64,000 bases of DNA. Origin: Murinocardiopsis flavida (GTDB lineage Bacteria; Actinomycetota; Actinomycetes; Streptosporangiales; Streptosporangiaceae). Shown here piece after piece: positions 1 to 64,000 of the stretch (position 1 is the first letter of the stretch; the number at the start of each line of letters is the position of its first letter). A program made the position numbers and the translations under genes. The stretch covers positions 1-64,000 of the forward strand of contig NZ_PYGA01000008.1 of assembly GCF_003014485.1 (NCBI RefSeq), in the 5' to 3' direction. The notes beneath the pieces are model-generated. The model did not search any database and had not been told where the DNA came from. It worked only from the letters and a program-made list of their open reading frames with translations.

Positions 1-502
1 GCCAGCGTGCGGCCCTCCGCTCTCCCGCCGCGTGCCGCTCCCGTGACCAGAACCCGCCACCCTCGCGGGGAACCCGCCCAGGAGCCGCCCCCGCCGCGCG
101 CACCGCCCGAATCCGCCCGCATCCGCAGCGCCCCACGCCCGAGAAGCACCGGCCCGGACACTCACGGCCCCACCGACCCCGCCCGCCCGAGTGAATCCGA
201 CGGTTCCGCACCCCCATCCCCGCAGGCCAGCCCGCCGCACCCGCACCATTCCTGCGTCAACACCACGTCAACGAACGAGCCCCGACCACCCCGAAAAGGG
301 CCGGATCAGACCGGACCAACCCGGAAAGCCTGAACAATTCACCCCATTAACCAGCGCAAACGTGAGCCGAGGTCAATAACTGTGACCGTTCCCATGCGTT
401 TCAATGTGGGCCCTTAACGTTGCCTTAAATCCGCGGCGGGTAGACCTGGTTTCCAATGACGCACGCGCCGTAATGCGTCTTGAGACTGGAGTTGATCGAA
501 CC
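1..502. other. Upstream stretch without a recognisable gene
   Basis: Open frames here on the plus strand read as Pro/Arg/Ser-rich low-complexity peptides with no domain, which is usual for unused frames in very GC-rich DNA. From about 330 to 480 the base composition falls and runs such as ttcaatg and aacgttgcc appear, as expected for a promoter region of the small gene that follows. No RNA gene or repeat is seen. Confidence 0.5.
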
Positions 503-865
503 GTGCTCGACAATATTCTCGACTGGGTCAAGGGCCTCGTCGGCAGCGCCGCGGAACAGGGCGGCGACGCCGTCGCCGGTGCCACCGACGCCGCGCAGGG
601 CGCCACCGGCGGCGCGGCCGACGAGTTCGTCGGCGCGGCCGGCGACCACTACGGCGGGCAGGTGGAGGAGGCCGCGACCGGCCTCCAGGACCAGGCCGCG
701 GGCGTCCAGGAGCAGTTCGCCGACCCCGCTGCCGCCGCGCAGGAGCAGTTCGGCGAGCAGGTCGGCGAGGCGGGCCAGGCCGCCGACACAGCGGGCGAGG
801 TCGTGCAGGACCCCGACGCCGCGGCGGCCGACGCACTGCGCGACCAGTTCGGCAACGAACGCTGA
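503..865 (+). CDS. Small Ala/Gln/Asp-rich hypothetical protein
   Basis: I do not recognise a family. The 120-aa product starts at a GTG preceded by ggag at a 12-nt spacing; longer in-frame starts upstream give an unrelated Arg-rich extension and were not used. After a short amphipathic N-terminus (LDNILDWVKGLVG) it consists of Ala/Gly/Asp/Gln-rich segments with repeated VQEQFADPAAAAQEQFGEQ-like blocks. This suggests a helical or disordered acidic protein, loosely like antitoxin-type small proteins of actinomycetes. There is no signal peptide or membrane segment. It converges with ispH and ends in a tandem repeat and a strong hairpin. Codon bias agrees with a real gene; the function is unknown. 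Confidence 0.6.
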   Translation: MLDNILDWVKGLVGSAAEQGGDAVAGATDAAQGATGGAADEFVGAAGDHYGGQVEEAATGLQDQAAGVQEQFADPAAAAQEQFGEQVGEAGQAADTAGEVVQDPDAAAADALRDQFGNER

Positions 866-943
866 CCGGACAACGCTGACCGAACAGCACTGACCGGACA
901 GCGCCGACCGAACGGCGCTGTCCGAAACGTGCTGACCGCACGC
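860..943 (+). repeat. Six degenerate 14-bp tandem repeats over a stop codon
   Basis: The unit is close to cgctgaccgaacag. Copies begin at 860, 874, 888, 902, 916 and 930. The first copy contains the TGA stop of the preceding gene, so later copies carry displaced copies of that stop (cTGAcc). Confidence 0.75.
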
Positions 944-944
944 A

Positions 945-980
945 GCGGGGGCCGTACCGCACGAGCGGTACGGCCCCCGC
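945..980. terminator. Bidirectional hairpin terminator, 16-bp perfect stem
   Basis: Arms 945-960 and 965-980 (gcgggggccgtaccgc and its exact complement) enclose the tetraloop acga. The hairpin sits between two convergent genes and can end transcription from both sides. There is no U-tract, which is common for actinobacterial terminators. Confidence 0.85.
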
Positions 981-997
981 GGTGCGCGGCGGCGGGG

Positions 998-1972
998 TCA
1001 GGTCACCTCGACCACCGGCAGCGAGCGCAGGTTCCGGCGCAGCTCCTTCGGGAGCGAGAACGTGAGGCTCTCCTGCGCGGTCTCGACCTCCTGCACGGTG
1101 TCGAACCCGTGCCCGGCGAGCCGGTCGAGCAGCGACTGGACGAGGAGGTCGGGCACCGACGCCCCGCTGGTGACACCCACCGTGCCGACACCGTCGAGCC
1201 AGGAGTCGTCCATCAGCGAGGCGTTGTCGATGAGGTGCGCGGCGCCGGCCCCGGCCTCGAGAGCCACCTCGACCAGCCGCACCGAGTTCGAGGAGTTGTC
1301 GGAGCCGACCACCACCACGAGGTCGCACTCGGGCGCCATGGCCTTCACCGCGTCCTGGCGGTTGGAGGTGGCGTAGCAGATGTCGTCGCTGGGCGGGTCG
1401 AGCAGGTTGGGGAACCGCTCGCGCAGCGCGTCGACGGTGGCGTTGGTCTCGTCGACCGACAGGGTGGTCTGCGAGAGCCACGACACGTTGTCGGGGTTGC
1501 GCACCTGGACCTTGTGGACCTCGTCGGGGCTCTCGACGATCTGGATGTGCTCGGGCGCCTCGCCGCTGGTGCCCTCGACCTCCTCGTGGCCGGTGTGGCC
1601 GATGAGGATGATGTCGCGGTCCTCGGCGGCGAACCGCTTGGCCTCCTTGTGGACCTTGGTGACCAGCGGGCAGGTGGCGTCGATGGTGGTGAGGTTCCGG
1701 CGCGCGGCCTCGTCGTGCACCATCGGCGAGACGCCGTGGGCCGAGAACACCACGATGGCGCCTTCGGGGACCTCGCCGGTCTCCTCGACGAAGACGGCCC
1801 CGCGCTCCTCCAGGGTGCGCACGACGTGCGTGTTGTGCACGATCTGCTTGCGCACGTAGATCGGCGCGCCGTACTGTTCGAGCGCCTTCTCGACGGTGAC
1901 GACAGCGCGGTCGACTCCGGCGCAGTAGCCCCGGGGCTTGGCGAGCAGGACACGTCGGTTCGTCGCAGTCAT
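998..1972 (-). CDS. ispH: 4-hydroxy-3-methylbut-2-enyl diphosphate reductase
   Basis: Iron-sulfur enzyme of the last step of the MEP isoprenoid pathway, reducing HMBPP to IPP and DMAPP in the cytosol. The 324-aa product has the LytB family layout: N-terminal [12 protein letters not shown] with the first cluster cysteine, HNTHVV, the central [11 protein letters not shown] with the second cysteine, the [13 protein letters not shown] block, and the C-terminal SNSVRL/GASVPD region. The ATG at 1972 was chosen because it gives the standard N-terminus and lies 7 nt after a TAGACT -10 box, predicting a leaderless transcript. The neighbourhood, ispH beside an Rv1109c-like gene and xseAB, matches the lytB2 locus of mycobacteria. 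Length and motifs are normal. Confidence 0.96.
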
Positions 1973-1979
1973 GCCGCCA

Positions 1980-1985
1980 AGTCTA
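1980..1985 (-). promoter_or_regulatory. -10 box TAGACT of ispH, leaderless type
   Basis: Seven bases separate TAGACT from the ATG, so the predicted transcript starts at or next to the start codon. No clear -35 element was recognised. Confidence 0.55.
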
Positions 1986-2274
1986 GGGGCCGTGTCCCCG
2001 TGCCGCTCCGGCTGTGACACGACCCACGGTGGCGGCGGCCGAGCAGGCTCCCGATAACACCGGGAACTCGCCTGTATACCGACCCGCCTACACATGGCGC
2101 TACGATCCGCTTCGGCGGGTATTAGTTCCCTTATTCTGGCTAACCTGCTTTAAGTAGCAGCCGCAATGTCAGCGGTACGTGCAAAAGGGGCGATTCGGTC
2201 AACCCCCCGACCGCCCCTGGGACGCGCCGCGGCGCCCCCTTCAGCACGCGAAGATCACAGGAGCCCCCAGTCCC

Positions 2275-3129
2275 ATGTCGAACCCGACGATCGTCAGCAG
2301 GATCAGCGACGCGGTCAAGCGCGTCTTCGGTAAGCGCGGCCAAGACACCGCAGGCTCCGGCCAGAGCGGCGCCGCCGAGGCCCCCGTGACCGGCGCCACG
2401 GCGCCCGGGCCCGTGGGCGCCGCAGGAGAGGCCGGAACCGGTTCCACCGGAGCAGCGGCACCGGGTCCGGTCGGGGACGCCGACCCCACCTCCGCCGGGG
2501 CGGCGAAGAAGGCCGAGGACACCCGCAAGGCGGCGGCCGACGACGCCGCCGGCCCCGCCGAGGAGGAGGCCCGCGGCGTCCGCGAGGCCGCGGCCGAGGA
2601 CGCCGCGGGCCCCGCCGCGTCCGAGGAGGTCGCCGCCGCCACCGAGACCGCGCCCGCCGTGGTCGAGGAGCCCGCGAAGAAGCCGGCGGCCAAGAAGGCC
2701 GCCGCGAAGAAGCCCGCGGCGAAGAAGACCGCGAAGCCCGCCGCGGACAAGCCGGCCGCCAAGACCGCCGCGAAGCCCGCGGCGGCCAAGGCCGCCGACG
2801 CGAAGGCCGAGCGCGAGGCGCTCGTCCCGCCGGAGGACGAGGCGACCATCGCCGAGGAGCTGAACGTCGCCGAGGCCAAGACCCAGGCCGCCGACCCCGA
2901 GCTGCTCGCGGAGATCCGCAAGGGCGAGATCCCCGGGTCCGCCGCCCTCGCCGTCCCCAACTACGACGAGGTGACCGTCGCCTCGATGCGGGCGCGGCTG
3001 CGCAAGCTCACCCTCGCTCAGGTGCGCGCGCTGCGCGCCTACGAGAAGGCCAACGCCGACCGCGAGCCGTTCGTGAAGATGTTCGACAACCGCATCGCGA
3101 AGATCGAAGCCGAGAACAGCGGGTCCTGA
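2275..3129 (+). CDS. Ala/Lys-rich protein with conserved C-terminus, lipid-droplet-associated (Rv1109c-like) type
   Basis: The 284-aa product is modular. Residues 1-18 form a short basic helix; about 19-125 are Gly/Ala/Glu-rich and disordered; about 125-180 hold histone-H1-like AAKKPAAKK repeats expected to bind DNA or acidic polymers; the last 70 residues are folded and conserved-looking ([19 protein letters not shown], then [10 protein letters not shown]). That tail and the position between ispH and xseA are what I know of the actinobacterial family often named lipid droplet-associated protein. The start ATG follows aggag at 2259; longer in-frame starts give a Pro/Arg extension. The gene is divergent from ispH across about 300 bp. 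The droplet role is inherited from the family name and is uncertain; the Lys-rich stretch is unusually long. Confidence 0.75.
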
Positions 3130-3194
3130 CCCGCGGTCGCACCGCCGGGACCCGCCGCCGCGGCCGCCGACAGCGAAACGTCGGCGGCCTCCTC

Positions 3195-3200
3195 TAGGCT
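3195..3200 (+). promoter_or_regulatory. -10 box TAGGCT of xseA, leaderless type
   Basis: TAGGCT lies 8 nt before the ATG at 3209 and no Shine-Dalgarno sequence is present, so a leaderless xseAB mRNA is predicted. Confidence 0.5.
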
Positions 3201-3208
3201 CGGGGACC

Positions 3209-4441
3209 ATGGGTATGGAGAGCTCTCCGGAGGCGCCCCAGCCGGTCCGCGTGGTCATGCAGGCCGTCAGCGGCTGGATCGGGCGTCTCGGCCGCATCTG
3301 GGTCGAGGGCCAGATCGCCGAGCTGAACCGGCGGGGGAGCACCGCGTTCATCACGCTGCGCGACCCCGTCGCCAACGTCTCGGCGCGGGTGGTGTGCCCG
3401 GTCAGGGTCCTTGAGGCGGCCGGTTCGGTGCCCCAGGCCGGTGCGCGGGTCGTCATCCACGCCAAACCCGACTTCTACACCGCGCGCGGCACGTTCTCGC
3501 TCCTCGCGACCGAGATCCGGCACGTCGGCCTGGGCGAGCTGCTGGCGCGGCTCGAGCAGCTCCGCACCACGCTCGCCGCCGAGGGGCTCTTCGCCGAGTC
3601 CCGCAAGCGCGCCCTGCCGTTCCTGCCCGCGACCGTCGGCCTCGTCTGCGGGCGCGACTCCGCGGCGGAGCGCGACGTCCTGGAGAACGGCCGGCGGCGC
3701 TGGCCCGCGGTGCGGTTCGAGGTGCGCCAGGTCGCCGTCCAGGGCGACCGCTCCGTCGGCGAGGTCGTCGCCGCGCTCAAGGAGCTCGACTCCGACCCCT
3801 CGGTCGAGGTCATCGTGGTCGCGCGGGGCGGCGGCTCCCTGGAGGACCTGCTGCCGTTCTCCGACGAGGCCATGGTGCGCGCCGTCGCGGCCACCCGCAC
3901 CCCCGTCGTCAGCGCCATCGGCCACGAGCAGGACAGCCCCCTGCTCGACCTGGTGGCCGACCTCCGCGCCTCCACCCCCACCGACGCAGCGAAGAAGGTC
4001 GTCCCCGACGTCGGCGAGCAGCTCGAACTGGTGCGCCAGCTGCGCGACCGCGGGCGCAGGGTGATCCAGGGCGGCATCGCGCGCGAGGAGTCCTGGGTGG
4101 CGGGCATGCGGTCCCGCCCGGTCCTCGCCAGCCCGCTGCGCGAGATCGACCGCCTCACCGAGCAGGTCACCGGCCTGCGCGACCGCGCCCGGCGGTGCGT
4201 CGCCGCCTCGCTCGACCGGGTCGGCGACGACCTCGCCCACACCCGCGCCCGGCTGCTCGCGCTCTCGCCGTCCACCACGTTGAAGCGGGGCTACGCCATC
4301 GTGCAGCGGTCCGACGGCGCGGTGGTCCGCAGCGCGGCAGAACCCGACCAGGGCGAGGAGCTGCGCGTGCGATTCGCCGAGGACAGCATCACCGTTACCG
4401 CCGGCGCGGCAGCCGGCGGCGAGGACGAGGGGGACACATGA
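3209..4441 (+). CDS. xseA: Exodeoxyribonuclease VII large subunit
   Basis: Large subunit of exonuclease VII, which degrades single-stranded DNA from both ends in repair. The 410-aa length is normal for actinobacteria. An N-terminal OB-fold ([20 protein letters not shown], about residues 27-110) is followed by the nuclease core with the diagnostic [26 protein letters not shown] and [26 protein letters not shown] signatures (the last at about residues 233-258), then a helical C-terminus and the final KRGYAIVQ repeat. It overlaps xseB by 4 nt (ATGA), so the two subunits are translationally coupled. A second ATG two codons on is an alternative start. Confidence 0.96.
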
Positions 4442-4737
4442 GCGGCACGACCGCGAAGAACGCGAAGAAGACCGGGGGGACCGGGGGGACCGGTTCGGCG
4501 GAGGAGCCCGAGCCGGGCCCCGAGCTGAGCTACGAGGAGGCCCGCGAGGAGCTCGCCACCGTGGTGCGCACGCTCGAATCCGGCGGGTTGAGCCTCAAGG
4601 AGTCCCTCGCCCTGTGGGAGCGCGGCGAGAAGCTCGCCACCACCTGCGAGCAGTGGCTGGAGGGCGCCCGCGCGAAGCTCGCCGCGGCGATGGCGGCCGA
4701 CGAACCGGGGGACGAGGACGGCCCCGCCCCGTTCTGA
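4438..4737 (+). CDS. xseB: Exodeoxyribonuclease VII small subunit
   Basis: Small helical subunit that assembles on XseA. The 99-aa product has a Gly/Thr/Lys-rich N-terminal extension of about 30 residues followed by the family core [20 protein letters not shown], then [18 protein letters not shown]. The start overlaps the xseA stop. The stop lies in a 16-bp sequence that is duplicated immediately downstream, giving a second copy of the same TGA context. Confidence 0.95.
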
Positions 4738-4764
4738 GCAGGCTCGGGTCTGAGCAGGCTCGGG
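4733..4764 (+). repeat. 16-bp tandem duplication over the xseB stop
   Basis: The unit tctgagcaggctcggg occurs at 4733-4748 and 4749-4764 without mismatch. The first copy contains the xseB TGA. Confidence 0.85.
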
Positions 4765-4783
4765 GCGGCGGGCCCGCGGCGGG

Positions 4784-5320
4784 CTACTTCTGCGCGCGGC
4801 GCTGGGCGCGGCCGCTGAGCTCGTCGCTGAGGGCCCGCACGTTGCGCGGCAGGCCGCGGAACAGGGTGATCACCAGCACCAGCGCGGTGCCGGCGAACAG
4901 CCAGGGCGCCACGTCGGCGAGCCGGGTCGCCAGGCCGATCGCCACGCCGCGGGCGAACCCGTCGCTGCCGAGGGTCAGGACCCCTTCGGCGAGCAGGGCC
5001 GAGGCGAAGTACGCCAGCGGCGGGCTCACGCTCAGCGTGAGCAGGTCGGTCGAACGGACGAAGAACGCCGCCAGGGTGCACACCGCGACGAACGCGATCC
5101 CGTTCAGCATGGGCAGCGCGACCATGCTGTCGGCGAGCGCCGCCGCGAAGCCGACCATGACGATGATCAGGATCGCTCCGCGCGCGGTGAGGCGCAGCGG
5201 GGCGGTCGACGGTGCCGGACCGCGAGCCGAGGACCCGGGTCCGGCCGGTCTGCGCTGCCGCCGGGCGAGCCGGTGCGGCTGGTTCGGGTCGCGCGGCCCA
5301 TCGGCGTCGCGCGGCGTCAT
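4784..5320 (-). CDS. DUF6542-type membrane protein
   Basis: The 178-aa product has a basic, Pro-rich cytoplasmic N-terminus (about 45 residues), then a membrane domain with about four hydrophobic helices: ARGAILIIVMVGFAAALA, MLNGIAFVAVCTLAAFF, LLTLSVSPPLAYFASALLA and PWLFAGTALVLVITLFRG. The conserved DLLTLSVSPPLAYF segment marks the actinobacterial DUF6542 family of unknown function (family recognition from memory). The ATG at 5320 has agggag at good spacing; an upstream in-frame GTG at 5347 is possible. It follows rmuC on the same strand with a short gap, so the two may be co-transcribed. Confidence 0.75.
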   Translation of the reverse strand: MTPRDADGPRDPNQPHRLARRQRRPAGPGSSARGPAPSTAPLRLTARGAILIIVMVGFAAALADSMVALPMLNGIAFVAVCTLAAFFVRSTDLLTLSVSPPLAYFASALLAEGVLTLGSDGFARGVAIGLATRLADVAPWLFAGTALVLVITLFRGLPRNVRALSDELSGRAQRRAQK

Positions 5321-5352
5321 CGCTGGTCGCTCCCTAGTGCTACTCACAGCAA

Positions 5353-6714
5353 TCAGTATTTCACTGTCTGTGAAAAATCTGTCTCTCTCTGGGGTGTCGT
5401 GTCGCCTTTGCGGTCATCGTTATCATCGTCGAACGCATTTCCGTAAAGTGCGACGCGCGGGTCGCCGCCCCCGGTTCCCGGCCCGCTCTCACCGGGATCC
5501 GTGACGAGTTCGGGCGCCGCCAGCGGGCGGGCCTGCTCCTCGACGCCCTTGGGCGCTTCGAGGTCGCCGTCGACCAGGCCCAGCTCGCCGAACCGGCGCG
5601 CCGTGACCAGCACCCGCCCTTCGAGTGAGCCGACGGTCTGGTTGTAGGCGGTGACGGTGCGCGAGAGCGCCCGGCCGAGGCCGTCGACGTGCCCGCCGAG
5701 GGTCGCCAGCCGCGCGTGCAACTGCTTGCCCAGTTCGAACACCGCGCGCGCGTTCTCGCTGAGCGCCTCCTGCTGCCATGCGTACTGCGCGGTCCGTAGG
5801 AGCGAGATAAGGGTCGTCGGCGTGGCGATGTGGACGCGGCGGCCCATGGCGTACTCCAGCAGCCCCGGGTCGCGCTCCAGCGCGGGGGCGAGGAACGCCT
5901 CGCCGGGGATGAACAGCACCACGAACTCCGGGGCGGGGCTGAACGCCGCCCAGTAGGACTTCGCGGCGAGCTGGTCGACGTGCGTGCGCACGTGCCGGGC
6001 GTGCGCGGTGAGCCGGTCGCCGCGCAGCCCGTCGTCGTCGGACTCCACCGCCTCCAGGTAGGCGGCGAGCGACACCTTCGAGTCCACGACGATGTTCTTC
6101 CCGCCGGCCAGGCGCACCACCATGTCGGGGCGCTGGGTGCCGCCGCCCGCCGCAGCGGTGGCCTGCTCGTCAAAGTCGCAGTAGGACGCCATCCCCGCCA
6201 GCTCGGCGACCCTGCGCAGCTGGAGTTCGCCCCAGCGCCCCCGCGCCTCGGGGCGGCGCAGCGCGGTCACCAGCGCACGGGTCTGGTCGCCGAGCCGGTC
6301 GGAGCCCTCGCGCACCATGTCCACCTGCTTGGCGAGCTCGGCGTGCGCCGATCGGCGGCCTGCGTCGACCTCGCGGAGCTGCGTCTCCACCCGCGCCAGC
6401 GTCTCCTTCAAGGGGGCGACGAGGTGCTCGACGGCCTGGCGGCGCTGCTCCATGTCGTTGCCCGCCTCCGCGCCGACGGCGCGCATGCGCCCCTCGGCGA
6501 GTTCGAGGAAGCGCTGGTTGGTGTCGTCGAGGGCCTGGAGCGACACCGACCGGAAGCGCTCGGTGAGCTGCTCCTCGATGTAGGCGGCGCGGTCGTCGGC
6601 GGCGCGTGCGTGCGCGCGGGCCTCAGCGGTGCGGCTGCGCGCCAGGAGCCAGCCGAGCACCGCCCCGACCGCGATCCCCACGAACAGCACCAGAATCACA
6701 TTCAACGCGTCCAT
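5353..6714 (-). CDS. rmuC: DNA recombination protein RmuC
   Basis: RmuC-family protein, thought to limit DNA inversions at short inverted repeats. The 453-aa product begins with a membrane anchor (LNVILVLFVGIAVGAVLGW, residues 4-22), continues with a long coiled coil to about residue 170, and carries the RmuC core with GRWGELQLRRVAELAGM, RPDMVVRLAGGKNIVVDSK (PD-(D/E)XK-like nuclease fold) and EFVVLFIPGEAFL. A disordered acidic tail of about 55 residues follows. The ATG at 6714 starts directly at the anchor; a TTG six codons upstream is less likely. Length and motifs are as expected. Confidence 0.93.
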   Translation of the reverse strand: MDALNVILVLFVGIAVGAVLGWLLARSRTAEARAHARAADDRAAYIEEQLTERFRSVSLQALDDTNQRFLELAEGRMRAVGAEAGNDMEQRRQAVEHLVAPLKETLARVETQLREVDAGRRSAHAELAKQVDMVREGSDRLGDQTRALVTALRRPEARGRWGELQLRRVAELAGMASYCDFDEQATAAAGGGTQRPDMVVRLAGGKNIVVDSKVSLAAYLEAVESDDDGLRGDRLTAHARHVRTHVDQLAAKSYWAAFSPAPEFVVLFIPGEAFLAPALERDPGLLEYAMGRRVHIATPTTLISLLRTAQYAWQQEALSENARAVFELGKQLHARLATLGGHVDGLGRALSRTVTAYNQTVGSLEGRVLVTARRFGELGLVDGDLEAPKGVEEQARPLAAPELVTDPGESGPGTGGGDPRVALYGNAFDDDNDDRKGDTTPQRETDFSQTVKY

Positions 6715-6785
6715 AGCCGCCCATGCTCTCAATCCGCGGCGGAAGGGGCGTTCCCGACGCGCGCACGAACCCGATTCGCTCTTCT

Positions 6786-6820
6786 GCGGGGCGGCCGGAC
6801 CGGAACCGGCGGCCCCGCAA
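6786..6820 (-). terminator. Hairpin downstream of the FkbM gene
   Basis: Arms 6786-6799 and 6807-6820 pair in 12 of 14 positions around the loop accggaa. It sits just past the stop of the FkbM methyltransferase gene on the minus strand. Confidence 0.6.
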
Positions 6821-6834
6821 CGGGCGATCCGCCG

Positions 6835-7794
6835 TCAGGCCGCGGGGCCGCAGGCGTCGATGGCGGCCCGCCACTCGTCGGCCGCGGTCCAGAACCGGTC
6901 GCTCGGCGGCTCCGGCGCGAACATCCACATGCGGTCGCCGGTGTCGGCGCCGCGGCCCTCGATGGCGGTGCGCTCGGGGTGCGGCGGTCGGCCGCTGAGG
7001 TGGTACCAGCCGTAGTCCAGCGGCTCCAGCAGCGCCATGAGCCGCTCGCCGCCGCCCCGGTGCGGCAGGACCTCGCAGAACACCCACGGGCGGTACCGGC
7101 GCAGCACCTCCAGGCCGCCCGCGATCACATCGGGCTCGGTGGTCTCGGTGTCGATCTTGACGACCGACGGCGCCACCTTGGCGTGCTCCTGCCAGTGGGC
7201 GAGGGTGTCGACGGGGACGGGGAGCCGGCCCAGCTCCCTGCGGAAGCCGGCCGCCAGCGAGTTGGACGCGTCGGTGGTGGCCGACAGCCGCAGGGACGCC
7301 GTGCCCGTGTGGTTGCTCAGCGCCAATTCGGTCACCCGGATGTCGAGCCGGTTCGCCGCGGCGATGGCGCGCGCCGCGGCCGCCACATCGGGGGTGGGCT
7401 CGAAGGCGTGCACCGAGCGGCGGCTCCGCGACGCCGCGAGCAGCGAGTACACCCCGACGTTCGCGCCGACGTCGAGAACGGCGCCGGGGCGCGCGGTGTC
7501 GAGCGCCGCGAGGAAGCAGGCCAGCGTCTCGGGCTCGTATCCGGCCAGGCCCGCGCGCTGCAACCGCCGCGGCACCCAGTAGTCGCCGGACAGCGAGATG
7601 TCGAGCGACTCGGGCCCGGCCGCGGGCGCCCCCGCCCGCCGCGGCAGCCGGAGGTCGAACCGGCGCACGCGCGGCGGGACGCGCTTGCGGTCGATCCCGC
7701 CCAGGACGGGCGGTAGGTGGACGCGGATGCGCCGGGCCGCGTGCCGCACTGTCGGGTGCCGCCGCACGAACGCGCGGACCTGCTCACTGACCAC
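6835..7794 (-). CDS. FkbM-family methyltransferase
   Basis: Class I SAM-dependent methyltransferase of the FkbM family. The 319-aa product has motif I VLDVGANVGVYSL (about residues 106-118), the acidic motif II VHAFEPTPD, and the family block VVKIDTETTEPDVIAGG followed by PWVFCEVLP. A basic N-terminal region of about 60 residues precedes the domain. The GTG start at 7794 was chosen because agggag/ggag lies just upstream; the frame runs 47 codons further but as low-complexity sequence. Family members methylate sugar or polyketide hydroxyls and cell-surface glycans. No glycan or polyketide genes lie nearby, so the substrate is unknown. It is divergent from ychF. Confidence 0.85.
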   Translation of the reverse strand: MVSEQVRAFVRRHPTVRHAARRIRVHLPPVLGGIDRKRVPPRVRRFDLRLPRRAGAPAAGPESLDISLSGDYWVPRRLQRAGLAGYEPETLACFLAALDTARPGAVLDVGANVGVYSLLAASRSRRSVHAFEPTPDVAAAARAIAAANRLDIRVTELALSNHTGTASLRLSATTDASNSLAAGFRRELGRLPVPVDTLAHWQEHAKVAPSVVKIDTETTEPDVIAGGLEVLRRYRPWVFCEVLPHRGGGERLMALLEPLDYGWYHLSGRPPHPERTAIEGRGADTGDRMWMFAPEPPSDRFWTAADEWRAAIDACGPAA

Positions 7795-8132
7795 GATGAA
7801 CTCCCACTCCCTGCGATGCCGTGTCTCCCCGGGACGGGCGCCCCTCGGCGGCGCCGGGTGCATCAGGGGCGCAGCGCACGCCCCCCGCGCCGACCCGCCG
7901 TGGTCCGCGGGCGCGGGCCTCCCAACCCGCACCACGCGACTGCGGGGCGCTCCCGTCCCGCTGCGGTGCGTGATCGACGCTACTGCCCCGGGTCCGCCGC
8001 GCGCAGGCCAATTCAGTCAGACATCATCCATGTGTCACGAAACGTCTCCTCCGCCGATTCCGGCCGAACACCGGAACGGCGCGGCGGCGGCGATCCCGCG
8101 CCATGGCGGGAGGACCGGGGGCGGCGACCGCC

Positions 8133-8154
8133 TAGACTCACAGGCTGTGAGTCT
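8133..8154 (+). promoter_or_regulatory. ychF -10 box and perfect 21-bp palindrome over the start codon
   Basis: TAGACT (8133-8138) lies 8 nt before the GTG, so a leaderless mRNA is predicted. Bases 8134-8143 (agactcacag) and 8145-8154 (ctgtgagtct) are exact inverted repeats around a single g, covering the -10 box, the inferred start point and the start codon. This could be an operator or a hairpin masking initiation. Confidence 0.55.
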
Positions 8155-9241
8155 GTCTATCGGAATCGTCGGACTGCCCAATGTCGGCAAGTCCACGCTG
8201 TTCAACGCCCTGACCAAGAACGACGCTCTGGCCGCGAACTACCCGTTCGCCACCATCGAGCCCAACGTCGGCGTCGTGGGGGTGCCCGACCCCCGCCTCG
8301 CCGCGCTCGCCGAGATCCACGGTTCCGCCAAGGTGCTGCCCGCCACCGTGACCTTCGTCGACATCGCGGGGATCGTGCGCGGCGCGTCCGAGGGCGAGGG
8401 GCTCGGCAACCAGTTCCTCGCCAACATCCGCGAGACCGACGCCATCTGCCAGGTCATCCGCGCCTTCGAGGACGCCGACGTCACCCACGTCGACGGCGAC
8501 GTGGAGCCCTCGCGCGACATCGAGACCATCAACACCGAACTGATCCTGGCCGACCTCCAGACCCTGGAGAAGGCGGTGCCGCGGCTCGCCAAGGACGCCA
8601 GGATCAACGCCAAGGACAAGGACGCCAAGGCGCGCGCCGCGGCGGCCGAGGCCGCCCAGGAGGTCCTGAACTCCGGGCGGCCGCTGTCCACCGGCGGCCC
8701 CGCGGCGGGGATCGACCTCGCGCTGCTCCGCGAACTGAACCTCATGACGGTGAAGCCGTTCCTCTACGTCTTCAACCTCGACACCGACGAGCTCGGCGAC
8801 GCCGCGCTGCGCGCCAAGCTCGCCGATCTGGTCGCGCCGGCCGAGGCCGTGTTCCTCGACGCCAAGATCGAGGCGGAGCTCGCCGAACTCGACGACGGCG
8901 AGGCGATGGAGCTGCTGGAGTCCCTGGGCCAGAGCGAGTCGGGGCTCAGCCAGCTCGCCAGGGTCGGCTTCGCGACCCTCGGCCTCCAGACCTACCTCAC
9001 GGCCGGCCCCAAGGAGTCGCGGGCGTGGACCATCCCGAAGGGCGCCACGGCGCCCGAGGCCGCCGGGGTCATCCACACCGACTTCCAGCGGGGGTTCATC
9101 AAGGCCGAGGTCGTCTCGTACGACGACCTGGTGGCAGCGGGCACCATGCAGGCGGCCAAGGCCGCGGGCAAGGTGCGCATCGAGGGCAAGGACTACGTCA
9201 TGCACGACGGGGACGTCGTGGAGTTCCGGTTCAACGTGTAA
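8147..9241 (+). CDS. ychF: Redox-regulated ATPase YchF (Obg family)
   Basis: Universally conserved Obg-related P-loop protein that prefers ATP and binds ribosomes; linked to translation and oxidative stress control. The 364-aa product has G1 GLPNVGKST (residues 8-16), G2/G3 with [12 protein letters not shown] and [20 protein letters not shown], the YchF coiled-coil insertion (about 130-200), the NLDTDEL segment in place of a canonical NKxD motif, and the C-terminal TGS domain ([14 protein letters not shown] to VVEFRFNV). The GTG start gives the exact family N-terminus (SLSIGIVGL). An upstream in-frame extension is rejected because it lacks homology-like sequence and because of the -10 box at 8133. 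Confidence 0.96.
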
Positions 9242-9472
9242 TCCATCATGGATTCGCCACACTCGACTGTCCCCATGGCAAGAGGACAGTTTCCGGATAA
9301 CCAGATCAACCCGCTTGACCTCGCCAAATCCCGCCGTTTGGGAGTGAATTACCCGGTCATGGGGCTTTGGGGGCATCGGGCACCGGGTAAGAGCAGCAGG
9401 TCGGGAAGAAACACGTTCGTGCAATGACCGCGTACATCCTGCTTAATGCCGCACCATAGGGATGGGGTAGAC

Positions 9473-9532
9473 ATGCGTCGCAGGGACGCGGTCGCCCGCG
9501 ATGGGCGTGCTCGGGTGTTGATGGAGGCGTAA
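9473..9532 (+). CDS. Candidate 19-aa leader ORF coupled to the TcpC-like gene
   Basis: The frame begins ATG CGT CGC AGG GAC and ends TAATG, sharing its last base with the ATG of the next gene. The peptide is Arg-rich (MRRRDAVARDGRARVLMEA). A gatgggg stretch upstream is a weak ribosome site. It could provide translational coupling rather than a functional peptide. The rest of 9242-9472 holds only short inverted repeats (for example actgtcc 9266-9272 with ggacagt 9284-9290). Confidence 0.3.
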   Translation: MRRRDAVARDGRARVLMEA

Positions 9533-10512
9533 TGGCTCGCAAGTCGACCGCGCGGCGCGGCGGTGTCTCGGATGAGGCGACCACCGCACCGGAGGCGGCC
9601 GATCACCACGAGGCCGAACCGGTGGGCCCCCGACCCCGGCGACAGCCCCGCTCCGGAGCGGGCGGACGGTGGTGGGTGTGGCTCGGCCGCGCCGTGCTCT
9701 GGGCGTTCATCATCGTGGTGCTGTTCAACGGCATATGGCTGCCGTTCCGGTCGTCCTTCGCCGAGCCGTCCGCCGGGGGCCCCGCTCCCGCCGACAAGCC
9801 GGAGTTCCCCGAGACCGCCGCGGCGGCGTTCGCGCTGCGGTTCGGCGAGGCCTACCTGAATCCCAAGGAGGGCCAGAAGCGCGACGAAGCCCTCGCGCAG
9901 TTCCTGCCCGAGGGCCGAGGCTCCAGCCTCGACCTCGCCGGAACCGGCCTGACCGGCAAGAACATCGAGGTGTTCGGTGTCGACGCCAAGGACGCCAACA
10001 ACGCCGTCGTCACCCTCAGCGCCGACGTCAACAGCAAGCCCATGAGCCTCGACGTCCCGGTCTACGCCGCGGACGGCGGCGGCTCCCTCGTCCTCTCGGG
10101 CGAGCCGGCGCTGCTCGCGGCGCCCGCAAAGGCCGAACTCCCCGACGGCGAGGACATGCGCACCGACGCCGATGCGCGCGCCACGCTGGAGCCGTTCCTC
10201 GAAGGGTTCTTCGAGGCGTACGCCCAGACCCCCGAGCACCTCGGCCGCTACTTCGCAGAGGGCGCGCAGATCGCCTCCCTCCCCAAGGACGCAGTGCGCT
10301 TCGGCGAGCTGCGCGACGTCGTCGTCCCCGAGGCGCCCGCCTCCGGCGACGACGTCCGCGAGGTCCGCGCCACCGTGGTCTGGACCCTGCCCGGCGACAA
10401 TGGGGCCGCCCCCGCCCAGCTCACCCAGAGCTACCTGGTGACCGTCGAGCAGACGGGCGGCGACTGGTCGGTGCGCGACCTTCGAGGGGCCCCCAACTCG
10501 TTCGGCACATGA
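9532..10512 (+). CDS. Conjugal transfer protein TcpC-like (VirB8-like), membrane anchored
   Basis: The 326-aa product has a disordered cytoplasmic N-terminus of about 45 residues, one membrane helix (GRAVLWAFIIVVLFNGIW) and an extracytoplasmic region of two NTF2-like domains (about 85-200 and 215-326). This is the layout of TcpC/VirB8 scaffold proteins of Gram-positive type IV secretion systems. ggagg sits 4-8 nt before the ATG. It is the first large gene of the T4SS-like operon and precedes a TcpD-like and a TcpE-like gene, the same order as in the tcp locus of pCW3 (known), which supports the call. Expected role: structural scaffold of the membrane channel. Confidence 0.8.
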   Translation: MARKSTARRGGVSDEATTAPEAADHHEAEPVGPRPRRQPRSGAGGRWWVWLGRAVLWAFIIVVLFNGIWLPFRSSFAEPSAGGPAPADKPEFPETAAAAFALRFGEAYLNPKEGQKRDEALAQFLPEGRGSSLDLAGTGLTGKNIEVFGVDAKDANNAVVTLSADVNSKPMSLDVPVYAADGGGSLVLSGEPALLAAPAKAELPDGEDMRTDADARATLEPFLEGFFEAYAQTPEHLGRYFAEGAQIASLPKDAVRFGELRDVVVPEAPASGDDVREVRATVVWTLPGDNGAAPAQLTQSYLVTVEQTGGDWSVRDLRGAPNSFGT

Positions 10513-10564
10513 TGACCGGGAGCACCCACCGCGACCCGGCCCGAGCAAGGAGACGTGAAGGACC

Positions 10565-10603
10565 ATGCAGTTCAGACCTGAGCACCGGGAAGGCGGTGGC
10601 TGA
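10565..10603 (+). CDS. Candidate 12-aa mini-ORF upstream of the TcpD-like gene
   Basis: The peptide MQFRPEHREGGG follows a good ribosome site (gaagga) and its TGA abuts the next ATG. An alternative overlapping frame starts at 10509 as ATGA on the previous stop, codes 36 aa and ends at 10619 inside the next gene. One of the two could couple translation across the 91-nt gap; neither is proven. Confidence 0.25.
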   Translation: MQFRPEHREGGG

Positions 10604-10900
10604 ATGCTCCCCCTGCTGAACGACGCCGCCGACGCCGCCACCGCGGTCGTCCTCGCCACATCGGAGGACGCCCCCAACACGGAGGGCCTCGCCGAATGGC
10701 TGCGGGGCTTCTTCGGCCCGCTGTTCCTGGTGATCGTCTCGATCGTCGCGATCTTCTTCCTGTTCACCAGGGAGATCACCAGGTTCGCGCAGTTCATCAT
10801 CCTGGCGATCTTCATCGGGATCGTGTTCTACGTGCCCGGCATCATCGAGACCATCGCCGTCGCCATCGCCCGTGCGATGGGTGTGGAGACCCCCGAGTAG
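10604..10900 (+). CDS. TcpD-like small membrane protein
   Basis: The 98-aa product has an extracytoplasmic-looking acidic N-terminus of about 35 residues, then two hydrophobic helices (FFGPLFLVIVSIVAIFFLF and FAQFIILAIFIGIVFYVPGI) separated by a short basic loop TREITR. This size and topology fit the TcpD family of Gram-positive conjugation channels, and the position between TcpC- and TcpE-like genes fits too. The stop is followed by a 36-nt gap containing the strong aggagg site of the next gene. Confidence 0.7.
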   Translation: MLPLLNDAADAATAVVLATSEDAPNTEGLAEWLRGFFGPLFLVIVSIVAIFFLFTREITRFAQFIILAIFIGIVFYVPGIIETIAVAIARAMGVETPE

Positions 10901-10936
10901 CGCGAACCGAGTGCCGAGTTAGGAGGGTCGTACAGC

Positions 10937-13900
10937 GTGGACCTGCCCACGTACACCAAGATCTGGCGTATCGAGAAGCGGCTGTACAAGCTGTACGACT
11001 TCCGGCTGCCCATGCCGCTGCCCCTCGTCACGTTCAGCGTGTGGCTGGGCGTGACCGTGGTGTGGATGCTCCTCATGAGCCTGCTCGGGGTGCCTTTCGC
11101 GACACCGTGGCACGTCCTGTGGATCGTCCCGCCCATGGTCATCGCGTTCTTCGCGACCCGGCCCGTCGTCGAGGGCAAGCGGCTCACCGAACTCGTCTTC
11201 TCCCAGGGCCGCTACCTCGCCGAGGCCCGCGTCTACACGCGCCTCACACCCGAACGCGAACCCCGGGTGATCCTCGTGGGCGTCCGGGTGTGGCACCGCG
11301 ACCCCGCGGCGGGGCCGCTGCCGCTCACCGCCACCGCGCAGAAGCAGCAGTCCCGCGCGGCGAAGGCCGCCGACCGCGAGCGCAAGCGCGCCCTGCGTCC
11401 GGCGAAGGCGCGCACGGCACTCGCGTCCCCGCCCTCGGCGCCGGAACCCGCACCCACCCGTTCCGCACCGGCCCGGTCCGAACGCGACACCGACCGGCCC
11501 GGCCTGCGGGCGGCGCCCCGCGCGGCGCTCAATTACCTCGGTTTCGGCCTGCCCAAGACCGCCAAGCAGTCCACACCCGCATCGGGCACCCCCGCCGCCG
11601 AACGCCGGGAGCTCGGTACGGCCAAGCGCCGCGAGCACGCGCCCAGCAGGCTGAGCTGGGGGCCCGAGCGCGAGCACGCGCGCGGCGGCAACGGCGCCGA
11701 GGCCGGGGCCGCGCGCGGCACCGAGACCGCCGAGGACGCCGACACCGGCAGCGGGGAGTGGCTGACCTCCCTGCGGACCTCCTCCGGCGAGACCCCGTGG
11801 CCCCTGGCGTCCAAGCACTCCCACGAGCACTCCCACGAGCACGCGGCCGCCGCTCCGCCCGCAGTCGAGAGCAAGGCCGCGCGGCGCCGCGCCGAGGAGA
11901 TCATGGCGGCCCCCGACCCCGAGGCGGCGGGGTGGCGCGTGGGGGAGCGTGCGCCGACCGCGGAGCAGGAGCGGGTCGAGCACCGGCGCGCACTGGAGCA
12001 GGCGGCCGACACCGGAGCCCCCGAGGCGGCGCGGGAGGCGGCCCCGGACCCCGGCGCGGCCGAGGGCAGTAAGCGGCTGCGCGGCCGGTCGCAGGGCCGC
12101 GAGGTCGCCCGCCGGCTCGAACACGAACGCGAGGCGGTCCGCCACGAAGCCCCGCCGCCCCCGGCGAAGGCCCAGGGCCGGGGCGCTCCGGCGACCGAGG
12201 GCGACCCGCACGCCCGGTCGGCCGCGCCGCGCCGCCGCCCGCACGCCGCGCCCTGGAACCTGCCTGCGGCGGGGCCCGCCGCCGCACAATCCGGCGCGGT
12301 CGACACCGGCGCCGACGAGGCGGTCGCGGCACGGCCGGCCGGCGGCAGCGGACACGACGACCCCGAGATCACCGCGGCGTCGTTCGCAGCGGAGTCCCTG
12401 GCCTACGTCGACGGCCCGGCCGCCGCCGAGCCCACGGAGCCTGCGGGCGCAGCGGAGTCCAAGGGGACAGAGGAGCCCAAGGGGGCCGAGGAGGCCGCTG
12501 AGGGGGCTGCCGAGGAGGCCAAGGAGCCAGAGAGGGCCGGGGAGCCCGCGGAGACCGCCAGGGCCGGGGACGCCGAGGGGCCCGAGGGGATCGGGGAGTC
12601 CGAGAGGGCCGAGGAGTCCAAGGGAGGGGAGCCAAAGGGAGCCGAAGGGGCCGAAGGGGCCGCGCCCGCAGTGCCTACGGCCGAACACCACCCCGACGAC
12701 GCGAAACCGGCACTCGAACTCGACCACGGCACTGGTGAGCACGAGAGCTTCAGCGACTCCGGCGGCCCCGACTCCCCGGTGGTCCGGCGGCCGACTTTGG
12801 CCGAGATCGAGGCCGCCGAGCAGGCCGCGTTCGCCGCCCGCCGTCCCCGGGCCGCCCGCCCGGGACAGCCCGGGGTAGAGGAGCCCGCATCGGACGCTGC
12901 GGCGGCCGGTGCAGTGGCCGCCGCGTCGGCCCACGAGGCTGCTGCGGTGCCGAACGCCGCCGAGGTGCCGGGTGACCGCGGTGACGGCCCCGCCGCGCCC
13001 CAGGAGGCGGCTGAGAGCCGCACAGTGCCCACCGCCGACGCTCCGGTTCGGCCCGCCGCCGATGACAGCGAGACGGCCGCCGACAGCGAAGCGGCCCCGC
13101 CCGTCCCGGCAGCGGCGGAGGGCGAGGACGCACTCGGCGACGCCGCGACGACGGAGCCGGAGCAGGCCGCGGCAGAGCCGACAGAGGCGACCGCGGAAAC
13201 GGGCACGGAGCCGAGCGCAGAGTCGGGCACCGACACAGGTGGCGACCTCCTCGCGGCCCCTGCCGCCGACCCGGACGGTGCGGCGGATGCGGCGCAGGCG
13301 TTGGACGCCGAGGCGGCCGACCCCGGCGCGGAGGACGCCGACGAGTCGGCGGCGTCCGGTCCCGCCGCTCCCGAGGTGGCCGCGCCGATCGCCCCCGCCG
13401 CCTCCACTGCCGCCGCGCCGATCGTGCCCGCTGTCCCCGCCGTCGCCGCGCCGATCGCCCCCGCTGTCCCGGCGCCCCCCGACCCGGTCGTCCCCGCTGC
13501 TGCCACCGAGCAGCCCGACGCGGCCGGCGCCGCCGATGGCACGTCCGACGACGCGCCCGCCGCCCCCGCGGCCGCCGCGGACGTCGATACGCAGCCCCAC
13601 CCCGCTCCCACCGGGCCGCCGCGTTCGAACCGGCTGTCGCGGAGCATGCGGTCCAACGGGCCCGCCACACCGGGCGAGCCGGCGAAGGCCAAGCGCGCGC
13701 CGACCCACGCCGAACGTCCCGGCGGCGCCCCCGCGCCGAAGCGCGACACCGCCCCGCCGTCCCGGCCCGTGCGGCGCACCCGGCCGGTCGAGGTCGAGGC
13801 GGGCGACGACAGCGTCTTCACCCGGGTTGCGCAGAACGCGCGGCGCCTCGGGCAGTTGTTCACCCCGGCGGGCGGGGTGCCCGCGCCGAAGGACGACACC

Positions 13901-14965
13901 GAGAAGCCCGCCCCGGCCGCAAAGCCCGACCTGCAACTCGACCACGGCACCGGCGAGCACGACGCCCTCACGGCGACCCCGGAGCGGCGGCCCGACCGCC
14001 CGGCGCGGGCCGCGACGCCAGCCCCGGCCCGCCCCGTTCCGGAGCCGGCCGACGAGCCCGCCGCGCCCCCCGACAGCGGGGCCACCCGCGGCTGGCGCCG
14101 CCTCGCCCGTGTGGTCACCGGCGGCAACGCGTCCGCCGCCGCCAAGACGGACGTCCCCGAAGCCGACATCCGGCGGCTGCGCACCGAGTTCACCGGAACG
14201 CGCCGGATCATCGTGCTGGGCTGCACAGGCGGAGCGGGGCAGAGCATGACAGCGCTGATGCTCGGCCACACCCTCGCCGCCCACCGCGACCAGCGGGTCG
14301 TCGCCGTCGACGTCAACCCCGGCGGCGCCGGGCTGTCGCGGCGCATCCGCACCGAGACGACCGAGACTCTCACCTCGCTGTTCGCCAACGCCGAGCGCAT
14401 CCAGGGGTACGCGGGGATGCGCGGGTACACGTCGCAGTCGCCCAGCGGGCTCGAAGTGGTCACCACCCTGGACGATCCGTACGTGCAGACCCTCGACGAC
14501 CGCGACTACGTGGGGCTCGCGCAGCTGCTGGAGCGGCACTACGAGATCACCCTGCTCGACCCGGCGGCGCCCGGTGTCGCCCGGGCGCTGCCCATCGCCG
14601 ACGCGCTCGTCCTCGTGGCCCCCGCGAACGCCGACGCGGCGCGGGCGGTCGCCATGACCTTCGAGTGGCTCGACGGGCACGGGTACGCGAACCTGCGGGC
14701 GAAGTCCGTTGTCGTGGTGAACGGGGTGAGCCGCCGCAGCCTCGCCGACGTCGACGCGGCGGAGCAGGTCGCCCGGGGCCGCTGCCGGGCGATCGCCCGG
14801 GTGCCGTGGGACGACCACCTCGCATCGGCGCGCGCGGTGATCGACGTCAGCGCGCTGCGCCCCACCACCCGCCGGGCCCATGCCGCCCTCGGCGGGGTAC
14901 TGGCCGGCGGATTCGCGGCAGGCCCGACCCCGGGAACCCGGGTGACATCGGAGGCCCGCCGATGA
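10937..14965 (+). CDS. TcpE-like membrane domain fused to a MinD/ParA-like ATPase by a ~950-aa disordered linker
   Basis: This 1342-aa protein is a three-part fusion. Residues 1-125 are a TcpE-like domain with two membrane helices (PLVTFSVWLGVTVVWMLLMS and PWHVLWIVPPMVIAFFA) and a basic cytoplasmic follow-on. About 126-1075 is low-complexity Ala/Glu/Pro-rich sequence with EPKGAEEA-like and API(V/A)PAVPA repeats. From about 1085 a SIMIBI-class ATPase domain appears: RIIVLGCTGGAGQSMTALML, VVAVDVNPGGAGLSRRI, ITLLDPAAPGVAR, LVLVAPANADAARAV. The P-loop reads TGGAGQS, so both lysines of the deviant Walker A motif (KGGxGKT) are absent; nucleotide hydrolysis is doubtful. GTG start with aggagg 11 nt upstream. 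A KPxLxLDHGTGEH motif occurs twice in the linker (near 12703 and 13921). It probably links the channel base to a cytoplasmic regulatory domain (inference). Confidence 0.8.
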   Translation: MDLPTYTKIWRIEKRLYKLYDFRLPMPLPLVTFSVWLGVTVVWMLLMSLLGVPFATPWHVLWIVPPMVIAFFATRPVVEGKRLTELVFSQGRYLAEARVYTRLTPEREPRVILVGVRVWHRDPAAGPLPLTATAQKQQSRAAKAADRERKRALRPAKARTALASPPSAPEPAPTRSAPARSERDTDRPGLRAAPRAALNYLGFGLPKTAKQSTPASGTPAAERRELGTAKRREHAPSRLSWGPEREHARGGNGAEAGAARGTETAEDADTGSGEWLTSLRTSSGETPWPLASKHSHEHSHEHAAAAPPAVESKAARRRAEEIMAAPDPEAAGWRVGERAPTAEQERVEHRRALEQAADTGAPEAAREAAPDPGAAEGSKRLRGRSQGREVARRLEHEREAVRHEAPPPPAKAQGRGAPATEGDPHARSAAPRRRPHAAPWNLPAAGPAAAQSGAVDTGADEAVAARPAGGSGHDDPEITAASFAAESLAYVDGPAAAEPTEPAGAAESKGTEEPKGAEEAAEGAAEEAKEPERAGEPAETARAGDAEGPEGIGESERAEESKGGEPKGAEGAEGAAPAVPTAEHHPDDAKPALELDHGTGEHESFSDSGGPDSPVVRRPTLAEIEAAEQAAFAARRPRAARPGQPGVEEPASDAAAAGAVAAASAHEAAAVPNAAEVPGDRGDGPAAPQEAAESRTVPTADAPVRPAADDSETAADSEAAPPVPAAAEGEDALGDAATTEPEQAAAEPTEATAETGTEPSAESGTDTGGDLLAAPAADPDGAADAAQALDAEAADPGAEDADESAASGPAAPEVAAPIAPAASTAAAPIVPAVPAVAAPIAPAVPAPPDPVVPAAATEQPDAAGAADGTSDDAPAAPAAAADVDTQPHPAPTGPPRSNRLSRSMRSNGPATPGEPAKAKRAPTHAERPGGAPAPKRDTAPPSRPVRRTRPVEVEAGDDSVFTRVAQNARRLGQLFTPAGGVPAPKDDTEKPAPAAKPDLQLDHGTGEHDALTATPERRPDRPARAATPAPARPVPEPADEPAAPPDSGATRGWRRLARVVTGGNASAAAKTDVPEADIRRLRTEFTGTRRIIVLGCTGGAGQSMTALMLGHTLAAHRDQRVVAVDVNPGGAGLSRRIRTETTETLTSLFANAERIQGYAGMRGYTSQSPSGLEVVTTLDDPYVQTLDDRDYVGLAQLLERHYEITLLDPAAPGVARALPIADALVLVAPANADAARAVAMTFEWLDGHGYANLRAKSVVVVNGVSRRSLADVDAAEQVARGRCRAIARVPWDDHLASARAVIDVSALRPTTRRAHAALGGVLAGGFAAGPTPGTRVTSEARR

Positions 14966-15048
14966 CCCGGCGCACCCGGACCCGTCCGCCGCCGACCACC
15001 GTCACGACGCACGCCACAACGACGCTCCAGCCGGAGGACACCCAATGA
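14962..15048 (+). CDS. Candidate 28-aa coupled mini-ORF between the fusion ATPase and VirB4 genes
   Basis: Both ends overlap neighbours as ATGA: its ATG shares bases with the previous stop, and its TGA overlaps the ATG of the next gene. It has its own ggagg at 14950 with a 7-nt spacer, and the next gene has ggagg at 15033, inside this frame. The peptide is basic then Thr/Pro-rich (MTRRTRTRPPPTTVTTHATT, ending LQPEDTQ). The exact stop-start coupling on both sides argues that it is translated. Whether the peptide itself matters is unknown. Confidence 0.5.
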   Translation: MTRRTRTRPPPTTVTTHATTTLQPEDTQ

Positions 15049-17717
15049 ACGGCACCACGGGGGCGAGCCGCCTCGCGGTCCGCTACTTCGACGACCGCGT
15101 CCTGCTCAGCGACACCGAAGCGTGGGCGTACTTCCGGCTGCCCACCATCAACTACGAGTTCTCCACGCCCGAGGACCGCGAGACCCTCGCCACCAACATC
15201 ACCATCGCGCTCGCCGCGATCAGGATGAACGACGCCGAAGTGCACCTGCGCGTCGCGCACCGCACCTACCCTGCCGCGGCGTGGGCGACCAAGCTCGACG
15301 ACACCTCCGACTCCGGGCCGGGCTGGTACGACTACCTCGACGAGATGTACCGCCATGTGTGGGCGAAGGACTTCTGGTCGAAGGAGATCTACCTGGGGGT
15401 GCGGCTGGGGCAGAGGGGGGTTCGCGCGCAGCTCACCGGCGGCGTCTTCGCCCAGCTCTTCACCGCCTACCAGCGCACAGAGCAGATCCTCGGCCTTGAG
15501 GACGACGCGATCGACCCCAAGGAGATCTCCCGCTGGACCGAGCAGGCCGAACGCCTCGGCCGCGCGCTCGCGGCGAGCGCGCTGCACGCCCGGCACGCGT
15601 CATCGACCCAGCTCGCTTGGCTCATCCGGCACGCGGTCACCGGCGCCATCGAGGAACCCCGCCGCTCCGCTGCGGGGCGGCGAACCTGGGGCAAGGGCGA
15701 GATCGAAGGGCTGGTCGAGGGCACCGTCCACAACGGTCGCTCGCTGCTGCGCCTGGAGCAGCCCGGCGGCGACAACTACGTCGCCTACCTGTCGTTCTCG
15801 CGGTTCCCCGACCTCATGCCGTTCCCCGACGGCGAGCCCTGGCTGCACTACGCCGACGCGCTCCCGTTCCCCGTCGAGGTGTCCCTGCGCATGAAGCTGG
15901 TGCCGCCCGCCAAGGCCAGCAAGGACGTCGGACGCAAGCTCGCGCACGCCCGCGACATGGACGCGCACATCCGCGAGGCCGGGGTGGAGGCCCCGCTGGA
16001 CCTCGCCGAGCAGATCGACGCGGCCCGGCTGCTGGAGCACGGCATCACCAAGGAGCGGCTGCCGTTCGTGTACGGCTGGCACCGGCTCATGGTGTCGGCG
16101 CACACCGAGGAGCTGCTCGTGCAGCGGGTCGAAGCGGTCGTGGAGCACTACCGCGACATCGGCATCGACATCGTCAACTCCACCGGCGACCAGTTCTCCC
16201 TGTTCTGCGAGTCGCTGCCCGGCGACCGCATCCGCCTCAACGCCTACGTGCAGCGCCAACCGCTGCGCACCATCGCCGGCGGCATGCCCGTCGCAACGGT
16301 CGACCTGGGCGACCGCAGCGACTCCTCCGCATCGGGGTGGATCGGCCCCTACATCGGCGAGACCCTGGGGCGGGCGCGGTCCATCGTCCACTTCGACCCG
16401 ATGGTGGCGGCCGCCCGCAACCGGCCCACCGCCATCGCCATCACCGGCGAACCCGGCGGCGGGAAGACAACGCTGGCGCTGCTGCTCATCTACCAGCTCG
16501 CGCTGCGCGGGGTGACCGTCGCAGCCATCGACCCCAAGGGCGACGCCGAATCCCTGGTGCGGCTGCTGCAACGGCGCGGCCGCAAGGCGCGCATCATGTC
16601 CATGGCGTCGGCCGAACCGGGCCTCCTCGACCCGTTCGCGTTCGGCGACGACCTCGCCACCAAGAAGACCATGGCGACCGAAACCCTGCGGCTGCTCCTG
16701 CCCCGCATGAGCGAGGAACGCGAATCCGCCATGATCCAGGCGGTGGCGGCCGTCGCCAACCAGCCGCGGCCCAGCCTCGACAAGGTCGTCGCCTACCTGG
16801 AGTCGTCGCACGACCCGGCGTCCAGGAACCTGGGGGCCGTGCTGCGGTCCATGTCGGAGATGCGGCTCGCCGGGCTGTGCTTCGACCCCCAAGGCGAAGC
16901 GCAGATCGACACCGAGAGCTGGACCACGGTGTTCACCCTCGGCGGGCTGACCCTGCCCGACTCCACCATCCAGCGCGAGGACTACAGCTACGAGCAGCGG
17001 CTCAGTGTGGCGCTGCTGTACCTGGTCAGCCAGTTCGCCCGGCGGCTGATGAACGGCCTCGACCGGCACCTGCCCAAGGCCATCTTCCTCGACGAGGCGT
17101 GGGCCATCACCTCCACACCGGAAGGCGCGAAACTCGTCCCGGAGGTGTCGCGCATGGGGCGCTCGCGCAACACCGCGCTGATCCTCGTCAGCCAGAACGC
17201 CGGCGACCTGCTGAACGAGCAGGTCACCAACTGCCTGTCGAGCGTGTTCGCGTTCCGGTCGTCGGAGCGGGTCGAGGTCGACAGCGTGATGGCACTCCTC
17301 GGCGTCGAGGCGTCCGAAGAGCACGGGGCGGCGCTGCGCAACCTCGGCAACGGCGAGTGCATCTTCCGCGACCTCGACGGCAGGGCCGGCCGGATCGCGG
17401 TGGACCTCGTCTCCGAAGAACTCCTGGCCTGGCTCGACACCAACCCCACACGGCAGCGTCCCGACGACGCCGAGCACGGCGACCACGGCGGGCACCGCGA
17501 CCACGCGGACGACGACCCGCACGGAGGCGACCCGCACGGAGGCGACCCGCACGGAGGCGTCCCACCGGAAGCGTCCGGCGGCGCACTGGTGGGGACCGGA
17601 AGCGGCGGCGGCGCCGCATCCAGACCGGCCGGCTCGGGCGGTGCCCCAGCAGGGGGGCGCCGAACCGCCCGCGAACCGCACGACACCCGGGGACCAGGTC
17701 AGGAGCTGCACGGATGA
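15045..17717 (+). CDS. VirB4-like conjugation ATPase
   Basis: Hexameric motor ATPase of type IV secretion-like systems. The 890-aa product has an N-terminal domain of about 460 residues and a FtsK/HerA-type motor core: Walker A GEPGGGKTTLALLL (about residue 470), AAIDPKGDAESLV, Walker B KAIFLDEAWAI (about 678) and the sensor-like ALILVSQNAGDLLNEQ. The C-terminal 100 residues are disordered and rich in His, Asp and Gly, with three perfect 15-bp repeats encoding DPHGG. The ATG overlaps the mini-ORF stop, and the stop overlaps the next start (ATGA), so translation is coupled. It resembles the ATP/GTP-binding protein of the Streptomyces cmdABCDEF cluster (from memory). Confidence 0.88.
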   Translation: MNGTTGASRLAVRYFDDRVLLSDTEAWAYFRLPTINYEFSTPEDRETLATNITIALAAIRMNDAEVHLRVAHRTYPAAAWATKLDDTSDSGPGWYDYLDEMYRHVWAKDFWSKEIYLGVRLGQRGVRAQLTGGVFAQLFTAYQRTEQILGLEDDAIDPKEISRWTEQAERLGRALAASALHARHASSTQLAWLIRHAVTGAIEEPRRSAAGRRTWGKGEIEGLVEGTVHNGRSLLRLEQPGGDNYVAYLSFSRFPDLMPFPDGEPWLHYADALPFPVEVSLRMKLVPPAKASKDVGRKLAHARDMDAHIREAGVEAPLDLAEQIDAARLLEHGITKERLPFVYGWHRLMVSAHTEELLVQRVEAVVEHYRDIGIDIVNSTGDQFSLFCESLPGDRIRLNAYVQRQPLRTIAGGMPVATVDLGDRSDSSASGWIGPYIGETLGRARSIVHFDPMVAAARNRPTAIAITGEPGGGKTTLALLLIYQLALRGVTVAAIDPKGDAESLVRLLQRRGRKARIMSMASAEPGLLDPFAFGDDLATKKTMATETLRLLLPRMSEERESAMIQAVAAVANQPRPSLDKVVAYLESSHDPASRNLGAVLRSMSEMRLAGLCFDPQGEAQIDTESWTTVFTLGGLTLPDSTIQREDYSYEQRLSVALLYLVSQFARRLMNGLDRHLPKAIFLDEAWAITSTPEGAKLVPEVSRMGRSRNTALILVSQNAGDLLNEQVTNCLSSVFAFRSSERVEVDSVMALLGVEASEEHGAALRNLGNGECIFRDLDGRAGRIAVDLVSEELLAWLDTNPTRQRPDDAEHGDHGGHRDHADDDPHGGDPHGGDPHGGVPPEASGGALVGTGSGGGAASRPAGSGGAPAGGRRTAREPHDTRGPGQELHG
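17514..17558 (+). repeat. Three perfect 15-bp in-frame repeats (DPHGG)
   Basis: The unit gacccgcacggaggc is repeated three times inside the VirB4 tail, each copy encoding Asp-Pro-His-Gly-Gly. The flanking codons continue the His/Asp-rich pattern. Confidence 0.9.
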
Positions 17718-20149
17718 CCAGACACCGACTGGCCGACACCGTTGAGTCCCCTGAGCGGCCTGAGCCGCCTGAGCCACCGGCCCCGCCCCCGCGGCGGCCG
17801 AACACCCTGTCCCGGCGCCTGCGGCGCGGGGTGCTCCTCGCGGTGATGATGCTGGGCTTCCTGCTCGTCCCGATGGGATCCAGCTACGCGGCCACCGTCC
17901 CCGGCTGCGAGGGCGAACCGGCACCCCTCCCCGAGGCTGCGGGCAGCGGCGCCGACGGGCTGCTGGTGCCACCGCAGTCGGCCGCCTCGACCGCGGCATC
18001 GCCCGACAACCTGCCGCCCGATTCGAGCCTTTACGGGCAGTACGGGACCTCCGGGCAGCAATGGCACGTCATCCGGGAGTCGTGCGTCGACAAGCTGGGA
18101 ACAAGCGCCGTAGCGACCCTGAGCAACACGGCGTGGGACCTCTCGAAGACCATCAACCAGTCGACCATCACGGTCTACCAGGCGGCGACGTCCGACGGGC
18201 TCCTCGACAATTTCAACCGCCTCGTCGAGAACGTGATCAACGAGCTCCGCGGGGGGATCTGGCAGCCACTCCTGCCGACGGTGGTCATCCTCGGCGCGAT
18301 CTGGCTCGGCTGGTTCGGCCTGGTCCGAAAGCGCGTCACCCTCACGGTCGAAAGCTCCGTGTGGATGGTGCTCGCCATGACGCTCGGCATCTGGATCCTC
18401 GTCAATCCCGGGCAGATCCTCGGCTACGCGAGCACTGCTGTGAATTCCGGTGGCCAACTGGTCAATTCCGCCGTCTCGAAGATCTCCGTCCCGGGTGTTT
18501 CGGACAACTGCCCGACCGGGGCTCCCGGGATCGAGAAGGCGGCGTGGGAGAGCGACAGCGAGTTCGCCGTCAGGAAGAACTCCCAGATGCTGTGGTCCGG
18601 GCTCGTGTGCCGACCGTGGATGGCAGGGGAGTTCGGGACCGGCCCCGTGGCCGACATCGCCGCCGAGCAGCACGGCGTCGCCCTGCTGGGTGCCCAGGGC
18701 GTGAGCAGGGTGGAACTCCAAGAGGTCGCGGACGGCGACGTCGACTCGGAGGACCTGTACAAGCAGAAGCAGGACGACTACGAAGAGATCGCGGCCGACA
18801 TCGAGAACACCTATCCAGAGGTCTATCCGCTGTTCGACGGATCGCAGCAGGGGAGCCGGCTGGGCGTCGCCACGCTCGCCCTCTTCGCCTCGGTGTTCGC
18901 GGGCGGGCTGATCCTGGCGGGGGCGGTCGCTCTGATCGTTCTCAAGATCGGTTTCCTGCTGCTGCTGCTCCTGTCGCCCATATTCCTGCTGATCGGCATC
19001 CATCCGGGGTATGGGCGGACGGTGCTCCTGCGGTGGCTGGAGATGATGATCGGCCTGCTGCTCAAGCAGATCTTCGTCGTCCTCCTCATCTCCCTCTTGG
19101 TGATGTGCTACGGGCTCGTCATGGCGTCCGGTCTCGGCTGGGGGCTGCAAATGATCCTGCTGGCGCTCTTCACCGTTGCGTTGTTCATCTACCGGAAGCC
19201 GTTCGCTCACCTCTTCGCGTCCGTGAATGCGAACACCTTCACGTCGCGCATGGTCAATGACGCTATGACCAGCAATGTTCTCGGGAAGAGCGCAAACGTG
19301 CTGCCCCCGGTCGCGTATATGCGCGCGCAGCGCTGGGGGCTGCGGCGCGCCCCGCAGCTCGCGACAGCGGCCGGTGGAGTGCCCGCCGGCGGTGGTGGAG
19401 TCGACCCCGGTGAAACTGCGCCGGGGATGTCGGGAGCGGCCGCGCCCGACACCGGCGAGCACGAGGGCGCATCGGTCCGGGGCGAGACGGGCCGGGTGCG
19501 CGGCAGGGCGGGCTACGGCCCGGTGCAGTCGAAGACCGCGCCGCCGCCGTTGCGACTCGGGCAGGCGGCGTCGGCCGCCCCGGAGCGGCCGCAAGGCGCC
19601 CCGACCCCGCGCAGTTCCGCGCAGGCGCCACGGCTCGGCGAGTCGATGGCGGCGAGTGGTGGACTCGGCGGCCGGTCCGCTGCCGCCCCGGCCCGGGGAG
19701 CGATACCGCCGCGGCCTGCTGGGGGGTACACCGGCGTGGGGGACACCGGGTGGTCGTCGGTGTTCGGGGCCACGGGCCGCGGCCCGCAACCCGCATCGGG
19801 CGGGGGCGGCAATTCCTCCGGGGGCGGTCCTGCCGACGAATCGCGGCCCGCGCCGAGTACCGGCCGGGGCATCTTCAATGGGCGGTCGGAGACGCCACCG
19901 CAGGGGAACACCATCCCGAAGGGCTCCCGATGGGGCGGCGCACCTCAGCGCCGCGACAGGCCCGCACCTCCGCCGCGCGCACCCCGACCCGCGCCGACAG
20001 GCCGCATGGAGAAGGCGGGGAACTGGTTCAAATCCGAAGGCGGCAGCCGCAAGGACCAGCCGATGAGCCCCTTCTGGACCGAGAACGGCGGCCAGCAGCG
20101 CCGGAACGGCAGGCGCGACATCCCATTCTGGCTCAGAGACGAGGACTGA
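17714..20149 (+). CDS. VirB6/TrbL-like polytopic membrane protein
   Basis: The 811-aa product has a cytoplasmic N-terminus, a first helix or signal (GVLLAVMMLGFLLVPMG), an extracytoplasmic segment of about 130 residues with paired cysteines, two helices (LPTVVILGAIWLGWFGL, VWMVLAMTLGIWILVNP), a loop of about 160 residues, then a cluster of four helices (GVATLALFASVFAGGLILAG to LLALFTVALFIYR). A Pro/Gly/Arg-rich disordered tail of about 260 residues follows. This is the topology of VirB6/TrbL channel subunits in Gram-positive systems. The ATG overlaps the VirB4 stop and follows aggag. The tail contains TGEHE, also present in the linker motif of the fusion ATPase. Role: inner membrane channel (inference). 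Confidence 0.78.
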   Translation: MTRHRLADTVESPERPEPPEPPAPPPRRPNTLSRRLRRGVLLAVMMLGFLLVPMGSSYAATVPGCEGEPAPLPEAAGSGADGLLVPPQSAASTAASPDNLPPDSSLYGQYGTSGQQWHVIRESCVDKLGTSAVATLSNTAWDLSKTINQSTITVYQAATSDGLLDNFNRLVENVINELRGGIWQPLLPTVVILGAIWLGWFGLVRKRVTLTVESSVWMVLAMTLGIWILVNPGQILGYASTAVNSGGQLVNSAVSKISVPGVSDNCPTGAPGIEKAAWESDSEFAVRKNSQMLWSGLVCRPWMAGEFGTGPVADIAAEQHGVALLGAQGVSRVELQEVADGDVDSEDLYKQKQDDYEEIAADIENTYPEVYPLFDGSQQGSRLGVATLALFASVFAGGLILAGAVALIVLKIGFLLLLLLSPIFLLIGIHPGYGRTVLLRWLEMMIGLLLKQIFVVLLISLLVMCYGLVMASGLGWGLQMILLALFTVALFIYRKPFAHLFASVNANTFTSRMVNDAMTSNVLGKSANVLPPVAYMRAQRWGLRRAPQLATAAGGVPAGGGGVDPGETAPGMSGAAAPDTGEHEGASVRGETGRVRGRAGYGPVQSKTAPPPLRLGQAASAAPERPQGAPTPRSSAQAPRLGESMAASGGLGGRSAAAPARGAIPPRPAGGYTGVGDTGWSSVFGATGRGPQPASGGGGNSSGGGPADESRPAPSTGRGIFNGRSETPPQGNTIPKGSRWGGAPQRRDRPAPPPRAPRPAPTGRMEKAGNWFKSEGGSRKDQPMSPFWTENGGQQRRNGRRDIPFWLRDED

Positions 20150-20224
20150 CCCCGAATTCCCGACCAGCACCCGCACCCTGTTCCACCGAGGCAGCACCTC
20201 CGATCAGAATAGGCACCCCCTGAC

Positions 20225-20860
20225 ATGCCAAAACCCCTCTCGGATACGGCCCAGCGACTGGTGTTCGGCACACTGGTCGTGGCGCTGGTCGCCTTCGGTA
20301 TCTATCTGAGCCTTGGGGGATTCAACGGCGGCGGCCCGGGGGATGGTGCCGGCCAGGATCGCGAGTCGGCGGGAGGCGGCGCGGGCGCGGCGTCGCCGAG
20401 TCCGATTCCCACGGCCGACACCGAGGACATGAAGGTGCTCGATTGGTTGCCGTTCGAGGAATCCGAACTGAAGTCGGCGGCTGCCGTCGCCCAGGAATTC
20501 GCGTCAGCATACGGAACCATCGACTACCAGACACCGAAAGAGGACTACCAGTCGAAACTGGAGTCGCTTGCCGCCAAGGACTACGCCAAGACCCTCGCCA
20601 GGAGCTCGGGAGCATCGGCGCTCTGGGGGGAGAAGGCGAAGGAGAAGACCGTCTCCGAGGGCCGGGCGGACGTCCGGTCCATTCGCAGCTTCGACGACAA
20701 GTCGGTCGTCTTCGTCGTGAAAGCGCAGTCCATAAGTGCGAGCGAAAGTGGAGAGACCGAGGAACTCGGCGATTTCGCGGTGACCGTCATCGACGAGGGC
20801 GGCCAGTGGAAGGTCTACGACTTCCAACCCGCTGATGCGGCGAATCTGGGAGATGGCTGA
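20225..20860 (+). CDS. Membrane-anchored protein with NTF2/VirB8-like extracytoplasmic domain
   Basis: The 211-aa product has one N-terminal membrane helix (LVFGTLVVALVAFGIYLSL), a Gly/Ser-rich linker of about 40 residues, and a folded C-terminal domain from about residue 70 (LKSAAAVAQEFASAYGTIDY to WKVYDFQPA) with the alternating helix and strand pattern of NTF2-like VirB8 domains. It differs from the first TcpC-like gene in having a single such domain. The ribosome site is weak. It is part of the same operon; its TGA gives a TGATG overlap with a nine-codon frame ending 10 nt before the next gene. No exact family was recognised. GC falls in this gene compared with those upstream. Confidence 0.7.
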   Translation: MPKPLSDTAQRLVFGTLVVALVAFGIYLSLGGFNGGGPGDGAGQDRESAGGGAGAASPSPIPTADTEDMKVLDWLPFEESELKSAAAVAQEFASAYGTIDYQTPKEDYQSKLESLAAKDYAKTLARSSGASALWGEKAKEKTVSEGRADVRSIRSFDDKSVVFVVKAQSISASESGETEELGDFAVTVIDEGGQWKVYDFQPADAANLGDG

Positions 20861-20889
20861 TGTGCGCTGACCTGTGCGGCATGGGTTGA
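20860..20889 (+). CDS. Candidate 9-aa mini-ORF
   Basis: ATG overlaps the previous stop as TGATG; the peptide is MCADLCGMG and ends 10 nt before the next ATG. The only support is the overlap geometry, which recurs across this operon. Confidence 0.2.
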   Translation: MCADLCGMG

Positions 20890-20899
20890 GGGGTGTTCA

Positions 20900-22060
20900 A
20901 TGATCCGCCGCTTCGCACGCCCCGAACCATCCGATTCGGGCTCGTGTGCCACCCGGCTGGCCATCGCGGTAGGACTCTTCATGGTGGCAGTTGTCGCGTT
21001 GGCGGTACTGATCGTGCCGATGGCGTCGATGAACCAGGGGATCGGCTCGCTTGCGGCCGGCGGCTTGAAGTGCACCTCGGACGAAGCGGCCGAACAGGCC
21101 GACACCAGTGGGTACGCCGAGGACTCGATTCCCGAGAACTACCTCAAGATCTACCGGAAGGTCGGCAAGGACAAGGGCATCCCTTGGAACGTGCTCGCGG
21201 GAGTCGGCCAGGTCGAGAGCAAGCACGGCCGGTGGGACGGCCCGGGAATCACCGAAAAGCATAATGACTGGGGCGCAGCTGGGCCGATGCAGTTTGGCGT
21301 GAAAGACGGATACCCGGCCGGAAACAGTTGGGGCGGCGATCCCGTCATGCCCGTCGACAAGCGGCCGGAAAAAGGGTACGGGCAGGATGGTAACAAGGAT
21401 GGGGTCGTGGACGTATACGACCCCGAGGATGCCATTCCCGCCTCCGCTGACTATCTGATCGCCCATGGCGCAAAGGATGATATGCGCAAGGCGATATTCG
21501 GTTATAACCATGCATGGTGGTATGTCGACGACGTTCTCGGGTGGGCGAAGAAGTACGCTGATGGCGATTTCTCGACGGGTACATCGATCGAGGTCGCTGT
21601 GAACTGCGAGATCGATAGCCAGGGAGAGAGGATCGGGAAGGCTCCCGACGATGCGACCCAGGCCGTAGTCGATTGGGCTTTGGAGCAGCGAGGGAAGCCG
21701 TATATCTGGGGCGGAACCGGGCCATCGGGCTTTGACTGCTCGGGACTGCTGATGAAGGCGTATTCAAGCATCGGCGTGACGATTCCCAGGGTCTCCCAGG
21801 ACCAGTGGAATTTCGGACCACGGGTGAAGAAGGGCGACGAACAGCCAGGTGACCTGGTCTTCTTTGACGTGCAGAGGGCGGGTGAACCTCCCGGCCCCGG
21901 TCACGTCGGCATGGTCGTCGGCGACGGTCTGATGGTAGAGGCGTGGTGTACCGACTGCGGACCGATTGCCACACGGAAGTACGACGATCCGAGCCGGTCC
22001 GCCATCATGGGATTCACGCGCCCACTGGAGGATGAGAGCGCCAAGGCGAGTCTTGACTGA
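20900..22060 (+). CDS. Bifunctional cell-wall hydrolase: SLT transglycosylase plus NlpC/P60 peptidase (VirB1-like)
   Basis: Predicted to open peptidoglycan for the secretion-like machine. The 386-aa product has one N-terminal membrane anchor (LAIAVGLFMVAVVALAVLIV), a soluble lytic transglycosylase-like domain (about 75-225) with the catalytic Glu in GVGQVESKHG, and a C-terminal NlpC/P60 domain (about 255-380) with catalytic Cys in GFDCSGLLMKAY and His in PGHVGMVVGDG. Two-domain SLT-NlpC/P60 hydrolases are standard parts of Gram-positive T4SS (CwlT/TcpG/Orf14 type). The stop shares a base with the next start (TGATG at 22058). Codon use is less GC-biased than upstream genes. Confidence 0.88.
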   Translation: MIRRFARPEPSDSGSCATRLAIAVGLFMVAVVALAVLIVPMASMNQGIGSLAAGGLKCTSDEAAEQADTSGYAEDSIPENYLKIYRKVGKDKGIPWNVLAGVGQVESKHGRWDGPGITEKHNDWGAAGPMQFGVKDGYPAGNSWGGDPVMPVDKRPEKGYGQDGNKDGVVDVYDPEDAIPASADYLIAHGAKDDMRKAIFGYNHAWWYVDDVLGWAKKYADGDFSTGTSIEVAVNCEIDSQGERIGKAPDDATQAVVDWALEQRGKPYIWGGTGPSGFDCSGLLMKAYSSIGVTIPRVSQDQWNFGPRVKKGDEQPGDLVFFDVQRAGEPPGPGHVGMVVGDGLMVEAWCTDCGPIATRKYDDPSRSAIMGFTRPLEDESAKASLD

Positions 22061-22839
22061 TGAGGAGCAGGATGGAGAATAGCGAAGAACGGGCTACGGA
22101 AAGACGCGGCCTGCATGGCAAAAGGGCGTTCTTCGTCGTTCTCGGTTCCGGGATTCTTGCCGCATTGCTGGTTTTCGGGGTGCTTGTTGGAATTGTTCGT
22201 ACCTTGGGGTCGGCCGTCGCCGGTCCTCCGGTTGCGGGGCAGGGCAGCAAGGGAGTCGCGCCAGAACGAGGGCCAGTCAAAGAGATGAAGGTCGGCGCAC
22301 TGGATCTTTGTCAAGCCCTAGAGCAAGAAGGTCTTCAAGGGGATCTGCCAGAGCGCAAGGATGACGGCAGCCACTACATTGACACGGCCTCTAGAGGCGG
22401 ACCTGACGAAGATTCCAACCGAACCGTGAGTGACCGGTGTGAATGGGTCATAGAACCCGAGTACAATCGGACCCTTACCGTGGAGTTGACGTACAAGGCA
22501 TTTGTTTCCGGCGGTGAAGAGGGTTCGATTGGTTCGCAGGCCGATCGGCATCTGCGTCAAGGAATTTCCAAGCTGGAATCAGAGTTTCCGGAAGGGTCGC
22601 GCCCGAGGGCCCTGGAGGGGTTCGGTGAGGAGTCGGCCTATATTTTTGGCGAAACATCGTCCGGGGAGCGAAAGTTCGTCGCTGCGGGTCGTGAGAAGAG
22701 CGGTGTTCTGTTCTTGAGCTTTGCAGAGATCAAGCAGAGTAAAATGGCCGACGATGAACTGAATAATGAACTAAAAGGGAAAGCCATGGGTGCGGAACCT
22801 CGGCTGTTCGAAAGATTTGACCGGCTGCTCCCGGATTAG
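22060..22839 (+). CDS. Membrane-anchored protein of unknown function, last gene of the T4SS-like operon
   Basis: The 259-aa product has a short charged N-terminus, one membrane helix (AFFVVLGSGILAALLVFGVLVGIV) and an extracytoplasmic domain with two cysteines (DLCQALEQEG and SDRCEWVIEP), a pattern seen in DUF3558-like secreted proteins of actinobacteria; that link is tentative. Either the ATG at 22060 (TGATG overlap) or the ATG at 22072 (preceded by gaggag) may be used. GC is clearly lower here and codon choice is relaxed (gaa, ttt, att), unlike the first genes of the operon, which suggests faster divergence or a separate origin. It converges on the kinase pair. Confidence 0.65.
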   Translation: MRSRMENSEERATERRGLHGKRAFFVVLGSGILAALLVFGVLVGIVRTLGSAVAGPPVAGQGSKGVAPERGPVKEMKVGALDLCQALEQEGLQGDLPERKDDGSHYIDTASRGGPDEDSNRTVSDRCEWVIEPEYNRTLTVELTYKAFVSGGEEGSIGSQADRHLRQGISKLESEFPEGSRPRALEGFGEESAYIFGETSSGERKFVAAGREKSGVLFLSFAEIKQSKMADDELNNELKGKAMGAEPRLFERFDRLLPD

Positions 22840-22908
22840 CCACTACTTGTTCGTTGTCGAGAACCTCCTGGTTTCCGGCCGGTGGGGAGACCGGAGTTCC
22901 AGTGCCCT

Positions 22909-24459
22909 CTAGGTGCAGTCGTGGTAGTCGAGGGAGAAGTCACCTCCAACTTCGAAGCAGAAGCTGACTGGGGGGTTTCCCAGTTCTCCTTCCTTGTAGG
23001 ATCCTCCGGTGAAAGTGATCAGCCCGGACTCTTCGGTCGTCGGGTAGATCAGATCGAAGTTCCTGGTAGGGGAAAATCCTTCGGCGGTGAGGGGTTCCGG
23101 GTTCGACGGTGGGATGTGACCCCCTCCAATCTTCCGCAGGGTCAACTGGTCGGAATTGATCTGTGGCGAGGCGCTCCAGAATGCAACCTCCGCGGAAAAA
23201 CGGAGGCCGTCGTTCAGTTCTTCGACGGACTTGACGGTCACCGTGTAACCCGTTCGCTCGCCGGAGTTCGCCTCGATAGTGGGCAAACCCTTTTTTAGCT
23301 GGACCCGGGAGTAGTCGGAACCGTTGACCGCCTCGGCAACCGCTTCCGGTGGCAGCGATCGCGACGGCTCGGGAGCCGTTGACGTCGACGCATTGCGGCC
23401 GACTCCGCTGTTGCCCCCATTCTCTTTCGACCAAGGGGCCGTTCCAAGGGCTGTTGGAACTCCCAGGCCGCCGGCTGTCAGCAACGCGGCTGCGACGGGT
23501 GCACCGACCATGAGGAGTCGACGGTGTCGCGGCGGCGCCGGAGGGGCGGGTGGACTCGTCGGGAGTCCGCGCCAGTGCCGATCGAGCAGTTCCGCGAGCA
23601 GGGCCCCGCTCGGTTCCGAGTCGGCGCGGTCACCGGACCACAGCCTGTGTACCATCGGCAACAGGGCGTCGATTGCCGGTCGCTCTGGGGGGTTCTTCGC
23701 CATCGCGGCGGCAATGACCGCTGCCAACTGCTCCGGCACGCCGAGGAGGTCCGGTGGGTCCTCTATCGTCCGAAACGCCAGCACATTCGCGGCACCGAAG
23801 CCGAACGGGTTGCGGCCCGTTGCAGCGAATGCGATGAGTCCGCCCAACGCGAAGACGTCGGAGCGGCTCGTTGCCGGATGCCCTTCGTACTGTTCGGGAC
23901 TGATCCAACCAGGCGTGCCGACTACGCCGCCGGTCGCGGTTAGCCCGGTGTCCTCCGCGGCGCGCGCGATTCCGAAGTCGAGAACCTTGGGCCCGTCCGC
24001 TGAGAGGATGACGTTGCCGGGTTTGAGGTCGCGATGCGCGATTCCGGCGTCATGGATATCGAGCAGAGCCTCCGCGACTCCGGCCGCCAGCGCCAATAGC
24101 AGTCCGGGCGGAAGCGGGCCCGCCTCTTGGACGTGCCGTTGCAGCGTGGAGCCTGCGACGAACTCGGTCGCCAGCCAGGGCGTCGCGCCGTCGGGATCCG
24201 CGGAGATGAAGCTCGGAACGCTGGTACTGCGCACGCGTTGCAGAAGGTGGACTTCGCGTGCGAATCGCGCGCGGAACCCCGGTTCGGCCACGTGTTCGCC
24301 GTGGATCATCTTCACCGCGATGTAGCCGCCGGCACTTCCTCTGGCGGCGTAGACGGTACCCATACCGCCCGCCCCGATCCGCCCGACGAGACGGTGTGGG
24401 CCGAGGCGCTTGGGGTCCTCCGGAGTGAGAGCGGCCATGCGCACACGATCGGCGGTCAT
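22909..24459 (-). CDS. Receptor-like serine/threonine protein kinase (first of a tandem pair)
   Basis: The 516-aa product has an N-terminal Hanks kinase domain (about 18-270): glycine loop GRIGAGGMGTVY, catalytic Lys in IAVKMIHGEH, HRDLKPGN, DFGIAR, activation-loop TPGWISPEQY, so it should be active. A Pro-rich juxtamembrane linker, one membrane helix (LLMVGAPVAAALLTAGGLGV) and an extracellular domain of about 160 residues follow, with two late cysteines (SFCFEVGG and DYHDC). No PASTA repeats. The ATG immediately follows the TAG of the upstream kinase gene with ggag 4 nt before it, so the two are co-translated. Its kinase domain is closely similar to the upstream paralogue, whereas the sensor is diverged. 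Confidence 0.9.
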   Translation of the reverse strand: MTADRVRMAALTPEDPKRLGPHRLVGRIGAGGMGTVYAARGSAGGYIAVKMIHGEHVAEPGFRARFAREVHLLQRVRSTSVPSFISADPDGATPWLATEFVAGSTLQRHVQEAGPLPPGLLLALAAGVAEALLDIHDAGIAHRDLKPGNVILSADGPKVLDFGIARAAEDTGLTATGGVVGTPGWISPEQYEGHPATSRSDVFALGGLIAFAATGRNPFGFGAANVLAFRTIEDPPDLLGVPEQLAAVIAAAMAKNPPERPAIDALLPMVHRLWSGDRADSEPSGALLAELLDRHWRGLPTSPPAPPAPPRHRRLLMVGAPVAAALLTAGGLGVPTALGTAPWSKENGGNSGVGRNASTSTAPEPSRSLPPEAVAEAVNGSDYSRVQLKKGLPTIEANSGERTGYTVTVKSVEELNDGLRFSAEVAFWSASPQINSDQLTLRKIGGGHIPPSNPEPLTAEGFSPTRNFDLIYPTTEESGLITFTGGSYKEGELGNPPVSFCFEVGGDFSLDYHDCT

Positions 24460-26328
24460 CTAGCTCCAGTTCTCTGGCAGCGTGCAGGCATGGCGGAGCG
24501 TGTCGACGGCCTGCCCGGCGAACTCTGTGTCAGTGGTGCTGTAGCACGCATAGGAATCGTCGGCCTTGAAATCGTCCGCGGGGAATGCCCACAACTCCGC
24601 CGGATCCGGAGCCCACGTCACCGCGCCTCGGGAGGGGATCCCCTCGAACGGGACGCGGATCTGCTGCTCGTTGTCCTCGGGCGTGAGTGTCGCCAGCACC
24701 TCGGACTCGCTTGGGGTGTGTGTGCTCACCTTGGCGCCGTCGCCTTCCTCCGCATCGGCGATCTCCACTTCGAAGTCGTCACTGTGCAGCGTGAACGAGC
24801 CGACCTCGCGGTCGTATCCGGCGTCGAAAACGAGATCGGTGGTCGACCCGCTCTGCTCGGCCCCTTTGAGGACGAGCGTGACCTCGTTGTGCAGAGGCCC
24901 GACGCGCCAGTCGTCCTTGGTGCCGACACGTGTGGTGACAGTGAGGACGATGGTGTCGGCGTGTGGGTTGCTGTAGACGGTCGACGCGCTCACGGCGTTC
25001 AAGTGGCGCTTCTCGTTGGGGTCTCCGCCGATGAGGTTGGCCCCGCCGCGTGTTGGTTGCGGTTGCGGCGTGCCCTTGGCGGTGCCCTGGTCGCCTTGGG
25101 TGCTGCCCGTTGCGGGGGCGTTCTGTCCGCTGGGTGGGCCGGTGGCGCTCGGGGCGGACGGACCGAGGCGTTCGCCGAGGTCGCCGATGAACCACGCCGT
25201 GGCGCCGACGGCCAGTGCCGTCGCGATCGCACCCGAGGTCATGGCGATGCGGCGGTGCCTCCAATGGGTGCTGGCAGCGGAGAGGCGGGCGAGCGACGCC
25301 CACTGGGATGAGCGGTCGGTCGCCGTTGTGTCGTCGGAGGGGATACCGGTCCACTGGGTGCCGAGCAGACCGGGAAGGCTGTCCGCGGCTTCTGCGGCTT
25401 CTGCGGTAGGTGCGGTCGCGGCGGCCGGCCGCCCGGTGCGCGGTTCGGCCCCTGTCCACAGGCGGGTGACCTCGGTCAGTGCTTCGGCGGACGTCGGTCG
25501 CTGCGCCGGGTCCTTCGACAGCGCGGCGTGGACGAGGGGCAGCAGGATCTCCGGCGTCCCTTCGGTGTCCGCCGGGTCCTCCATCGTGCGGAACGCGAGG
25601 ATCGCGGCCTCGCCGGTGCCGAACGGGTTGCGTCCCGTCGCGGAGAAGGACACCAGCCCGCCCCAGCCGAACATGTCGGCCTCGGCGGCGACCGTCGCCT
25701 CCTGGTACTGCTCCGGTGCGAGCCACCCCGCGGTGCCGAAGAGGCCGCCCGACCGCGTGATGGCGCTCTCCTCGATCGCGCGGGCGATGCCGAAGTCGAG
25801 GACCTTGGGGCCGTCGGGCGCGAGGATGATGTTGCCGGGTTTGAGGTCGCGGTGCACGATCCCGAGCCTGTGGATGGCTTGGAGCGCTTCTGCGATTCCG
25901 GCGGCCAGCCCCATGAGCATGGAGTCGGTGAGCGGGCCGTGCGCGCGCACGTGCCGGCGCAGAGTCGGGCCGGGGATGTACTCGGTCGCCAGCCATGGGC
26001 GGTCGGATTCGGTGTCGGCGCTGCGGAACTCGGGGGTGCAGTGGCTGCGGACCCGCCCGATGAGGTCCACCTCCCGGCGGAACCGCGCCCGGAACTCGGG
26101 GTCGGCGGCGTACTCGCGGTGCACCATCTTGAGGGCGGCCGGGTGGCCGTCCGCGTCGATCGCGGCGAACACCGTGCCCATGCCGCCCGCCCCGAGTCGG
26201 CCGGCGATCCGGTACGGGCCGATCCGGGTCGGATCGGTGGGAGCCGGCGGTGTGAGACCGGCTTTGGAGAACGGGTCGTCGGGGCCGTGGGTGGACGACG
26301 TCGGCACGGGACCGGTGTGTGGGGGCAC
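24460..26328 (-). CDS. Receptor-like serine/threonine protein kinase (second of a tandem pair)
   Basis: The 622-aa product has a kinase domain (about 35-290) with GRLGAGGMGTVF, Lys in AALKMVHREY, HRDLKPGNIIL, DFGIARAIEE and GTAGWLAPEQY, all catalytic residues present. A juxtamembrane linker of about 80 residues leads to a membrane helix (IAMTSGAIATALAVGATAWF), a Ser/Gly/Pro-rich stalk and an extracellular beta-rich domain of about 180 residues ending in a Cys pair region (DSYACYSTTD, RHACTLPENWS). GTG start; no clear ribosome site. It is a paralogue of the adjacent kinase, arising by local duplication. The convergent T4SS-like operon is a plausible but unproven target. Confidence 0.9.
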   Translation of the reverse strand: MPPHTGPVPTSSTHGPDDPFSKAGLTPPAPTDPTRIGPYRIAGRLGAGGMGTVFAAIDADGHPAALKMVHREYAADPEFRARFRREVDLIGRVRSHCTPEFRSADTESDRPWLATEYIPGPTLRRHVRAHGPLTDSMLMGLAAGIAEALQAIHRLGIVHRDLKPGNIILAPDGPKVLDFGIARAIEESAITRSGGLFGTAGWLAPEQYQEATVAAEADMFGWGGLVSFSATGRNPFGTGEAAILAFRTMEDPADTEGTPEILLPLVHAALSKDPAQRPTSAEALTEVTRLWTGAEPRTGRPAAATAPTAEAAEAADSLPGLLGTQWTGIPSDDTTATDRSSQWASLARLSAASTHWRHRRIAMTSGAIATALAVGATAWFIGDLGERLGPSAPSATGPPSGQNAPATGSTQGDQGTAKGTPQPQPTRGGANLIGGDPNEKRHLNAVSASTVYSNPHADTIVLTVTTRVGTKDDWRVGPLHNEVTLVLKGAEQSGSTTDLVFDAGYDREVGSFTLHSDDFEVEIADAEEGDGAKVSTHTPSESEVLATLTPEDNEQQIRVPFEGIPSRGAVTWAPDPAELWAFPADDFKADDSYACYSTTDTEFAGQAVDTLRHACTLPENWS

Positions 26329-26564
26329 GGGCGGATCCGGATGGGTTGGGGGGCCCGTCGGCGGGGAGCCGGCGGCGGGGGACTGCCGTCCAGAGATCCT
26401 ACGCGTCCGCGCGCCGACGGTCGGCGCCGTTGGGGCCTCGGGTTACCGCACCGGAGTCGTGCGCACAGGCATGGCAGAGGGGCTTTGCGCTGATCTGCCG
26501 ATGCGCCGATGCACCGGATGCTTGTGTGGTGGCACCGGCCGCCGCAAGAGCGGGCTCAGTGGGC

Positions 26565-26735
26565 TCAGCGGGAGCGGCGGGGCCAGCCGGTGCCGTAGCC
26601 GGCCAGGTGGACTGCCACGAAGACCAGGCCGAGGAGGGCGAGGGTGGTCGGGGTGATCAGACCTTCGATGCTCGTGCCGAGGAGTTCCAGCAGCAGGGCG
26701 ATTCCGAACAGTACCGCGGCGATGGTGGCGAACAC
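26565..26735 (-). CDS. 56-aa two-helix membrane protein
   Basis: The product is almost entirely two hydrophobic helices (FATIAAVLFGIALLLELLG and TPTTLALLGLVFVAVHLAG) joined by a short loop and followed by a basic tail ending WPRRSR. The GTG start has ggagg with a 6-nt spacer, and codon bias is right for the organism. Small proteins of this design are common and uncharacterised in actinomycetes. Its stop codon lies in a 9-bp direct repeat (gggctcag at 26552 and 26561 on the plus strand), so the stop context is duplicated. Function unknown. Confidence 0.7.
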   Translation of the reverse strand: MFATIAAVLFGIALLLELLGTSIEGLITPTTLALLGLVFVAVHLAGYGTGWPRRSR

Positions 26736-26763
26736 GGGTGCCTCCGGGGGAGGGGGTTGCGGG

Positions 26764-26813
26764 GTGCGCTTCTCGGCTACCCCGATCGGTGTGCTTCTCG
26801 GCTACCCCGATCG
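26764..26813 (+). repeat. 25-bp tandem duplication
   Basis: Copies at 26764-26788 and 26789-26813 differ at one position (gtgcgc versus gtgtgc) and share the core cttctcggctaccccgatcg. Confidence 0.85.
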
Positions 26814-26976
26814 GGGCCGAACGCACATCGCCGCGCCCCGGCGTGCAACCCCCGTCCTGAATCCGCTGTTCACCGGCGTGTGCCTGTTCCGCGGGAGTAC
26901 CGCTCGCGCAGGTGCCGGGTCCCCGACAGTGCGGAGTGGGTCGATGCCGACGTCATTGCCCGAGGTGGTGCGGGGC

Positions 26977-27060
26977 GCCTGGGGTGGGCAACCGTCTGCG
27001 GTGGATGAGTGCCTGGAGTGGATAACCGTCGGCGGTGGATACGTGCCCGGGGTGGATAAG
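26977..27060 (+). repeat. 34-bp tandem repeat, about 2.4 copies
   Basis: Copies start at 26977, 27011 and 27045 with gcct/gcct/gccc followed by gg(g/a)gtgg; cores such as ggtggat and aaccgtc recur. The third copy breaks down after about 16 bases. Confidence 0.75.
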
Positions 27061-27266
27061 TACCGATGGAATGTGACGGAACATTCGGGGTTTGCCTGCG
27101 CGAGGGTGTTTCCGTCTCTTAGCGTTCGTGGCACGCTACCGGTTCGTTGTCGGACGGCCGGGGTGGTGAGCGGTGCAGCGTCCGACGGGCCGGCCCGCCG
27201 GGTCGCCCATCGAGTCGGCCGTTTCGGTGGCGCCGCGGGAAGCGGACGAAGCGGACGGGGTGAAGC

Positions 27267-28256
27267 ATGGGCGACGGAATCGGGACGGGCGGCCGGGGGG
27301 TCGGTGGGCTGCCCGAGCCCGGCGACTTTCTGCGCAAGGCGGACGAGGTGGAGCGGACGATCCGGTCGGATCCCGCTGCGGTGTTCCACACGCTGCTCGT
27401 CTACCGGGCACTGCGGGAGCAGGGCGGCTGCCCGGATCCGGACGGGAGGATGCGCGGCTTACGGGAGAGGCTCGCCGACGACGGCGCCGTCAGTGTCGCG
27501 CAGAGCGCGGTGCTGGCGCGTGCGCTCATGACGCACCAGGAGGTGGGGATGGGCCCGCAGGTCGCAGCGGACCTCGCCGATGTCGAGGCGGGGGTGTACG
27601 GGCCCGTCAGTGTGCACAACGCGCATGGTGTGGCGATCGTGTGGGAGCGCGAGGGTGCGCTGGAGCGGGCGTTGGACTGGTACGACCGCGCGCTTGTGAC
27701 CGCGCAGGTGGACGGGCGGGAGGAGCGCTTGCGCAACGCGGCGGCGGAGGAGCGGGCGAAGCTGCGCCGCCGCATCGGCCTGGAGCCGGACCTGCACGAT
27801 GAGGAGGTGCGGCGGCGCGAGGAGGAGACCGGCGAGCTGGATCGCATGTACTACCCCGCTGACGGCGAGCGGACGCTGACCCCCTTCGTGCGGCGGGACG
27901 TCGCGCCCGAGGCCGCCGACGCGGGACTCTTGGGCCCGGGCGGGGACACCGACTTCTACTTCATGCAGCAAGAGGCCCTGTGGCGGTGGGACCGCAGGAA
28001 CGGTGGGGCGCACCTGCGGGACTTGGTCCCGTTGTCGGTCGCGGAGCTGCGGCACCTCGCCACGCTGTTCGAGCGTTCGGTCGACGACGACGAGGCGGAG
28101 TGCGCCAGGGACCTTTTCCTGGCGGGGTTGTGCGCCGGCCGTGAGCGGGTCGCCTGGCCCCCGGAGGAGGAGGGCCGGTGCTGGTGCGGGTCTGGTGACC
28201 GCTATGGCGACTGCTGCCTGCGGACCGTAGTCCGGCGGTCGGGCGGGCCGGGCTGA
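27267..28256 (+). CDS. SEC-C motif protein with helical N-terminus
   Basis: The 329-aa product has a helical, TPR-like N-terminal half (residues about 20-190; ALERALDWYDRALVTAQVDG reads as a TPR helix pair), a middle segment with DFYFMQQEALWRW, and a C-terminal SEC-C zinc-binding motif CWCGSGDRYGDCC (about residues 306-318). SEC-C motifs occur in SecA and in many regulators or toxin-related proteins as metal-binding knobs. There is no membrane segment. It is flanked on both sides by tandem repeats. The exact role is unknown; an accessory or defence-linked gene is possible but not shown. Confidence 0.7.
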   Translation: MGDGIGTGGRGVGGLPEPGDFLRKADEVERTIRSDPAAVFHTLLVYRALREQGGCPDPDGRMRGLRERLADDGAVSVAQSAVLARALMTHQEVGMGPQVAADLADVEAGVYGPVSVHNAHGVAIVWEREGALERALDWYDRALVTAQVDGREERLRNAAAEERAKLRRRIGLEPDLHDEEVRRREEETGELDRMYYPADGERTLTPFVRRDVAPEAADAGLLGPGGDTDFYFMQQEALWRWDRRNGGAHLRDLVPLSVAELRHLATLFERSVDDDEAECARDLFLAGLCAGRERVAWPPEEEGRCWCGSGDRYGDCCLRTVVRRSGGPG

Positions 28257-28270
28257 GGCCGGGCGGGTCG

Positions 28271-28348
28271 CTGGATCCGGGCACTGGATCCGGGCACTGG
28301 ATCCGGGCACTGGATCCGGGCACTGGATCCGGGCACTGGATCCGGGCA
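28271..28348 (+). repeat. Six perfect 13-bp tandem repeats
   Basis: The unit ctggatccgggca is repeated six times without mismatch, starting 14 bp after a stop codon. Each copy carries the palindrome ggatcc. From 28349 to about 28610 degenerate units of the type ctcgcgcgccccgat and ctcgcgtgccc continue. Confidence 0.9.
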
Positions 28349-28630
28349 CTGCCCCCGCCCGTTGCCCGGCCCGCTGCCGCCTGTACGGCTGCTCTCGGCT
28401 GCGCCTGCCGGGTCGCGCGCCCCGCTCGTATACCCGCTCGCGTGCCCTGCTCGCGCGCCCCGATCGTGCGCCGCGCCCGTGCCTCTCGCTCGCGCGGCCC
28501 GATCGCGTGCCTGATCGCGCCCCCGATTGTGCGCCCTGCTCGCGTGCCCCGCTCGCGCCCCCGATTGTGCGCTCCCCGATCGCGCACCCGCTCGCGCGCC
28601 CCGCTTGAGGGCGGGGCGCTGTCGTGCGGG
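28349..28630. repeat. Degenerate low-complexity repeat block
   Basis: Variations on (g)ctcgcgcgccccgatcgtgcgcc run for about 230 bp between the 13-bp repeats and the cupin gene stop. No coding frame is convincing. Confidence 0.6.
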
Positions 28631-29071
28631 TTACACGGTCCAGGGGGGTATGACGCGGTCGGCGTCCCGTGGGGCCTGGGCGCATGCGCCGTCGGGGGTG
28701 ATGCCGCCGGGGTTGTACGCGGTACCGCCGGCCGGTGCGGCGACGGTCGCGGTGAGGCCGTCCTCGGGCGCGGCGAAGACCTGGCGGGGCAGGTCGGCGG
28801 GCATGACGACGGTGTCGCCGGGGCCGATGTCGAAGGTCTCGCCGCCGAGGACGACAACGGCGCCCCCTGCCGTCACGGTCCAGACCTGTTCGGTGTCGAA
28901 GGCGTGCAGGGGCCCCTCTTTGCCGGGTGCCATGGCGACGCCCCAGAGTGCTGTGCGGCTGCCGCCCTGGGTGGGGGAGGCGAATGTGGTCATGACCCCA
29001 TTGGGGGTTTCGGTGCGTCGGGAATGGGCCTTGCGGGTGACAGGCAACGGTGTATGTCCTAAACTAGACAA
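28631..29071 (-). CDS. Small cupin-domain protein
   Basis: The 146-aa product is a single cupin: the beta-barrel core runs from ALWGVAMAPG to GLTATVAAPAGG (about 40-120), with FDTEQVWTVTAGGAVVVLGG and IGPGDTVVMPADLPRQVFA forming the two cupin motifs. The usual paired histidines are reduced to one (GPLHAFDTEQ), so metal binding may differ. The TTG at 29071 was chosen because the preceding residues (HTPLPVTRKAHSRRTETPN) look conserved; an ATG at 28993 is the next option. It is divergent from a MarR regulator, the classic arrangement of a MarR-controlled stress or antibiotic-response gene. Confidence 0.75.
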   Translation of the reverse strand: MSSLGHTPLPVTRKAHSRRTETPNGVMTTFASPTQGGSRTALWGVAMAPGKEGPLHAFDTEQVWTVTAGGAVVVLGGETFDIGPGDTVVMPADLPRQVFAAPEDGLTATVAAPAGGTAYNPGGITPDGACAQAPRDADRVIPPWTV

Positions 29072-29113
29072 CTGAGTTGTCCATATAGTTAACCTGGTTG
29101 TCTAATTTGTCAA
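29065..29113. promoter_or_regulatory. MarR operator and divergent promoters between cupin and marR genes
   Basis: A 7-1-7 palindrome gacaact-g-agttgtc lies at 29067-29081, and a further half-site gttgtcta at 29097-29104 mirrors tagacaac at 29065-29072. TATAGT at 29084-29089 is 8 nt before the marR TTG, predicting a leaderless marR mRNA. On the minus strand TTGACA at 29108-29113 is a perfect -35 for the cupin gene. Binding of MarR here would repress both genes. Confidence 0.6.
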
Positions 29114-29577
29114 GCGCCCCGCCCGGTTTCGAACTCCCGATGCGACTCTTCCTCGGTTTTCGCGCGCTCATAGACGAGCTGCACGCCGAACTCGCGAAGC
29201 AAGGCCATCCCGGAGTGCGGCCCATGCACGGCTTCGTGCTCCAGGCCATCGGGTCCGGCGCGACCACCGCCACCGGCCTCGGCCGCCGCATGGGAACCAC
29301 CAAGCAGGCGGCGGCGAAGAGCATCGAGGCACTGGAGCGGCTCGGGTACGCGGAGCGGGGCGTCGATCCCGCCGACGCGCGGCGCAAGGTCGTCCGCCTC
29401 ACCGAGCGCGGCAAGGACTGCCTGCACCGGTCGGCGCTCATCTTCGATGACCTGCGCGCCGGCTGGGAGAAGGCCATCGGCGCCGACCGGCTGCGGGCCA
29501 TGGAGGACGATCTCCGCAAGGTCGTTCCCGCCGATCCGATGCGCATCGACGCGCCCGGTTGGTTCGGTGGCGCCTGA
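29098..29577 (+). CDS. MarR-family transcriptional regulator
   Basis: Winged-helix dimeric repressor. The 159-aa product has the MarR layout: N-terminal dimerisation helix (FLGFRALIDELHAELAKQG), recognition helix in TTATGLGRRMGTTKQAAAKS, wing YAERGVDPADARRKVVRLTERG, and C-terminal helices. The TTG start is read from the leaderless promoter; an ATG at 29140 is an alternative. Its start and that of the divergent cupin gene both lie inside mirrored ttgtcta half-sites. The ligand is unknown; the cupin gene is the likely target. Confidence 0.85.
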   Translation: MSNLSSAPPGFELPMRLFLGFRALIDELHAELAKQGHPGVRPMHGFVLQAIGSGATTATGLGRRMGTTKQAAAKSIEALERLGYAERGVDPADARRKVVRLTERGKDCLHRSALIFDDLRAGWEKAIGADRLRAMEDDLRKVVPADPMRIDAPGWFGGA

Positions 29578-29880
29578 CCCGGGGCAGTACGGGGCCGTGG
29601 TAGTGACCGCGGCCGCGTTCCCGGTCGCCGGTACGCGCGGTGACCGCATCGTCGCGGCGGCGTTCGGCCGGTGGTCCGGTGCCCTCGCGCCGGAGCCGGG
29701 ACGCCGACCGCACCGGGGCCGGGCGCCGCCGTGGCCGCCCGGACGCCGGGCACCGCGGTCGCAATCCTTCGTACAGCGGTGTTCGCGGTCCCTCGGCCCG
29801 ACACCGCCCCGCGGCGACGCAGCCGTGGTCGTTCCGCACTGCCGCCCCTGTCGACCGGGAGCAGAAGGGGTAAGGGTCCT
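29578..29880. other. Gap without a supported gene
   Basis: The frame of the following TIR gene stays open here, but the sequence is Arg/Pro-rich and lacks the TIR fold. No repeat or hairpin of note was seen. Confidence 0.5.
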
Positions 29881-31482
29881 ATGAGGCGCGCCGAATGGGA
29901 TGTGTTCATCAGCTACGCGCAGAGCGACGTGCTGCTCGCCACGCGGCTCTGCGACGCGCTGACGGCACGCGGGCTGCGCGTCTTCCTCGACCACCGCGGG
30001 GTCGAGGAGTTCACCAGCATCAGCGGGACCATCTCCGCGGCGCTCGCCAACTCCACCCTCATGGTGGCGCTGTACAGCCGCGCGTTCCCGACCAGCCGGG
30101 CCTGCGACTACGAGCTGAACGGCGCCTTCATCGCCGGACAGCGCGAGGTCGGCTCGCGGGGCCGCATCGTCGTCGTCAACCCACACTCCGACTTCGGCCA
30201 TGTCGAGCCGCTGGAACTGCGCGACATCCGCTCCCTGTCCCTTCCCGACTACGCGGGCGACCTCGACGCGCTCGCCGACCGGGTGGCGCGCCACGCCGCG
30301 GAGATCGGCGGCGTCATCGGCCCGCTCCCCGACCCGTCGCGGACGCCGTGGTACCCCCCTCCACCCCGGCTGGGCGACCCGTTCCCCGGCCTGTTCCGCC
30401 GCCAGCACTGGGCCGTGCACAGCGGCCTGCTCCCCGGGACGGCGGCCATGTTCACCGGTGTCCGCAGGGGCGGGGTCGCGCTCGTGTCGGGCATGCGCCG
30501 GGCCGGTACCACCACCTTCGCCGAGGAGTACGCGCTCCGGTTCGGCGCCGCCTACCCCGGCGGCGTGTTCTGGGTCGACCTGGGCTCGGGGGCGCAGCCC
30601 AACGGCGCCACCCCGTGGGACACCGTCAACGCGTCCTATCTGGCGCAGGTCGGCGCCATCTGCCGGCTGCTCGACATCCCCACCACGGGCACGGGGCTCG
30701 TCGAGCGCCTCGACCGGGTGCGCAGCGCGATGGAGCGCAACGGGCGCGCGTCCCTGTGGGTGGTCGACGGCCTCCCCGACGGCGTGCCGATGGACCGCGC
30801 GCGGCTGCTGCGCAACCCGCACACCGCGGGGTCGACCCTTGTCGTCGCGCGCACCCGCCGCTACGAGGCGCTCGGCGTCCAGATCGACCTGAACGACCCC
30901 GACGAGCACGACGCGATGGAGCTGCTGATCCACGGCAACCGGCCGGTGGGCGAGCCCGAGAACGAGGCGACGCGGCGGATCATCCGCTCCCTCGGCGGGC
31001 ACCGGCAGGCGCTCACGGCCGCGCGGCGGCTCCGCGCCACGATGTTCCATCCGCTGCGCGGCTACCAGGACCTCTGGGCCGAGCTGGGCAAACTCGACCA
31101 CGACGTGCTGGAGCACGACCCCTCCTACGCCGAGCTGGCCCAGGTGCTGCGGGCCGACATCGCCGGTATGGCGGCGGACCAGCGCGCGGTGCTGGTGCTC
31201 GCGGCGCAGCGCAGCCCGCGCCGGGTCGACATCGAGGCGCTGGGCGCCGCGCTCGCAACGGCGGCCGACAGGCCGCTGGAGGAGGGCAAGCGCCGCGCGG
31301 CGCGGGCGGTCACCGAACTCGGGTTCCAGACCTACGTGCGGGCCGGCGCGGGCACGCTGCGGGTCCACCCGCTGCTGGCGCGGATCATCGTGCGGTCCTT
31401 CCTCCAGCAGTCGGGCCCCGCCGATGCGCTTCGGCAGGCGGGCGGTCCGGACCTCGACCGCACGGGCGAGCCGGTGAGCTGA
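29881..31482 (+). CDS. TIR domain protein fused to an NB-ARC/STAND-like module
   Basis: The 533-aa product starts at an ATG that opens directly on the TIR fold: EWDVFISYAQSD (residues 5-16), FLDHRGVEEF, and STLMVALYSRAFPTSRACDYEL, with a Glu where NAD-cleaving TIRs have their catalytic Glu (about residue 79). From about 190 an NB-ARC-like module follows: GVALVSGMRRAGTTTFAEEY in place of a Walker A (the Lys of GxGKT is Thr), SLWVVDGLPDG resembling Walker B, then RxxGGHRQALTAARRLR and a winged-helix-like end (RAVTELGFQTYVR). There are no C-terminal sensor repeats. TIR-STAND proteins are known immune receptors; this one may be a truncated or partner-dependent form. A weak ribosome site precedes it. 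Confidence 0.78.
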   Translation: MRRAEWDVFISYAQSDVLLATRLCDALTARGLRVFLDHRGVEEFTSISGTISAALANSTLMVALYSRAFPTSRACDYELNGAFIAGQREVGSRGRIVVVNPHSDFGHVEPLELRDIRSLSLPDYAGDLDALADRVARHAAEIGGVIGPLPDPSRTPWYPPPPRLGDPFPGLFRRQHWAVHSGLLPGTAAMFTGVRRGGVALVSGMRRAGTTTFAEEYALRFGAAYPGGVFWVDLGSGAQPNGATPWDTVNASYLAQVGAICRLLDIPTTGTGLVERLDRVRSAMERNGRASLWVVDGLPDGVPMDRARLLRNPHTAGSTLVVARTRRYEALGVQIDLNDPDEHDAMELLIHGNRPVGEPENEATRRIIRSLGGHRQALTAARRLRATMFHPLRGYQDLWAELGKLDHDVLEHDPSYAELAQVLRADIAGMAADQRAVLVLAAQRSPRRVDIEALGAALATAADRPLEEGKRRAARAVTELGFQTYVRAGAGTLRVHPLLARIIVRSFLQQSGPADALRQAGGPDLDRTGEPVS

Positions 31483-31516
31483 CACCGGCGCCCGGGCGCC
31501 GCCCGGGCCGGCGGGC

Positions 31517-32284
31517 TCATGCCGTCGGGCGGCCGCCGAACGCCGCCTCGAACAGCGCCTCGGCGCCGGCGGCCGACGCCGCGAGTGTGCCGGGGCCGGT
31601 GCCGAGCCCGGCGATGACGGCGTCCACCCCGCGCAGTCCGGCCCGTTCGAGCAGCGTCTTCTCGTTGGTGACCCATTCGCCTCGGGCCGCGAGGACCGCG
31701 TGCGCCGCCTGCATGGCCGCGGTGGCGATGGCCCCGGCGACCTCGGTGCGCTGCCCGCGCGGGGCGCTGTTGGCCTGCGCGTAGAGCAGGGTGAGGCGCG
31801 CGGTGTCCCGCCACTGCTCGGCCGCCGCCGCCCGCAGCGCCGCGGGGAAGGCCGGGCGGGGCAGTTCGCCGCGCAGCACCATGGCTTGGGCGAGCTCGGC
31901 GACGACGAGGTAGCTGGGGATCCCCGCGAGGTGGAACATCAGCGCCTCCCGGTGGAAGCGCCCGTTCTCGGCCTCGGTGATCTCCCGCTCCACGGCGTCG
32001 AGGTCGCGGTAGTGGATGTCGGTTCGCCGCCCGTCGATGGTGAGCCACGCCCCGCCGTTGAACACGCCGCCGCCCCAGGCGCCGATTTCGGACACCTCCC
32101 CGGGCCAGCCGAGGGCGCGCAGGTCAGCGGGGTCGAACGCGCCGCGGTAGTACACGGCGAAGTCCCAGTCGCTGTCGGGCCGGTGGGTGCCCTGGGCGCG
32201 GGAGCCGCCCAGGGCGACGGCGCCGACGCGGGGGAGTGCGGCGAGGCGGTCGCCGACGTGGTCGAGGAATTCCTGATCCTGCAC
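31517..32284 (-). CDS. Nucleotidyltransferase-fold protein
   Basis: The 255-aa product carries the polymerase-beta-type nucleotidyltransferase signature GGSRAQGTHRPDSDWDFAVY (about residues 24-43), with both metal-binding Asp residues, and a helical C-terminal domain (RREALMFH to LFEAAFGGR) like aminoglycoside or MNT-type transferases. GTG at 32284 follows aggtga at a 5-nt spacing; GTG at 32293 is also possible. It could adenylylate an antibiotic or a protein, or be a toxin-neutralising enzyme; no HEPN partner gene is adjacent. It converges on the TIR gene with a 34-nt gap. Confidence 0.75.
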   Translation of the reverse strand: MQDQEFLDHVGDRLAALPRVGAVALGGSRAQGTHRPDSDWDFAVYYRGAFDPADLRALGWPGEVSEIGAWGGGVFNGGAWLTIDGRRTDIHYRDLDAVEREITEAENGRFHREALMFHLAGIPSYLVVAELAQAMVLRGELPRPAFPAALRAAAAEQWRDTARLTLLYAQANSAPRGQRTEVAGAIATAAMQAAHAVLAARGEWVTNEKTLLERAGLRGVDAVIAGLGTGPGTLAASAAGAEALFEAAFGGRPTA

Positions 32285-32530
32285 GATCGTCACCTGTGTC
32301 CGTGGGGAAGCGCTGGTCGCGTCATGATCGCGACATGGTCGCGGAAAGGCCGCCCGGCCCGCTGCTGCGGGCAGCCGGGACGGCGCCGGAGCGCTGCTCG
32401 ACGGCGCGGGGTCCTTGGGGCGGCATGTCAGTGCGTCACGGGTGACGAGGGTAGCGGTTCGCCGGGCGGCGCGCCCGCTGTCCCGGACCGGGTCGGGTGC
32501 TGGCTCCGGCGGCGGCCCGCCGGAGCCCAC

Positions 32531-32552
32531 CGGTCAGGTGTCGGTCAGGTGT
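32531..32552. repeat. 11-bp tandem duplication over a stop codon
   Basis: cggtcaggtgt occurs at 32531-32541 and 32542-32552. On the minus strand each copy carries TGA, and the inner one is the stop of the FrnE-like remnant. Confidence 0.75.
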
Positions 32553-32834
32553 CGGTCCGTGCGGCGCCCGCGGCGAGCGCCTGGTCGAGGTGGGCCGTGA
32601 GGGCCGCGACGGACTCGGCGCCGAACGCGGTCCGGGCGCCGTTGAAGACGAAGCTCGGCACCCCGCTGACGCCGAGGTGGCGGGCGCGCAGCAGGTCGGC
32701 GCGTACGGCGTCGGCGAAGGCGGTGCCGGCCGGCATGGTGCGCACGCCCGCCGGGTCGAGGCCGGCGTCGGCCGCCAGGCCGGTCAGGACGTCCGGGGCG
32801 CCGAGGTGTGCGCCCTCGCCGGTGTGCCGACGAG
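32545..32834 (-). pseudogene. C-terminal remnant of a DsbA/FrnE-family oxidoreductase
   Basis: About 95 residues match the end of FrnE-type thioredoxin-fold proteins in pattern: an EGAHLGAPDVLTGLAADAGLD block, then a helical stretch, the VSGVPSFVFNGARTAFGAES segment with the cis-Pro loop, and the final helix VAALTAHLDQALA. The N-terminal half with the CxxC or CP catalytic site is missing; the upstream sequence in this frame is unrelated. No start codon or ribosome site fits the fragment, so I read it as a decayed gene. Confidence 0.65.
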
Positions 32835-33064
32835 GCGCTGGCACCGAGACTGCGCTGGCGGCCGCTGACTGCACGCCCGTTCGTCTCGGCGACTGAACAC
32901 GGCAAAGGTGTCCGTTTCCTCTCGGTTCCCTTGCCGATCTGTTCCCAAAATAGCCGGAGGGATTACCGCTGACCTGGGGATCAGGCCGCGCCCCTATTTT
33001 GTCCATCCATCACGGCCGCCCGCCAGGGCGGCTCCGGCAGGCTCGACGAAAGTGTTCTCTCAAC

Positions 33065-33217
33065 CGCGGGTGGACTTTCGGCGTGGTGGGTCGGGGGCCT
33101 GCTCGGGTCGGGGTCCGGTGGTCGAGTGGCGGGATGTGCTTCGGCCGACGCACACCGGCTCGATGACAGCACGGCCCCGACCCACCACACCGACAAGAAA
33201 ACCCGAAAGTCCACGCG
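33065..33217. repeat. Imperfect long inverted repeat, about 150 bp
   Basis: Inner arms gtggtgggtcgggg (33083-33096) and its complement (33175-33188) pair over 14 bp; outer arms gtggactttcgg (33070-33081) and its complement (33203-33214) pair over 12 bp, with a 14-nt bulge on the right side. The centre 33097-33174 is unpaired. It lies in a 485-bp gap without a gene and could be a structured RNA, a terminator complex or a decayed miniature element. Confidence 0.6.
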
Positions 33218-33492
33218 TGGTCGAGCCGGTAGGTGGAGGCCCACTTCCGCGGCGAGGCTGGTGGCGTGTGCGACACCCCGGGTGGCCTGCGCGACCGGTA
33301 CGACCGCGCGTCCTGATCCCCCTTCGGGCCGCCGCGGTGCGCGGACTCCCTGCCGTCCCGACCAGGCCCCTGGCCGCCGCCCCGCCGATCAGGGCCGTCC
33401 GACGCGCATGGACCGGGCGCCGCGTGGCAGTGGAGGGGAGAGGGGCGGGCACCCCCGTCCGCCCGCAGCGCGAACGACCCTGGAGGTTCTCC

Positions 33493-33666
33493 ATGAGCGC
33501 CGGCACGAAGGCCGGAGCCTACGCCCAGATGATCAAGGGCAAGCTCGAAGAGCTCACCGGCAAGGCAACGAACAACACCCGCCTCACGAACAAGGGCCGC
33601 AAGGACATGGTCGCCGGGAAGGCGCGCGAGGTCGGCCAGAACGCCAAGCAGAAGTTCCGGAAGTAG
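33493..33666 (+). CDS. CsbD-like stress protein
   Basis: The 57-aa basic product fits the CsbD family: an N-terminal AYAQMIKGKLEELTGKATNN and a C-terminal GRKDMVAGKAREVGQNAKQK. CsbD proteins are small, helical, stress-induced proteins of unclear function (sigma-B regulon in Bacillus). The ATG has ggagg with a 6-nt spacer. It is free-standing; a promoter may lie in the repeat-containing gap upstream. Confidence 0.85.
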   Translation: MSAGTKAGAYAQMIKGKLEELTGKATNNTRLTNKGRKDMVAGKAREVGQNAKQKFRK

Positions 33667-33873
33667 AGCGGAGCGGCCGGGCCGCCGCGCTGCGCCCGCG
33701 GGGCGCGGCGCCGCCGTCCAGCCCCCGCGCCCGCCTGCGGGCCCCGCCCTCCCGATGCCCACCGGTCCGGTGGTGCGCTAGGTTGTCCATTTTCGCCTCT
33801 CCCCTCCCCGTTCGCCGACGACGCATCGGCGGAGCTTACGGATCGCCTGCCCGCTGCCACCGGAGGTTGCCCC

Positions 33874-34308
33874 ATGGCCGTTCGGCCAATGCCCGGAGCC
33901 GTCAAGGCGCTGCGCGCCATGCTCTTCATCGTCGGCGTCATCGTGCTGCTCTCCGGCGGGATCACGCTGATGTCGGCCATGGGCACGCTGGATTCGGCGG
34001 CGGCGGACGTGCTCGCAGCCCAAGGCGCCGGCATGGCCTCTTCGGTGGTCCTCGGCATCGCCGGGCTCGCCTACGGGATCGCGTCGATCGTCTGCGGGGC
34101 GCTGGTCGGCAGGGCCACCACAGCCGTCGAGTGGGGCATCAGCATCGCCCTGTTCGGCTACGTCATCGTCAACGTGCTGATCTCGTTCCTGGACGGCGTC
34201 TCCATCCACGGTGTCGTCATCCTGCCGGTCGTCATCACCCTCCTCACGCGGACCACGAGCGCCAAGGAGTACTTCGCCCACGGGTCGCATTCCCGCGACG
34301 GCGCCTGA
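33874..34308 (+). CDS. Small polytopic membrane protein of unknown function
   Basis: The 144-aa product has four predicted membrane helices: AMLFIVGVIVLLSGGITLM, MASSVVLGIAGLAYGIASIV, WGISIALFGYVIVNVLISFL and GVVILPVVITLL. The N-terminus is short and basic and the C-terminus is polar. ggagg lies 6 nt before the ATG. I know no function for it. A TAGGTT at 33781 could be a -10 box, giving a leader of about 85 nt. Confidence 0.7.
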   Translation: MAVRPMPGAVKALRAMLFIVGVIVLLSGGITLMSAMGTLDSAAADVLAAQGAGMASSVVLGIAGLAYGIASIVCGALVGRATTAVEWGISIALFGYVIVNVLISFLDGVSIHGVVILPVVITLLTRTTSAKEYFAHGSHSRDGA

Positions 34309-34420
34309 CGCCCGGACCGCGGGAACCGGGCCCCGTGCGCGCGGGACCGGTCTCTGCGGCCGCCCGCGCCCTGTCGCACTGTTGTGCGACGATGGCCGAC
34401 CCAGGCTGGAGGAGGCGCCC

Positions 34421-36652
34421 GTGGCCGAGAATCGCCCGTTCACCCCTGCCGTTCTCGAAGCGGTCCTCGAACGCCTGACCTACGCCAACGAGGAGACCGG
34501 CTACACCGTCGCCAAGGTCGACCCCGGGCGCGGCGGCGACCTCGTCACCGTCGTGGGATCCCTGCTCGGCGCGCAGCCGGGCGAGTCGCTGCGGTTGGAG
34601 GGCCGCTGGGGCTCGCACCCCCAGTACGGCCGCCAGTTCCAGGTCGAGAACTACACCACGGTGCTGCCCGCCACCGTGCAGGGTATCCGCCGCTACCTCG
34701 GGTCGGGGCTGGTCAAGGGCATCGGGCCGCGGCTCGCCGAGCACATCGTCGGCCACTTCGGCGCCGACGCGCTCGACGTCATCGAGCAGACCCCGGAGCG
34801 GCTGATCGAGGTCCCCAAACTCGGCCCCAAGCGCACCCGGCTCATCGCCGAGGCGTGGGAGGAGCAGAAGGCCATCAAGGAGGTCATGGTCTTCCTCCAG
34901 GGCATCGAGGTGTCGACCTCGCTGGCGGTGCGCATCTACAAGAAGTACGGCGACTCCTCCATCGACGTCGTGCGCAGCACCCCCTACCGGCTGGCGACCG
35001 ACGTGTGGGGCATCGGCTTCAAGACCGCCGACACCATCGCGCAGGCCGTCGGCATCCCGCACGACAGCCCCCAGCGGGTCATGGCCGGCATCCAGTTCAC
35101 CCTCTCCGAGTCCACCTCCGACGGCCACTGCTACCTGCCCGAGGACCGCCTGATCGCCGATGCCGTGAAGATCCTGGGCGTCGACACCGGGCTGGTCATC
35201 GAGTGCCTGGCGCAGCTCGTCGCCGAGGAGGGGGTCGTCGCCGAGAAGGTCCCCGGCGACGACGGCGTGCCGGTCACGGCGGTCTACCTCGTCCCGTTCC
35301 AGCGCGCCGAGGTCGCCCTTGCGAACCAGATGCTGGCCCTGCTCGGCGCACCCGAGGACCGCATGGGCGCCTTCGCCGATGTCGACTGGGCCGCGGCCCT
35401 CGGCTGGTTGCGGGAGCGCACGGGCACCGATCTCGCCGAGGCGCAGGAGCAGGCCGTCAGGCTGGCGCTCACCCGCAAGGCCGGGGTGCTCACCGGCGGG
35501 CCGGGCTGCGGGAAGTCGTTCACCGTCGCGTCGATCATCACGCTCGCCGCGGCGAAGAAGGCGCGGATCGTCCTGGCGGCCCCGACCGGGCGCGCGGCCA
35601 AGCGGCTCACCGAGCTCACCGGGCACCCGGCGGCCACGGTGCACCGGCTCCTCGAACTCAAGCCCGGCGGCGACGCCTCCTACGACCGCGACCGCCCGCT
35701 CGACTGCGACCTCCTCGTGGTCGACGAGGCGTCGATGCTCGACCTCCTGCTCGCGAACAAGCTGCTCAAGGCGGTTCCGCCGGGCGCGCACGTGCTGCTG
35801 GTCGGCGACGTCGACCAGCTCCCCTCCGTGGGCGCCGGGCAGGTGCTGCGCGACCTCATCGACGGCACGGCCCGCGACGGCGCGTCCAGCGCCATCCCGT
35901 CGGTGCGGCTCACGCAGGTGTTCCGGCAGGCCCAGCAGTCGGGCGTGGTCGTCAACGCCCACCGGGTGAACAGCGGGGCGCCGCTGCTGCTGGACGGGAT
36001 GGACGACTTCTTCCTCTTCCCGTGCGACGACACCGACGCCACGGCGGAGCTGACCGTCGATGTGGTGGCGCGCCGGATCCCGCGCAGGTTCGGGCTCGAC
36101 CCCCGCCGCGACATCCAGGTCCTGGCCCCCATGCACCGGGGGCCCGCCGGCGCCGGCAACCTCAACACGCTGCTCCAGACCGCGCTGACCCCCGCCCGCG
36201 AGGGGCTGCCCGAGCGGCGCTTCGGCGGCCGCGTCTTCCGCGTGGGCGACAAGGTGACCCAGATCCGCAACAACTACGACAAGGGCGCCAACGGCGTGTT
36301 CAACGGCACGCTGGGCGCGGTCACCGGCATCGACCCCACCGAGCAGCGGCTGTCGGTGCGCACCGACGAGGACGAGGACATCGCCTACGACTTCGCCGAG
36401 CTCGACGAGCTCGCGCACGCCTACGCCATGACCGTGCACCGTTCGCAGGGCAGCGAGTACCCCGCCGTGGTCGTGCCGGTCACCACCAGCGCGTGGATGA
36501 TGCTGCAACGCAACCTGCTGTACACCGCCATCACGCGGGCGAAGCGGCTGGTGGTGCTGGTGGGCTCGCGCCGGGCCGTCGCCCAGGCGGTGCGCAACGC
36601 CAGCGCCGGGCGGCGGCACACGGCGCTGGCGCACCGGTTGGCGGCGCACTGA
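34421..36652 (+). CDS. recD2: RecD2-type ATP-dependent DNA helicase
   Basis: SF1B 5'-3' helicase acting in replication and repair without RecBC. The 743-aa length is typical for RecD2. The N-terminal OB and helix-hairpin-helix region contains GIRRYLGSGLVKGIGPRLAE and the second GIGFKTADTIA hairpin; the motor has Walker A GGPGCGKSFT (about residue 362), motif Ia LAAPTGRAAKRL, Walker B LLVVDEASMLD, motif III LVGDVDQLPSVG, and C-terminal YAMTVHRSQGSEYP and LLYTAITRAKR. GTG start after ggaggag. The stop lies in a 16-bp periodic duplication (gcactgagccgg twice). Confidence 0.95.
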   Translation: MAENRPFTPAVLEAVLERLTYANEETGYTVAKVDPGRGGDLVTVVGSLLGAQPGESLRLEGRWGSHPQYGRQFQVENYTTVLPATVQGIRRYLGSGLVKGIGPRLAEHIVGHFGADALDVIEQTPERLIEVPKLGPKRTRLIAEAWEEQKAIKEVMVFLQGIEVSTSLAVRIYKKYGDSSIDVVRSTPYRLATDVWGIGFKTADTIAQAVGIPHDSPQRVMAGIQFTLSESTSDGHCYLPEDRLIADAVKILGVDTGLVIECLAQLVAEEGVVAEKVPGDDGVPVTAVYLVPFQRAEVALANQMLALLGAPEDRMGAFADVDWAAALGWLRERTGTDLAEAQEQAVRLALTRKAGVLTGGPGCGKSFTVASIITLAAAKKARIVLAAPTGRAAKRLTELTGHPAATVHRLLELKPGGDASYDRDRPLDCDLLVVDEASMLDLLLANKLLKAVPPGAHVLLVGDVDQLPSVGAGQVLRDLIDGTARDGASSAIPSVRLTQVFRQAQQSGVVVNAHRVNSGAPLLLDGMDDFFLFPCDDTDATAELTVDVVARRIPRRFGLDPRRDIQVLAPMHRGPAGAGNLNTLLQTALTPAREGLPERRFGGRVFRVGDKVTQIRNNYDKGANGVFNGTLGAVTGIDPTEQRLSVRTDEDEDIAYDFAELDELAHAYAMTVHRSQGSEYPAVVVPVTTSAWMMLQRNLLYTAITRAKRLVVLVGSRRAVAQAVRNASAGRRHTALAHRLAAH

Positions 36653-36673
36653 GCCGGCGGTGCACTGAGCCGG
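36646..36673 (+). repeat. Direct repeat over the recD2 stop
   Basis: gcactgagccgg occurs at 36646-36657 and 36662-36673 (period 16). The first copy contains the recD2 TGA. Confidence 0.8.
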
Positions 36674-36747
36674 TGCGCCGCGGCGGCCGGCCGGTCTTTT
36701 TCGGTGTTTCCCAACGCCCGGCGGCGTCCGCGAACTACGCTTCCCAC

Positions 36748-36807
36748 ATGAATCTCGGATCGTGGCGCAATCCGCGCATCGCGACGGCCTACCACCGCGG
36801 ACGCTGA
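36748..36807 (+). CDS. Candidate 19-aa peptide ORF ending in a hairpin
   Basis: The frame encodes MNLGSWRNPRIATAYHRGR. TACGCT (36736-36741) lies 6 nt before the ATG, fitting the leaderless promoters seen elsewhere in the window; no -35 is clear. Its stop is inside the left arm of a 10-bp hairpin. It may be a leader peptide or a spurious frame. Confidence 0.3.
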   Translation: MNLGSWRNPRIATAYHRGR

Positions 36808-36838
36808 CGCTCTTACCACTCCCCCCGGAGAGCGTCAG
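36804..36838. terminator. Hairpin terminator, 10-bp perfect stem
   Basis: ctgacgctct (36804-36813) pairs exactly with agagcgtcag (36829-36838) across a 15-nt loop. It lies between recD2 and the convergent hypothetical gene. Confidence 0.7.
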
Positions 36839-36936
36839 CCCCCTCGGGCGTCGGTGCGAGCCGGCGCCCGAGGCATGTCCGGACCCGCGCGGGCCCCGAA
36901 TCGCCCCGCCCGTAATGGTGGTTTTCGGGTGACTTG

Positions 36937-37254
36937 TCAGGCCCTGCGGGAATTCCGGTGCAGGACTCCTTTGGCGCAGGTGATGGCGAGGCCCGCCGCC
37001 GCGGTTTCGAAGGAGACGTCGAGGCGCATGGTGCCGGGTTCGTGTTCGGTCGCGATGTCGGCCACCTGGGCCTCGGCCCACGGTTCGGGCACGTCGTCGA
37101 AGAAGCTGAAATCGGTGACGCCTTCGAGGACCAGTGTGTGGCTGACCTGGTCGCTCTCCCTGTCGGCGCGCAGGGTGACGATGACGCGGTGCCCCGGGGC
37201 GTCGAGCCAGACGCCGTCGAGCACCGCACCTCTGAGCGCTTGGAGTCCCGGCAT
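36937..37254 (-). CDS. Hypothetical protein, about 105 aa
   Basis: I do not recognise a family. The product looks like a small alpha/beta domain: VIVTLRADRESDQVSHTLVL and FSFFDDVPEPWAEAQVADI alternate strands with acidic loops, and TMRLDVSFETAAAGLAITC is amphipathic beta sequence. There is no signal or membrane segment. The pattern recalls small immunity-type proteins, but this is only an impression. ATG start; no clear Shine-Dalgarno sequence. It is divergent from the mutT-like gene. Confidence 0.55.
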   Translation of the reverse strand: MPGLQALRGAVLDGVWLDAPGHRVIVTLRADRESDQVSHTLVLEGVTDFSFFDDVPEPWAEAQVADIATEHEPGTMRLDVSFETAAAGLAITCAKGVLHRNSRRA

Positions 37255-37387
37255 GCGACCCGCCCCCTGTCCGCTGCCCTACCGGCGGGCGTCCCCTGCG
37301 GTCACCGTGCCCCGCCGCCCGGGTTCCACACCGCCGCCGACCGGTTCCGGTCGAGGGCAGCGGGGCGCGCCGGCACCGGCCGCGCAG

Positions 37388-37393
37388 TAGCGT
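37388..37393 (+). promoter_or_regulatory. -10 box TAGCGT of the NUDIX gene, leaderless type
   Basis: TAGCGT lies 8 nt before the GTG at 37402 and no ribosome site is present. Confidence 0.5.
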
Positions 37394-37401
37394 TGGGGCC
37401 T

Positions 37402-37812
37402 GTGACGGACACTGTGATCGTTGTCGCCGGCGCCATTGTGCGCGATGGTTCGCTCCTCGCCGCGCAGCGCGCCGAGCCGGCGCAGATGCGCGGACGGTGG
37501 GAGCTGCCGGGCGGCAAGGTCGACCCCGGCGAGACCGACGAAGCCGCCCTCGTCCGCGAGTGCCGCGAGGAGCTGGGCGCCGACGTCCGCCCGCTGGCGC
37601 GCATCGGCACCGAGGCCCCGTTCCCGCAGCGCGTCGGCGCGCCGCCGGCGGTGCTGCGGGTGTGGCTGTGCGAGGTGCTGGACGGCGAGCCGGCGGCGCT
37701 GGAGCACCTCGCGCTGCGCTGGCTCGGCCCCGAGGCGATCGACGGTCTCGACTGGCTGCCCGCCGACCGCCCGTTCCTCGGCGAGATCAGGCGGCACCTC
37801 AACGGCGGGTGA
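37402..37812 (+). CDS. NUDIX hydrolase, MutT-like 8-oxo-dGTP diphosphatase
   Basis: Sanitises oxidised nucleotides. The 136-aa product starts VIVVAGAIVRDGSLLAAQRA and carries an intact NUDIX box from GGKVDPGETDEAALVRECRE to EELGA (about residues 35-58), then VLRVWLCEVLDGEP and the closing EHLALRWLGPEAI pattern typical of MutT. The GTG start fits both length and the -10 box. Length and order are normal for MutT1-type proteins; the precise substrate cannot be read from sequence. Confidence 0.9.
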   Translation: MTDTVIVVAGAIVRDGSLLAAQRAEPAQMRGRWELPGGKVDPGETDEAALVRECREELGADVRPLARIGTEAPFPQRVGAPPAVLRVWLCEVLDGEPAALEHLALRWLGPEAIDGLDWLPADRPFLGEIRRHLNGG

Positions 37813-37850
37813 CCCCGTGCCGCGCGCGGCACCCGGCGGGCGGCCGGTCC

Positions 37851-38879
37851 CTAGGCGTCGCCCTTGGCGGCCTTGGCGAGTTCGGGTTCGAGGCGCTCCA
37901 TGGCCCACGGCAGGCTCAATGGGCTGGGGGAGGAGAACGCCATGGAGACCGCGGGGTCGTCGAAGGCGATGTAGCCGCCCTCGCGCACAGCGGGGATCTT
38001 CGCGAAGACCTTGTTGTCCTCCACGCGCTTCTTGTCCTGCGCCGTGGTGTACCACATGGGCATCACGTCGGCGTCGACCCTGTCGGCGTTCTCCAGGTCG
38101 ATGGTGCCGAAGAACGCGGTGTCGCTCGCGAGGTCGAGGTCGTCGATGACCTTCGCGGGCTTGAAGCCGAGCTGCGTCATGAGCTCGTAGCGGGCCTCGC
38201 CCGGGACGTAGAACGCCAGCTGGTCCTGCGGGGTGACCGACCCGACCGCGAAGGTCTTGTCCTTGAACTCGGGGTGGTCGTCGGCGATGGCGGCGGTCGC
38301 CGCCTCGGTGTCCTCGACGAGCTTCTCGCCCTCGGCCTCCTTGCCGAGCGCCTTGCCGATGAGCCGGGTCTGGTCCTGCCAGGCGGTCAGCCAGGGCTTG
38401 TCGGGGTAGGCGACGGTCGGCGCGATCTCGGTGAGGTCGTCGTACTCCTTCTTCTCCATGCCGGACTGCACGCCGAGGATGAGGTCGGGCGCGAGAGCGG
38501 CGATCTTCTCCAGCGGGATGCCGTCGTCGGTGGCGAGGAGCTCGGGCTGCTTCCCGCCGAGCTCCTCGATCTTGGCGGTGTTCCACGGCAGCCGGCCGTC
38601 CTCGCTGGCGAAGGTGGACTCGGAGATGCCGACCGGGACGACGCCGAGTTCGAGCAGGGTGCCCTCGTCGGACCAGCCGACGGTCACGACCCGTTTCGGC
38701 TTCTCGGTGATGGCGGTGGTGCCGTGGGCGTGCTCGATCTCGATGTCGGCGAAGTCGCCGCCGCCGGCGCCGTCGTCCGCGGCGGTGCCGCCGGTGCCGC
38801 AGCCCGACACGGCGAGCGCCGCTGCTGCGGTCGCCGCGAGGGCCCGCCAGGTGTGGGTGCGGCGTGCGGTGCGGGGCAT
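37851..38879 (-). CDS. Iron-siderophore ABC transporter substrate-binding lipoprotein
   Basis: The 342-aa product has a lipoprotein signal (LAATAAAALAVSGC, Cys about residue 27), then a two-lobed periplasmic-binding fold of the FepB/FecB class: KPKRVVTVGWSDEGTLLELG, LAPDLILGVQSGMEK, LTEIAPTVAYPDKPWLTAW and GGYIAFDDPAVSMAFSSPSP. It should capture ferric siderophore outside the cell for an ABC importer. ggagg precedes the ATG. An IdeR/DtxR-type box lies about 90-110 bp upstream. No permease or ATPase gene is next to it, so it is an orphan component that must share an importer encoded elsewhere. Confidence 0.9.
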   Translation of the reverse strand: MPRTARRTHTWRALAATAAAALAVSGCGTGGTAADDGAGGGDFADIEIEHAHGTTAITEKPKRVVTVGWSDEGTLLELGVVPVGISESTFASEDGRLPWNTAKIEELGGKQPELLATDDGIPLEKIAALAPDLILGVQSGMEKKEYDDLTEIAPTVAYPDKPWLTAWQDQTRLIGKALGKEAEGEKLVEDTEAATAAIADDHPEFKDKTFAVGSVTPQDQLAFYVPGEARYELMTQLGFKPAKVIDDLDLASDTAFFGTIDLENADRVDADVMPMWYTTAQDKKRVEDNKVFAKIPAVREGGYIAFDDPAVSMAFSSPSPLSLPWAMERLEPELAKAAKGDA

Positions 38880-38970
38880 CAGGGTCCTCCAGGTGGGTGC
38901 CTGCCGGTGGTGGCGGAGTGGCGGGCGCCGCGCCGGGCGGGCCGCCCGTACGCCGATATGCCCGCAATTG

Positions 38971-38989
38971 TGAGGCATGCCTACCCTAA
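38971..38989 (-). promoter_or_regulatory. Iron box (IdeR/DmdR type)
   Basis: The 19-mer tgaggcatgcctaccctaa matches the IdeR consensus TTAGGTTAGGCTAACCTAA at 13 positions and centres on the palindrome aggcatgcct. It lies upstream of the siderophore-binding protein gene and predicts iron repression. Confidence 0.7.
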
Positions 38990-39148
38990 TCAGCGAGGGC
39001 GGAACGCGCGACACCAGGGTGCGGCGAACGCCCCGCGTCGCGCCCCTCCGACCGGCCGGATCCGCGCGGAACGGGGAACACCCCATAAACTGGGTGTCCG
39101 ACCGCGGGAGTCGCGGTCCTTCCCAGCTGATGAGATCGAGACTTTCGC

Positions 39149-41035
39149 ATGCCCAGCGCCACGCCCGCCGAAGGCTCCGCACTCCGCAAGGACCTTCGCA
39201 ACGTCGCCATCGTGGCGCACGTCGACCACGGCAAGACCACCCTCGTCGACGCCATGCTCTGGCAGTCCGGCGTCTTCCGCGTCAACCAGGACGTCGACGA
39301 CCGCGTCATGGACTCCAACGACCTCGAACGCGAGAAGGGCATCACCATTCTCGCGAAGAACACCGCGGTCCACTACACGACGCCCGAGGGCGACGACGTC
39401 GTCATCAACATCATCGACACCCCGGGCCACGCCGACTTCGGCGGCGAGGTCGAGCGGGGCCTGTCGATGGTCGACGGAGTGGTGCTGCTGGTCGACGCCA
39501 GCGAGGGCCCGCTGCCGCAGACCCGGTTCGTCCTGCGCAAGGCGCTCGCGGCCAAGCTGCCGGTGATCCTGGTCATCAACAAGGTCGACCGCCCCGACAG
39601 CCGGATCGCCGAGGTCGTCGACGACACCTACGAGCTGTTCATGGACCTCGACGCCGACGAGTCGCAGATCGAGTTCCCGATCGTCTACAGCTGCGCGCGC
39701 GACGGCATGGCGTCGCGGGAGCGCCCCGCCAACGGCGAGATGCCCGACAACGGCGACCTCCAGCCCCTGTTCCGCACCATCCTCGACACCATCCCGGCGC
39801 CCGAGTACACCCCCGACCACCCCCTCCAGGCGCACGTGACCAACCTCGACGCGTCCCCGTTCCTGGGGCGCCTCGCGCTGTGCCGCGTCCACGAGGGCGA
39901 GATCCGCAAGGGCCAGCAGGTCGTCTGGCTCAAGGGCGACGGCACCCAGCAGCAGGTGAAGATCACCGAGCTGCTGATGACCGAGGCGCTGGAGCGCAAG
40001 CCCGCCGAGAAGGCCGGGCCGGGCGACATCATCGCCATCGCCGGCATCCCCGACATCATGATCGGCGAGACCCTCGCCGACCCGGAGGACCCCCGCCCGC
40101 TGCCGCTCATCACCGTCGACGAGCCGGCCATCTCCATGACCATCGGCACCAACACCTCGCCGCTGGTCGGCAAGGTCAAGGGCGCCAAGGTCACGGCGCG
40201 GCTGGTGAAGGACCGCCTCGACCGCGAGCTCGTCGGCAACGTCTCCCTGCGGGTGCTCCCCACCGAGCGCCCCGACACCTGGGAGGTGCAGGGCCGCGGC
40301 GAGCTGGCGCTCGCGATCCTGGTCGAGCAGATGCGCCGCGAGGGCTACGAGCTCACCGTCGGCAAGCCGCAGGTGGTCACCAAGCAGGTCGACGGGAAGC
40401 TGCACGAGCCCACCGAGCGCCTCACCGTCGACGCCCCCGAGGAGTACCTGGGCGCCATCACCCAGCTCCTCAGCGTCCGCAAGGGCCGCATGGAGCAGAT
40501 GACCAACCACGGCACCGGCTGGGTCCGCATGGACTGGCTGGTGCCCTCGCGCGGCCTCATCGGCTTCCGCACCGAGTTCCTCACCGAGACCCGCGGCACC
40601 GGCATCGCGCACCACGTGTTCGAGGGCTTCGAGCCCTGGTTCGGCGAGCTGCGCACCCGCCCCAACGGCTCCCTGGTGGCCGACCGGGCCGGCGCGGCCG
40701 TCGCGTTCGCGATGTTCAACCTGCAAGAGCGCGGCACGCTGTTCGTCGAGCCCACGACCGAGGTGTACGAGGGCATGATCGTCGGCGAGAACTCCCGCTC
40801 CGACGACATGGACGTCAACATCACCAAGGAGAAGAAGCTCACCAACATGCGCTCCTCGACCGGCGACGAGCTGGTGCGGCTGGTCCCGCCGCGCAAGCTG
40901 TCGCTGGAGCAGGCGCTGGAGTTCTGCCGCGAGGACGAGTGCGTCGAGGTCACCCCCGAGGCCGTGCGCATCCGCAAGGTCATCCTGGACCAGAAGGACC
41001 GCGGGCGGCTCACCGCGCAGAAGAAGCGCGGCTGA
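39149..41035 (+). CDS. typA: Ribosome-binding GTPase TypA/BipA
   Basis: Translational GTPase linked to ribosome assembly and stress. The 628-aa product has G1 [12 protein letters not shown], switch [27 protein letters not shown], domain II ([20 protein letters not shown]), and the TypA-specific C-terminal region with [19 protein letters not shown] and [24 protein letters not shown] start; a TAAACT near 39086 inside the inverted repeat acaccc/gggtgt is a possible -10 box with a leader of about 55 nt. It ends in a strong hairpin. Confidence 0.96.
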
Positions 41036-41059
41036 CCCCGGCCCGCCCGGGCGCGCCCA

Positions 41060-41087
41060 CCGGTACCGCGCCCCGGCGCGGTACCGG
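41060..41087 (+). terminator. Hairpin terminator after typA, 11-bp perfect stem
   Basis: ccggtaccgcg (41060-41070) and cgcggtaccgg (41077-41087) enclose the loop ccccgg; caaaagg follows. Confidence 0.8.
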
Positions 41088-41240
41088 CAAAAGGTTTACC
41101 GCGCGTCCGGGTCAGGCCATCATCGGGGGGAAACCGCGCATTCCGTGGCGGTGCGGCGCCCGCCGAACCTAGCCTGAGGGTCCAGCCGGCCGTGATCGCG
41201 CGGCCACCGGACCGGGAACAGGTCGGGAGACGAAGCAGCC

Positions 41241-42407
41241 ATGGCGCAGCCGCACGCGGTGGTGGTCGGCGCGGGTATCGGCGGCCTGGCCGCAGCCCTC
41301 GCGCTGCGCCTCAAGGGCTGGTCGGTCGCCGTCTACGAGCGCGCCCCCGTTGTGGAGCCCGGCGCCACCGGGCTGGTCCTCTCCGCCAACGCGCTGCGCG
41401 CCCTCGACGCCCTCGGGGTGGGTGCGCAGGTCCGCGCGCTCGGCGTGCGCGTGGGCGGCACCGGGGTGCGCCGCCAGGACGGCCGGTGGATCATGCACGG
41501 CCCGCGCGTCCACCCCGGCGACCCCGACGCGGTGGTCCTGGCGTCCTCCGTGTTGGTCGAGGCGCTGCTCGCCGCCATCGGCGGTGGCCCCGAGACCCTG
41601 CACACCGGCACGGCCATCACCAGCGTCGACCCCGGCGACACCCGGCGTCCGGCCCGCGTGGCCACCGACACCGGCGACCTCGGCGCGGAGCTCGTCGTGG
41701 TCGCCGACGGCGTCCGCTCGCCGCTGCGCGCGGAACTGTTCCTGGAGCACCCCGGTGCGGTCTACGCGGGGTTCACCTCGTGGCGGGCCGTCGTCGAGCC
41801 GCGGCCGGTCGACTTCGGCGAGAGCTGGGGCCGGGGCGGCGTCGTCGGCGTCCTCCCGTTCCCCGGGGGCAGGCTGTACTGCTACGCCACCGCGAACCTC
41901 CCGGCGGGGCAGCGGGCCGGCGACGAGCGGGCCGAGATCGTCGCGCGGCTCGCCGACTGGCACGCGCCCATCCCCGACCTGTTCACCGGGGCGGCCCCCG
42001 AGGCGGTCGTGCGCACCGACATCTGGCACGTCGACACCCCGCTGCCCGCCTACCACAAGGGCAGGGTCGCGGTGCTCGGCGACGCCGCGCACTCCATGAC
42101 CCCCCACCTGGGCCTCGGCGCCGGGTTGGCCCTGGAGGACGCCGTGGTCCTCGCGCACCACATCGACGGGTCGACCGCCTACGTGCCGACCGCCCTCCAG
42201 TCCTACAGCGAGGCCCGGCTCCCGCGGACCACGGCGCTGGTACAACGGTCGGCGCAGCTCGCCGAGGCGGTGCAGAGCGAGTCGCCGTTCCTGACCCGGC
42301 TGCGCGACACCGCCATGACCGCCGTGGGGCTCATGGCGCCCCGCGTCCTCACGCGGTACATGCACTCCGACGGCGAATGGCACCCGCCGGGCGGGCCCCC
42401 GCTCTGA
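41241..42407 (+). CDS. FAD-dependent monooxygenase (PHBH-like, group A)
   Basis: Flavoprotein hydroxylase using NAD(P)H. The 388-aa product has the FAD Rossmann motif VVVGAGIGGLAAALALRLKG (residues 7-26), the DG motif LVVVADGVRSPLR (about 154-166) and the second FAD motif GRVAVLGDAAHSMTPHLGLG (about 275-294), followed by GLALEDAVVLAH. These are the three markers of the UbiH/PHBH family. The substrate is not predictable; such genes often belong to aromatic degradation or secondary metabolism, but here the gene stands alone. The ATG follows gggagacgaag. Confidence 0.9.
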   Translation: MAQPHAVVVGAGIGGLAAALALRLKGWSVAVYERAPVVEPGATGLVLSANALRALDALGVGAQVRALGVRVGGTGVRRQDGRWIMHGPRVHPGDPDAVVLASSVLVEALLAAIGGGPETLHTGTAITSVDPGDTRRPARVATDTGDLGAELVVVADGVRSPLRAELFLEHPGAVYAGFTSWRAVVEPRPVDFGESWGRGGVVGVLPFPGGRLYCYATANLPAGQRAGDERAEIVARLADWHAPIPDLFTGAAPEAVVRTDIWHVDTPLPAYHKGRVAVLGDAAHSMTPHLGLGAGLALEDAVVLAHHIDGSTAYVPTALQSYSEARLPRTTALVQRSAQLAEAVQSESPFLTRLRDTAMTAVGLMAPRVLTRYMHSDGEWHPPGGPPL

Positions 42408-42430
42408 GGCGGCGGCCCGCCCGGCGCTGC

Positions 42431-43234
42431 TCAGCCGTTGGCCGGGCCGGGCTTGGTGTTCGGCACGATCGGGGTGTCGGCGCCCTCCTTGCGCAACCCG
42501 ATCTTGCTGCCCAGCCAGACGAGCGGATCGTAGCGGCGGTCGGCCACCCGCTCCTTGAGGGGGATGAGCGCGTTGTCGGTGATCTTGATGTTCTCGGGGC
42601 ACACCTCGGTGCAGCACTTGGTGATGTTGCAGTAGCCGAGCCCGAACTCGTCCTGCGCGATCATGCGGCGGTCGGCGGTGTCCTCCGGGTGCATCTCCAG
42701 TTCGGTCGCCCGCATCAGGAAGCGCGGCCCGGAGAAGTGCTCCTTGTTCTCCTCGTGGTCGCGGATCACGTGGCAGACGTTGTTGCACAGGAAGCACTCG
42801 ATGCACTTGCGGAACTCCTGCGGGCGCTCCACGTCGGCCTGCTGCATGCGCATCTCGCCGGGCTCGAGGTCCGGGTCGGGCGTGAACGAGGGGATCTGGC
42901 GCGCCTTCTCGTAGTTGTACGAGACGTCGCAGACCAGGTCGCGGATGACGGGGAAGGTCCGCAGCGGCGTGACCGTGATCTCCTCGCCGTCCTCGAAGGT
43001 GCTCATGCGGCACATGCAGGCGAGCTTGGGCTGCCCGTTGATCTCCACGGAGCAGGACCCGCACTTGCCGGCCTTGCAGTTCCACCGGACCGCCATGTCG
43101 GGCGCCTCGGTGGCCTGGAGGCGGTGCAGGATGTCGAGGACCACCTCGCCCTCGTTCACCTCCACCTTGTAGTCGACGAGTTCGCCGTCGCCGTTGTCGC
43201 CGCGCCAGACCTTGAAAGTGCGCGTCTCGCTCAT
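42431..43234 (-). CDS. Succinate dehydrogenase iron-sulfur subunit, Sdh1 type
   Basis: Electron-transfer subunit of a membrane succinate:quinone oxidoreductase. The 267-aa product binds [2Fe-2S] through CKAGKCGSC and a distal Cys (QPKLACMC), [4Fe-4S] through CIECFLCNNVCH and [3Fe-4S] through CNITKCCTEVCPENIK, the final Cys sharing as usual. The sequence type (GELVDYKVEVNEGEVVLDIL) is that of mycobacterial Rv0247c (from memory), not of the second set at 47.5-50.9 kb. Its start overlaps the flavoprotein stop by 4 nt (ATGA), so translation is coupled. Confidence 0.92.
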   Translation of the reverse strand: MSETRTFKVWRGDNGDGELVDYKVEVNEGEVVLDILHRLQATEAPDMAVRWNCKAGKCGSCSVEINGQPKLACMCRMSTFEDGEEITVTPLRTFPVIRDLVCDVSYNYEKARQIPSFTPDPDLEPGEMRMQQADVERPQEFRKCIECFLCNNVCHVIRDHEENKEHFSGPRFLMRATELEMHPEDTADRRMIAQDEFGLGYCNITKCCTEVCPENIKITDNALIPLKERVADRRYDPLVWLGSKIGLRKEGADTPIVPNTKPGPANG

Positions 43235-45147
43235 GCGGTGTCCTCCTGTGCGTCGGCGCCGTCCTCGGCGGGAAGCTCGTCCTCGGTGAGGTACTTGGCC
43301 AGTTCGGTCCGTTCGAAGAGTGCGAGGAGGTCGGGGCGCAGCGAATCCAGCGGTTGGCGCTTCAGGGCCACGCCGCCGTCGACCAGCCGGGTGATGAGGT
43401 TGGTCTTGCGCCACTCGGGGTCCATGCCGGGGAAGTCCTCCCGGGTGTGCCCGCCGCGGGACTCCTCGCGCTCCAGCGCGCAGCGGGCGATCGCCTCCGA
43501 CACGACGAGCATGTTGCGCAGGTCGACGGCGAGGTGCCAGCCGGGGTTGTACGCCCGGCCGCCGGTGGCCCGCACCCGTTCGACGCGGGGCCGGAGCTTG
43601 TCGAGGTCCTCGATCGCCTGGGCGACCTCCGGGCCCCGCCGGATGATGCCGACCAGCTCGTTCATCATCGTCTGGAGGGCCTGGTGCACCGCGTACGGGC
43701 TCTCGCCGTCGGTGCGCTCCAGCGGGGCGACGGACTCCTCGGCGGCCCGGGCCACGACGTCGGCGTCGGGCACGGGGCGGTCGTCGCCGAGCCCGTCGAT
43801 GTAGGCGGCGGCGCCGAGGCCGCAGCGGCGCCCGAACACCAGCAGGTCCGACAGCGAGTTGCCGCCGAGCCGGTTGGACCCGTGCATGCCGCCGGAGACC
43901 TCGCCGGCGGCGAAGAGCCCCGGGACGAGGGACGCGCCGGTGTCGGCGTCGACCTCGACGCCGCCCATCACGTAGTGGCAGGTCGGCCCGACCTCCATGG
44001 GTTCGGCGGTGATGTCGACGTCGGCCAGCTCCTTGAACTGGTGGTGCATCGACGGCAGCCGCCGCATGATCTCGACCGCGGGCATCCGGCTGGCGATGTC
44101 GAGGAACACGCCGCCGTGCGGGGAGCCGCGCCCCTCCTTGACCTCGCTGTTGATGGCGCGCGCCACCTCGTCGCGGGGGAGGAGCTCGGGCGGGCGCCGG
44201 TTGTTGGCGGGGTCCTCGTACCAGCCGTCGGCCTCCTCCTCGGTCTCGGCGTACTGGGTGCGGAAGACGTCGGGCACGTAGTCGAACATGAACCGCTTGC
44301 CGTCGGAGTTGCGCAGCACACCGCCGTCGCCGCGCACCGACTCGGTGACCAGGATCCCCTTCACGGAGGGCGGCCAGACCATGCCGGTCGGGTGGAACTG
44401 GATGAACTCCATGTTCACCAGCCCGGCGCCGGCCCGGAGGGCGAGGGCGTGGCCGTCGCCGGTGTACTCCCAGGAGTTGGAGGTCACGGTGAAGGACTTG
44501 CCGATGCCGCCGGTGGCGAGGACGACCGCGGGGGTCTCGAACAGGACGAGGTCGCCGGTCTCGCGGACGTAGCCGAACGCGCCCGCGATGCGCCCCTCGG
44601 CGCCGCCGTCCTTGACCAGTTCGGTGATGGTGGTCTCGGCGTAGACCTTGAGCATGGCCTCGGGGTCGCCCAGTTCGGCGGCGTCGGCCTGCTGGAGCTG
44701 GACGACGCGCTGCTGGAGGGTGCGGATCAGCTCCAGGCCGGTGCGGTCGCCGACGTGCGCCAGCCGGGGGTACTCGTGCCCGCCGAAGTTGCGCTGGCTG
44801 ATCGTGCCGTCCTTGGTGCGGTCGAACAGCGCGCCCCAGAGTTCGAGCTCCCAGATGCGGTCGGGGGACTCCTTGGCGTGCAGCTCCGCCATGCGGGGGT
44901 TATTCAGGAACTTGCCGCCGCGGATGGTGTCGCGGAAGTGGACCTGCCAGTTGTCCTTGGCGTTGACGTTGCCCATGGCGGCCGCGGCCCCGCCTTCGGC
45001 CATGACCGTGTGGGCCTTGCCGAACAGCGACTTGGAGATGATGGCGGTCTTCTTGCCCTGCTGGCGCGCCTCGATCGCGGCGCGCAGCCCGGCTCCGCCG
45101 GCCCCGATCACCACCACGTCGTAGGAGTGCCGTTGTATCTCGGACAT
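43231..45147 (-). CDS. Succinate dehydrogenase flavoprotein subunit, Sdh1 type
   Basis: Catalytic FAD subunit. The 638-aa product has VVVIGAGGAGLRAAIEA (residues 11-27), the His for covalent FAD in GKAHTVMAEGG (about 45), QFHPTGMVWP, the catalytic Arg region in NSEVKEGRGSPHGGVFLDI and the C-terminal GSNRLGGNSLSDLLVFGRR. The Arg/His active-site pattern is complete. The gene sits between the membrane anchor and iron-sulfur genes, with a 140-nt gap upstream to the anchor. It corresponds in type to Rv0248c. Ends in an acidic tail. Confidence 0.93.
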   Translation of the reverse strand: MSEIQRHSYDVVVIGAGGAGLRAAIEARQQGKKTAIISKSLFGKAHTVMAEGGAAAAMGNVNAKDNWQVHFRDTIRGGKFLNNPRMAELHAKESPDRIWELELWGALFDRTKDGTISQRNFGGHEYPRLAHVGDRTGLELIRTLQQRVVQLQQADAAELGDPEAMLKVYAETTITELVKDGGAEGRIAGAFGYVRETGDLVLFETPAVVLATGGIGKSFTVTSNSWEYTGDGHALALRAGAGLVNMEFIQFHPTGMVWPPSVKGILVTESVRGDGGVLRNSDGKRFMFDYVPDVFRTQYAETEEEADGWYEDPANNRRPPELLPRDEVARAINSEVKEGRGSPHGGVFLDIASRMPAVEIMRRLPSMHHQFKELADVDITAEPMEVGPTCHYVMGGVEVDADTGASLVPGLFAAGEVSGGMHGSNRLGGNSLSDLLVFGRRCGLGAAAYIDGLGDDRPVPDADVVARAAEESVAPLERTDGESPYAVHQALQTMMNELVGIIRRGPEVAQAIEDLDKLRPRVERVRATGGRAYNPGWHLAVDLRNMLVVSEAIARCALEREESRGGHTREDFPGMDPEWRKTNLITRLVDGGVALKRQPLDSLRPDLLALFERTELAKYLTEDELPAEDGADAQEDTA

Positions 45148-45290
45148 GTGCCTGACTTTCGTTGCGCTCGGGTTCGCCGCCGATGCCACTGCTCGCCCGG
45201 GTATCGGCGGCCGGGGGTGTGCGCGGTCGCTAGGCCGCGTTCCGCGGACCGTTCCGGGCTCGCCGTCCCGGAAGCCGCCGCGGCACGCTC

Positions 45291-46136
45291 CTAGTTGAAG
45301 ATCCGCAGGTCGGTGATCGTCCCGGAGGCCACGAGGGCCACGTAGAGGTCGGTCAGCATCAGCGACGCCAGGGTGATCCACGCGAACTGCATGTGCCGGG
45401 TGTTGAGCCGGCTGATCCGGGTCCACATCCAGTACTGGACGGGTTTGGTGCCGAACGACTTCAGCCGCCCGCCGAACGCGTGCCGGCAGGAGTGGCAGCT
45501 CGCCGTGTAGGCCCAGAGCAGGACGACGTTGGCGATCAGGACCAGGTTGCCGACGCCGATGCCGAATCCGCCGCCCGTGCCGTGGAACAGCGGGATGATC
45601 GCGTCGGCGGTGTTGACGACCGAGATCAGCACCGCGATGTAGAAGGCGTAGCGGTGCAGGTTCTGGAGGACCATCGGCCAGCGGGACTCGCCGGTGTAGG
45701 AGCTGTGCGGTTCGGTGACCGCGCACGCGGTGGGGGCCTGCCAGATGGAGCGGTAGTACGCCTTCCGGTAGTAGTAGCAGGTGAACCGGAAGAGCAGCAG
45801 GAATGGCAGGCTGACCAGCGCGTAGGGCAGGAACCACGGGAACTCGAACGGGAGTGTGCCGAACATCGCCGAGGCGGGCTCGCACTGGAGCGCCAGGCAC
45901 GGCGAGTAGAACGGGGTCAGGTAGTGGTGCGCCTCTACGAAGTAGTGGTCCTGCTGGAAGACGCGGCCGGTGGCGTAGACGATGAACACCGCCAGCCCCA
46001 GCGTGGTGAGCACAGGGCCCACCCACCAGCGGTCCTTGCGGTAGGTCTTCGCCGTGATCTGCGCTCGCGCGTGGCCGGGTTTCCCCGACGGGGGCATAGT
46101 CGCTGTCATCGTCGCGGCATCTCCATCTAGCGACAT
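45291..46136 (-). CDS. Succinate dehydrogenase membrane anchor, Sdh1 type
   Basis: The 281-aa product has five hydrophobic helices (WWVGPVLTTLGLAVFIVYATG, WFLPYALVSLPFLLLFRF, YAFYIAVLISVVNTADAII, VLIANVVLLWAYTASC and ITLASLMLTDLYVALVASG). It matches the Rv0249c-like anchor in position and motifs (HYFVEAHHYLTPFYSPC, SWR-like SRWPMVLQNLHRYAFYIA), a single-chain anchor rather than the SdhC/D pair. Such anchors lack obvious haem ligands of the second set. ATG at 46136 is used; ATG at 46109 with ggag is an alternative. It is the first gene of the minus-strand set. Confidence 0.8.
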   Translation of the reverse strand: MSLDGDAATMTATMPPSGKPGHARAQITAKTYRKDRWWVGPVLTTLGLAVFIVYATGRVFQQDHYFVEAHHYLTPFYSPCLALQCEPASAMFGTLPFEFPWFLPYALVSLPFLLLFRFTCYYYRKAYYRSIWQAPTACAVTEPHSSYTGESRWPMVLQNLHRYAFYIAVLISVVNTADAIIPLFHGTGGGFGIGVGNLVLIANVVLLWAYTASCHSCRHAFGGRLKSFGTKPVQYWMWTRISRLNTRHMQFAWITLASLMLTDLYVALVASGTITDLRIFN

Positions 46137-46509
46137 GGGCCGGTCCGGTGCCGAAATCGGGCATGCGGGGAGACCGGCTGCTCGGAAAGAGGGATTTCGA
46201 GCAGGGCAGGTTATGGGATGCCACGTTAGGACTGCATCATCACGGATTCAGCAAAAGTTCCGCGCAATTCGGGTGTGATTAAACCCACTCGCACCGGGCG
46301 GGATCCGATATTCACAATGTGAATTCCCGGCGGAAATACCGATTGCCGTTTATGTGATTATTTAAGCTTTTCTGCGTGGTTTGTGGCGAAATGCGGAAAT
46401 TGCGCATGGCGCCTCGCTGTCCTGCGCCGAATCTAGTGCCGCGGGACGGCGCGCGAGGGCGGATCGCGGTGTGATCAGGGCCCCAATCGCCCGCCGGCCT
46501 CAGCCGCCC
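46137..46509. other. AT-richer control region of the Sdh1 set
   Basis: Low-GC stretches around 46200-46380 (for example ttatgtgattatttaagc) contrast with the coding DNA and should contain the sdh1 promoter. No gene is supported. A 15-bp palindrome lies at 46310-46324. Confidence 0.6.
46310..46324. promoter_or_regulatory. Palindrome ATTCACA-A-TGTGAAT, possible operator
   Basis: A perfect 7-1-7 inverted repeat about 175 bp upstream of the Sdh1 anchor gene. The half-site order is opposite to the Rex and CRP consensus, so the regulator cannot be named. Confidence 0.4.
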
Positions 46510-47469
46510 TCAGCCGTCGTCCGCCGACCCCGCCGGCTCAGGGGAGAGGAGTTCGAGGTCGTCGCCGAGCTCGCTCGTCGGCCGGGCGGCGAGGAAGCGC
46601 AGCAGCTCCATGCGGAACGCGTGGGCGGTGTGCGACGGTTCGACGTCCTTGCGGTGCGCGAGCGCGATGGTGCGCAGCAGCCGCGGCCGGGCGAGCGGGG
46701 TACCCCGCAGCCCCGGCCGGTTCTTCAGCACCATGCTCGGCACCACGGCCAGGCCCAGCCCGGCCTCGACGAAGCGCAGCACCGCGTCCATCTCCCCGCC
46801 CTCGATGGACAGCCGCGGCTCGAAGCCCGCCTCGCGGCACGCCGCGAGTGTCGACTCGCGCAGGTCGTAGCCGCGCCGGAACATCACCAGGGGCTGGTGG
46901 CGCAGGTCGGTCACGCGCATCGACACGGCGGCGCACGGCGGCGGCGCCGACCGGGCGCTCGCGACGACCAGGCTCTCGCGCAGGATCGGCGCCGTCACGA
47001 ACGCCGGGTCGTTGCTGTGCAGCGGCAGGATGATGACGGCGAGGTCGAGTTCGCCGCGGCCCAAGGCGCCGATCAGGTCGCGCGACCCGCTCTCCTCCAC
47101 GTGCAGTTCGATGCCGGGGAAGCGACGGTGGAACTCCGAGAGCGCCTCCGCCAGCAGGCCGGCGCACAAGGAGGGGGTCGCGCCGAGCCGGACCCGGCCC
47201 TTGCGCATGCCGGCGAGTTCGGCGACGGAGCGGCGCGCGGTCTCGGTGTCGGTGATGATGCGCTGGGCGAGCGGCAACAGCACCTCACCTGCGGGAGTGA
47301 GTGTGATGTTCCCCCTAGCACGGCTGAATAACGGTGCGCCGAGCTCCTGTTCGAGGCTGCGGATCTGCTTGCTCAGGCTGGGCTGCGCGACCCGCGAAAC
47401 CTGTGCTGCGCGGGTGAAATGCCGGGTCTCGGCGACGGCGAGGAAGTACGCGAGCTGCTGCAACTGCAT
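46510..47469 (-). CDS. LysR-family transcriptional regulator
   Basis: The 319-aa product has the LysR winged helix at residues 1-60 (QLQQLAYFLAVAETRHFTRA, then SRVAQPSLSKQIRSLEQELG) and a two-lobed effector domain (from about 90: RVRLGATPSLCAGLLAEAL; VIILPLHSNDPAFVTAPI; VVPSMVLKNRPGLRG). ATG at 47469 gives the family N-terminus; longer frames are rejected. It is divergent from sdhC with an ATAGCCTACGGCTAT T-N11-A box between them, so it likely senses a carbon metabolite and controls the succinate dehydrogenase genes (inference). Confidence 0.9.
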   Translation of the reverse strand: MQLQQLAYFLAVAETRHFTRAAQVSRVAQPSLSKQIRSLEQELGAPLFSRARGNITLTPAGEVLLPLAQRIITDTETARRSVAELAGMRKGRVRLGATPSLCAGLLAEALSEFHRRFPGIELHVEESGSRDLIGALGRGELDLAVIILPLHSNDPAFVTAPILRESLVVASARSAPPPCAAVSMRVTDLRHQPLVMFRRGYDLRESTLAACREAGFEPRLSIEGGEMDAVLRFVEAGLGLAVVPSMVLKNRPGLRGTPLARPRLLRTIALAHRKDVEPSHTAHAFRMELLRFLAARPTSELGDDLELLSPEPAGSADDG

Positions 47470-47472
47470 GCT

Positions 47473-47491
47473 CCATAGCCTACGGCTATGG
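47473..47491. promoter_or_regulatory. LysR box (T-N11-A) between lysR and sdhC
   Basis: ccatagcc-tac-ggctatgg is an 8-3-8 perfect inverted repeat containing ATA-N9-TAT. Its centre is about 67 bp upstream of the inferred sdhC start point, the classic activation position, and it abuts the lysR start codon, fitting autoregulation. Confidence 0.75.
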
Positions 47492-47510
47492 ACACGAGCA
47501 TGGCCATGAC

Positions 47511-47540
47511 TTAGACGTACCGATAAACGCTGCCTAAAGT
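47511..47540 (+). promoter_or_regulatory. sdhC promoter, leaderless type
   Basis: TTAGAC (47511-47516) and TAAAGT (47535-47540) are separated by 18 bp; TAAAGT lies 8 nt before the GTG at 47549. Confidence 0.6.
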
Positions 47541-47548
47541 GGCAAGGT

Positions 47549-48259
47549 GTGGCGAACAGTTCCCTGACCAGGCAGAGGTCGACGGCATTTCGGTCCACGG
47601 TGGCCCTCAAATCGCTGATGGCGGTCACCGGCGTGATCCTCGTGCTGTTCCTCCTGGCACACATGTACGGCAACCTGATGGTGTTCGGCGGCCAACAGGC
47701 GTTCGACGAGTACTCGCACCACCTGCGCGAGCTCGGCGAGCCGATGCTCCCGCACAGCGGCGCACTCTGGATCATCCGCGTGGTCCTGCTGGCGAGCGTG
47801 CTCGGGCACGCCTACAGCGCGGTCGCGCTGTGGAGCAGGGCGAAGAAGGCCCGGGGCCACCGCTACGCGGTCACGAAGAGCGCCCAGGGCGCCTCGGCCC
47901 GCTACGCGACGCAGACCATGCGGTGGGGCGGCGTCGTCATCGTGCTCTTCGTGGTGTTCCACATCCTGCACCTGACGACCAACGACATCGCCCCCGGCGG
48001 CGCGTCCACCAGCCCCTACGAGCGGCTCGTGAACGGCTTCCAGCCGGAGTTCTGGTACGTGACCCTGTTCTACGTGCTGTCGGTGCTGGCAGTGGGCCTG
48101 CACTTGCGGCACGGTATCTGGAGCGCCCTGGCGACGCTCGGTGCCAACAAGGCCAAGCGCGAGCGGCCGCTGCACGCCGCTTCGACGCTCATCGCGGTCG
48201 TGCTGACGGTCGGGTTCCTGCTCGGACCGCTCTCCGTAACCTTCGGGCTGGTGGAATAA
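47549..48259 (+). CDS. sdhC: Succinate dehydrogenase cytochrome b subunit, B. subtilis-like type
   Basis: Di-haem membrane anchor of the second succinate:quinone oxidoreductase. The 236-aa product has five helices, with His residues suited as haem ligands in LVLFLLAHMYGNL, LLASVLGHAYSA, VFHILHLTT and LAVGLHLRHGIW. This single-chain type is found with frdA/sdhA of the Bacillus type. The GTG at 47549 follows the leaderless promoter. The stop is followed directly by the sdhA ATG (zero-base gap), so expression is coupled. Confidence 0.92.
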   Translation: MANSSLTRQRSTAFRSTVALKSLMAVTGVILVLFLLAHMYGNLMVFGGQQAFDEYSHHLRELGEPMLPHSGALWIIRVVLLASVLGHAYSAVALWSRAKKARGHRYAVTKSAQGASARYATQTMRWGGVVIVLFVVFHILHLTTNDIAPGGASTSPYERLVNGFQPEFWYVTLFYVLSVLAVGLHLRHGIWSALATLGANKAKRERPLHAASTLIAVVLTVGFLLGPLSVTFGLVE

Positions 48260-50196
<1,937 letters not shown>

Positions 50197-50200
<4 letters not shown>

Positions 50201-50946
50201 ACATCACCCTGCGCGTGTGGCGCCAGAAGAACAGCGACGCCGAGGGTCGGATGGTCACCTACAAGGTCGAGGACGTCGAGACCGACATGTCCTTCCTTGA
50301 GATGCTGGACGTCCTCAACGAGAAGCTCACGACAGCGGGCGAGGACCCGGTGGCCTTCGACCACGACTGCCGCGAGGGCATCTGCGGTGCCTGCGGCGTG
50401 GTGATCGACGGCGTCGCGCACGGACCCGAGACCACGACGACCTGCCAGCTGCACATGCGCAGCTTCAAGGACGGCGACACGATCACCGTCGAGCCGTGGC
50501 GCGCCAAGGCGTTCCCCGTGCTCAAGGACCTGGTGGTCGACCGCGGCTCGTTCGACCGCATCATCCAGGCCGGGGGCTACATCAGCGCGCCGACCGGGAC
50601 CGCGCCGGACGCGCACGCCAACCCCATCCCCAAGGCCGACGCCGACCGCGCGTTCGACGCCGCCACCTGCATCGGCTGCGGCGCGTGCGTCGCGGCCTGC
50701 CCCAACGCCTCGGGGATGCTGTTCACCGCGGCGAAGGTGACCCACCTCGGCATGCTCCCGCAGGGGCAGCCGGAGCGGGCGGCCCGCGTGGTGAAGATGG
50801 TGAACCAGCACGACGAGGAGGACTTCGGCGGCTGCACCAACATCGGCGAGTGCGCGGCGGTCTGCCCCAAGGGCATCCCGCTCGACACGATCTCGCAGCT
50901 CAACAAGGACCTGCTCGGGGCGCTCGCGTCCGGCAACCTCGACTGA
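50197..50946 (+). CDS. sdhB: Succinate dehydrogenase/fumarate reductase iron-sulfur subunit
   Basis: The 249-aa product has [2Fe-2S] ligands in [10 protein letters not shown] and the following Cys, [4Fe-4S] in [13 protein letters not shown] and [3Fe-4S] in [18 protein letters not shown] at 50197 overlaps the sdhA stop. The complex would pass electrons from succinate to menaquinone through the haem subunit. A hairpin terminator follows 10 bp after the stop. Confidence 0.94.
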
Positions 50947-50956
50947 TCCCGTGAGA

Positions 50957-50990
50957 CGAAGGGCGGTCCCGGTCGCGGGGCCGCCCTTCG
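50957..50990 (+). terminator. Hairpin terminator after sdhB
   Basis: cgaagggcgg (50957-50966) pairs exactly with ccgcccttcg (50981-50990) over a GC-rich 14-nt loop. Confidence 0.75.
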
Positions 50991-51003
50991 CCGGTTCCGG
51001 GGC

Positions 51004-51666
51004 TCAGCCGGCCGCGGGTTCGCGGCGCATGCCGTGGATCGTGGGGCCCTCGGGGAAGGTGGTCTCGTTGACGACCGCGAAGCCGAAGTGCTCGTACAGC
51101 GGGATGTTCTCGGGCCGGGACGCCTCCAGGTAGCACGGCATCGCGTCGGAGTCGGCGCGGCGCAGGCCGTGGCGGAGCAGCGCGCCGCCCAGCCCGGTGC
51201 CGCGCTCCTTGGGGTCCGTGCCGATGTCGGCCAGGTACCAGTGCGGCTCCTTCGGCGCGGCCCGCTCCATCGGGCCCATGCCGCGCGCGATGACGGGGAA
51301 CCGGGTGCCGAACAGCTCCACCACGTGCGGCAGCACCCGCAGGGCGTGCCAGGGGCCGTTGTTCTTCATGCCCGGCGGCACCCACAGGGCGGCGGCGCGG
51401 ACGACGCCCTCGTGCTCGGCGACGTCGACACCCCGCAGCCCGCGCGCGTCGAAGGCGAGCTGCATGCAGAAGAAGCGGCGCGCCTTCTCCGGCCGGATCG
51501 CGGAGTCGGGGAACAGCCAGGCGAACACCGGGTCGTCCGCGAACGCGAGGCCCAGCGCGCGGGCCGCCCTGGGGATGTCGGCGCGATCGGCGGCCCGGAC
51601 CGGCGCCGGATCGGTCCCCCGCCCACCGGACGCACCGCGCGCCTGTGCAGAGTCGTCCTTGCCCAT
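51004..51666 (-). CDS. GNAT-family N-acetyltransferase
   Basis: The 220-aa product has an N-terminal extension of 20 residues and a GNAT fold: VRAADRADIPRAARALGLAF at the start, HWYLADIGTDPKERGTGLGG with the acetyl-CoA pyrophosphate loop (RGTGLGG, about 155-161), and the late PLYEHFGFAVVNETTFPEGP strand typical of family members that modify small molecules. The middle contains ALWVPPGMKNNGPWHALRV, common in Streptomyces GNATs next to redox genes. The substrate is unknown. ATG start, with a purine-rich stretch (gaggcggcagg) upstream. Confidence 0.85.
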   Translation of the reverse strand: MGKDDSAQARGASGGRGTDPAPVRAADRADIPRAARALGLAFADDPVFAWLFPDSAIRPEKARRFFCMQLAFDARGLRGVDVAEHEGVVRAAALWVPPGMKNNGPWHALRVLPHVVELFGTRFPVIARGMGPMERAAPKEPHWYLADIGTDPKERGTGLGGALLRHGLRRADSDAMPCYLEASRPENIPLYEHFGFAVVNETTFPEGPTIHGMRREPAAG

Positions 51667-51826
51667 GCCTGCCGCCTCTCGTCAACGGTGCTTGCCGTCG
51701 GTCCAGGCTAGCGGCCGGAAGGGCGGCCTATAAGGCGAACCGGCCGTCCCGCGGGATTTCCGGCCGCGGCGCCGCACGGGCCCGGAGCCGGTGCCCCGGG
51801 GCTCGGACGCGGTGCGGCGGTCGGGG

Positions 51827-52486
51827 TCAGACCGGCTGGTCGAAGACGTGCGCGCGGACCCACGCGTGCATGGCCACGGCCGCGGCCGCCCCGGCGTTGA
51901 TGGAGCGGGTCGAGCCGTACTGGGCGATGGACAGCACCGCCCGGCACACCTCGCGGACGTCGTCGGAGAGTCCGGGGCCCTCCTGGCCGAACACGAGGAC
52001 GCAGGAGCGCGGCAGTGGGTAGGTCTCCAGCGGCACGGCGCCGGGCAGGTTGTCGACGCCGATGACGGGCAGTTCGCGTTCGTCCGCCCACGCCAGCAGC
52101 TCGGCGGGGCCCTCGTGGTGGTACACGTGCTGGTAGCGCTCGGTGACCATGGCGCCGCGCCGGTTCCACCTGCGGCGGCCGACGATGTGCACCGCCGCCG
52201 CGCCGAAGGCGTTGGCTGTGCGCACGACGGAGCCGATGTTGAAGTCGTGCTCCCAGTTCTCCACCGCGATGTGGAAGGGGTGCCGGGACGCGTCGAGGTG
52301 GTCGACGATCGCCTCGCGGCGCCAGTAGCGGAATTGGTCGACGACGTTGCGTTGGTCGCCGTTGGCGAGCAGGTCTGGGTCGTAGTGCGCGCCGTCGGGC
52401 CACGGGCCCTCCCAGGGGCCGAGCCCCACGATGCGCGCCGGCGGCGCCGCCTCGGGCTCCGGCTGGGGGACGGTCTGCTCGCTCAC
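51827..52486 (-). CDS. SpoU/TrmH-family RNA 2'-O-methyltransferase
   Basis: The 219-aa product is a SPOUT enzyme with its three motifs: motif 1 NWEHDFNIGSVVRTANAFGA (about 77-96), motif 2 VLVFGQEGPGLSDDV (about 162-176), motif 3 TRSINAGAAAAVAMHAWV (about 193-210). The N-terminus is acidic and Pro-rich. It methylates a ribose in tRNA or rRNA; which position cannot be told. GTG start 6 nt after TATCCT (52493-52498), another leaderless-type promoter; the ggaggg next to it would be too close for a normal ribosome site. Confidence 0.9.
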   Translation of the reverse strand: MSEQTVPQPEPEAAPPARIVGLGPWEGPWPDGAHYDPDLLANGDQRNVVDQFRYWRREAIVDHLDASRHPFHIAVENWEHDFNIGSVVRTANAFGAAAVHIVGRRRWNRRGAMVTERYQHVYHHEGPAELLAWADERELPVIGVDNLPGAVPLETYPLPRSCVLVFGQEGPGLSDDVREVCRAVLSIAQYGSTRSINAGAAAAVAMHAWVRAHVFDQPV

Positions 52487-52520
52487 CCCTCCAGGATAGG
52501 CGCCGGCGGTGCCGCCCGGT

Positions 52521-52904
52521 TCAGCGGTCGAAGCGCAGGTCGCCGTGGAAGTCGCGGCCCTGGATGACAGTGCCGCTGACGTCGCCGTTGACGGTGTTGG
52601 TCACCGTGCCGCCCGACTCGGCCAGTAGTTCGCGCAGTTCGGCGGCGACGGGGGCGATACCGGGCTCCGCGGCCTCGGCGTCGACGATGTGCCCGGCGAG
52701 GACTCGGACCGCGGCATCGTCGGAGGGGTCTGTTTGCGCGGCGTCGAGTGCGGCGCTCGAATCGGGCCGACTCCGCAGGCGGGGGAACAGCACTTTGCGG
52801 AGCCGGGTCAGCGTCGTAAGGCCGCCGTCGGCCAGCGCCTCGCCGATCTTTCCGCCGAGGCCGCCGGCGACCGCGGTGGCGAGGGCGATGCTCACAGGGT
52901 CCAT
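52521..52904 (-). CDS. Small protein with C-terminal RHIM/BASS-like amyloid motif
   Basis: The 127-aa product has a short hydrophobic helical start (DPVSIALATAVAGGLGGKIG), a helical middle ending LRELLAESGG, and a C-terminal motif NTVNGDVSGTVIQGRDFHG (about residues 105-123) followed by DLRFDR. The G-x-V-x-G-x-V-I-Q-G spacing resembles RHIM and the bacterial amyloid signalling sequences (BASS) reported with NLR receptors of multicellular bacteria; the helical head resembles the small Bell-type effector domains described with them (from memory). An ATG with ggag 6 nt upstream is used. No NLR gene is adjacent, which is unusual. It could be a cell-death or antiphage effector; the call is by pattern only. 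Confidence 0.65.
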   Translation of the reverse strand: MDPVSIALATAVAGGLGGKIGEALADGGLTTLTRLRKVLFPRLRSRPDSSAALDAAQTDPSDDAAVRVLAGHIVDAEAAEPGIAPVAAELRELLAESGGTVTNTVNGDVSGTVIQGRDFHGDLRFDR

Positions 52905-52986
52905 GGCTGGCTCCGGGGGAAAGGGGCGGTGACCGGTGGCTTCCAGAGTCGCACAGCTCCTGCGGTGCCCACCAGTCCGATTCCGG

Positions 52987-53439
52987 TCAGCTCGTGGGCG
53001 CGGCCCGGCCGCGCCGTGCGGCGCGGCCGGCGGGGACGAGGGCCGCGGCGCGCCAGCCGAGCATCGTGACGGCGAGGAAGAGCGTTGTGACGACGGCGAA
53101 GGACAGCGGGGCTCCCCCCGCGCCGGCGGCGACGCGCAGCGCCAGCCCGCCGGCGACCGTGACCGCCCAGATGAGGGCGCCGTTGGCAAGGACGCGTGCC
53201 GGACCGGGCGCGGCGGGGCCGCGGGCGAGTGCGGCGGCGCCGGCGAGCGCCCAGGCGAGGGCGAGGGCGGCGGCGAAGGGCCACGCCGTGCCGAGCAGGC
53301 CGAGCAGGACACCGGCCTCGTGGTGGTTGGCGCGGCCGACGGCGACGAACACGGTCACGCACGCGAGGTCGAACAGGACCGCCCACGGAGTGGGGACGGC
53401 GGTGCCTCCGGGGCGGAGCGCGAAGAACGGTGCACGCAT
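52987..53439 (-). CDS. DUF3054-family membrane protein
   Basis: The 150-aa product has four hydrophobic helices: WAVLFDLACVTVFVAVG, AWPFAAALALAWALAGAAAL, GALIWAVTVAGGLALRVAAG and FAVVTTLFLAVTMLGWRAAA. The spacing and the end GWRAAALVPA fit the actinobacterial and haloarchaeal DUF3054 family of unknown function. TAGCCT (53446-53451) lies 6 nt before the ATG, again a leaderless arrangement. Confidence 0.75.
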   Translation of the reverse strand: MRAPFFALRPGGTAVPTPWAVLFDLACVTVFVAVGRANHHEAGVLLGLLGTAWPFAAALALAWALAGAAALARGPAAPGPARVLANGALIWAVTVAGGLALRVAAGAGGAPLSFAVVTTLFLAVTMLGWRAAALVPAGRAARRGRAAPTS

Positions 53440-53579
53440 ACGGCCAGGCTAGCGGTGGGGTGCGTGCAACGGGGTCGGCCCCCGCTGGGCGCGGGGGCCG
53501 ACGCTGGTGCCGACGGGTACCGGGGATGGAAGGACGGGGATGTACCAGTCGGCCCTCACGCGTACGGCGGTGCGCGAGG

Positions 53580-53611
53580 CCCCGGCACCCGAGATGCGCG
53601 GGGTGCCGGGG
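53580..53611 (-). terminator. Hairpin terminator after the protease gene
   Basis: ccccggcaccc (53580-53590) and gggtgccgggg (53601-53611) form an 11-bp perfect stem with a 10-nt loop. A second 10-bp hairpin (53476-53485/53491-53500) follows. Confidence 0.7.
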
Positions 53612-53657
53612 GTAGTGGGTCCGGCCTTGGCTCCGCTGCGCGGGCCGCCGGCGGGGG

Positions 53658-54788
53658 TCATCCGGTGAGGAGGCTCACCCCGAACTCGTCGAGGATGGGG
53701 TTCACCGGCTGGAAGAAGGTGACGCCGCCGCTGGAGCAGTTGCCCGATCCGCCGGAGGTGACGCCCTGTGCCTGGTTGTCGGTGAGCCAGGAGCCGCCGG
53801 AGTCGCCGGGCTCGGCGCAGACGTCGGTGCGGGTGAGGCCGTTCACCACGTCGCCGCCGCCGTAGTCGACCGACTGGTTCTTGGACTCGACGGTGCCGCA
53901 GTGCCATCCGGTGGTGGAACCGGAGCGGCAGATGGCGCCGCCCTCGGGGGTCTCCTCCGAACCGCCGACGGTCACGGTGCCGCCCTGGTAGTCGTTGACG
54001 ACGGGCTGCGGGGTCCAGTTGCTTTCGGTCTGGGCGTGGGCCATGTCGTTGCCGGGGAACACGGACCCGGCGACCGTGCCGGTGCCGCTGCCGTCCTCGG
54101 ACGACACCTGGGTGCCCTCGGCGCCGCAGTGCCCGGCGGTGACGAACCCGCCCTCGACGGAGAAGCCGATGGAGCAGCGCCCGCCGCCGGTGGAGTAGGC
54201 GTCGCCGCCGCGGACGTCGGCGTAGGTGCGCGGCTGGGCCTTGCTCTCCTTGACGGTCACCGCGGAGCCGGCGACCCCGGCACCCTTGGCGAACTGCTCG
54301 CCCTTTGCGGTGGCGCCGGGCTTGACCGTGATGACGACGGTGTCGGACTCGGCGTCGGTGTACCAGCTCGTGACGCCCTTGTGGTCGGCGGTGCCCTCCT
54401 TGTTGAGGTCGGACATGACGGCGTCGAGCGCCTGCTGGCCGTTGTCGACGAGGTTGGGGGTGGCGCCGGCCGAGCGGACCTCGGGGGCCGCGCTCTTGTC
54501 GGTGATGTTGACGGTGAGCTTGCCCGTGGCGACGTCGAAGACGCCGCCGCCGAAGGCGTCGCCGAGGGAGGAGCGGAGCGCCGACTCGGTGGAGCGGGCG
54601 TCGTCCTGCTGCTTGTAGAGCGCCTCGACTTCAGGGGTGCTCAGCCCGAGGTCGCGCTTCATGGCCGTCGCCTGGTTGGCGTCGCCCTGGGTGGCGGCGT
54701 CGGCGGTCGCGGCGGTCGCGGCCGCCGCGATGAGGCCAATGGCGAACACACCACTGCCGATGGTTCTGACCAGGGGGGATTTCTTCAT
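53658..54788 (-). CDS. Secreted S1E serine protease (alpha-lytic/NAPase type)
   Basis: Extracellular chymotrypsin-fold protease. The 376-aa preproprotein has a Sec signal (GSGVFAIGLIAAAATAATADA), a long pro-region with DLGLSTPEVEALYKQQDDA and LNKEGTADHKGVTSWYTDAE that acts as folding chaperone in this family, and a mature part beginning near ADVRGGDAYSTGGG (about residue 190). The catalytic triad is His in FVTAGHCG, Asp in PGNDMAHA and Ser in PGDSGGSW. Cys pairs match: RCSIGF, HCG, ICRSGSTTGWHCG, VCAEPGD. This closely follows the Nocardiopsis NAPase sequence pattern. ATG start with agaagggc upstream. Confidence 0.94.
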   Translation of the reverse strand: MKKSPLVRTIGSGVFAIGLIAAAATAATADAATQGDANQATAMKRDLGLSTPEVEALYKQQDDARSTESALRSSLGDAFGGGVFDVATGKLTVNITDKSAAPEVRSAGATPNLVDNGQQALDAVMSDLNKEGTADHKGVTSWYTDAESDTVVITVKPGATAKGEQFAKGAGVAGSAVTVKESKAQPRTYADVRGGDAYSTGGGRCSIGFSVEGGFVTAGHCGAEGTQVSSEDGSGTGTVAGSVFPGNDMAHAQTESNWTPQPVVNDYQGGTVTVGGSEETPEGGAICRSGSTTGWHCGTVESKNQSVDYGGGDVVNGLTRTDVCAEPGDSGGSWLTDNQAQGVTSGGSGNCSSGGVTFFQPVNPILDEFGVSLLTG

Positions 54789-55332
54789 TCGTGCTGCCCT
54801 TCTCTTGGTTGGTGACCAGGAGATCGCGTTAATGAGCGGGGACCCAGCGCGATCGCCGAGGGGTGGCCGAAGGCTGTGCGACCTTCGTCAACCGGACACT
54901 CGGTAAACGATTGGAAACCATAAGTCATCTCGCCCAGATGGCAATAGGCCGGGTTGAAAGCTGTGGACGGCGACAAACCGGTGATGATCACGAACGCGCT
55001 GGTCGAACGCGTGGCTTCGGGTGTCCGGGGGTCCCGTTTTGCGATGTCGCCCCTTGATCACGGCGCGGGCGGCGTGACGGTGATGGGCGAAAATCAGAAA
55101 GTCAATAGAAACATACGGCCGAATCAGGCCAATATTCTCCGTACTCGCCAGTTGGTAGGAACATCTAAGGCGATTCTGTGTTCACGCCCTGAACGCGGTC
55201 GTGAACTGCGATGATCACCGAACGTGCGCGTCGGGCGTGCATCAGCGGCGCCGGCCGCTCCGGCACCCGTCCCGGCGGCACGAGAACGGGGCGCCGCCGC
55301 CGACGCCCCGCCCCTTCAGCACGCGCCCGCGC
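54789..55332. other. Intergenic region without a supported gene
   Basis: Lower GC (for example 54900-55160) and no conserved frame. It should contain the protease promoter. No strong hairpin or repeat was recognised. Confidence 0.6.
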
Positions 55333-57510
55333 CTACCCGGCCGCCCCGGACGGGCCCGACGCGAACGCCTCGCGCAGGAACGCGACCTGGAGCAGCAGCA
55401 GGTTCTCGGCGGTGGTCTCCTCCGACGCCATGTGCGTGATGCCCGACAGCGGCAGCACCGTGTGCGCCTTCCCCGCAGCCAGCAGCGCCGACGAGAGCCG
55501 CTGGGTGTGCGCGTAGACGACGTTGTCGTCGGCGAAGCCGTGGATGAGCATCAGGCGGCCCTCCAGCCGCGCGGCGTCGTCGATCACGCTGCTGCGCGCG
55601 TATGCGGCGCCCTCGGTCGCGGGGTGCCCCAGGTAGCGCTCGGTGTAGTGGGTGTCGTAGAGCCGCTGGTCGGTCACCGGGGCACCCGAGATCGCGGCGT
55701 GGAACACGTCGGGCCGCCGCAGGACCGCCAGCGCCGCGAGGAAGCCGCCGAACGACCAGCCGCGGATCGCCACCCGGCCGGGGTCGAGGTCGGGGTACCG
55801 CTCCAGCGCGTCGGCCAATGCCGCCACCTGGTCCTCCAGCACCGGCCCCGCGAGGTCGCCGTGCACGGCCTGCTCCCACTCGACGCCGATGCCCGGCGTG
55901 CCCCGCCCGTCGGCGATGAGCACGGCGTATCCCTGGTCGGCGAACCACTGCGAGGTGAGGAACGCCGAGCGCGCGCTGACCACGCGCTGGGCGTGCGGCC
56001 CGCCGTAGGGGTCGAGCAGCACCGGGAGCCTGCCGGAGCCCGGCTCGTACCAGGAGGGCAGGACCAGCGCCGTCGGGATCCGCCGCTCACCGGCGCGCCA
56101 CAGGGTGACGCGGGGGGACGGCAGCTCCGGGACCTCGGCGAAGCTGGCGATGGCCGTGTGCACCTGCCGGGTCTCGGTCCCCGCCCCCTGCGTCACGACG
56201 GTGGCCACACCGTCGGACGCCAGGTCGCGGCGCTGGTGGACGAGGGTGTCGCCGCGCAGCCGCCCGGAGTGGACGCCGCCGCCCTCGGCGCCGGGGAACT
56301 CCAGTGGTTCGACGCGCTTGTCCGTGACGTCGAGCAGCCACAGGCCGGTCGACTCCGGCGCGCCGCGCTCCGATGCCGAGAACAGCACCCGGTCGCCGTC
56401 GACGCCGAGCACCCCGCGCAGGTACAGGCCCTCCGGGGTGACGGCCTCGCCGCCGAGGTAGAGGCGGCGCTCGGCGTCGCCCGCGCGGCGCCCGACCCAC
56501 AGCAGCGCGCCCCCGCAGAAGTCGGGGACGCCCGGCATGATCTCCACCCACACGTCGTCGGTCTCCGTGTGCAGCTCGAAGACGAGGCCGGTGGCGGGGT
56601 CGGCGCTGAACACGGTCAGGGTGCGCTGGTCGCGGCTCTGCGCGGAGAACACGACGGTCGGCGTGCCCTCGGGGCCGGTGGTCCAGGAGGCGGTGACCAG
56701 GTACGGCAGTTCGGCGCGGTTCCACTCGATGGGGACCTCCCTGCCGTCGCCGTGCGCGGGCAGGACGGCCAGCCGCACGTCGGCGTTGGCGGTGCCCGCG
56801 GCGGGGTAGGCGACGGTGTGCGCGGCCGACTCGGGGTGCGCGGGGTCGGCGATCGTCCACCGCTCCACGGCGGAGTCGTCCACCCGCGCCGCGAGGACCG
56901 CCGACGAGTCGGGCGCCCACCACATGCCGCGGTAGCGGCCCATCTCCTCGGCGGCGATGAAGTCGGCGAGCCCCCAGGTGACATTGTCGCCGTCGGGTTC
57001 GGCGAGGACCCGGTCGGTGCCACTGCCGATGTCGATCACGTGGACGGCCCCGCCGCTCACGTAGGCGACGGAGTCGCCGCGCGGGCACAGCGCCGGGTCG
57101 ACCACCGGCACCGCCGCGGGAAGTTCGCGGGGGGTGTGGTCGTCGCCCGCGAGGTCGACGCAGTACAGCCGGCCGGACAGGGTGAACGCCGCACGGGTGA
57201 ACGCGTCGTCCACCGTGTAGGACACGATGCCGCCGCCCGTCTCGCGCAGCCGCTCCCTGCGGGCGCGCTCCTCCGGCGGCAGGTCCTCGTCGACCCGGCC
57301 GATCTCCCTGGGGTCGGCCGCCACCCATTCGCCCGGTCCGCCCCGCCCGCCGAGTTCGCCGACCCAGAGGCAGGTGGCGGTGTCGTTGCCGTCGCGGCCG
57401 CGCAGGAACGCGGCCCGCGTGCCGTCGGGAGAGATCTGGAAGGACCGGGGTGCGCCGAGGGTGAAGCGGCGGGTCCTCGCCTGCTGCCGTGGAAAACTCA
57501 TGGGACGCAT
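55333..57510 (-). CDS. Dipeptidyl-peptidase IV-like S9 peptidase
   Basis: Oligopeptidase with a beta-propeller and alpha/beta hydrolase domain. The 725-aa product has an N-terminal propeller (about 20-460; FQISPDGTRAAFLRGRDGND, EMGRYRGMWWAPDSSAVLAA with the DPP-IV Glu-type EE motif) and a catalytic domain with Ser in AIRGWSFGGFLAAL (about residue 595), Asp in HGFADDNVVY and His in SGITHMASE. The S9B family removes X-Pro dipeptides. Start ATG at 57510 or 57501; no leader sequence, so probably intracellular. It stands alone between the protease and mshB. Confidence 0.9.
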   Translation of the reverse strand: MRPMSFPRQQARTRRFTLGAPRSFQISPDGTRAAFLRGRDGNDTATCLWVGELGGRGGPGEWVAADPREIGRVDEDLPPEERARRERLRETGGGIVSYTVDDAFTRAAFTLSGRLYCVDLAGDDHTPRELPAAVPVVDPALCPRGDSVAYVSGGAVHVIDIGSGTDRVLAEPDGDNVTWGLADFIAAEEMGRYRGMWWAPDSSAVLAARVDDSAVERWTIADPAHPESAAHTVAYPAAGTANADVRLAVLPAHGDGREVPIEWNRAELPYLVTASWTTGPEGTPTVVFSAQSRDQRTLTVFSADPATGLVFELHTETDDVWVEIMPGVPDFCGGALLWVGRRAGDAERRLYLGGEAVTPEGLYLRGVLGVDGDRVLFSASERGAPESTGLWLLDVTDKRVEPLEFPGAEGGGVHSGRLRGDTLVHQRRDLASDGVATVVTQGAGTETRQVHTAIASFAEVPELPSPRVTLWRAGERRIPTALVLPSWYEPGSGRLPVLLDPYGGPHAQRVVSARSAFLTSQWFADQGYAVLIADGRGTPGIGVEWEQAVHGDLAGPVLEDQVAALADALERYPDLDPGRVAIRGWSFGGFLAALAVLRRPDVFHAAISGAPVTDQRLYDTHYTERYLGHPATEGAAYARSSVIDDAARLEGRLMLIHGFADDNVVYAHTQRLSSALLAAGKAHTVLPLSGITHMASEETTAENLLLLQVAFLREAFASGPSGAAG

Positions 57511-57846
57511 TGTGGCAGCAGCGCGGCCGGCGGCCCCAGGGACGCGGGAGGGGGCGGGGAGTGTTTTGGAAGGGCTTTCGGGTCAGCGAGCGGCCGTCCA
57601 GGTGCCGCGTCGCAAGCCGATTCGCGAGGTGCAGCCTGGTTGGCTGTTCGAGCGATATCGGTACAGCGAGGCGGTGCCTGGTGGCCGCGAGCCCGAAATG
57701 GCTTTCAAAACACGACCTGGCGCGACGCGCCCGCCCACGGGGGCGCCGGGGACGGCGGCGGCGCGCCCGCGCATTGCCCTCCGGTGACCCGATCATGATC
57801 ACAATGCGGACAAGTGCCCCTACGTAGAGCTGTATCGTCGGAGGTT
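57511..57846. other. Gap of about 336 bp without a gene
   Basis: No conserved frame. Promoters of the divergent S9 peptidase and mshB must lie here; a candidate TAGAGCTGTATCGT near 57824-57837 could serve mshB. Confidence 0.5.
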
Positions 57847-58704
57847 ATGACAGATCGGCGAATGCTGCTGGTGCACGCGCATCCCGACGACGAGTCCATC
57901 GTCACCGGCGCAACGATGGCGAAATACGCCGCGGAGGGCGCGGCGGTCACCCTTGTCACCTGCACCCTGGGCGAGCGCGGCGAGGTCATCCCCGCCGACC
58001 TCGCCGACCTCGCGATCGGCAGGAGCGGCGGCCTCGGCGAGCACCGCATCGGCGAACTCGCCAAGGCGTGCGCCGCGCTGGGGGTCGACGACCACCGCTT
58101 CCTCGGCGGCCCCGGCCGGTACCGCGACTCCGGGATGATGGGCGACCCCGGCAACGACGACCCCGGCTGCTTCTGGCGCGCCGACCTCGACGCCGCTGCG
58201 CTCGAACTCGCCCAGATCGTCCGTGAGGTCCGCCCCGACGTCATGATCACCTACGACGACAACGGCGACTACGGGCACCCCGACCACATCCAGGCGCACC
58301 GCGTCGCCCTGCGCGCCTTCGGCAGGGCCGGGGAGCGCGCCGTGCCGGGGGCGCCCTGGCACACCCGGAAGCTGTACGCCGTGGCGCGGCCCCGCTCGGT
58401 CCTGGCGGAGTCGGTGCGGCGCCTCGGCGAGGAGTCCGGGCCGTTCGCGCCGCCCGCCGATGTCGGCGACATCGCCCCGGGGGTGCCCGACGCGCTGGTG
58501 ACCTCCCGTGTCGACGGCTCGGCCCACTGGGCGGCGAAGGCCATGGCCATGCGCGCGCACGCCACCCAGATCAGCGTCAGCGGCGAGCGTTTCGCGCTGT
58601 CCAACGGCATCCGCCAGGAGATCGACGCGGTGGAGTACTACACGCTGCTGCGCGGTCCGAGCCGCCGCCGCGGCGACGGGTACGAGACCGACCTGTTCGA
58701 GTAA
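57847..58704 (+). CDS. mshB: N-acetyl-1-D-myo-inositol-2-amino-2-deoxy-alpha-D-glucopyranoside deacetylase
   Basis: Zinc deacetylase of mycothiol biosynthesis, the step from GlcNAc-Ins to GlcN-Ins. The 285-aa product has the LmbE-like fold with zinc motif [19 protein letters not shown] (His and Asp ligands), [34 protein letters not shown] specific to MshB rather than Mca, and the third ligand in [13 protein letters not shown]. The ATG follows ggagg. The catalytic Asp of HPDD is present. The following small membrane gene is likely in the same transcript. Confidence 0.92.
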
Positions 58705-58733
58705 CCGGCACCGGCGGGACCTGGGGAGGCAGA

Positions 58734-59219
58734 GTGGGCTGGAGCGCCGAGTACGCTGCGTCCGTGCCGAACACGATCTCCGACCCTGCCGCGTCGCCCG
58801 CCGGGGCCCCCGGCCGTCCCGCGATGGCGGGCACCCTCCTCAACGGCGCGTGCGGGGTCGTCCTGCTGCTGCTCGGGTTCGTCGGCGCGGTCGTCCTCGC
58901 CCTGGCGGAGAGCTGGCTGTCGTGGCTCGCGGTGTCGGGCGGGACCGGCCTGGTGCTCGCGCTGGTGTCGCTGGCGGGGATCTGCTGCGTGCTGTTCGCC
59001 GGCGGCCGGGCCGTGGGATGGGCGACGTCGTCGCGGTGGGGCCCCGCGCTGCTCGCCGCGGGCTGGACCGCGGGGATCTTCCTGGTGGTGGGGTTCGGCT
59101 CGGCCGGCGACACCGTGATGCTGGCGTCGTGGATCAACTACGCCTTCCTGTTCGGCACCGTCGCCGTCCTCGCGCTGGCCGCCCTGCTCTCGGAGCCCGA
59201 TGCCGCCGGCGTCGCCTGA
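58734..59219 (+). CDS. Membrane protein (DUF6113-like) downstream of mshB
   Basis: The 161-aa product has a polar N-terminus of about 30 residues and four helices (GACGVVLLLLGFVGAVVLAL, WLAVSGGTGLVLALVSLAGICC, GPALLAAGWTAGIFLVVGF and INYAFLFGTVAVLALAALL). Small membrane genes next to mshB in actinomycetes are often called DUF6113 (memory). The GTG at 58734 has ggagg 4 nt before it, but TACGCT at 58752 lies 6 nt before a second GTG (58764), the leaderless pattern; which start is used is unresolved. Confidence 0.65.
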   Translation: MGWSAEYAASVPNTISDPAASPAGAPGRPAMAGTLLNGACGVVLLLLGFVGAVVLALAESWLSWLAVSGGTGLVLALVSLAGICCVLFAGGRAVGWATSSRWGPALLAAGWTAGIFLVVGFGSAGDTVMLASWINYAFLFGTVAVLALAALLSEPDAAGVA

Positions 59220-59241
59220 CCCTTTCCCGCCACGTTCCCTC

Positions 59242-59280
59242 GATGACCTCGACAAGGTCGAGATCATCGTCGAGATCATC
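59242..59280. terminator. Hairpin between convergent genes
   Basis: gatgacctcgac (59242-59253) pairs in 11 of 12 positions with gtcgagatcatc (59257-59268) over a 3-nt loop; the right arm is repeated at 59269-59280. Outside this, tgaccctttcc at 59217 and aaagggtca at 59380 also form an inverted repeat that includes the stop codons of both flanking genes. Confidence 0.55.
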
Positions 59281-59385
59281 GCAAAGGGGCGGGTACGCGC
59301 CCGCACACGACCGTGGACGAGAGCCCGGAACGATCGGCGGAACACGTCCCGATCGCACCCACCGCCGCCAAGCGAGGGCAAAGGG

Positions 59386-59874
59386 TCAGCCGCCCGGCGA
59401 TCGCGCCGGGCGTTCCGCGACGAGCCGGGCGGCCTGCTCGTTGCCGACGGCCGAGAGCCGGCGCAGGTAGGCGGCGACGACCGCGAGTTCGTCGTCGCTG
59501 AACTCCGCCATCGCCTCGTCGAATGCACGGCCCGGCACGTCCCAGGCTTCGGCGACTTCCGCACCCGGGCGCGGCAGCAGGCGGACCAGCGACCGGCGGC
59601 GATCGTCCGGGTCGTTCTCCCTGGCGACGAAACCGGCCTGCTCCAGCCGGTCGACCAGCCGGGTGGCCGAACCCGGGGTCAACCCGGACAGCTGGGCGAT
59701 CCGGCCTGTCGTCATGGGCCGGGTCTCCAGCGCGAGCAGCCCCAGGCATTGCAGATCCGTGGGGTGCAGCCCCATGTGATCGGCGAGTGCCTGGTTGAAC
59801 AGCGTGTACGCGGCGTAGTGCCGCCGACTCTCATCGGTCACTTCGCGGAGGAGCCGCGCGCGGGAAGCTGACAT
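59386..59874 (-). CDS. MarR-family transcriptional regulator
   Basis: The 162-aa product has an N-terminal dimerisation helix (RHYAAYTLFNQALADHMG), the helix-turn-helix MTTGRIAQLSGLTPGSATRL (about 54-73), and the wing VARENDPDDRRRSLVRLLP. Divergent from a SnoaL-like gene with an 8-bp inverted repeat between them. ATG start. Likely a local repressor of the neighbour and of itself. Confidence 0.88.
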   Translation of the reverse strand: MSASRARLLREVTDESRRHYAAYTLFNQALADHMGLHPTDLQCLGLLALETRPMTTGRIAQLSGLTPGSATRLVDRLEQAGFVARENDPDDRRRSLVRLLPRPGAEVAEAWDVPGRAFDEAMAEFSDDELAVVAAYLRRLSAVGNEQAARLVAERPARSPGG

Positions 59875-59900
59875 GGTCCGCCTTCTCGACGATATTTACT

Positions 59901-59927
59901 TGCACCACGCATATAGTGTGTGGTGCA
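59901..59927. promoter_or_regulatory. Probable MarR operator
   Basis: tgcaccac (59901-59908) and gtggtgca (59920-59927) are exact inverted repeats 11 bp apart; TATAGT at 59912-59917 lies between them. AT-rich flanks (gatatttac, gataaatattc) surround the site. Confidence 0.65.
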
Positions 59928-59997
59928 TTATGTGTGTGACGATAAATATTCTACGCGAGGCAGCCGCGCTCGCACCACCGAACGGACACCGATCACC

Positions 59998-60444
59998 ATG
60001 ACCGACACCGACCCGACGGCTCTGTACGCCCGCTGGAACCGCCTGTGGAACGGCGATTTCAGCGTCGCCGAATCCATCCTGGCCCCGGATCTCCTGGTCC
60101 ACCAGGCGCGCCCCGACGGATCCGACTCCACCGCACAGCGCGGTCCGGAGCGGCTGCTTCCCGAGATCGAGCAGACGATGGCCCACTTCACGGACGTCGG
60201 GATCACCACCGAAGTCGGCCCCCTCATCGACGGCGACCTGATCTCCTTCCGCTGGACCATGCGGGCTTCGTACAAGGGCGGCCTGCCGCGCGCCACGGCC
60301 CCGATCGGCACCCGCGTGGAGTTCAGCGGCAACGACATCCTGCGCATCGCCGATGGCCGGTTCGTCGAGTACTGGACATGCAGCGACACACTCAACGGGC
60401 TGGTCCAGCTGGGCGCGATCTCCGGCCCCAACGGTCCCGCCTGA
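59998..60444 (+). CDS. SnoaL-like/NTF2-fold protein
   Basis: The 148-aa product has the SnoaL-like polyketide cyclase fold: TALYARWNRLWNGDFSVAES at the start, then a beta-sheet (ISFRWTMRASYKG, TRVEFSGNDILRIADGRFVE) ending YWTCSDTLNGLVQLGAI. Such proteins act as cyclases, ester cyclases or small-molecule binders; no catalytic residue can be assigned. Paired with the divergent MarR gene; expression is probably under its control. Confidence 0.8.
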   Translation: MTDTDPTALYARWNRLWNGDFSVAESILAPDLLVHQARPDGSDSTAQRGPERLLPEIEQTMAHFTDVGITTEVGPLIDGDLISFRWTMRASYKGGLPRATAPIGTRVEFSGNDILRIADGRFVEYWTCSDTLNGLVQLGAISGPNGPA

Positions 60445-60597
60445 GTCGCCTCGCGAAGCGGACCACGCGGGCCCGTCGCCCCACTCGTCAGGGGAGCGAC
60501 GGGCCGGTGAGATCCGGTGCCGGAGGCCACGCGTGCCGATGGGGCCGCACCGGCGACAGAGTGGTCACGGAGGTCGGCCCCGCGGGCTGAGCGTTGG

Positions 60598-61512
60598 TCA
60601 GCCGGCCCAGGGCCACAGCAGGGTCTGGCCGAAGCCCACGTAGTTCTGGTTCAGGCCGATACCGTCGAGCGTGCCAGCCATGGTCGCCAGGAACGCCTGG
60701 TTCACCTCGGGGAACGCGAGCACGGCGAAGAGGGCGACCGGCGCGAACACCCCCACGGGCGACCCGGCGAGCCGGGCGGCCCGCGCCGGCAGGTAGGGCG
60801 CGATGGCGTCGTAGCCCGCCAACCCGGGGACGGGCAGCAGCGCGAGCAGGGCCGCGGTGGCGTTGGCGTAGCACAGGAACACCAGCCCGCTGATGGTCCA
60901 GTTGTCGGTGACCGAGCCCTCCGGCACGAGTGCCTGCACGACGAGCAGCAGCGCGGCGGCGATCACCAGGTTCACGACGACGCCGCCGATGGCGACCAGG
61001 CTGCGGGCGCCGCGCCCCGGCACGGCCGACCGGTCGAGGTGCAGCGCGGGGCCCACCATTCCGAATCCGCCGACCAGCAGGAACGCCATAGGCATCAGCA
61101 GGCCCGCGAACAGTTCCCGGTAGCCGAACGGGTTCAGCCGCAGGTACGCCGAGCCGCGCAGCGCGCGGTCGCCGAACCGGTAGGAGAGAACGGACCTGCC
61201 GAGCTCCTGGAGGGCGAGGCAGCAGATCCACGCGGCGGTGACCAGGATGAACGGGGTGTAGGCGGTGGTGCCCTCGGTGGTCCAGCCGGCCTCGGCCCGC
61301 GTCCACGAGAGCCAGCCGGCCAGGCCGGCGATACCGAGGAGCAGCACGAACACCGGGCTGGGCAGGAAGTCGAGCCGCGACGGTGCGCGGCCGCCGCGGG
61401 GGTCCGTGTCGGCGGCACCGGCCGGGTCCGCAGCCGGTGCCGCGTCTGCCTTTGCCGCGTCGCCGGTACCGGCGGGCCGGGCCGGGGAGCCGGGTGACTC
61501 TGGTGCGGACAT
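60598..61512 (-). CDS. Site-2-protease-like membrane protein lacking the zinc motif
   Basis: The 304-aa product has an N-terminal Ala/Pro-rich tail of about 45 residues and about six membrane helices. The position of the HExxH motif reads LALQELGRSVLSY, so both His residues are replaced (QELGR), and the later LLPVPGLAGYDAIAPYLP keeps only the Pro/Gly pattern of the third-ligand region (LDG) without its Asp. The fold and the LRLNPFGY segment are as in actinobacterial M50 relatives. It probably has no protease activity and may act as a chaperone or scaffold (inference). Confidence 0.75.
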   Translation of the reverse strand: MSAPESPGSPARPAGTGDAAKADAAPAADPAGAADTDPRGGRAPSRLDFLPSPVFVLLLGIAGLAGWLSWTRAEAGWTTEGTTAYTPFILVTAAWICCLALQELGRSVLSYRFGDRALRGSAYLRLNPFGYRELFAGLLMPMAFLLVGGFGMVGPALHLDRSAVPGRGARSLVAIGGVVVNLVIAAALLLVVQALVPEGSVTDNWTISGLVFLCYANATAALLALLPVPGLAGYDAIAPYLPARAARLAGSPVGVFAPVALFAVLAFPEVNQAFLATMAGTLDGIGLNQNYVGFGQTLLWPWAG

Positions 61513-61680
61513 GCTGCTCCCACATGCTCAACGGGATCGAGGAGGCCGACCGGACGCGGGGGCGCCGCGGCGGCGCTACCAGGGCGTGTCTCGCGGATGC
61601 TTTCGGATCGGCGGGACACGCCCCAGGCTATGGGGTGCTCCGCGCGGACCCGCACGGGCCCGGCCGCGGCGGCGGAGCGG

Positions 61681-63021
61681 TCAGATCGAGGCCCGCGGGG
61701 TGGTCGCGGAGAGGTGGATGGCCGTGAGCGCGAAGGCCCGCCCGACCTTGGTGAGGCGCTGCGACCGGCCCTCGGACAGGAGGTCGCCGCCGACGACGCA
61801 GCCAAGCGTCTCCAGCAGCCAGGTGACGGTGAGCAGCACCGAGCGGACCTGCTGCGTGGGGGGTTCGTCGCCGCCCGAGGGGTGCTCCCACCCGGCGTCG
61901 GCGAGCACCAGCCGCGCCTCCTCGGCGATGTCGGTCTCGACCGCTTCGGCGCGGGCGTGGCTGCCGGTGGACCGGGGGGAGCGCATCAGCAGCAGGCCGA
62001 GCAGGGTCTCGATGGCGGCCTGCTCGAAGCCGTCGGTGTTGAGGACGTTCTCGCCGACCGCCCGCCACAGCGCGTCGGTGCTGGCGTAGAGCTGCCGCCC
62101 CCTGCGGGTGAGGACGAGGCGGCGGCCGGACCTGCGGACCGCGCGCATGGTGCGCAGGAGCTTGTGCAGCGCGATGAGCTGCATGACGTCGGTCTCGCTG
62201 CGGGGCGGTGCGGGGACGGTGTCCCAGTCGAACTCGGCGCGGAGTTCGCGCACGACGTTGGGGGAGATGTAGCCGATCTGGGTGAGCCCGATGCCGTCAT
62301 CGGCGTACTGGAGCAGGCGCTGCACCGGGGCGAGGGCGTCGGCGGCGCCGGGCGGGGTCTCGGCGCCCGTGATGATCTGCCCGAGGAGCGGCCAGAACCG
62401 CTGGCGGTGCGGGTGCGAGGGGGACGCCAGCCAGTCGCGGACGCGCTCCTCGCGGATGCGGTCGAGCCGGCTGCGGCCCTGGGGGTCGGGCTGGGTGAGG
62501 AAGGAGCGCGCGTGCTGCTCCTGCGCCGCCCGCCAGCCCCGGGTGCCGGGACGGATGTCGCCCACGGCGATCGACAGCTCCAGCGCTGCGGAGGTGGCGT
62601 GGTAGGCGTCGGTCTCGGCGGTGCCGAGCGGCGTCCCCCAGGTCAGCTCGGAGAGGTCGGGGGGTTCGATGCCCGAGGCGCGCATCTGGCGCTCGTAGGC
62701 GGTCAGGCCGGCGTCGTGCGCGGAGTCGTAGCACGCGAGGATGTCGCGGGTCGCCGCGGAGGTGCAGATGTCGGCGTAGCGCGGCATGTCGAGGAGCGAG
62801 AACAGCCGGCCGAGGGAGGTCGCGACGTTCAGGCGGTCGCCGGTCTCGCGGGTGAACCGCACGGGCAGGACGTACCAGCAGAACTCCTGGACCGCGCGCT
62901 GGCTGAGGGACTCCAGGCCCTGGCCCGCGGTGAGGCTGGCGAGCGCGCTTTCAGCGGACCGGGCGGCCTTGGCGTCGAGGCGGGCGAGCTGGGCGAGGGC
63001 GGACGCGACGGTCTCCTGCAT
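61681..63021 (-). CDS. Hypothetical protein, 446 aa
   Basis: I do not recognise a family. The sequence is helical throughout: an N-terminal region (SALAQLARLDAKAARSAESA), a middle with YADICTSAATRDILACYDSA, and a C-terminal half where LLRTMRAVRRSGRRLVLTRR reads like a winged helix and MRSPRSTG and VTWLLETLGCVVGGDL follow. There is no membrane segment. Codon bias is that of a real gene. ATG start without a clear ribosome site. It is the longest unexplained gene in the window besides the fusion ATPase. Confidence 0.65.
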   Translation of the reverse strand: MQETVASALAQLARLDAKAARSAESALASLTAGQGLESLSQRAVQEFCWYVLPVRFTRETGDRLNVATSLGRLFSLLDMPRYADICTSAATRDILACYDSAHDAGLTAYERQMRASGIEPPDLSELTWGTPLGTAETDAYHATSAALELSIAVGDIRPGTRGWRAAQEQHARSFLTQPDPQGRSRLDRIREERVRDWLASPSHPHRQRFWPLLGQIITGAETPPGAADALAPVQRLLQYADDGIGLTQIGYISPNVVRELRAEFDWDTVPAPPRSETDVMQLIALHKLLRTMRAVRRSGRRLVLTRRGRQLYASTDALWRAVGENVLNTDGFEQAAIETLLGLLLMRSPRSTGSHARAEAVETDIAEEARLVLADAGWEHPSGGDEPPTQQVRSVLLTVTWLLETLGCVVGGDLLSEGRSQRLTKVGRAFALTAIHLSATTPRASI

Positions 63022-63134
63022 GGCGTGAGTTCGCCACCTCCCGGTGCGGCCAGAGGCTCGCTGCGATGGATGGGCTCTGTATCGTCGGTGCGGAGGCGGG
63101 GTCCGCGTGCGCCGGAGGCGCGGTTCGGTCCTCC

Positions 63135-63383
63135 TCAGCGGGGTGGGCGGCGTGCGGGTTCCTGGGGTACGACCTTGCTGGCCGCGATATCGTTCGTTAT
63201 GACCTCGGTCACAGTTCCGTCGCGACGGCGGACGGTGGCGACACCGTGCTCCCATGATTCGAGAACCCCGACGATATCGCTGAACACGCCGCCCGAGAGC
63301 AGGACGCGCAGGGTGACACGCCGCCCGACGTCGTCGGAAGTCACCAGCGCGCGGAGCCGCGCCGCATATCCCAAATCCGTCAC
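63135..63383 (-). CDS. SH3-like protein resembling the N-terminus of Rv0428c-type acetyltransferases
   Basis: The 82-aa product from GTG at 63383 is a small beta-barrel: VGRRVTLRVLLSGGVFSDIV, ESWEHGVATVRRRDGTVTEV and ITNDIAASKVVPQ. In relatives known to me the same domain is followed by a GNAT domain; here the frame ends right after it and 63022-63134 contains no acetyltransferase sequence. It is therefore a truncated gene or a stand-alone domain. The start has gggggg upstream. Confidence 0.6.
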   Translation of the reverse strand: MTDLGYAARLRALVTSDDVGRRVTLRVLLSGGVFSDIVGVLESWEHGVATVRRRDGTVTEVITNDIAASKVVPQEPARRPPR

Positions 63384-63672
63384 CCCCCGGTGCGCGGCCG
63401 CCGCGTGCGGCGGCGGTGCCTCGGTGTCGTCGTGGGCGTCCCGGCGCGCCCGCCGAGGACGCGGGGCGCCAGGCCCCCATGGTCTGGGCCCGCGGCTGCC
63501 ATGGCACCCCGATGTGCGCATGGTATGCCGGGCACCGCAATACTAGATGGCAGTGAATCGCATGTCCCACGGCCGGCCGACCCGCGGTGCCGGGGCCCGG
63601 CACCGCCAGGCTATGTGACATCGAAGACATTTATATGCGGTCAACGTGGCGAAGACCGAAGAGGAGTACGAC

Positions 63673-63999
63673 GTGACCTACGTCATCGCGCAGCCTTGTG
63701 TCGACCTGCTCGACAAGGCGTGCATCGATGAGTGCCCTGTCGACTGCATCTATGAGGGCCAGCGCATGCTCTACATCCACCCCGACGAGTGCGTGGACTG
63801 CGGTGCCTGCGAACCGGTGTGCCCGGTGGAGGCGATCTACTACGAGGACGACCTCCCCGACCAGTGGTCGAGCTACTACAAGGCGAACGTCGAGTTCTTC
63901 GACGACATCGGCTCGCCCGGCGGGGCCTCCAAGGTCGGCAAGATCGCCAAGGACCACTCGGTCGTGGCGGAACTGCCCCCGCAGGCGACCGAGGAGTAG
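63673..63999 (+). CDS. fdxA: 7Fe ferredoxin
   Basis: Electron carrier with one [3Fe-4S] and one [4Fe-4S] cluster. The 108-aa product has the FdxA layout: TYVIAQPCVDLLDKACIDEC with Cys at residues 8, 16 and 20, then CIYEGQRMLY, and the second motif DECVDCGACEPVCPVEAIYY. The GTG at 63673 has gaggag upstream and gives the exact family N-terminus; an upstream GTG at 63646 is rejected. It often donates electrons to P450 enzymes in actinomycetes. Confidence 0.93.
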   Translation: MTYVIAQPCVDLLDKACIDECPVDCIYEGQRMLYIHPDECVDCGACEPVCPVEAIYYEDDLPDQWSSYYKANVEFFDDIGSPGGASKVGKIAKDHSVVAELPPQATEE

Positions 64000-64000
64000 C

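What the first reader, a model, noticed from the sequence alone, without database searches (positions are those of the whole stretch)
9473..22839. Stand-alone type IV secretion-like operon without conjugation genes
Seen: in one coupled operon, TcpC-like, TcpD-like, TcpE-ATPase fusion, VirB4, VirB6, a second anchored NTF2-like protein, SLT-NlpC/P60 hydrolase and an unknown anchored protein, flanked by ychF. Absent: relaxase, TcpA/VirD4 coupling protein, integrase, oriT or att-like repeats. Known: Streptomyces has a chromosomal membrane-protein cluster (cmdABCDEF) affecting differentiation, as I recall it; this set seems related in type. Inference: a non-conjugative envelope machine, perhaps for protein export or cell differentiation.
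Basis: partly seen in the sequence, partly recalled or inferred. Interest (0 to 1): 0.75.

Follow-up and report, generated by a model that had tools for sequence, protein, structure and literature searches.

The report
Chromosomal secretion machine without conjugation genes
A whole order of filamentous soil bacteria carries, always in the same chromosomal spot and in one copy, a complete DNA-conjugation-type transport machine that has lost the parts needed to move DNA and has been kept under strong selection, so it is very probably doing another, still unknown, transport job.

Summary
Window 9532-22060 encodes a collinear Tn916/ICEBs1/pCW3-type (MPF-FA) type IV secretion system: TcpC, TcpD-like, TcpE fused to a MinD-like domain, VirB4, VirB6, a second VirB8-fold protein and an SLT-NlpC/P60 hydrolase. 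There is no relaxase, coupling protein or att-like repeat. It is not a decayed ICE. VirB4 occurs at 74-91% identity in 31/31 genera of the GTDB family; in a class-wide sample no genome of another family had a close ortholog. The locus is fixed (ispH-rmuC-ychF-[T4SS]-mutT-typA). VirB4 distances track ychF (r=0.905), dN/dS is 0.06-0.14, and catalytic residues are invariant. Relaxase/T4CP probes hit none of 95 loci, while two other VirB4 genes in the same genome each have a relaxase about 3 kb away. Two Nocardiopsis plasmids carry near relatives of the machine with MobF and VirD4. In the chromosomal version MinD is fused to TcpE through a 400-1700 aa disordered linker, and its P-loop has lost both lysines (GCTGGAGQ[TS]; plasmids KGGVGKTT). 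Best reading: a domesticated, non-mobile T4SS, most likely protein-translocating, with the TcpE-pseudo-MinD arm perhaps replacing the coupling protein. Substrate and function are unshown. New variant of a known kind (MOBless T4SS).

The parts
9532..10512 (+). tcpC (VirB8-like, conjugative transposon protein TcpC family), membrane-anchored
   Evidence: PF12642 E 7.4e-13; conserved 33-57% across the family, same position
10604..10900 (+). tcpD-like 98 aa membrane protein (two predicted hydrophobic segments)
   Evidence: hhalign to Bacillus plasmid protein at the same position, prob 97.5, E 4.9e-12; 60-86% identity in relatives
10937..14965 (+). tcpE fused through a ~920 aa disordered A/P/E-rich linker to a MinD/ParA-fold domain lacking both P-loop lysines
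   Evidence: PF12648 E 1e-20, CbiA 1.7e-4; fusion in one ORF and motif LGCTGGAGQ[TS] across loci; G31-Q38 invariant in 22/22; ParA/MinD fold
14129..14962 (+). pseudo-MinD domain (sub-part of the fusion)
   Evidence: plasmid homologs have canonical KGGVGKTT
15045..17717 (+). virB4-type ATPase (TcpF/ConE-like), Walker A GEPGGGKTT and DEAW motif invariant
   Evidence: PF12846 E 2.1e-64, NCBIfam TcpF 9e-74, alignment of 15 genera
17714..20149 (+). virB6/TrbL-type polytopic membrane protein
   Evidence: PF04610 E 4.8e-8; CD3337/EF1877 mobilome membrane protein E 4.3e-28
20225..20860 (+). second VirB8-fold (NTF2-like) single-pass protein
   Evidence: AlphaFold model pLDDT 82, PDB hits IcmL/CagV/TraM/DotI/VirB8/PrgL; hhalign to Bacillus plasmid protein at same position prob 96.3, E 1.6e-9
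20900..22060 (+). VirB1/CwlT-type bifunctional wall hydrolase (SLT + NlpC/P60)
   Evidence: PF00877 E 2.6e-21; SLT Glu 54/54, NlpC Cys 54/54 and His 53/53 conserved
22060..22839 (+). anchored protein of unknown family; translationally coupled but not conserved outside near relatives, probably accessory
   Evidence: no Pfam hit; found in 3 of 14 wider relatives
8147..9241 (+). ychF (flanking housekeeping gene, marks the fixed chromosomal site)
   Evidence: synteny in three families

Best explanation
This is a domesticated type IV secretion machine. It descends from a Gram-positive conjugation module of the Tn916/ICEBs1/pCW3 (MPF-FA) kind, has lost the DNA-processing block (relaxase and coupling protein), and has been inherited vertically as a core chromosomal locus of Streptosporangiales. 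Proposed working: VirB4 powers an inner-membrane translocon of VirB6, TcpD and TcpE; TcpC and the second VirB8-like protein carry the channel through the wall; the SLT/NlpC hydrolase opens the wall for it. The long disordered arm of TcpE, ending in a MinD domain without the P-loop lysines, acts as the cytoplasmic receptor in place of the missing coupling protein and presents a protein substrate (or partner) to the channel. Shown here: gene content, order, conservation, selection, absence of conjugation genes, non-mobility, loss of the P-loop lysines. Inferred: that the machine assembles, that it translocates protein, and the receptor role of the TcpE arm. Confidence is about 0.9 for 'domesticated, non-mobile T4SS' and about 0.45 for protein translocation as its work; the receptor role alone is a weaker guess (about 0.3). 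The figure given is for the statement without the receptor detail.
For: Complete collinear T4SS set in the same order as Bacillus/Niallia plasmid modules that have T4CP and relaxase genes directly upstream. Single close ortholog in 31/31 genera of the family, 74-91% identity; no close ortholog in genomes of other families in the class sample. Fixed synteny across Nocardiopsaceae, Thermomonosporaceae and Streptosporangiaceae. VirB4 distances follow ychF, r=0.905, 0/2000 permutations. dN/dS of VirB4 0.06-0.14, as low as ychF. Catalytic residues invariant. Relaxase, T4CP and integrase probes: 0 hits in 95 loci, 1.8 Mb. In the same genome two other VirB4 genes each have a Replic_Relax relaxase about 3 kb away, a positive control. 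MobF relaxase absent in 7/16 and plasmid-type T4CP in 9/16 genomes that have the T4SS, both including the window's own. Fusion and Lys-less P-loop in the chromosomal version, against separate MinD with KGGVGKTT on plasmids. MOBless T4SSs elsewhere are mostly protein exporters (PMC3158045).
Against: No substrate, phenotype or expression evidence. The nearest plasmid relatives (74-77% in VirB4) sit with MobF and VirD4, so DNA transfer with a borrowed coupling protein is not excluded. Most protein-exporting T4SSs keep a coupling protein. In Nocardiopsis the operon is split into three blocks, which weakens a strict single-operon view (though all parts are kept).
Confidence: 0.45

Rival explanations
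1. A cmd-like envelope machine for hyphal differentiation: the complex acts at the membrane and wall during aerial growth or sporulation and exports nothing of note.
For: S. coelicolor cmdABCDEF encodes a VirB4-like ATPase plus five membrane proteins; its mutants have defective sporulation and chromosome segregation (PMC2782261). The host order is mycelial and sporulating (own knowledge).
Against: No enrichment of WhiG, BldD, SigR or AdpA motifs upstream in 57 loci. A wall hydrolase and two VirB8s argue for a trans-wall channel. cmd could not be compared directly.
Confidence: 0.25
2. A DNA-transfer machine working in trans: it exchanges chromosomal DNA between hyphae, or helps resident plasmids or ICEs, using an unlinked coupling protein (FtsK/TcpA/VirD4) and relaxase.
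For: Near relatives of TcpC, TcpD, TcpE and VirB4 sit on Nocardiopsis plasmids with MobF and VirD4, so this channel type can be paired with DNA processing. A review lists noncanonical chromosomal DNA transfer in actinomycetes (PMC12857230).
Against: MobF relaxase and that T4CP are absent from the window's genome and about half of the genomes with the T4SS; Replic_Relax is absent from 10/16. Where present they lie on other contigs.
Confidence: 0.2
3. A DNA-uptake (competence) machine like ComB of Helicobacter pylori, a known T4SS that works without relaxase and coupling protein.
For: Same pattern of absences as ComB (own knowledge); a secreted GmrSD_C/HNH-like nuclease gene sits directly upstream of virB4 in Nocardiopsis.
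Against: ComEC (PF03772) was not found in 4 of 16 genomes that have the T4SS; all four belong to one deep clade. The nuclease gene is confined to the Nocardiopsis arrangement.
Confidence: 0.06
4. A decaying remnant of an integrated conjugative element with no present function.
For: Relaxase, coupling protein and integrase are gone.
Against: 31/31 genera keep it; dN/dS 0.06-0.14 for VirB4; all catalytic residues invariant; all parts retained even where the operon is split.
Confidence: 0.01

Closest known systems
Tn916 / ICEBs1 / pCW3-type conjugation modules (MPF-FA T4SS); collinear Bacillus, Niallia and Shouchella plasmid modules
   Same: Same components in the same order: TcpC-TcpD-TcpE-VirB4-VirB6-(second VirB8-like)-SLT/NlpC
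   Different: Those have a coupling-type ATPase and a replication-relaxation relaxase directly upstream; here ychF and other housekeeping genes. TcpE is fused to a pseudo-MinD only here.
Nocardiopsis plasmid T4SS (NZ_CP099838, NZ_CP080600)
   Same: VirB4 74-77%, TcpD 78%, TcpE 60-65% identical to the window (up to 81/87/73% to Nocardiopsis chromosomes); same component set
   Different: Plasmids carry MobF and VirD4, unfused TcpE, separate MinD/ParA with intact P-loop, and diverged VirB6 and NTF2-like proteins (about 30%)
Streptomyces cmdABCDEF (SCO4126-4131) and SLP2-type plasmid transfer genes
   Same: Chromosomal, co-transcribed VirB4-like ATPase with membrane proteins (PMC2782261)
   Different: Best full-length Streptomyces plasmid VirB4 matches are 25-28% identical; cmd itself could not be compared here
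MOBless T4SSs (PMC3158045) and the Patescibacteria core T4SS (PMC12102498)
   Same: Chromosomal T4SS without relaxase; in Patescibacteria a widespread co-opted monoderm system
   Different: Patescibacteria: MPF-FATA class, usually with a T4CP and mostly without detectable VirB8; here MPF-FA, no T4CP, two VirB8-like proteins, order-wide fixed site
Bordetella Ptl, Brucella VirB, Helicobacter ComB
   Same: T4SSs without a coupling protein (Ptl and Brucella per PMC12102498; ComB own knowledge)
   Different: Diderm systems with outer-membrane complexes and different ancestry

Membership tests
MPF-FA type IV secretion system (Tn916/pCW3/ICEBs1 class) | VirB4/TcpF ATPase with intact Walker motifs | tested here: met
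MPF-FA type IV secretion system (Tn916/pCW3/ICEBs1 class) | TcpC/VirB8, TcpE, VirB6 and SLT/NlpC hydrolase in one cluster in conserved order | tested here: met
MPF-FA type IV secretion system (Tn916/pCW3/ICEBs1 class) | Coupling protein (TcpA/VirD4) associated (a feature of the conjugative members) | tested here: not met
   no hits of the coupling-protein probes in 95 loci; plasmid-type T4CP absent in own genome
Integrative and conjugative element | Relaxase with the T4SS | tested here: not met
   positive controls in the same genome on C12 and C24
Integrative and conjugative element | Integrase and att sites; mobility (patchy, non-syntenic distribution) | tested here: not met
   longest shared flank word 8 bp, chance mean 8.35, one integrase probe without hit; fixed synteny; r=0.905 with ychF
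MOBless (domesticated) T4SS | Chromosomal T4SS cluster without relaxase | tested here: met
MOBless (domesticated) T4SS | Demonstrated non-conjugative function (protein secretion or other) | not testable with these tools
   needs mutants
Streptomyces cmd cluster | Orthology of CmdB and CmdA, C-F to these proteins | not tested
   SLP2 and cmd records were not available
Streptomyces cmd cluster | Role in aerial growth and sporulation | not testable with these tools
   no developmental motif enriched upstream, which is weak evidence
ComB-type DNA uptake T4SS | Co-occurrence with the inner-membrane DNA channel ComEC | tested here: not met
   no PF03772 match in 4 of 16 T4SS-bearing genomes; those four are 90-93% complete

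The most novel reading that the evidence does not exclude
An order-wide, non-conjugative Gram-positive T4SS in which the coupling protein has been replaced by a TcpE-fused disordered arm ending in a pseudo-MinD receptor: a new architecture of dedicated protein-delivery (or hyphal cell-cell) machine, part of the core physiology of Streptosporangiales.
Probability: 0.3. Interest if true: 0.85.

Novelty: new variant of a known kind. Interest (0 to 1): 0.66.

Why it matters
[quoted passage not shown] Here is a complete Gram-positive T4SS that is core to a large order of antibiotic producers, vertically inherited and free of DNA-transfer genes, so its non-conjugative job can be tested directly by deleting one gene. 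The same machine on plasmids with relaxase and coupling protein gives a natural with/without pair for asking what the coupling protein and an active MinD contribute.

Tried and rejected
Decayed ICE: rejected by selection and universality. Hidden relaxase or coupling protein nearby: 14 probes, no hits in 95 loci. att repeats: not above chance. ComB-like uptake: weakened by lack of ComEC in four genomes. Direction of the plasmid/chromosome relation: the VirB4 trees put Nocardiopsis plasmids with Nocardiopsis chromosomes (97 SH-aLRT; 98/100), but AU tests do not reject a chromosomal Nocardiopsaceae clade without them (p 0.26 and 0.42), so the donor is left open. Developmental promoter motifs: none enriched. 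Viral-contig scan: nothing. SLP2 record not held.
Full report
What is there. Window 9532-22839 (+) holds eight coupled genes. Pfam and NCBIfam give TcpC, TcpE, VirB4 (best NCBIfam: TcpF of pCW3-type transfer, 9e-74), VirB6 and NlpC/P60. The 98 aa second protein is homologous to the small protein at the same position in Bacillus/Niallia/Shouchella plasmid modules (hhalign 97.5%, E 4.9e-12). The 211 aa protein between VirB6 and the hydrolase models as an NTF2/VirB8 fold (pLDDT 82); its best PDB matches are IcmL-like, CagV, TraM, DotI, VirB8 and PrgL proteins. It is also homologous to the positional equivalent in those plasmids (hhalign 96.3%). So the set is a complete MPF-FA module, TcpC-TcpD-TcpE-VirB4-VirB6-VirB8'-SLT/NlpC, in the same order as in Bacillus plasmids. 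There, genes for a DUF87 coupling-type ATPase and a replication-relaxation relaxase lie directly upstream. Here the upstream neighbour is ychF.

It is core, single and vertical. VirB4 was found in 31 of 31 genera sampled from the GTDB family at 74-91% identity. In a sample of 28 genomes of the class, the only genome besides the window's own with a close ortholog belonged to the same family; the best of the others reached 30%. A scan of one genome for each of 84,980 species gave 282 relatives; the best 80 are Nocardiopsaceae, Thermomonosporaceae and Streptosporangiaceae. The gene order ispH-DUF-rmuC-ychF-[TcpC, TcpD, TcpE, VirB4, VirB6, NTF2, NlpC]-mutT-typA is shared across these families; the window has the same markers, with mutT at 37414 and typA at 39149. 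VirB4 distances correlate with ychF distances, r=0.905, 0 of 2000 permutations as high. In Nocardiopsis the cluster is broken into three blocks by other genes, but the blocks are kept. Pairwise dN/dS of VirB4 is 0.06-0.14, comparable to ychF; the wall-facing parts evolve faster but below 1. The VirB4 Walker A and DEAW motifs, the SLT glutamate (54/54), the NlpC cysteine (54/54) and histidine (53/53) are invariant.

It lacks the DNA-transfer block. Relaxase, coupling-protein and integrase probes from plasmids, Bacillus modules and the host's own ICE found nothing in 95 loci, 1.8 Mb. In the 16 genomes tested, MobF relaxase was absent from 7, the plasmid-type VirD4 from 9, and Replic_Relax from 10; the window's own genome lacks the first two. 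The method has a positive control: the same genome has two other, distant VirB4 genes (contigs C12 and C24), and each has a Replic_Relax gene about 3 kb away (C24 gene order). No flank repeat exceeds chance.

A change specific to the chromosomal form. TcpE is fused in one frame to a disordered A/P/E-rich stretch (392-1704 aa in 12 loci) and a C-terminal domain with a ParA/MinD fold (pLDDT 86). Its P-loop reads LGCTGGAGQ[TS] in nearly all loci examined (one locus has GCTGSAGQ), and residues 31-38 are invariant in the 22 aligned. The two lysines of the ParA/MinD lock (KGGxGKT) are thus replaced by T and Q. On the two Nocardiopsis plasmids TcpE is not fused, and the MinD/ParA homolog is a separate gene with KGGVGKTT. 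Loss of both lysines together with conservation of the rest suggests a structural or regulatory domain that no longer cycles ATP (inference).

Plasmid relatives. Nocardiopsis plasmids NZ_CP099838 and NZ_CP080600 carry VirB4 at 77% and 74% identity with TcpC, TcpD, TcpE, VirB6, NTF2-like and SLT genes, plus a MobF relaxase and a VirD4-type coupling protein elsewhere on the plasmid. VirB4, TcpD and TcpE are closest to chromosomal copies of Nocardiopsis and kin, whereas VirB6 and NTF2 have diverged to about 30%. Trees place them with Nocardiopsis chromosomes, but the AU test does not exclude a position outside the chromosomal Nocardiopsaceae (p 0.26; concatenated p 0.42). Capture of the chromosomal machine by plasmids is the simpler reading given the fixed synteny, but it is not settled.

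Mechanism. Shown: all the parts of an energised trans-wall channel are kept under selection, and those that would feed it DNA are gone. Inferred: VirB4 drives an inner-membrane translocon of VirB6/TcpD/TcpE; TcpC and the second VirB8 line the passage through the wall that the SLT/NlpC enzyme opens; the TcpE arm with its pseudo-MinD end stands in for the coupling protein and recruits a protein substrate. Rivals are a cmd-like developmental complex, DNA transfer with borrowed factors, and DNA uptake. ComEC was not detected in four T4SS-bearing genomes of one clade, which weakens uptake. No developmental promoter motif is enriched, which gives no support to the cmd-like view but does not refute it.

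Known context. Chromosomal T4SSs without relaxase were described as MOBless T4SSs and suggested to be protein exporters (PMC3158045). In S. coelicolor a VirB4-like ATPase cluster affects differentiation (PMC2782261). The Patescibacteria have a co-opted monoderm T4SS, of MPF-FATA class, usually with a T4CP (PMC12102498). I found no paper describing the Streptosporangiales locus, the TcpE-pseudo-MinD fusion or an order-wide T4CP-less MPF-FA system; the library is incomplete. Hence: new variant of a known kind.

Noticed in passing
L035/L118 (NZ_CP099838.1) and L036/L124 (NZ_CP080600.1): Nocardiopsis plasmids typed 'non-mobilizable' by MOB-suite carry a MobF relaxase, a VirD4-type coupling protein and a full T4SS closely related to the chromosomal one.
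   Followed up: partly
L049-L074 (Nocardiopsis chromosomes), e.g. L049:9134-9793: The T4SS cluster is split into three blocks, with a secreted GmrSD_C/HNH-like nuclease gene directly upstream of virB4 and two conserved unknown genes (one DUF6891) downstream.
   Followed up: partly
G000 contigs C12, C24, C15 (L003 for C24): The window's genome holds two distant VirB4 genes with a Replic_Relax gene about 3 kb away (C24 looks like a PrgI-type ICE), and a third Replic_Relax on C15.
   Followed up: partly
window 9445-9478 and equivalents in related loci: Conserved upstream motif (GGGATGGGGTAGACA) before tcpC, words of it found in 24-29 of 57 loci; possibly a promoter or leader.
   Followed up: no
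window 22909-24459 and 24460-26328 (-): Two adjacent PknB-like Ser/Thr kinase genes converge on the T4SS; a kinase also lies near it in Streptomonospora and Nocardiopsis.
   Followed up: no
window 29902-31482 (+): TIR-domain protein (PF13676 E 4e-13), weak matches to Thoeris ThsB and SAVED-TIR in PADLOC.
   Followed up: no
window 20225-20860: The second VirB8-like protein's profile matches PDB 9r33 (OmamC, E 2.5e-6), hinting at a link between T4SS VirB8-like and orphaned Mce-associated proteins.
   Followed up: no
L049, L054: Records named Glycomyces fuscus and Streptomonospora nanhaiensis group inside Nocardiopsis in the VirB4 trees and share its split arrangement; possible misnaming.
   Followed up: no
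NZ_LT559118.1 (L037): An 11.85 Mb Nonomuraea gerenzanensis 'plasmid' in PLSDB carries the chromosomal T4SS and is very probably the chromosome.
   Followed up: no
window 17475-17717: The VirB4 C-terminus ends in a His/Asp/Gly-rich repeat tail that is not conserved in the relatives aligned.
   Followed up: no

What the first reader, a model, noticed from the sequence alone, without database searches (positions are those of the whole stretch)
10937..14965. Giant fusion of a TcpE-like membrane domain and a MinD/ParA-like ATPase with a lysine-less P-loop
Seen: a 1342-aa single frame with a two-helix membrane domain, about 950 residues of disordered Ala/Glu/Pro linker, and a SIMIBI-type ATPase domain whose P-loop is TGGAGQS, lacking both lysines. 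Known: TcpE and MinD/ParA proteins are normally separate. Inference: the ATPase-like domain may be a nucleotide-independent scaffold or a positioning factor tethered by a very long flexible arm to the secretion channel.
Basis: partly seen in the sequence, partly recalled or inferred. Interest (0 to 1): 0.7.

Follow-up and report, generated by a model that had tools for sequence, protein, structure and literature searches.

The report
Secretion-channel protein tethered to dead ATPase
A whole order of soil actinobacteria carries, fixed next to housekeeping genes on the chromosome, a conjugation-like secretion machine in which one channel subunit is fused by a long floppy arm to a ParA/MinD-type motor domain whose two catalytic lysines are always missing; this suggests that a moving ATPase was turned into a fixed docking part of the channel.

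Summary
The 1342-aa frame joins a TcpE (VirB3-like) membrane domain, a ~960-aa Ala/Pro/Glu linker and a ParA/MinD fold (AF2 pLDDT 92; best match Soj, Z 24). The same fusion, in one frame, is a single-copy chromosomal gene in 194 of 200 sampled genomes of the order (Streptosporangiales), beside ychF, rmuC and lytB, in a Tcp/MPF_FA-type T4SS operon with no relaxase or coupling-protein gene found. In 122 distinct ortholog domains the Walker-A lysine is always Gln and the signature lysine is never Lys; the loop VLGCTGGAGQ is the longest invariant run in the domain. Paralogs in the same genomes have KGGVGKT. Three Nocardiopsis plasmid records carry a close relative of this machine; in the two read, TcpE and an intact KGGVGKT ParA are separate genes of the same cluster. 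Best reading: a ParA-type partner of the T4SS was covalently tethered to the translocon and lost its catalytic lysines, leaving a pseudo-ATPase used for docking or positioning rather than cycling. Mg2+- and adenine-site residues remain, so nucleotide binding is not excluded. Linker length (163-1750 aa) is not conserved; short motifs in it are. Function is inferred, not shown.

The parts
10937..11290 (+). TcpE / VirB3-like N-terminal membrane domain, residues 1-118 (MDLPTYTxIWRIEKRLYKLYD...)
   Evidence: Pfam TcpE E 1e-20; invariant start and motif in orthologs; AF2 helices 27-50 and 59-79
11291..14158 (+). Low-complexity Ala/Pro/Glu/Arg/Gly linker, about 960 aa
   Evidence: Composition A25 P13 E10, only 5.8% ILMFWYC; orthologs 163-1750 aa
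12704..12760 (+). Linker motif copy 1: KPALELDHGTGEHESFSDS (residue 590)
   Evidence: KPxL[EQ]LDHGTGE[HQ] occurs 1-6 times in linkers of the window's subclade; LDHGT in 17 of 48 linkers, best shuffled 5-mer in 6
13922..13978 (+). Linker motif copy 2: KPDLQLDHGTGEHDALTAT (residue 996)
14090..14125 (+). Juxta-domain cationic/hydrophobic motif GWRRLARVVTGG (residues 1052-1063)
   Evidence: GWRRL in 29 of 48 linkers; a related [SG]GWR(R/K) motif stands before the domain in KGGVGKT paralogs
14195..14929 (+). ParA/MinD-fold domain (residues 1087-1331)
   Evidence: AF2 pLDDT 92.2, pTM 0.90; Soj Z 24.4, MinD Z 22.5, McdA Z 21.3
14219..14245 (+). Lysine-less P-loop G-C-T-G-G-A-G-Q-S (residues 1095-1103)
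   Evidence: 122 distinct ortholog domains, none with Lys at either position; invariant run VLGCTGGAGQ, 9 of 200000 shuffles reach a run of 10
9532..10512 (+). TcpC (VirB8-like), first gene of the operon
   Evidence: Pfam TpcC E 7e-13
10604..10900 (+). 98-aa small membrane protein in the TcpD position
   Evidence: Conserved in loci that reach it; near-identical core on Nocardiopsis plasmids; no TcpD profile match, so the name rests on position
15045..17717 (+). TcpF (VirB4-like) ATPase, intact Walker A TGEPGGGKTT
   Evidence: NCBIfam ATPase_TcpF E 9e-74, VirB4_CagE E 6.5e-18, both under their curated cut-offs; P-loop; about 72-91% identity across the order
17714..20149 (+). VirB6/TrbL-like polytopic membrane protein
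   Evidence: Pfam TrbL E 5e-8, NCBIfam CD3337_EF1877 E 2e-27; single match in 20 of 20 genomes searched
20225..20860 (+). 211-aa protein, possible second VirB8-like (NTF2) subunit
   Evidence: Ortholog in L172 matches Pfam TpcC only weakly, E 0.005
20900..22060 (+). NlpC/P60 peptidoglycan hydrolase (TcpG/VirB1-like)
   Evidence: Pfam NLPC_P60 E 3e-21

Best explanation
It is the VirB3-like (TcpE) subunit of a chromosomally fixed, conjugation-derived T4SS, permanently tethered to a ParA/MinD-type pseudo-ATPase. Shown: one frame, a conserved fusion, a ParA fold, both catalytic lysines always missing, and the operon context. Inferred: in the ancestral arrangement a separate, cycling ParA-type ATPase worked with the channel, as in two Nocardiopsis plasmid versions. 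In the chromosomal machine it was joined to the inner-membrane subunit that sits by VirB4/TcpF. Being covalently held there, it no longer needed an ATP cycle to come and go, so the lysines were lost while the fold and the loop stayed under purifying selection. The domain most likely acts as a docking module on a flexible arm that captures a substrate, a partner ATPase or a positional landmark and holds it at the entry of the channel, doing part of the work of the coupling protein that the locus lacks. Motifs in the arm (KPxLxLDHGTGE; GWRRLARVVTGG) are probable extra binding sites.
For: Fusion in frame in 19 of 20 first orthologs, the 20th cut by a contig end, in 28 of 32 further ones that hold both ends and in 57 of 59 named loci that hold both ends. 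TcpE profile single copy in 194 of 200 genomes and 44 of 45 genera of the order. Lysines absent in 122 of 122 distinct domains but present in 13 of 13 paralogs. Invariant run VLGCTGGAGQ. ParA fold. The Asp that is catalytic in MinD/McdA is Asn or another residue. TcpF P-loop intact. Two Nocardiopsis plasmids: separate TcpE (158-169 aa) and KGGVGKT ParA in one cluster with a TcpF of 73-77% identity. Literature: TcpE is the likely VirB3 (PMC12857230); VirC1 ParA coordinates DNA delivery to the T4SS and archaeal Ted loci carry a ParA gene (PMC9905601).
Against: No experiment; neither docking partner nor substrate is known. Mg2+-site and adenine-site residues are kept, which a pure scaffold would not need. 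The plasmid TcpF falls beside the Nocardiopsaceae chromosomal clade rather than outside all fused ones, so the plasmids may have taken the machine from a chromosome and re-acquired an active ParA; the order 'separate first, fused later' is then not shown by them. The rooting is weak because the outgroup is very distant.
Confidence: 0.5

Rival explanations
1. The domain is a nucleotide-binding sensor without hydrolysis: it binds ATP or ADP through the retained adenine and Mg2+ sites and opens or closes the channel according to energy state, as EspI is reported to do for ESX-1.
For: T/S29, D51, D134, N188 and P216 of the domain are kept. The paralogs share a disordered-looking N-terminal part, a GWRR-like motif and the ParA domain; EspI has long disordered regions, a P-loop NTPase domain and lowers ESX-1 secretion at low ATP (PMC11302016).
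Against: EspI's essential ATP-binding residue is Lys425 (PMC11302016), the kind of residue lost here. The relation of these paralogs to EspI was not tested by sequence.
Confidence: 0.2
2. The tethered domain is a receptor half-site: it forms a heterodimer with one of the cell's active KGGVGKT paralogs and so brings an active ParA to the channel.
For: ParA/MinD proteins dimerise across the P-loop face (general knowledge); three KGGVGKT paralogs are in the window's own genome; on two plasmids an active-looking ParA of this family is encoded with TcpE.
Against: One well-covered genome, G023 (98% complete), shows only the fused copy at E <= 1e-5. No complex was modelled.
Confidence: 0.14
3. The domain is still an ATPase: the Gln-containing loop supports hydrolysis in a different way.
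For: The loop is invariant rather than decaying, and Mg2+ and Walker-B residues remain. McdA works without the signature lysine (PMC6328274).
Against: McdA keeps the Walker-A lysine (alignment). Here both lysines and usually the catalytic Asp are absent.
Confidence: 0.08
4. The ATPase part is a vestige carried along without function.
For: Loss of both lysines.
Against: Domain identity of about 46-82% to the window over the order with 55 of 249 columns invariant in 43 sequences; a high-confidence fold; frame held over up to about 1750 linker codons.
Confidence: 0.05
5. Sequencing error, or two genes read as one.
For: Six orthologs (L064, L067, L077, L093, L115, L138) have a frame change inside the linker.
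Against: All other orthologs that hold both ends are in frame, with the same loop in independent assemblies; the four shifts examined keep linker-like sequence in the ATPase frame; no internal ribosome-binding site.
Confidence: 0.02

Closest known systems
TcpE / VirB3 subunit of Tcp (pCW3), Tn916 and ICEBs1-type (MPF_FA) T4SS
   Same: Pfam TcpE domain at the start; TcpC before it, VirB4/TcpF right after it, VirB6 and a peptidoglycan hydrolase in the operon
   Different: Known TcpE proteins end after the membrane domain (200-285-aa frames elsewhere in the phylum; 158-169 aa on two Nocardiopsis plasmids); here a linker and a ParA domain follow
ParA/MinD (deviant Walker A) ATPases: Soj, MinD, McdA, TadZ
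   Same: Whole-domain fold (Soj Z 24.4, MinD Z 22.5, McdA Z 21.3, 3fkq, which I take to be E. rectale TadZ, Z 19.2)
   Different: Both Walker-A lysines are missing; fused to a T4SS membrane subunit
EspI and EspI-like MinD/ParA proteins of actinobacteria
   Same: Long disordered part, a GWRR-like motif (in the paralogs read here), then a ParA domain (PMC11302016 for EspI's disorder and P-loop)
   Different: KGGVGKT is intact in the paralogs and Lys425 is essential in EspI; none is fused to a membrane domain
VirC1 of Agrobacterium and the ParA-like gene of archaeal Ted loci
   Same: A ParA/MinD protein working with, or encoded beside, a conjugation-type machine (PMC9905601, PMC10241942)
   Different: Separate proteins, not fused to a channel subunit
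Ced/Ted (archaea) and the Patescibacteria T4SS
   Same: Chromosomal T4SS kept by a whole clade, mostly without relaxase (PMC9905601, PMC12102498)
   Different: Other lineages and VirB4 classes; no VirB3-ParA fusion described in the passages read

Membership tests
TcpE family (PF12648) | Match over the curated cut-off | tested here: met
   74.5 bits against 29.9
TcpE family (PF12648) | Small protein with two TM helices beside virB4/tcpF | tested here: inconclusive
   Two TM-length helices and adjacency to tcpF are met; size is not, because of the fusion
ParA/MinD deviant Walker-A ATPases | ParA/MinD fold | tested here: met
ParA/MinD deviant Walker-A ATPases | Motif KGGxGK[ST] with signature and catalytic lysines | tested here: not met
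   T/A/S and Q at these positions in 122 distinct domains
ParA/MinD deviant Walker-A ATPases | ATP-dependent dimerisation and hydrolysis | not testable with these tools
   Needs protein
MPF_FA (Tcp-like) T4SS | TcpC/VirB8, TcpE/VirB3, TcpF/VirB4, VirB6 and a cell-wall hydrolase together | tested here: met
Conjugative element | Relaxase and coupling protein with the T4SS | tested here: not met
   None seen in the conserved cluster. PF03432, PF08751 and PF02486 have no match in the window's genome; PF12696 gives only two hits near its cut-off on other contigs. TcpA-type proteins and other relaxase families were not searched.
Conjugative element | Mobile, variable location | tested here: not met
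   Syntenic with ychF, rmuC and lytB across genera
EspI | ESX-1 locus linkage and sequence orthology | not tested
   No EspI sequence was compared; the resemblance is in architecture only
Ced/Ted domesticated DNA-transfer systems | VirB2-like pilin with VirB4 and VirB6 | tested here: inconclusive
   VirB4 and VirB6 met; the 98-aa protein was not tested as a pilin

The most novel reading that the evidence does not exclude
A domesticated conjugation machine kept by a whole order of mycelial actinobacteria, which moves DNA or protein between cells or hyphal compartments without relaxase or classical coupling protein, and in which a ParA positioning ATPase was captured by covalent fusion to the VirB3 subunit and converted into a fixed pseudo-ATPase receptor.
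Probability: 0.3. Interest if true: 0.82.

Novelty: new variant of a known kind. Interest (0 to 1): 0.62.

Why it matters
It would give a clean natural experiment on what the ATP cycle of a ParA/MinD protein is for: two plasmids encode it free and with lysines, the chromosomal machine has it tethered and always without. It also points to a conjugation-type T4SS fixed on the chromosome through nearly a whole order of antibiotic-producing actinobacteria, with no relaxase gene in its cluster; I found no description of it in the library searched. Such MOBless T4SS are suspected to be protein transporters (PMC3158045), and domestication of conjugation machinery for DNA transfer was stated in 2023 to be known only from archaea (PMC9905601).

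Tried and rejected
Sequence error or split gene: rejected. Antisense 1320-aa frame at 10919-14881 (-): a high-GC shadow frame with GC3 0.79 against 0.91 for the sense gene. Frame changes in six orthologs: the four examined keep linker-like sequence in the ATPase frame, so taken as assembly errors or slippage in repeats. ESX linkage of the paralogs: no ESX-like neighbours were evident from reading the ORFs of seven paralog loci, without profile searches. Missing VirB6 in Nocardiopsis: false alarm, the gene lies further away. TcpE model against PDB: no match at E <= 0.001. Direction of evolution from TcpF and ParA trees: not resolved. Papers on TadZ, EspI and VirC1 themselves were not held.
Full report
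What is there. Window 10937-14965 (+) encodes 1342 aa in one frame. Residues 5-102 match Pfam TcpE well over its cut-off. The C-terminal part matches CbiA/ParA, weakly on the full protein and over the cut-off when taken alone. Between them lie about 960 residues that are 25% Ala, 13% Pro and 10% Glu with under 6% large hydrophobic residues. The gene starts behind AGGAGG; no in-frame ATG/GTG near the ATPase part has a ribosome-binding site. In-frame GC3 is high throughout.

It is not an error. Using the ATPase part as probe, 36 of 41 genomes matched. Twenty syntenic loci were read: 19 have TcpE and ParA in one frame, and the 20th is cut by the contig end. Of 32 further loci holding both ends, 28 are fused in frame. 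Of 80 named GTDB loci (Nocardiopsis, Streptomonospora, Marinitenerispora, Actinomadura, Nonomuraea, Streptosporangium, Microbispora and others), 57 are fused, 2 have a frame change in the linker and 21 are cut by contig ends. Some species were sampled more than once. Across the order the TcpE profile hits 194 of 200 genomes and 44 of 45 genera, once per genome; three of the six misses are fragmented assemblies and three are one family. In a class-wide sample of 394 genomes all 40 hits are in the same family. Elsewhere in the phylum TcpE stands alone in frames of 200-285 aa.

The P-loop. In 122 distinct ortholog domains the Walker-A lysine is always Gln and the signature lysine is Thr (rarely Ala or Ser), never Lys. 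In an alignment of 46 fused domains and 13 paralogs the pattern is 46 without lysines against 13 with both. VLGCTGGAGQ is the longest invariant run in the domain; a run this long arises in 9 of 200000 column shuffles. The loop is therefore kept by selection, not drifting. The Asp that is catalytic in MinD/McdA is Asn in 41 of 46 and in all 13 paralogs; the Mg2+-site Thr/Ser, D51, D134, N188 and P216 of the domain are kept. That mapping rests on motif alignment, with the McdA alignment printed as a check.

Fold. AF2 with 43 sequences gives pLDDT 92.2 and pTM 0.90. The best structural matches are Soj (Z 24.4), FleN, MinD and ParA, with McdA and 3fkq (which I take to be E. rectale TadZ) lower. 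By sequence profile the nearest solved chains are VpsO and McdA. The TcpE part models with two TM helices at moderate confidence and has no PDB match.

The linker. Its length runs from 163 to 1750 aa, so it is a tether and not a ruler. Two conserved islands stand out: KPxL[EQ]LDHGTGE[HQ], 1-6 copies in the window's own subclade, and GWRRLARVVTGG just before the domain. The latter has a counterpart in KGGVGKT paralogs, which also have disordered-looking N-terminal parts, so linker plus ParA domain probably entered as one module. The paralogs recall EspI of ESX-1, a P-loop protein with disordered regions that lowers secretion at low ATP (PMC11302016); I did not test orthology.

The machine. The operon is TcpC (9532), a 98-aa membrane protein (10604), the fusion, TcpF/VirB4 with an intact P-loop (15045), VirB6-like (17714), a possible second VirB8-like protein (20225; weak) and NlpC/P60 (20900). 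Upstream lie ychF, rmuC, xseA and lytB, with conserved synteny across genera. No relaxase or coupling protein was seen in the conserved cluster. Three relaxase families have no match in the window's genome, and coupling-protein hits are patchy among relatives. TcpA-type coupling proteins resemble FtsK and were not searched, so a distant partner is not excluded. By current nomenclature TcpE is the likely VirB3, next to VirB4 (PMC12857230).

The unfused relative. Three Nocardiopsis plasmid records carry a TcpF of 74-78% identity. In the two that I read, TcpE is a separate 158-169-aa protein and a MinD/ParA protein with intact KGGVGKT is a separate gene of the same cluster, together with TcpC, the 90-95-aa protein, a VirB6-like protein and an SLT-type hydrolase. 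So TcpE and ParA are encoded together as parts of one machine, free in one version and fused in the other. The plasmid TcpF is nearer to the Nocardiopsaceae chromosomal clade than to the rest and the plasmid ParA groups with KGGVGKT paralogs. Either the plasmids keep the older, separate state, or they took the machine from a chromosome and gained an active ParA. The outgroup is too distant to decide.

Mechanism. Shown: fusion, fold, loss of lysines under constraint, operon and chromosomal fixation. Inferred: the domain does not cycle like ParA, because tethering to VirB3 by VirB4 makes a recruitment cycle unnecessary; it works as a docking or positioning module on an arm with extra binding motifs. 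Rivals are an energy sensor, a half-site for active paralogs and an unusual ATPase; a vestige is unlikely.

Known context. ParA-type proteins act with conjugation machines (VirC1; the Ted loci of archaea, PMC9905601). Clade-wide, mostly relaxase-free T4SS are known in Patescibacteria (PMC12102498), and MOBless T4SS are common (PMC3158045). I found no description of a VirB3-ParA fusion or of this order-wide machine in the library searched. I rate it a new variant of a known kind.

Noticed in passing
L190 (NZ_CP099838.1) and L191 (NZ_CP074136.1): Nocardiopsis plasmids carry a close relative of the machine with separate TcpE and KGGVGKT ParA genes; no relaxase or coupling protein was recognised by Pfam in the ten flanking proteins scanned, and PLSDB types them as non-mobilizable.
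   Followed up: yes
L110, L112 (about 10.9-12.9 kb): In Nocardiopsis-type chromosomes two genes (about 310 and 215 aa, found in 17 loci) are inserted between the fusion and tcpF, and VirB6 lies further downstream.
   Followed up: partly
window 20225-20860: 211-aa membrane protein whose ortholog weakly matches TcpC/VirB8 (E 0.005), perhaps a second VirB8-like subunit.
   Followed up: partly
window 12704-13978: Repeated linker motif KPxL[EQ]LDHGTGE[HQ], 1-6 copies in relatives, of unknown binding partner.
   Followed up: partly
window 22909-26328 (-) and 29671-31482 (+): Two Ser/Thr protein kinases and a TIR-domain protein lie downstream of the operon; no counterparts were found in the 20 compared loci.
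   Followed up: no
G000:C20 32425-35156 and G000:C3 66848-67633: Three EspI-like KGGVGKT ParA proteins with disordered-looking N-terminal parts in the window's own genome, two of them in tandem.
   Followed up: partly
L123 (NYMS01000058.1): A record titled Glycomyces fuscus carries a Nocardiopsis-like locus; its species name is probably wrong.
   Followed up: no
window 10919-14881 (-): A 1320-aa open frame on the opposite strand of the fusion gene, a high-GC shadow frame.
   Followed up: yes
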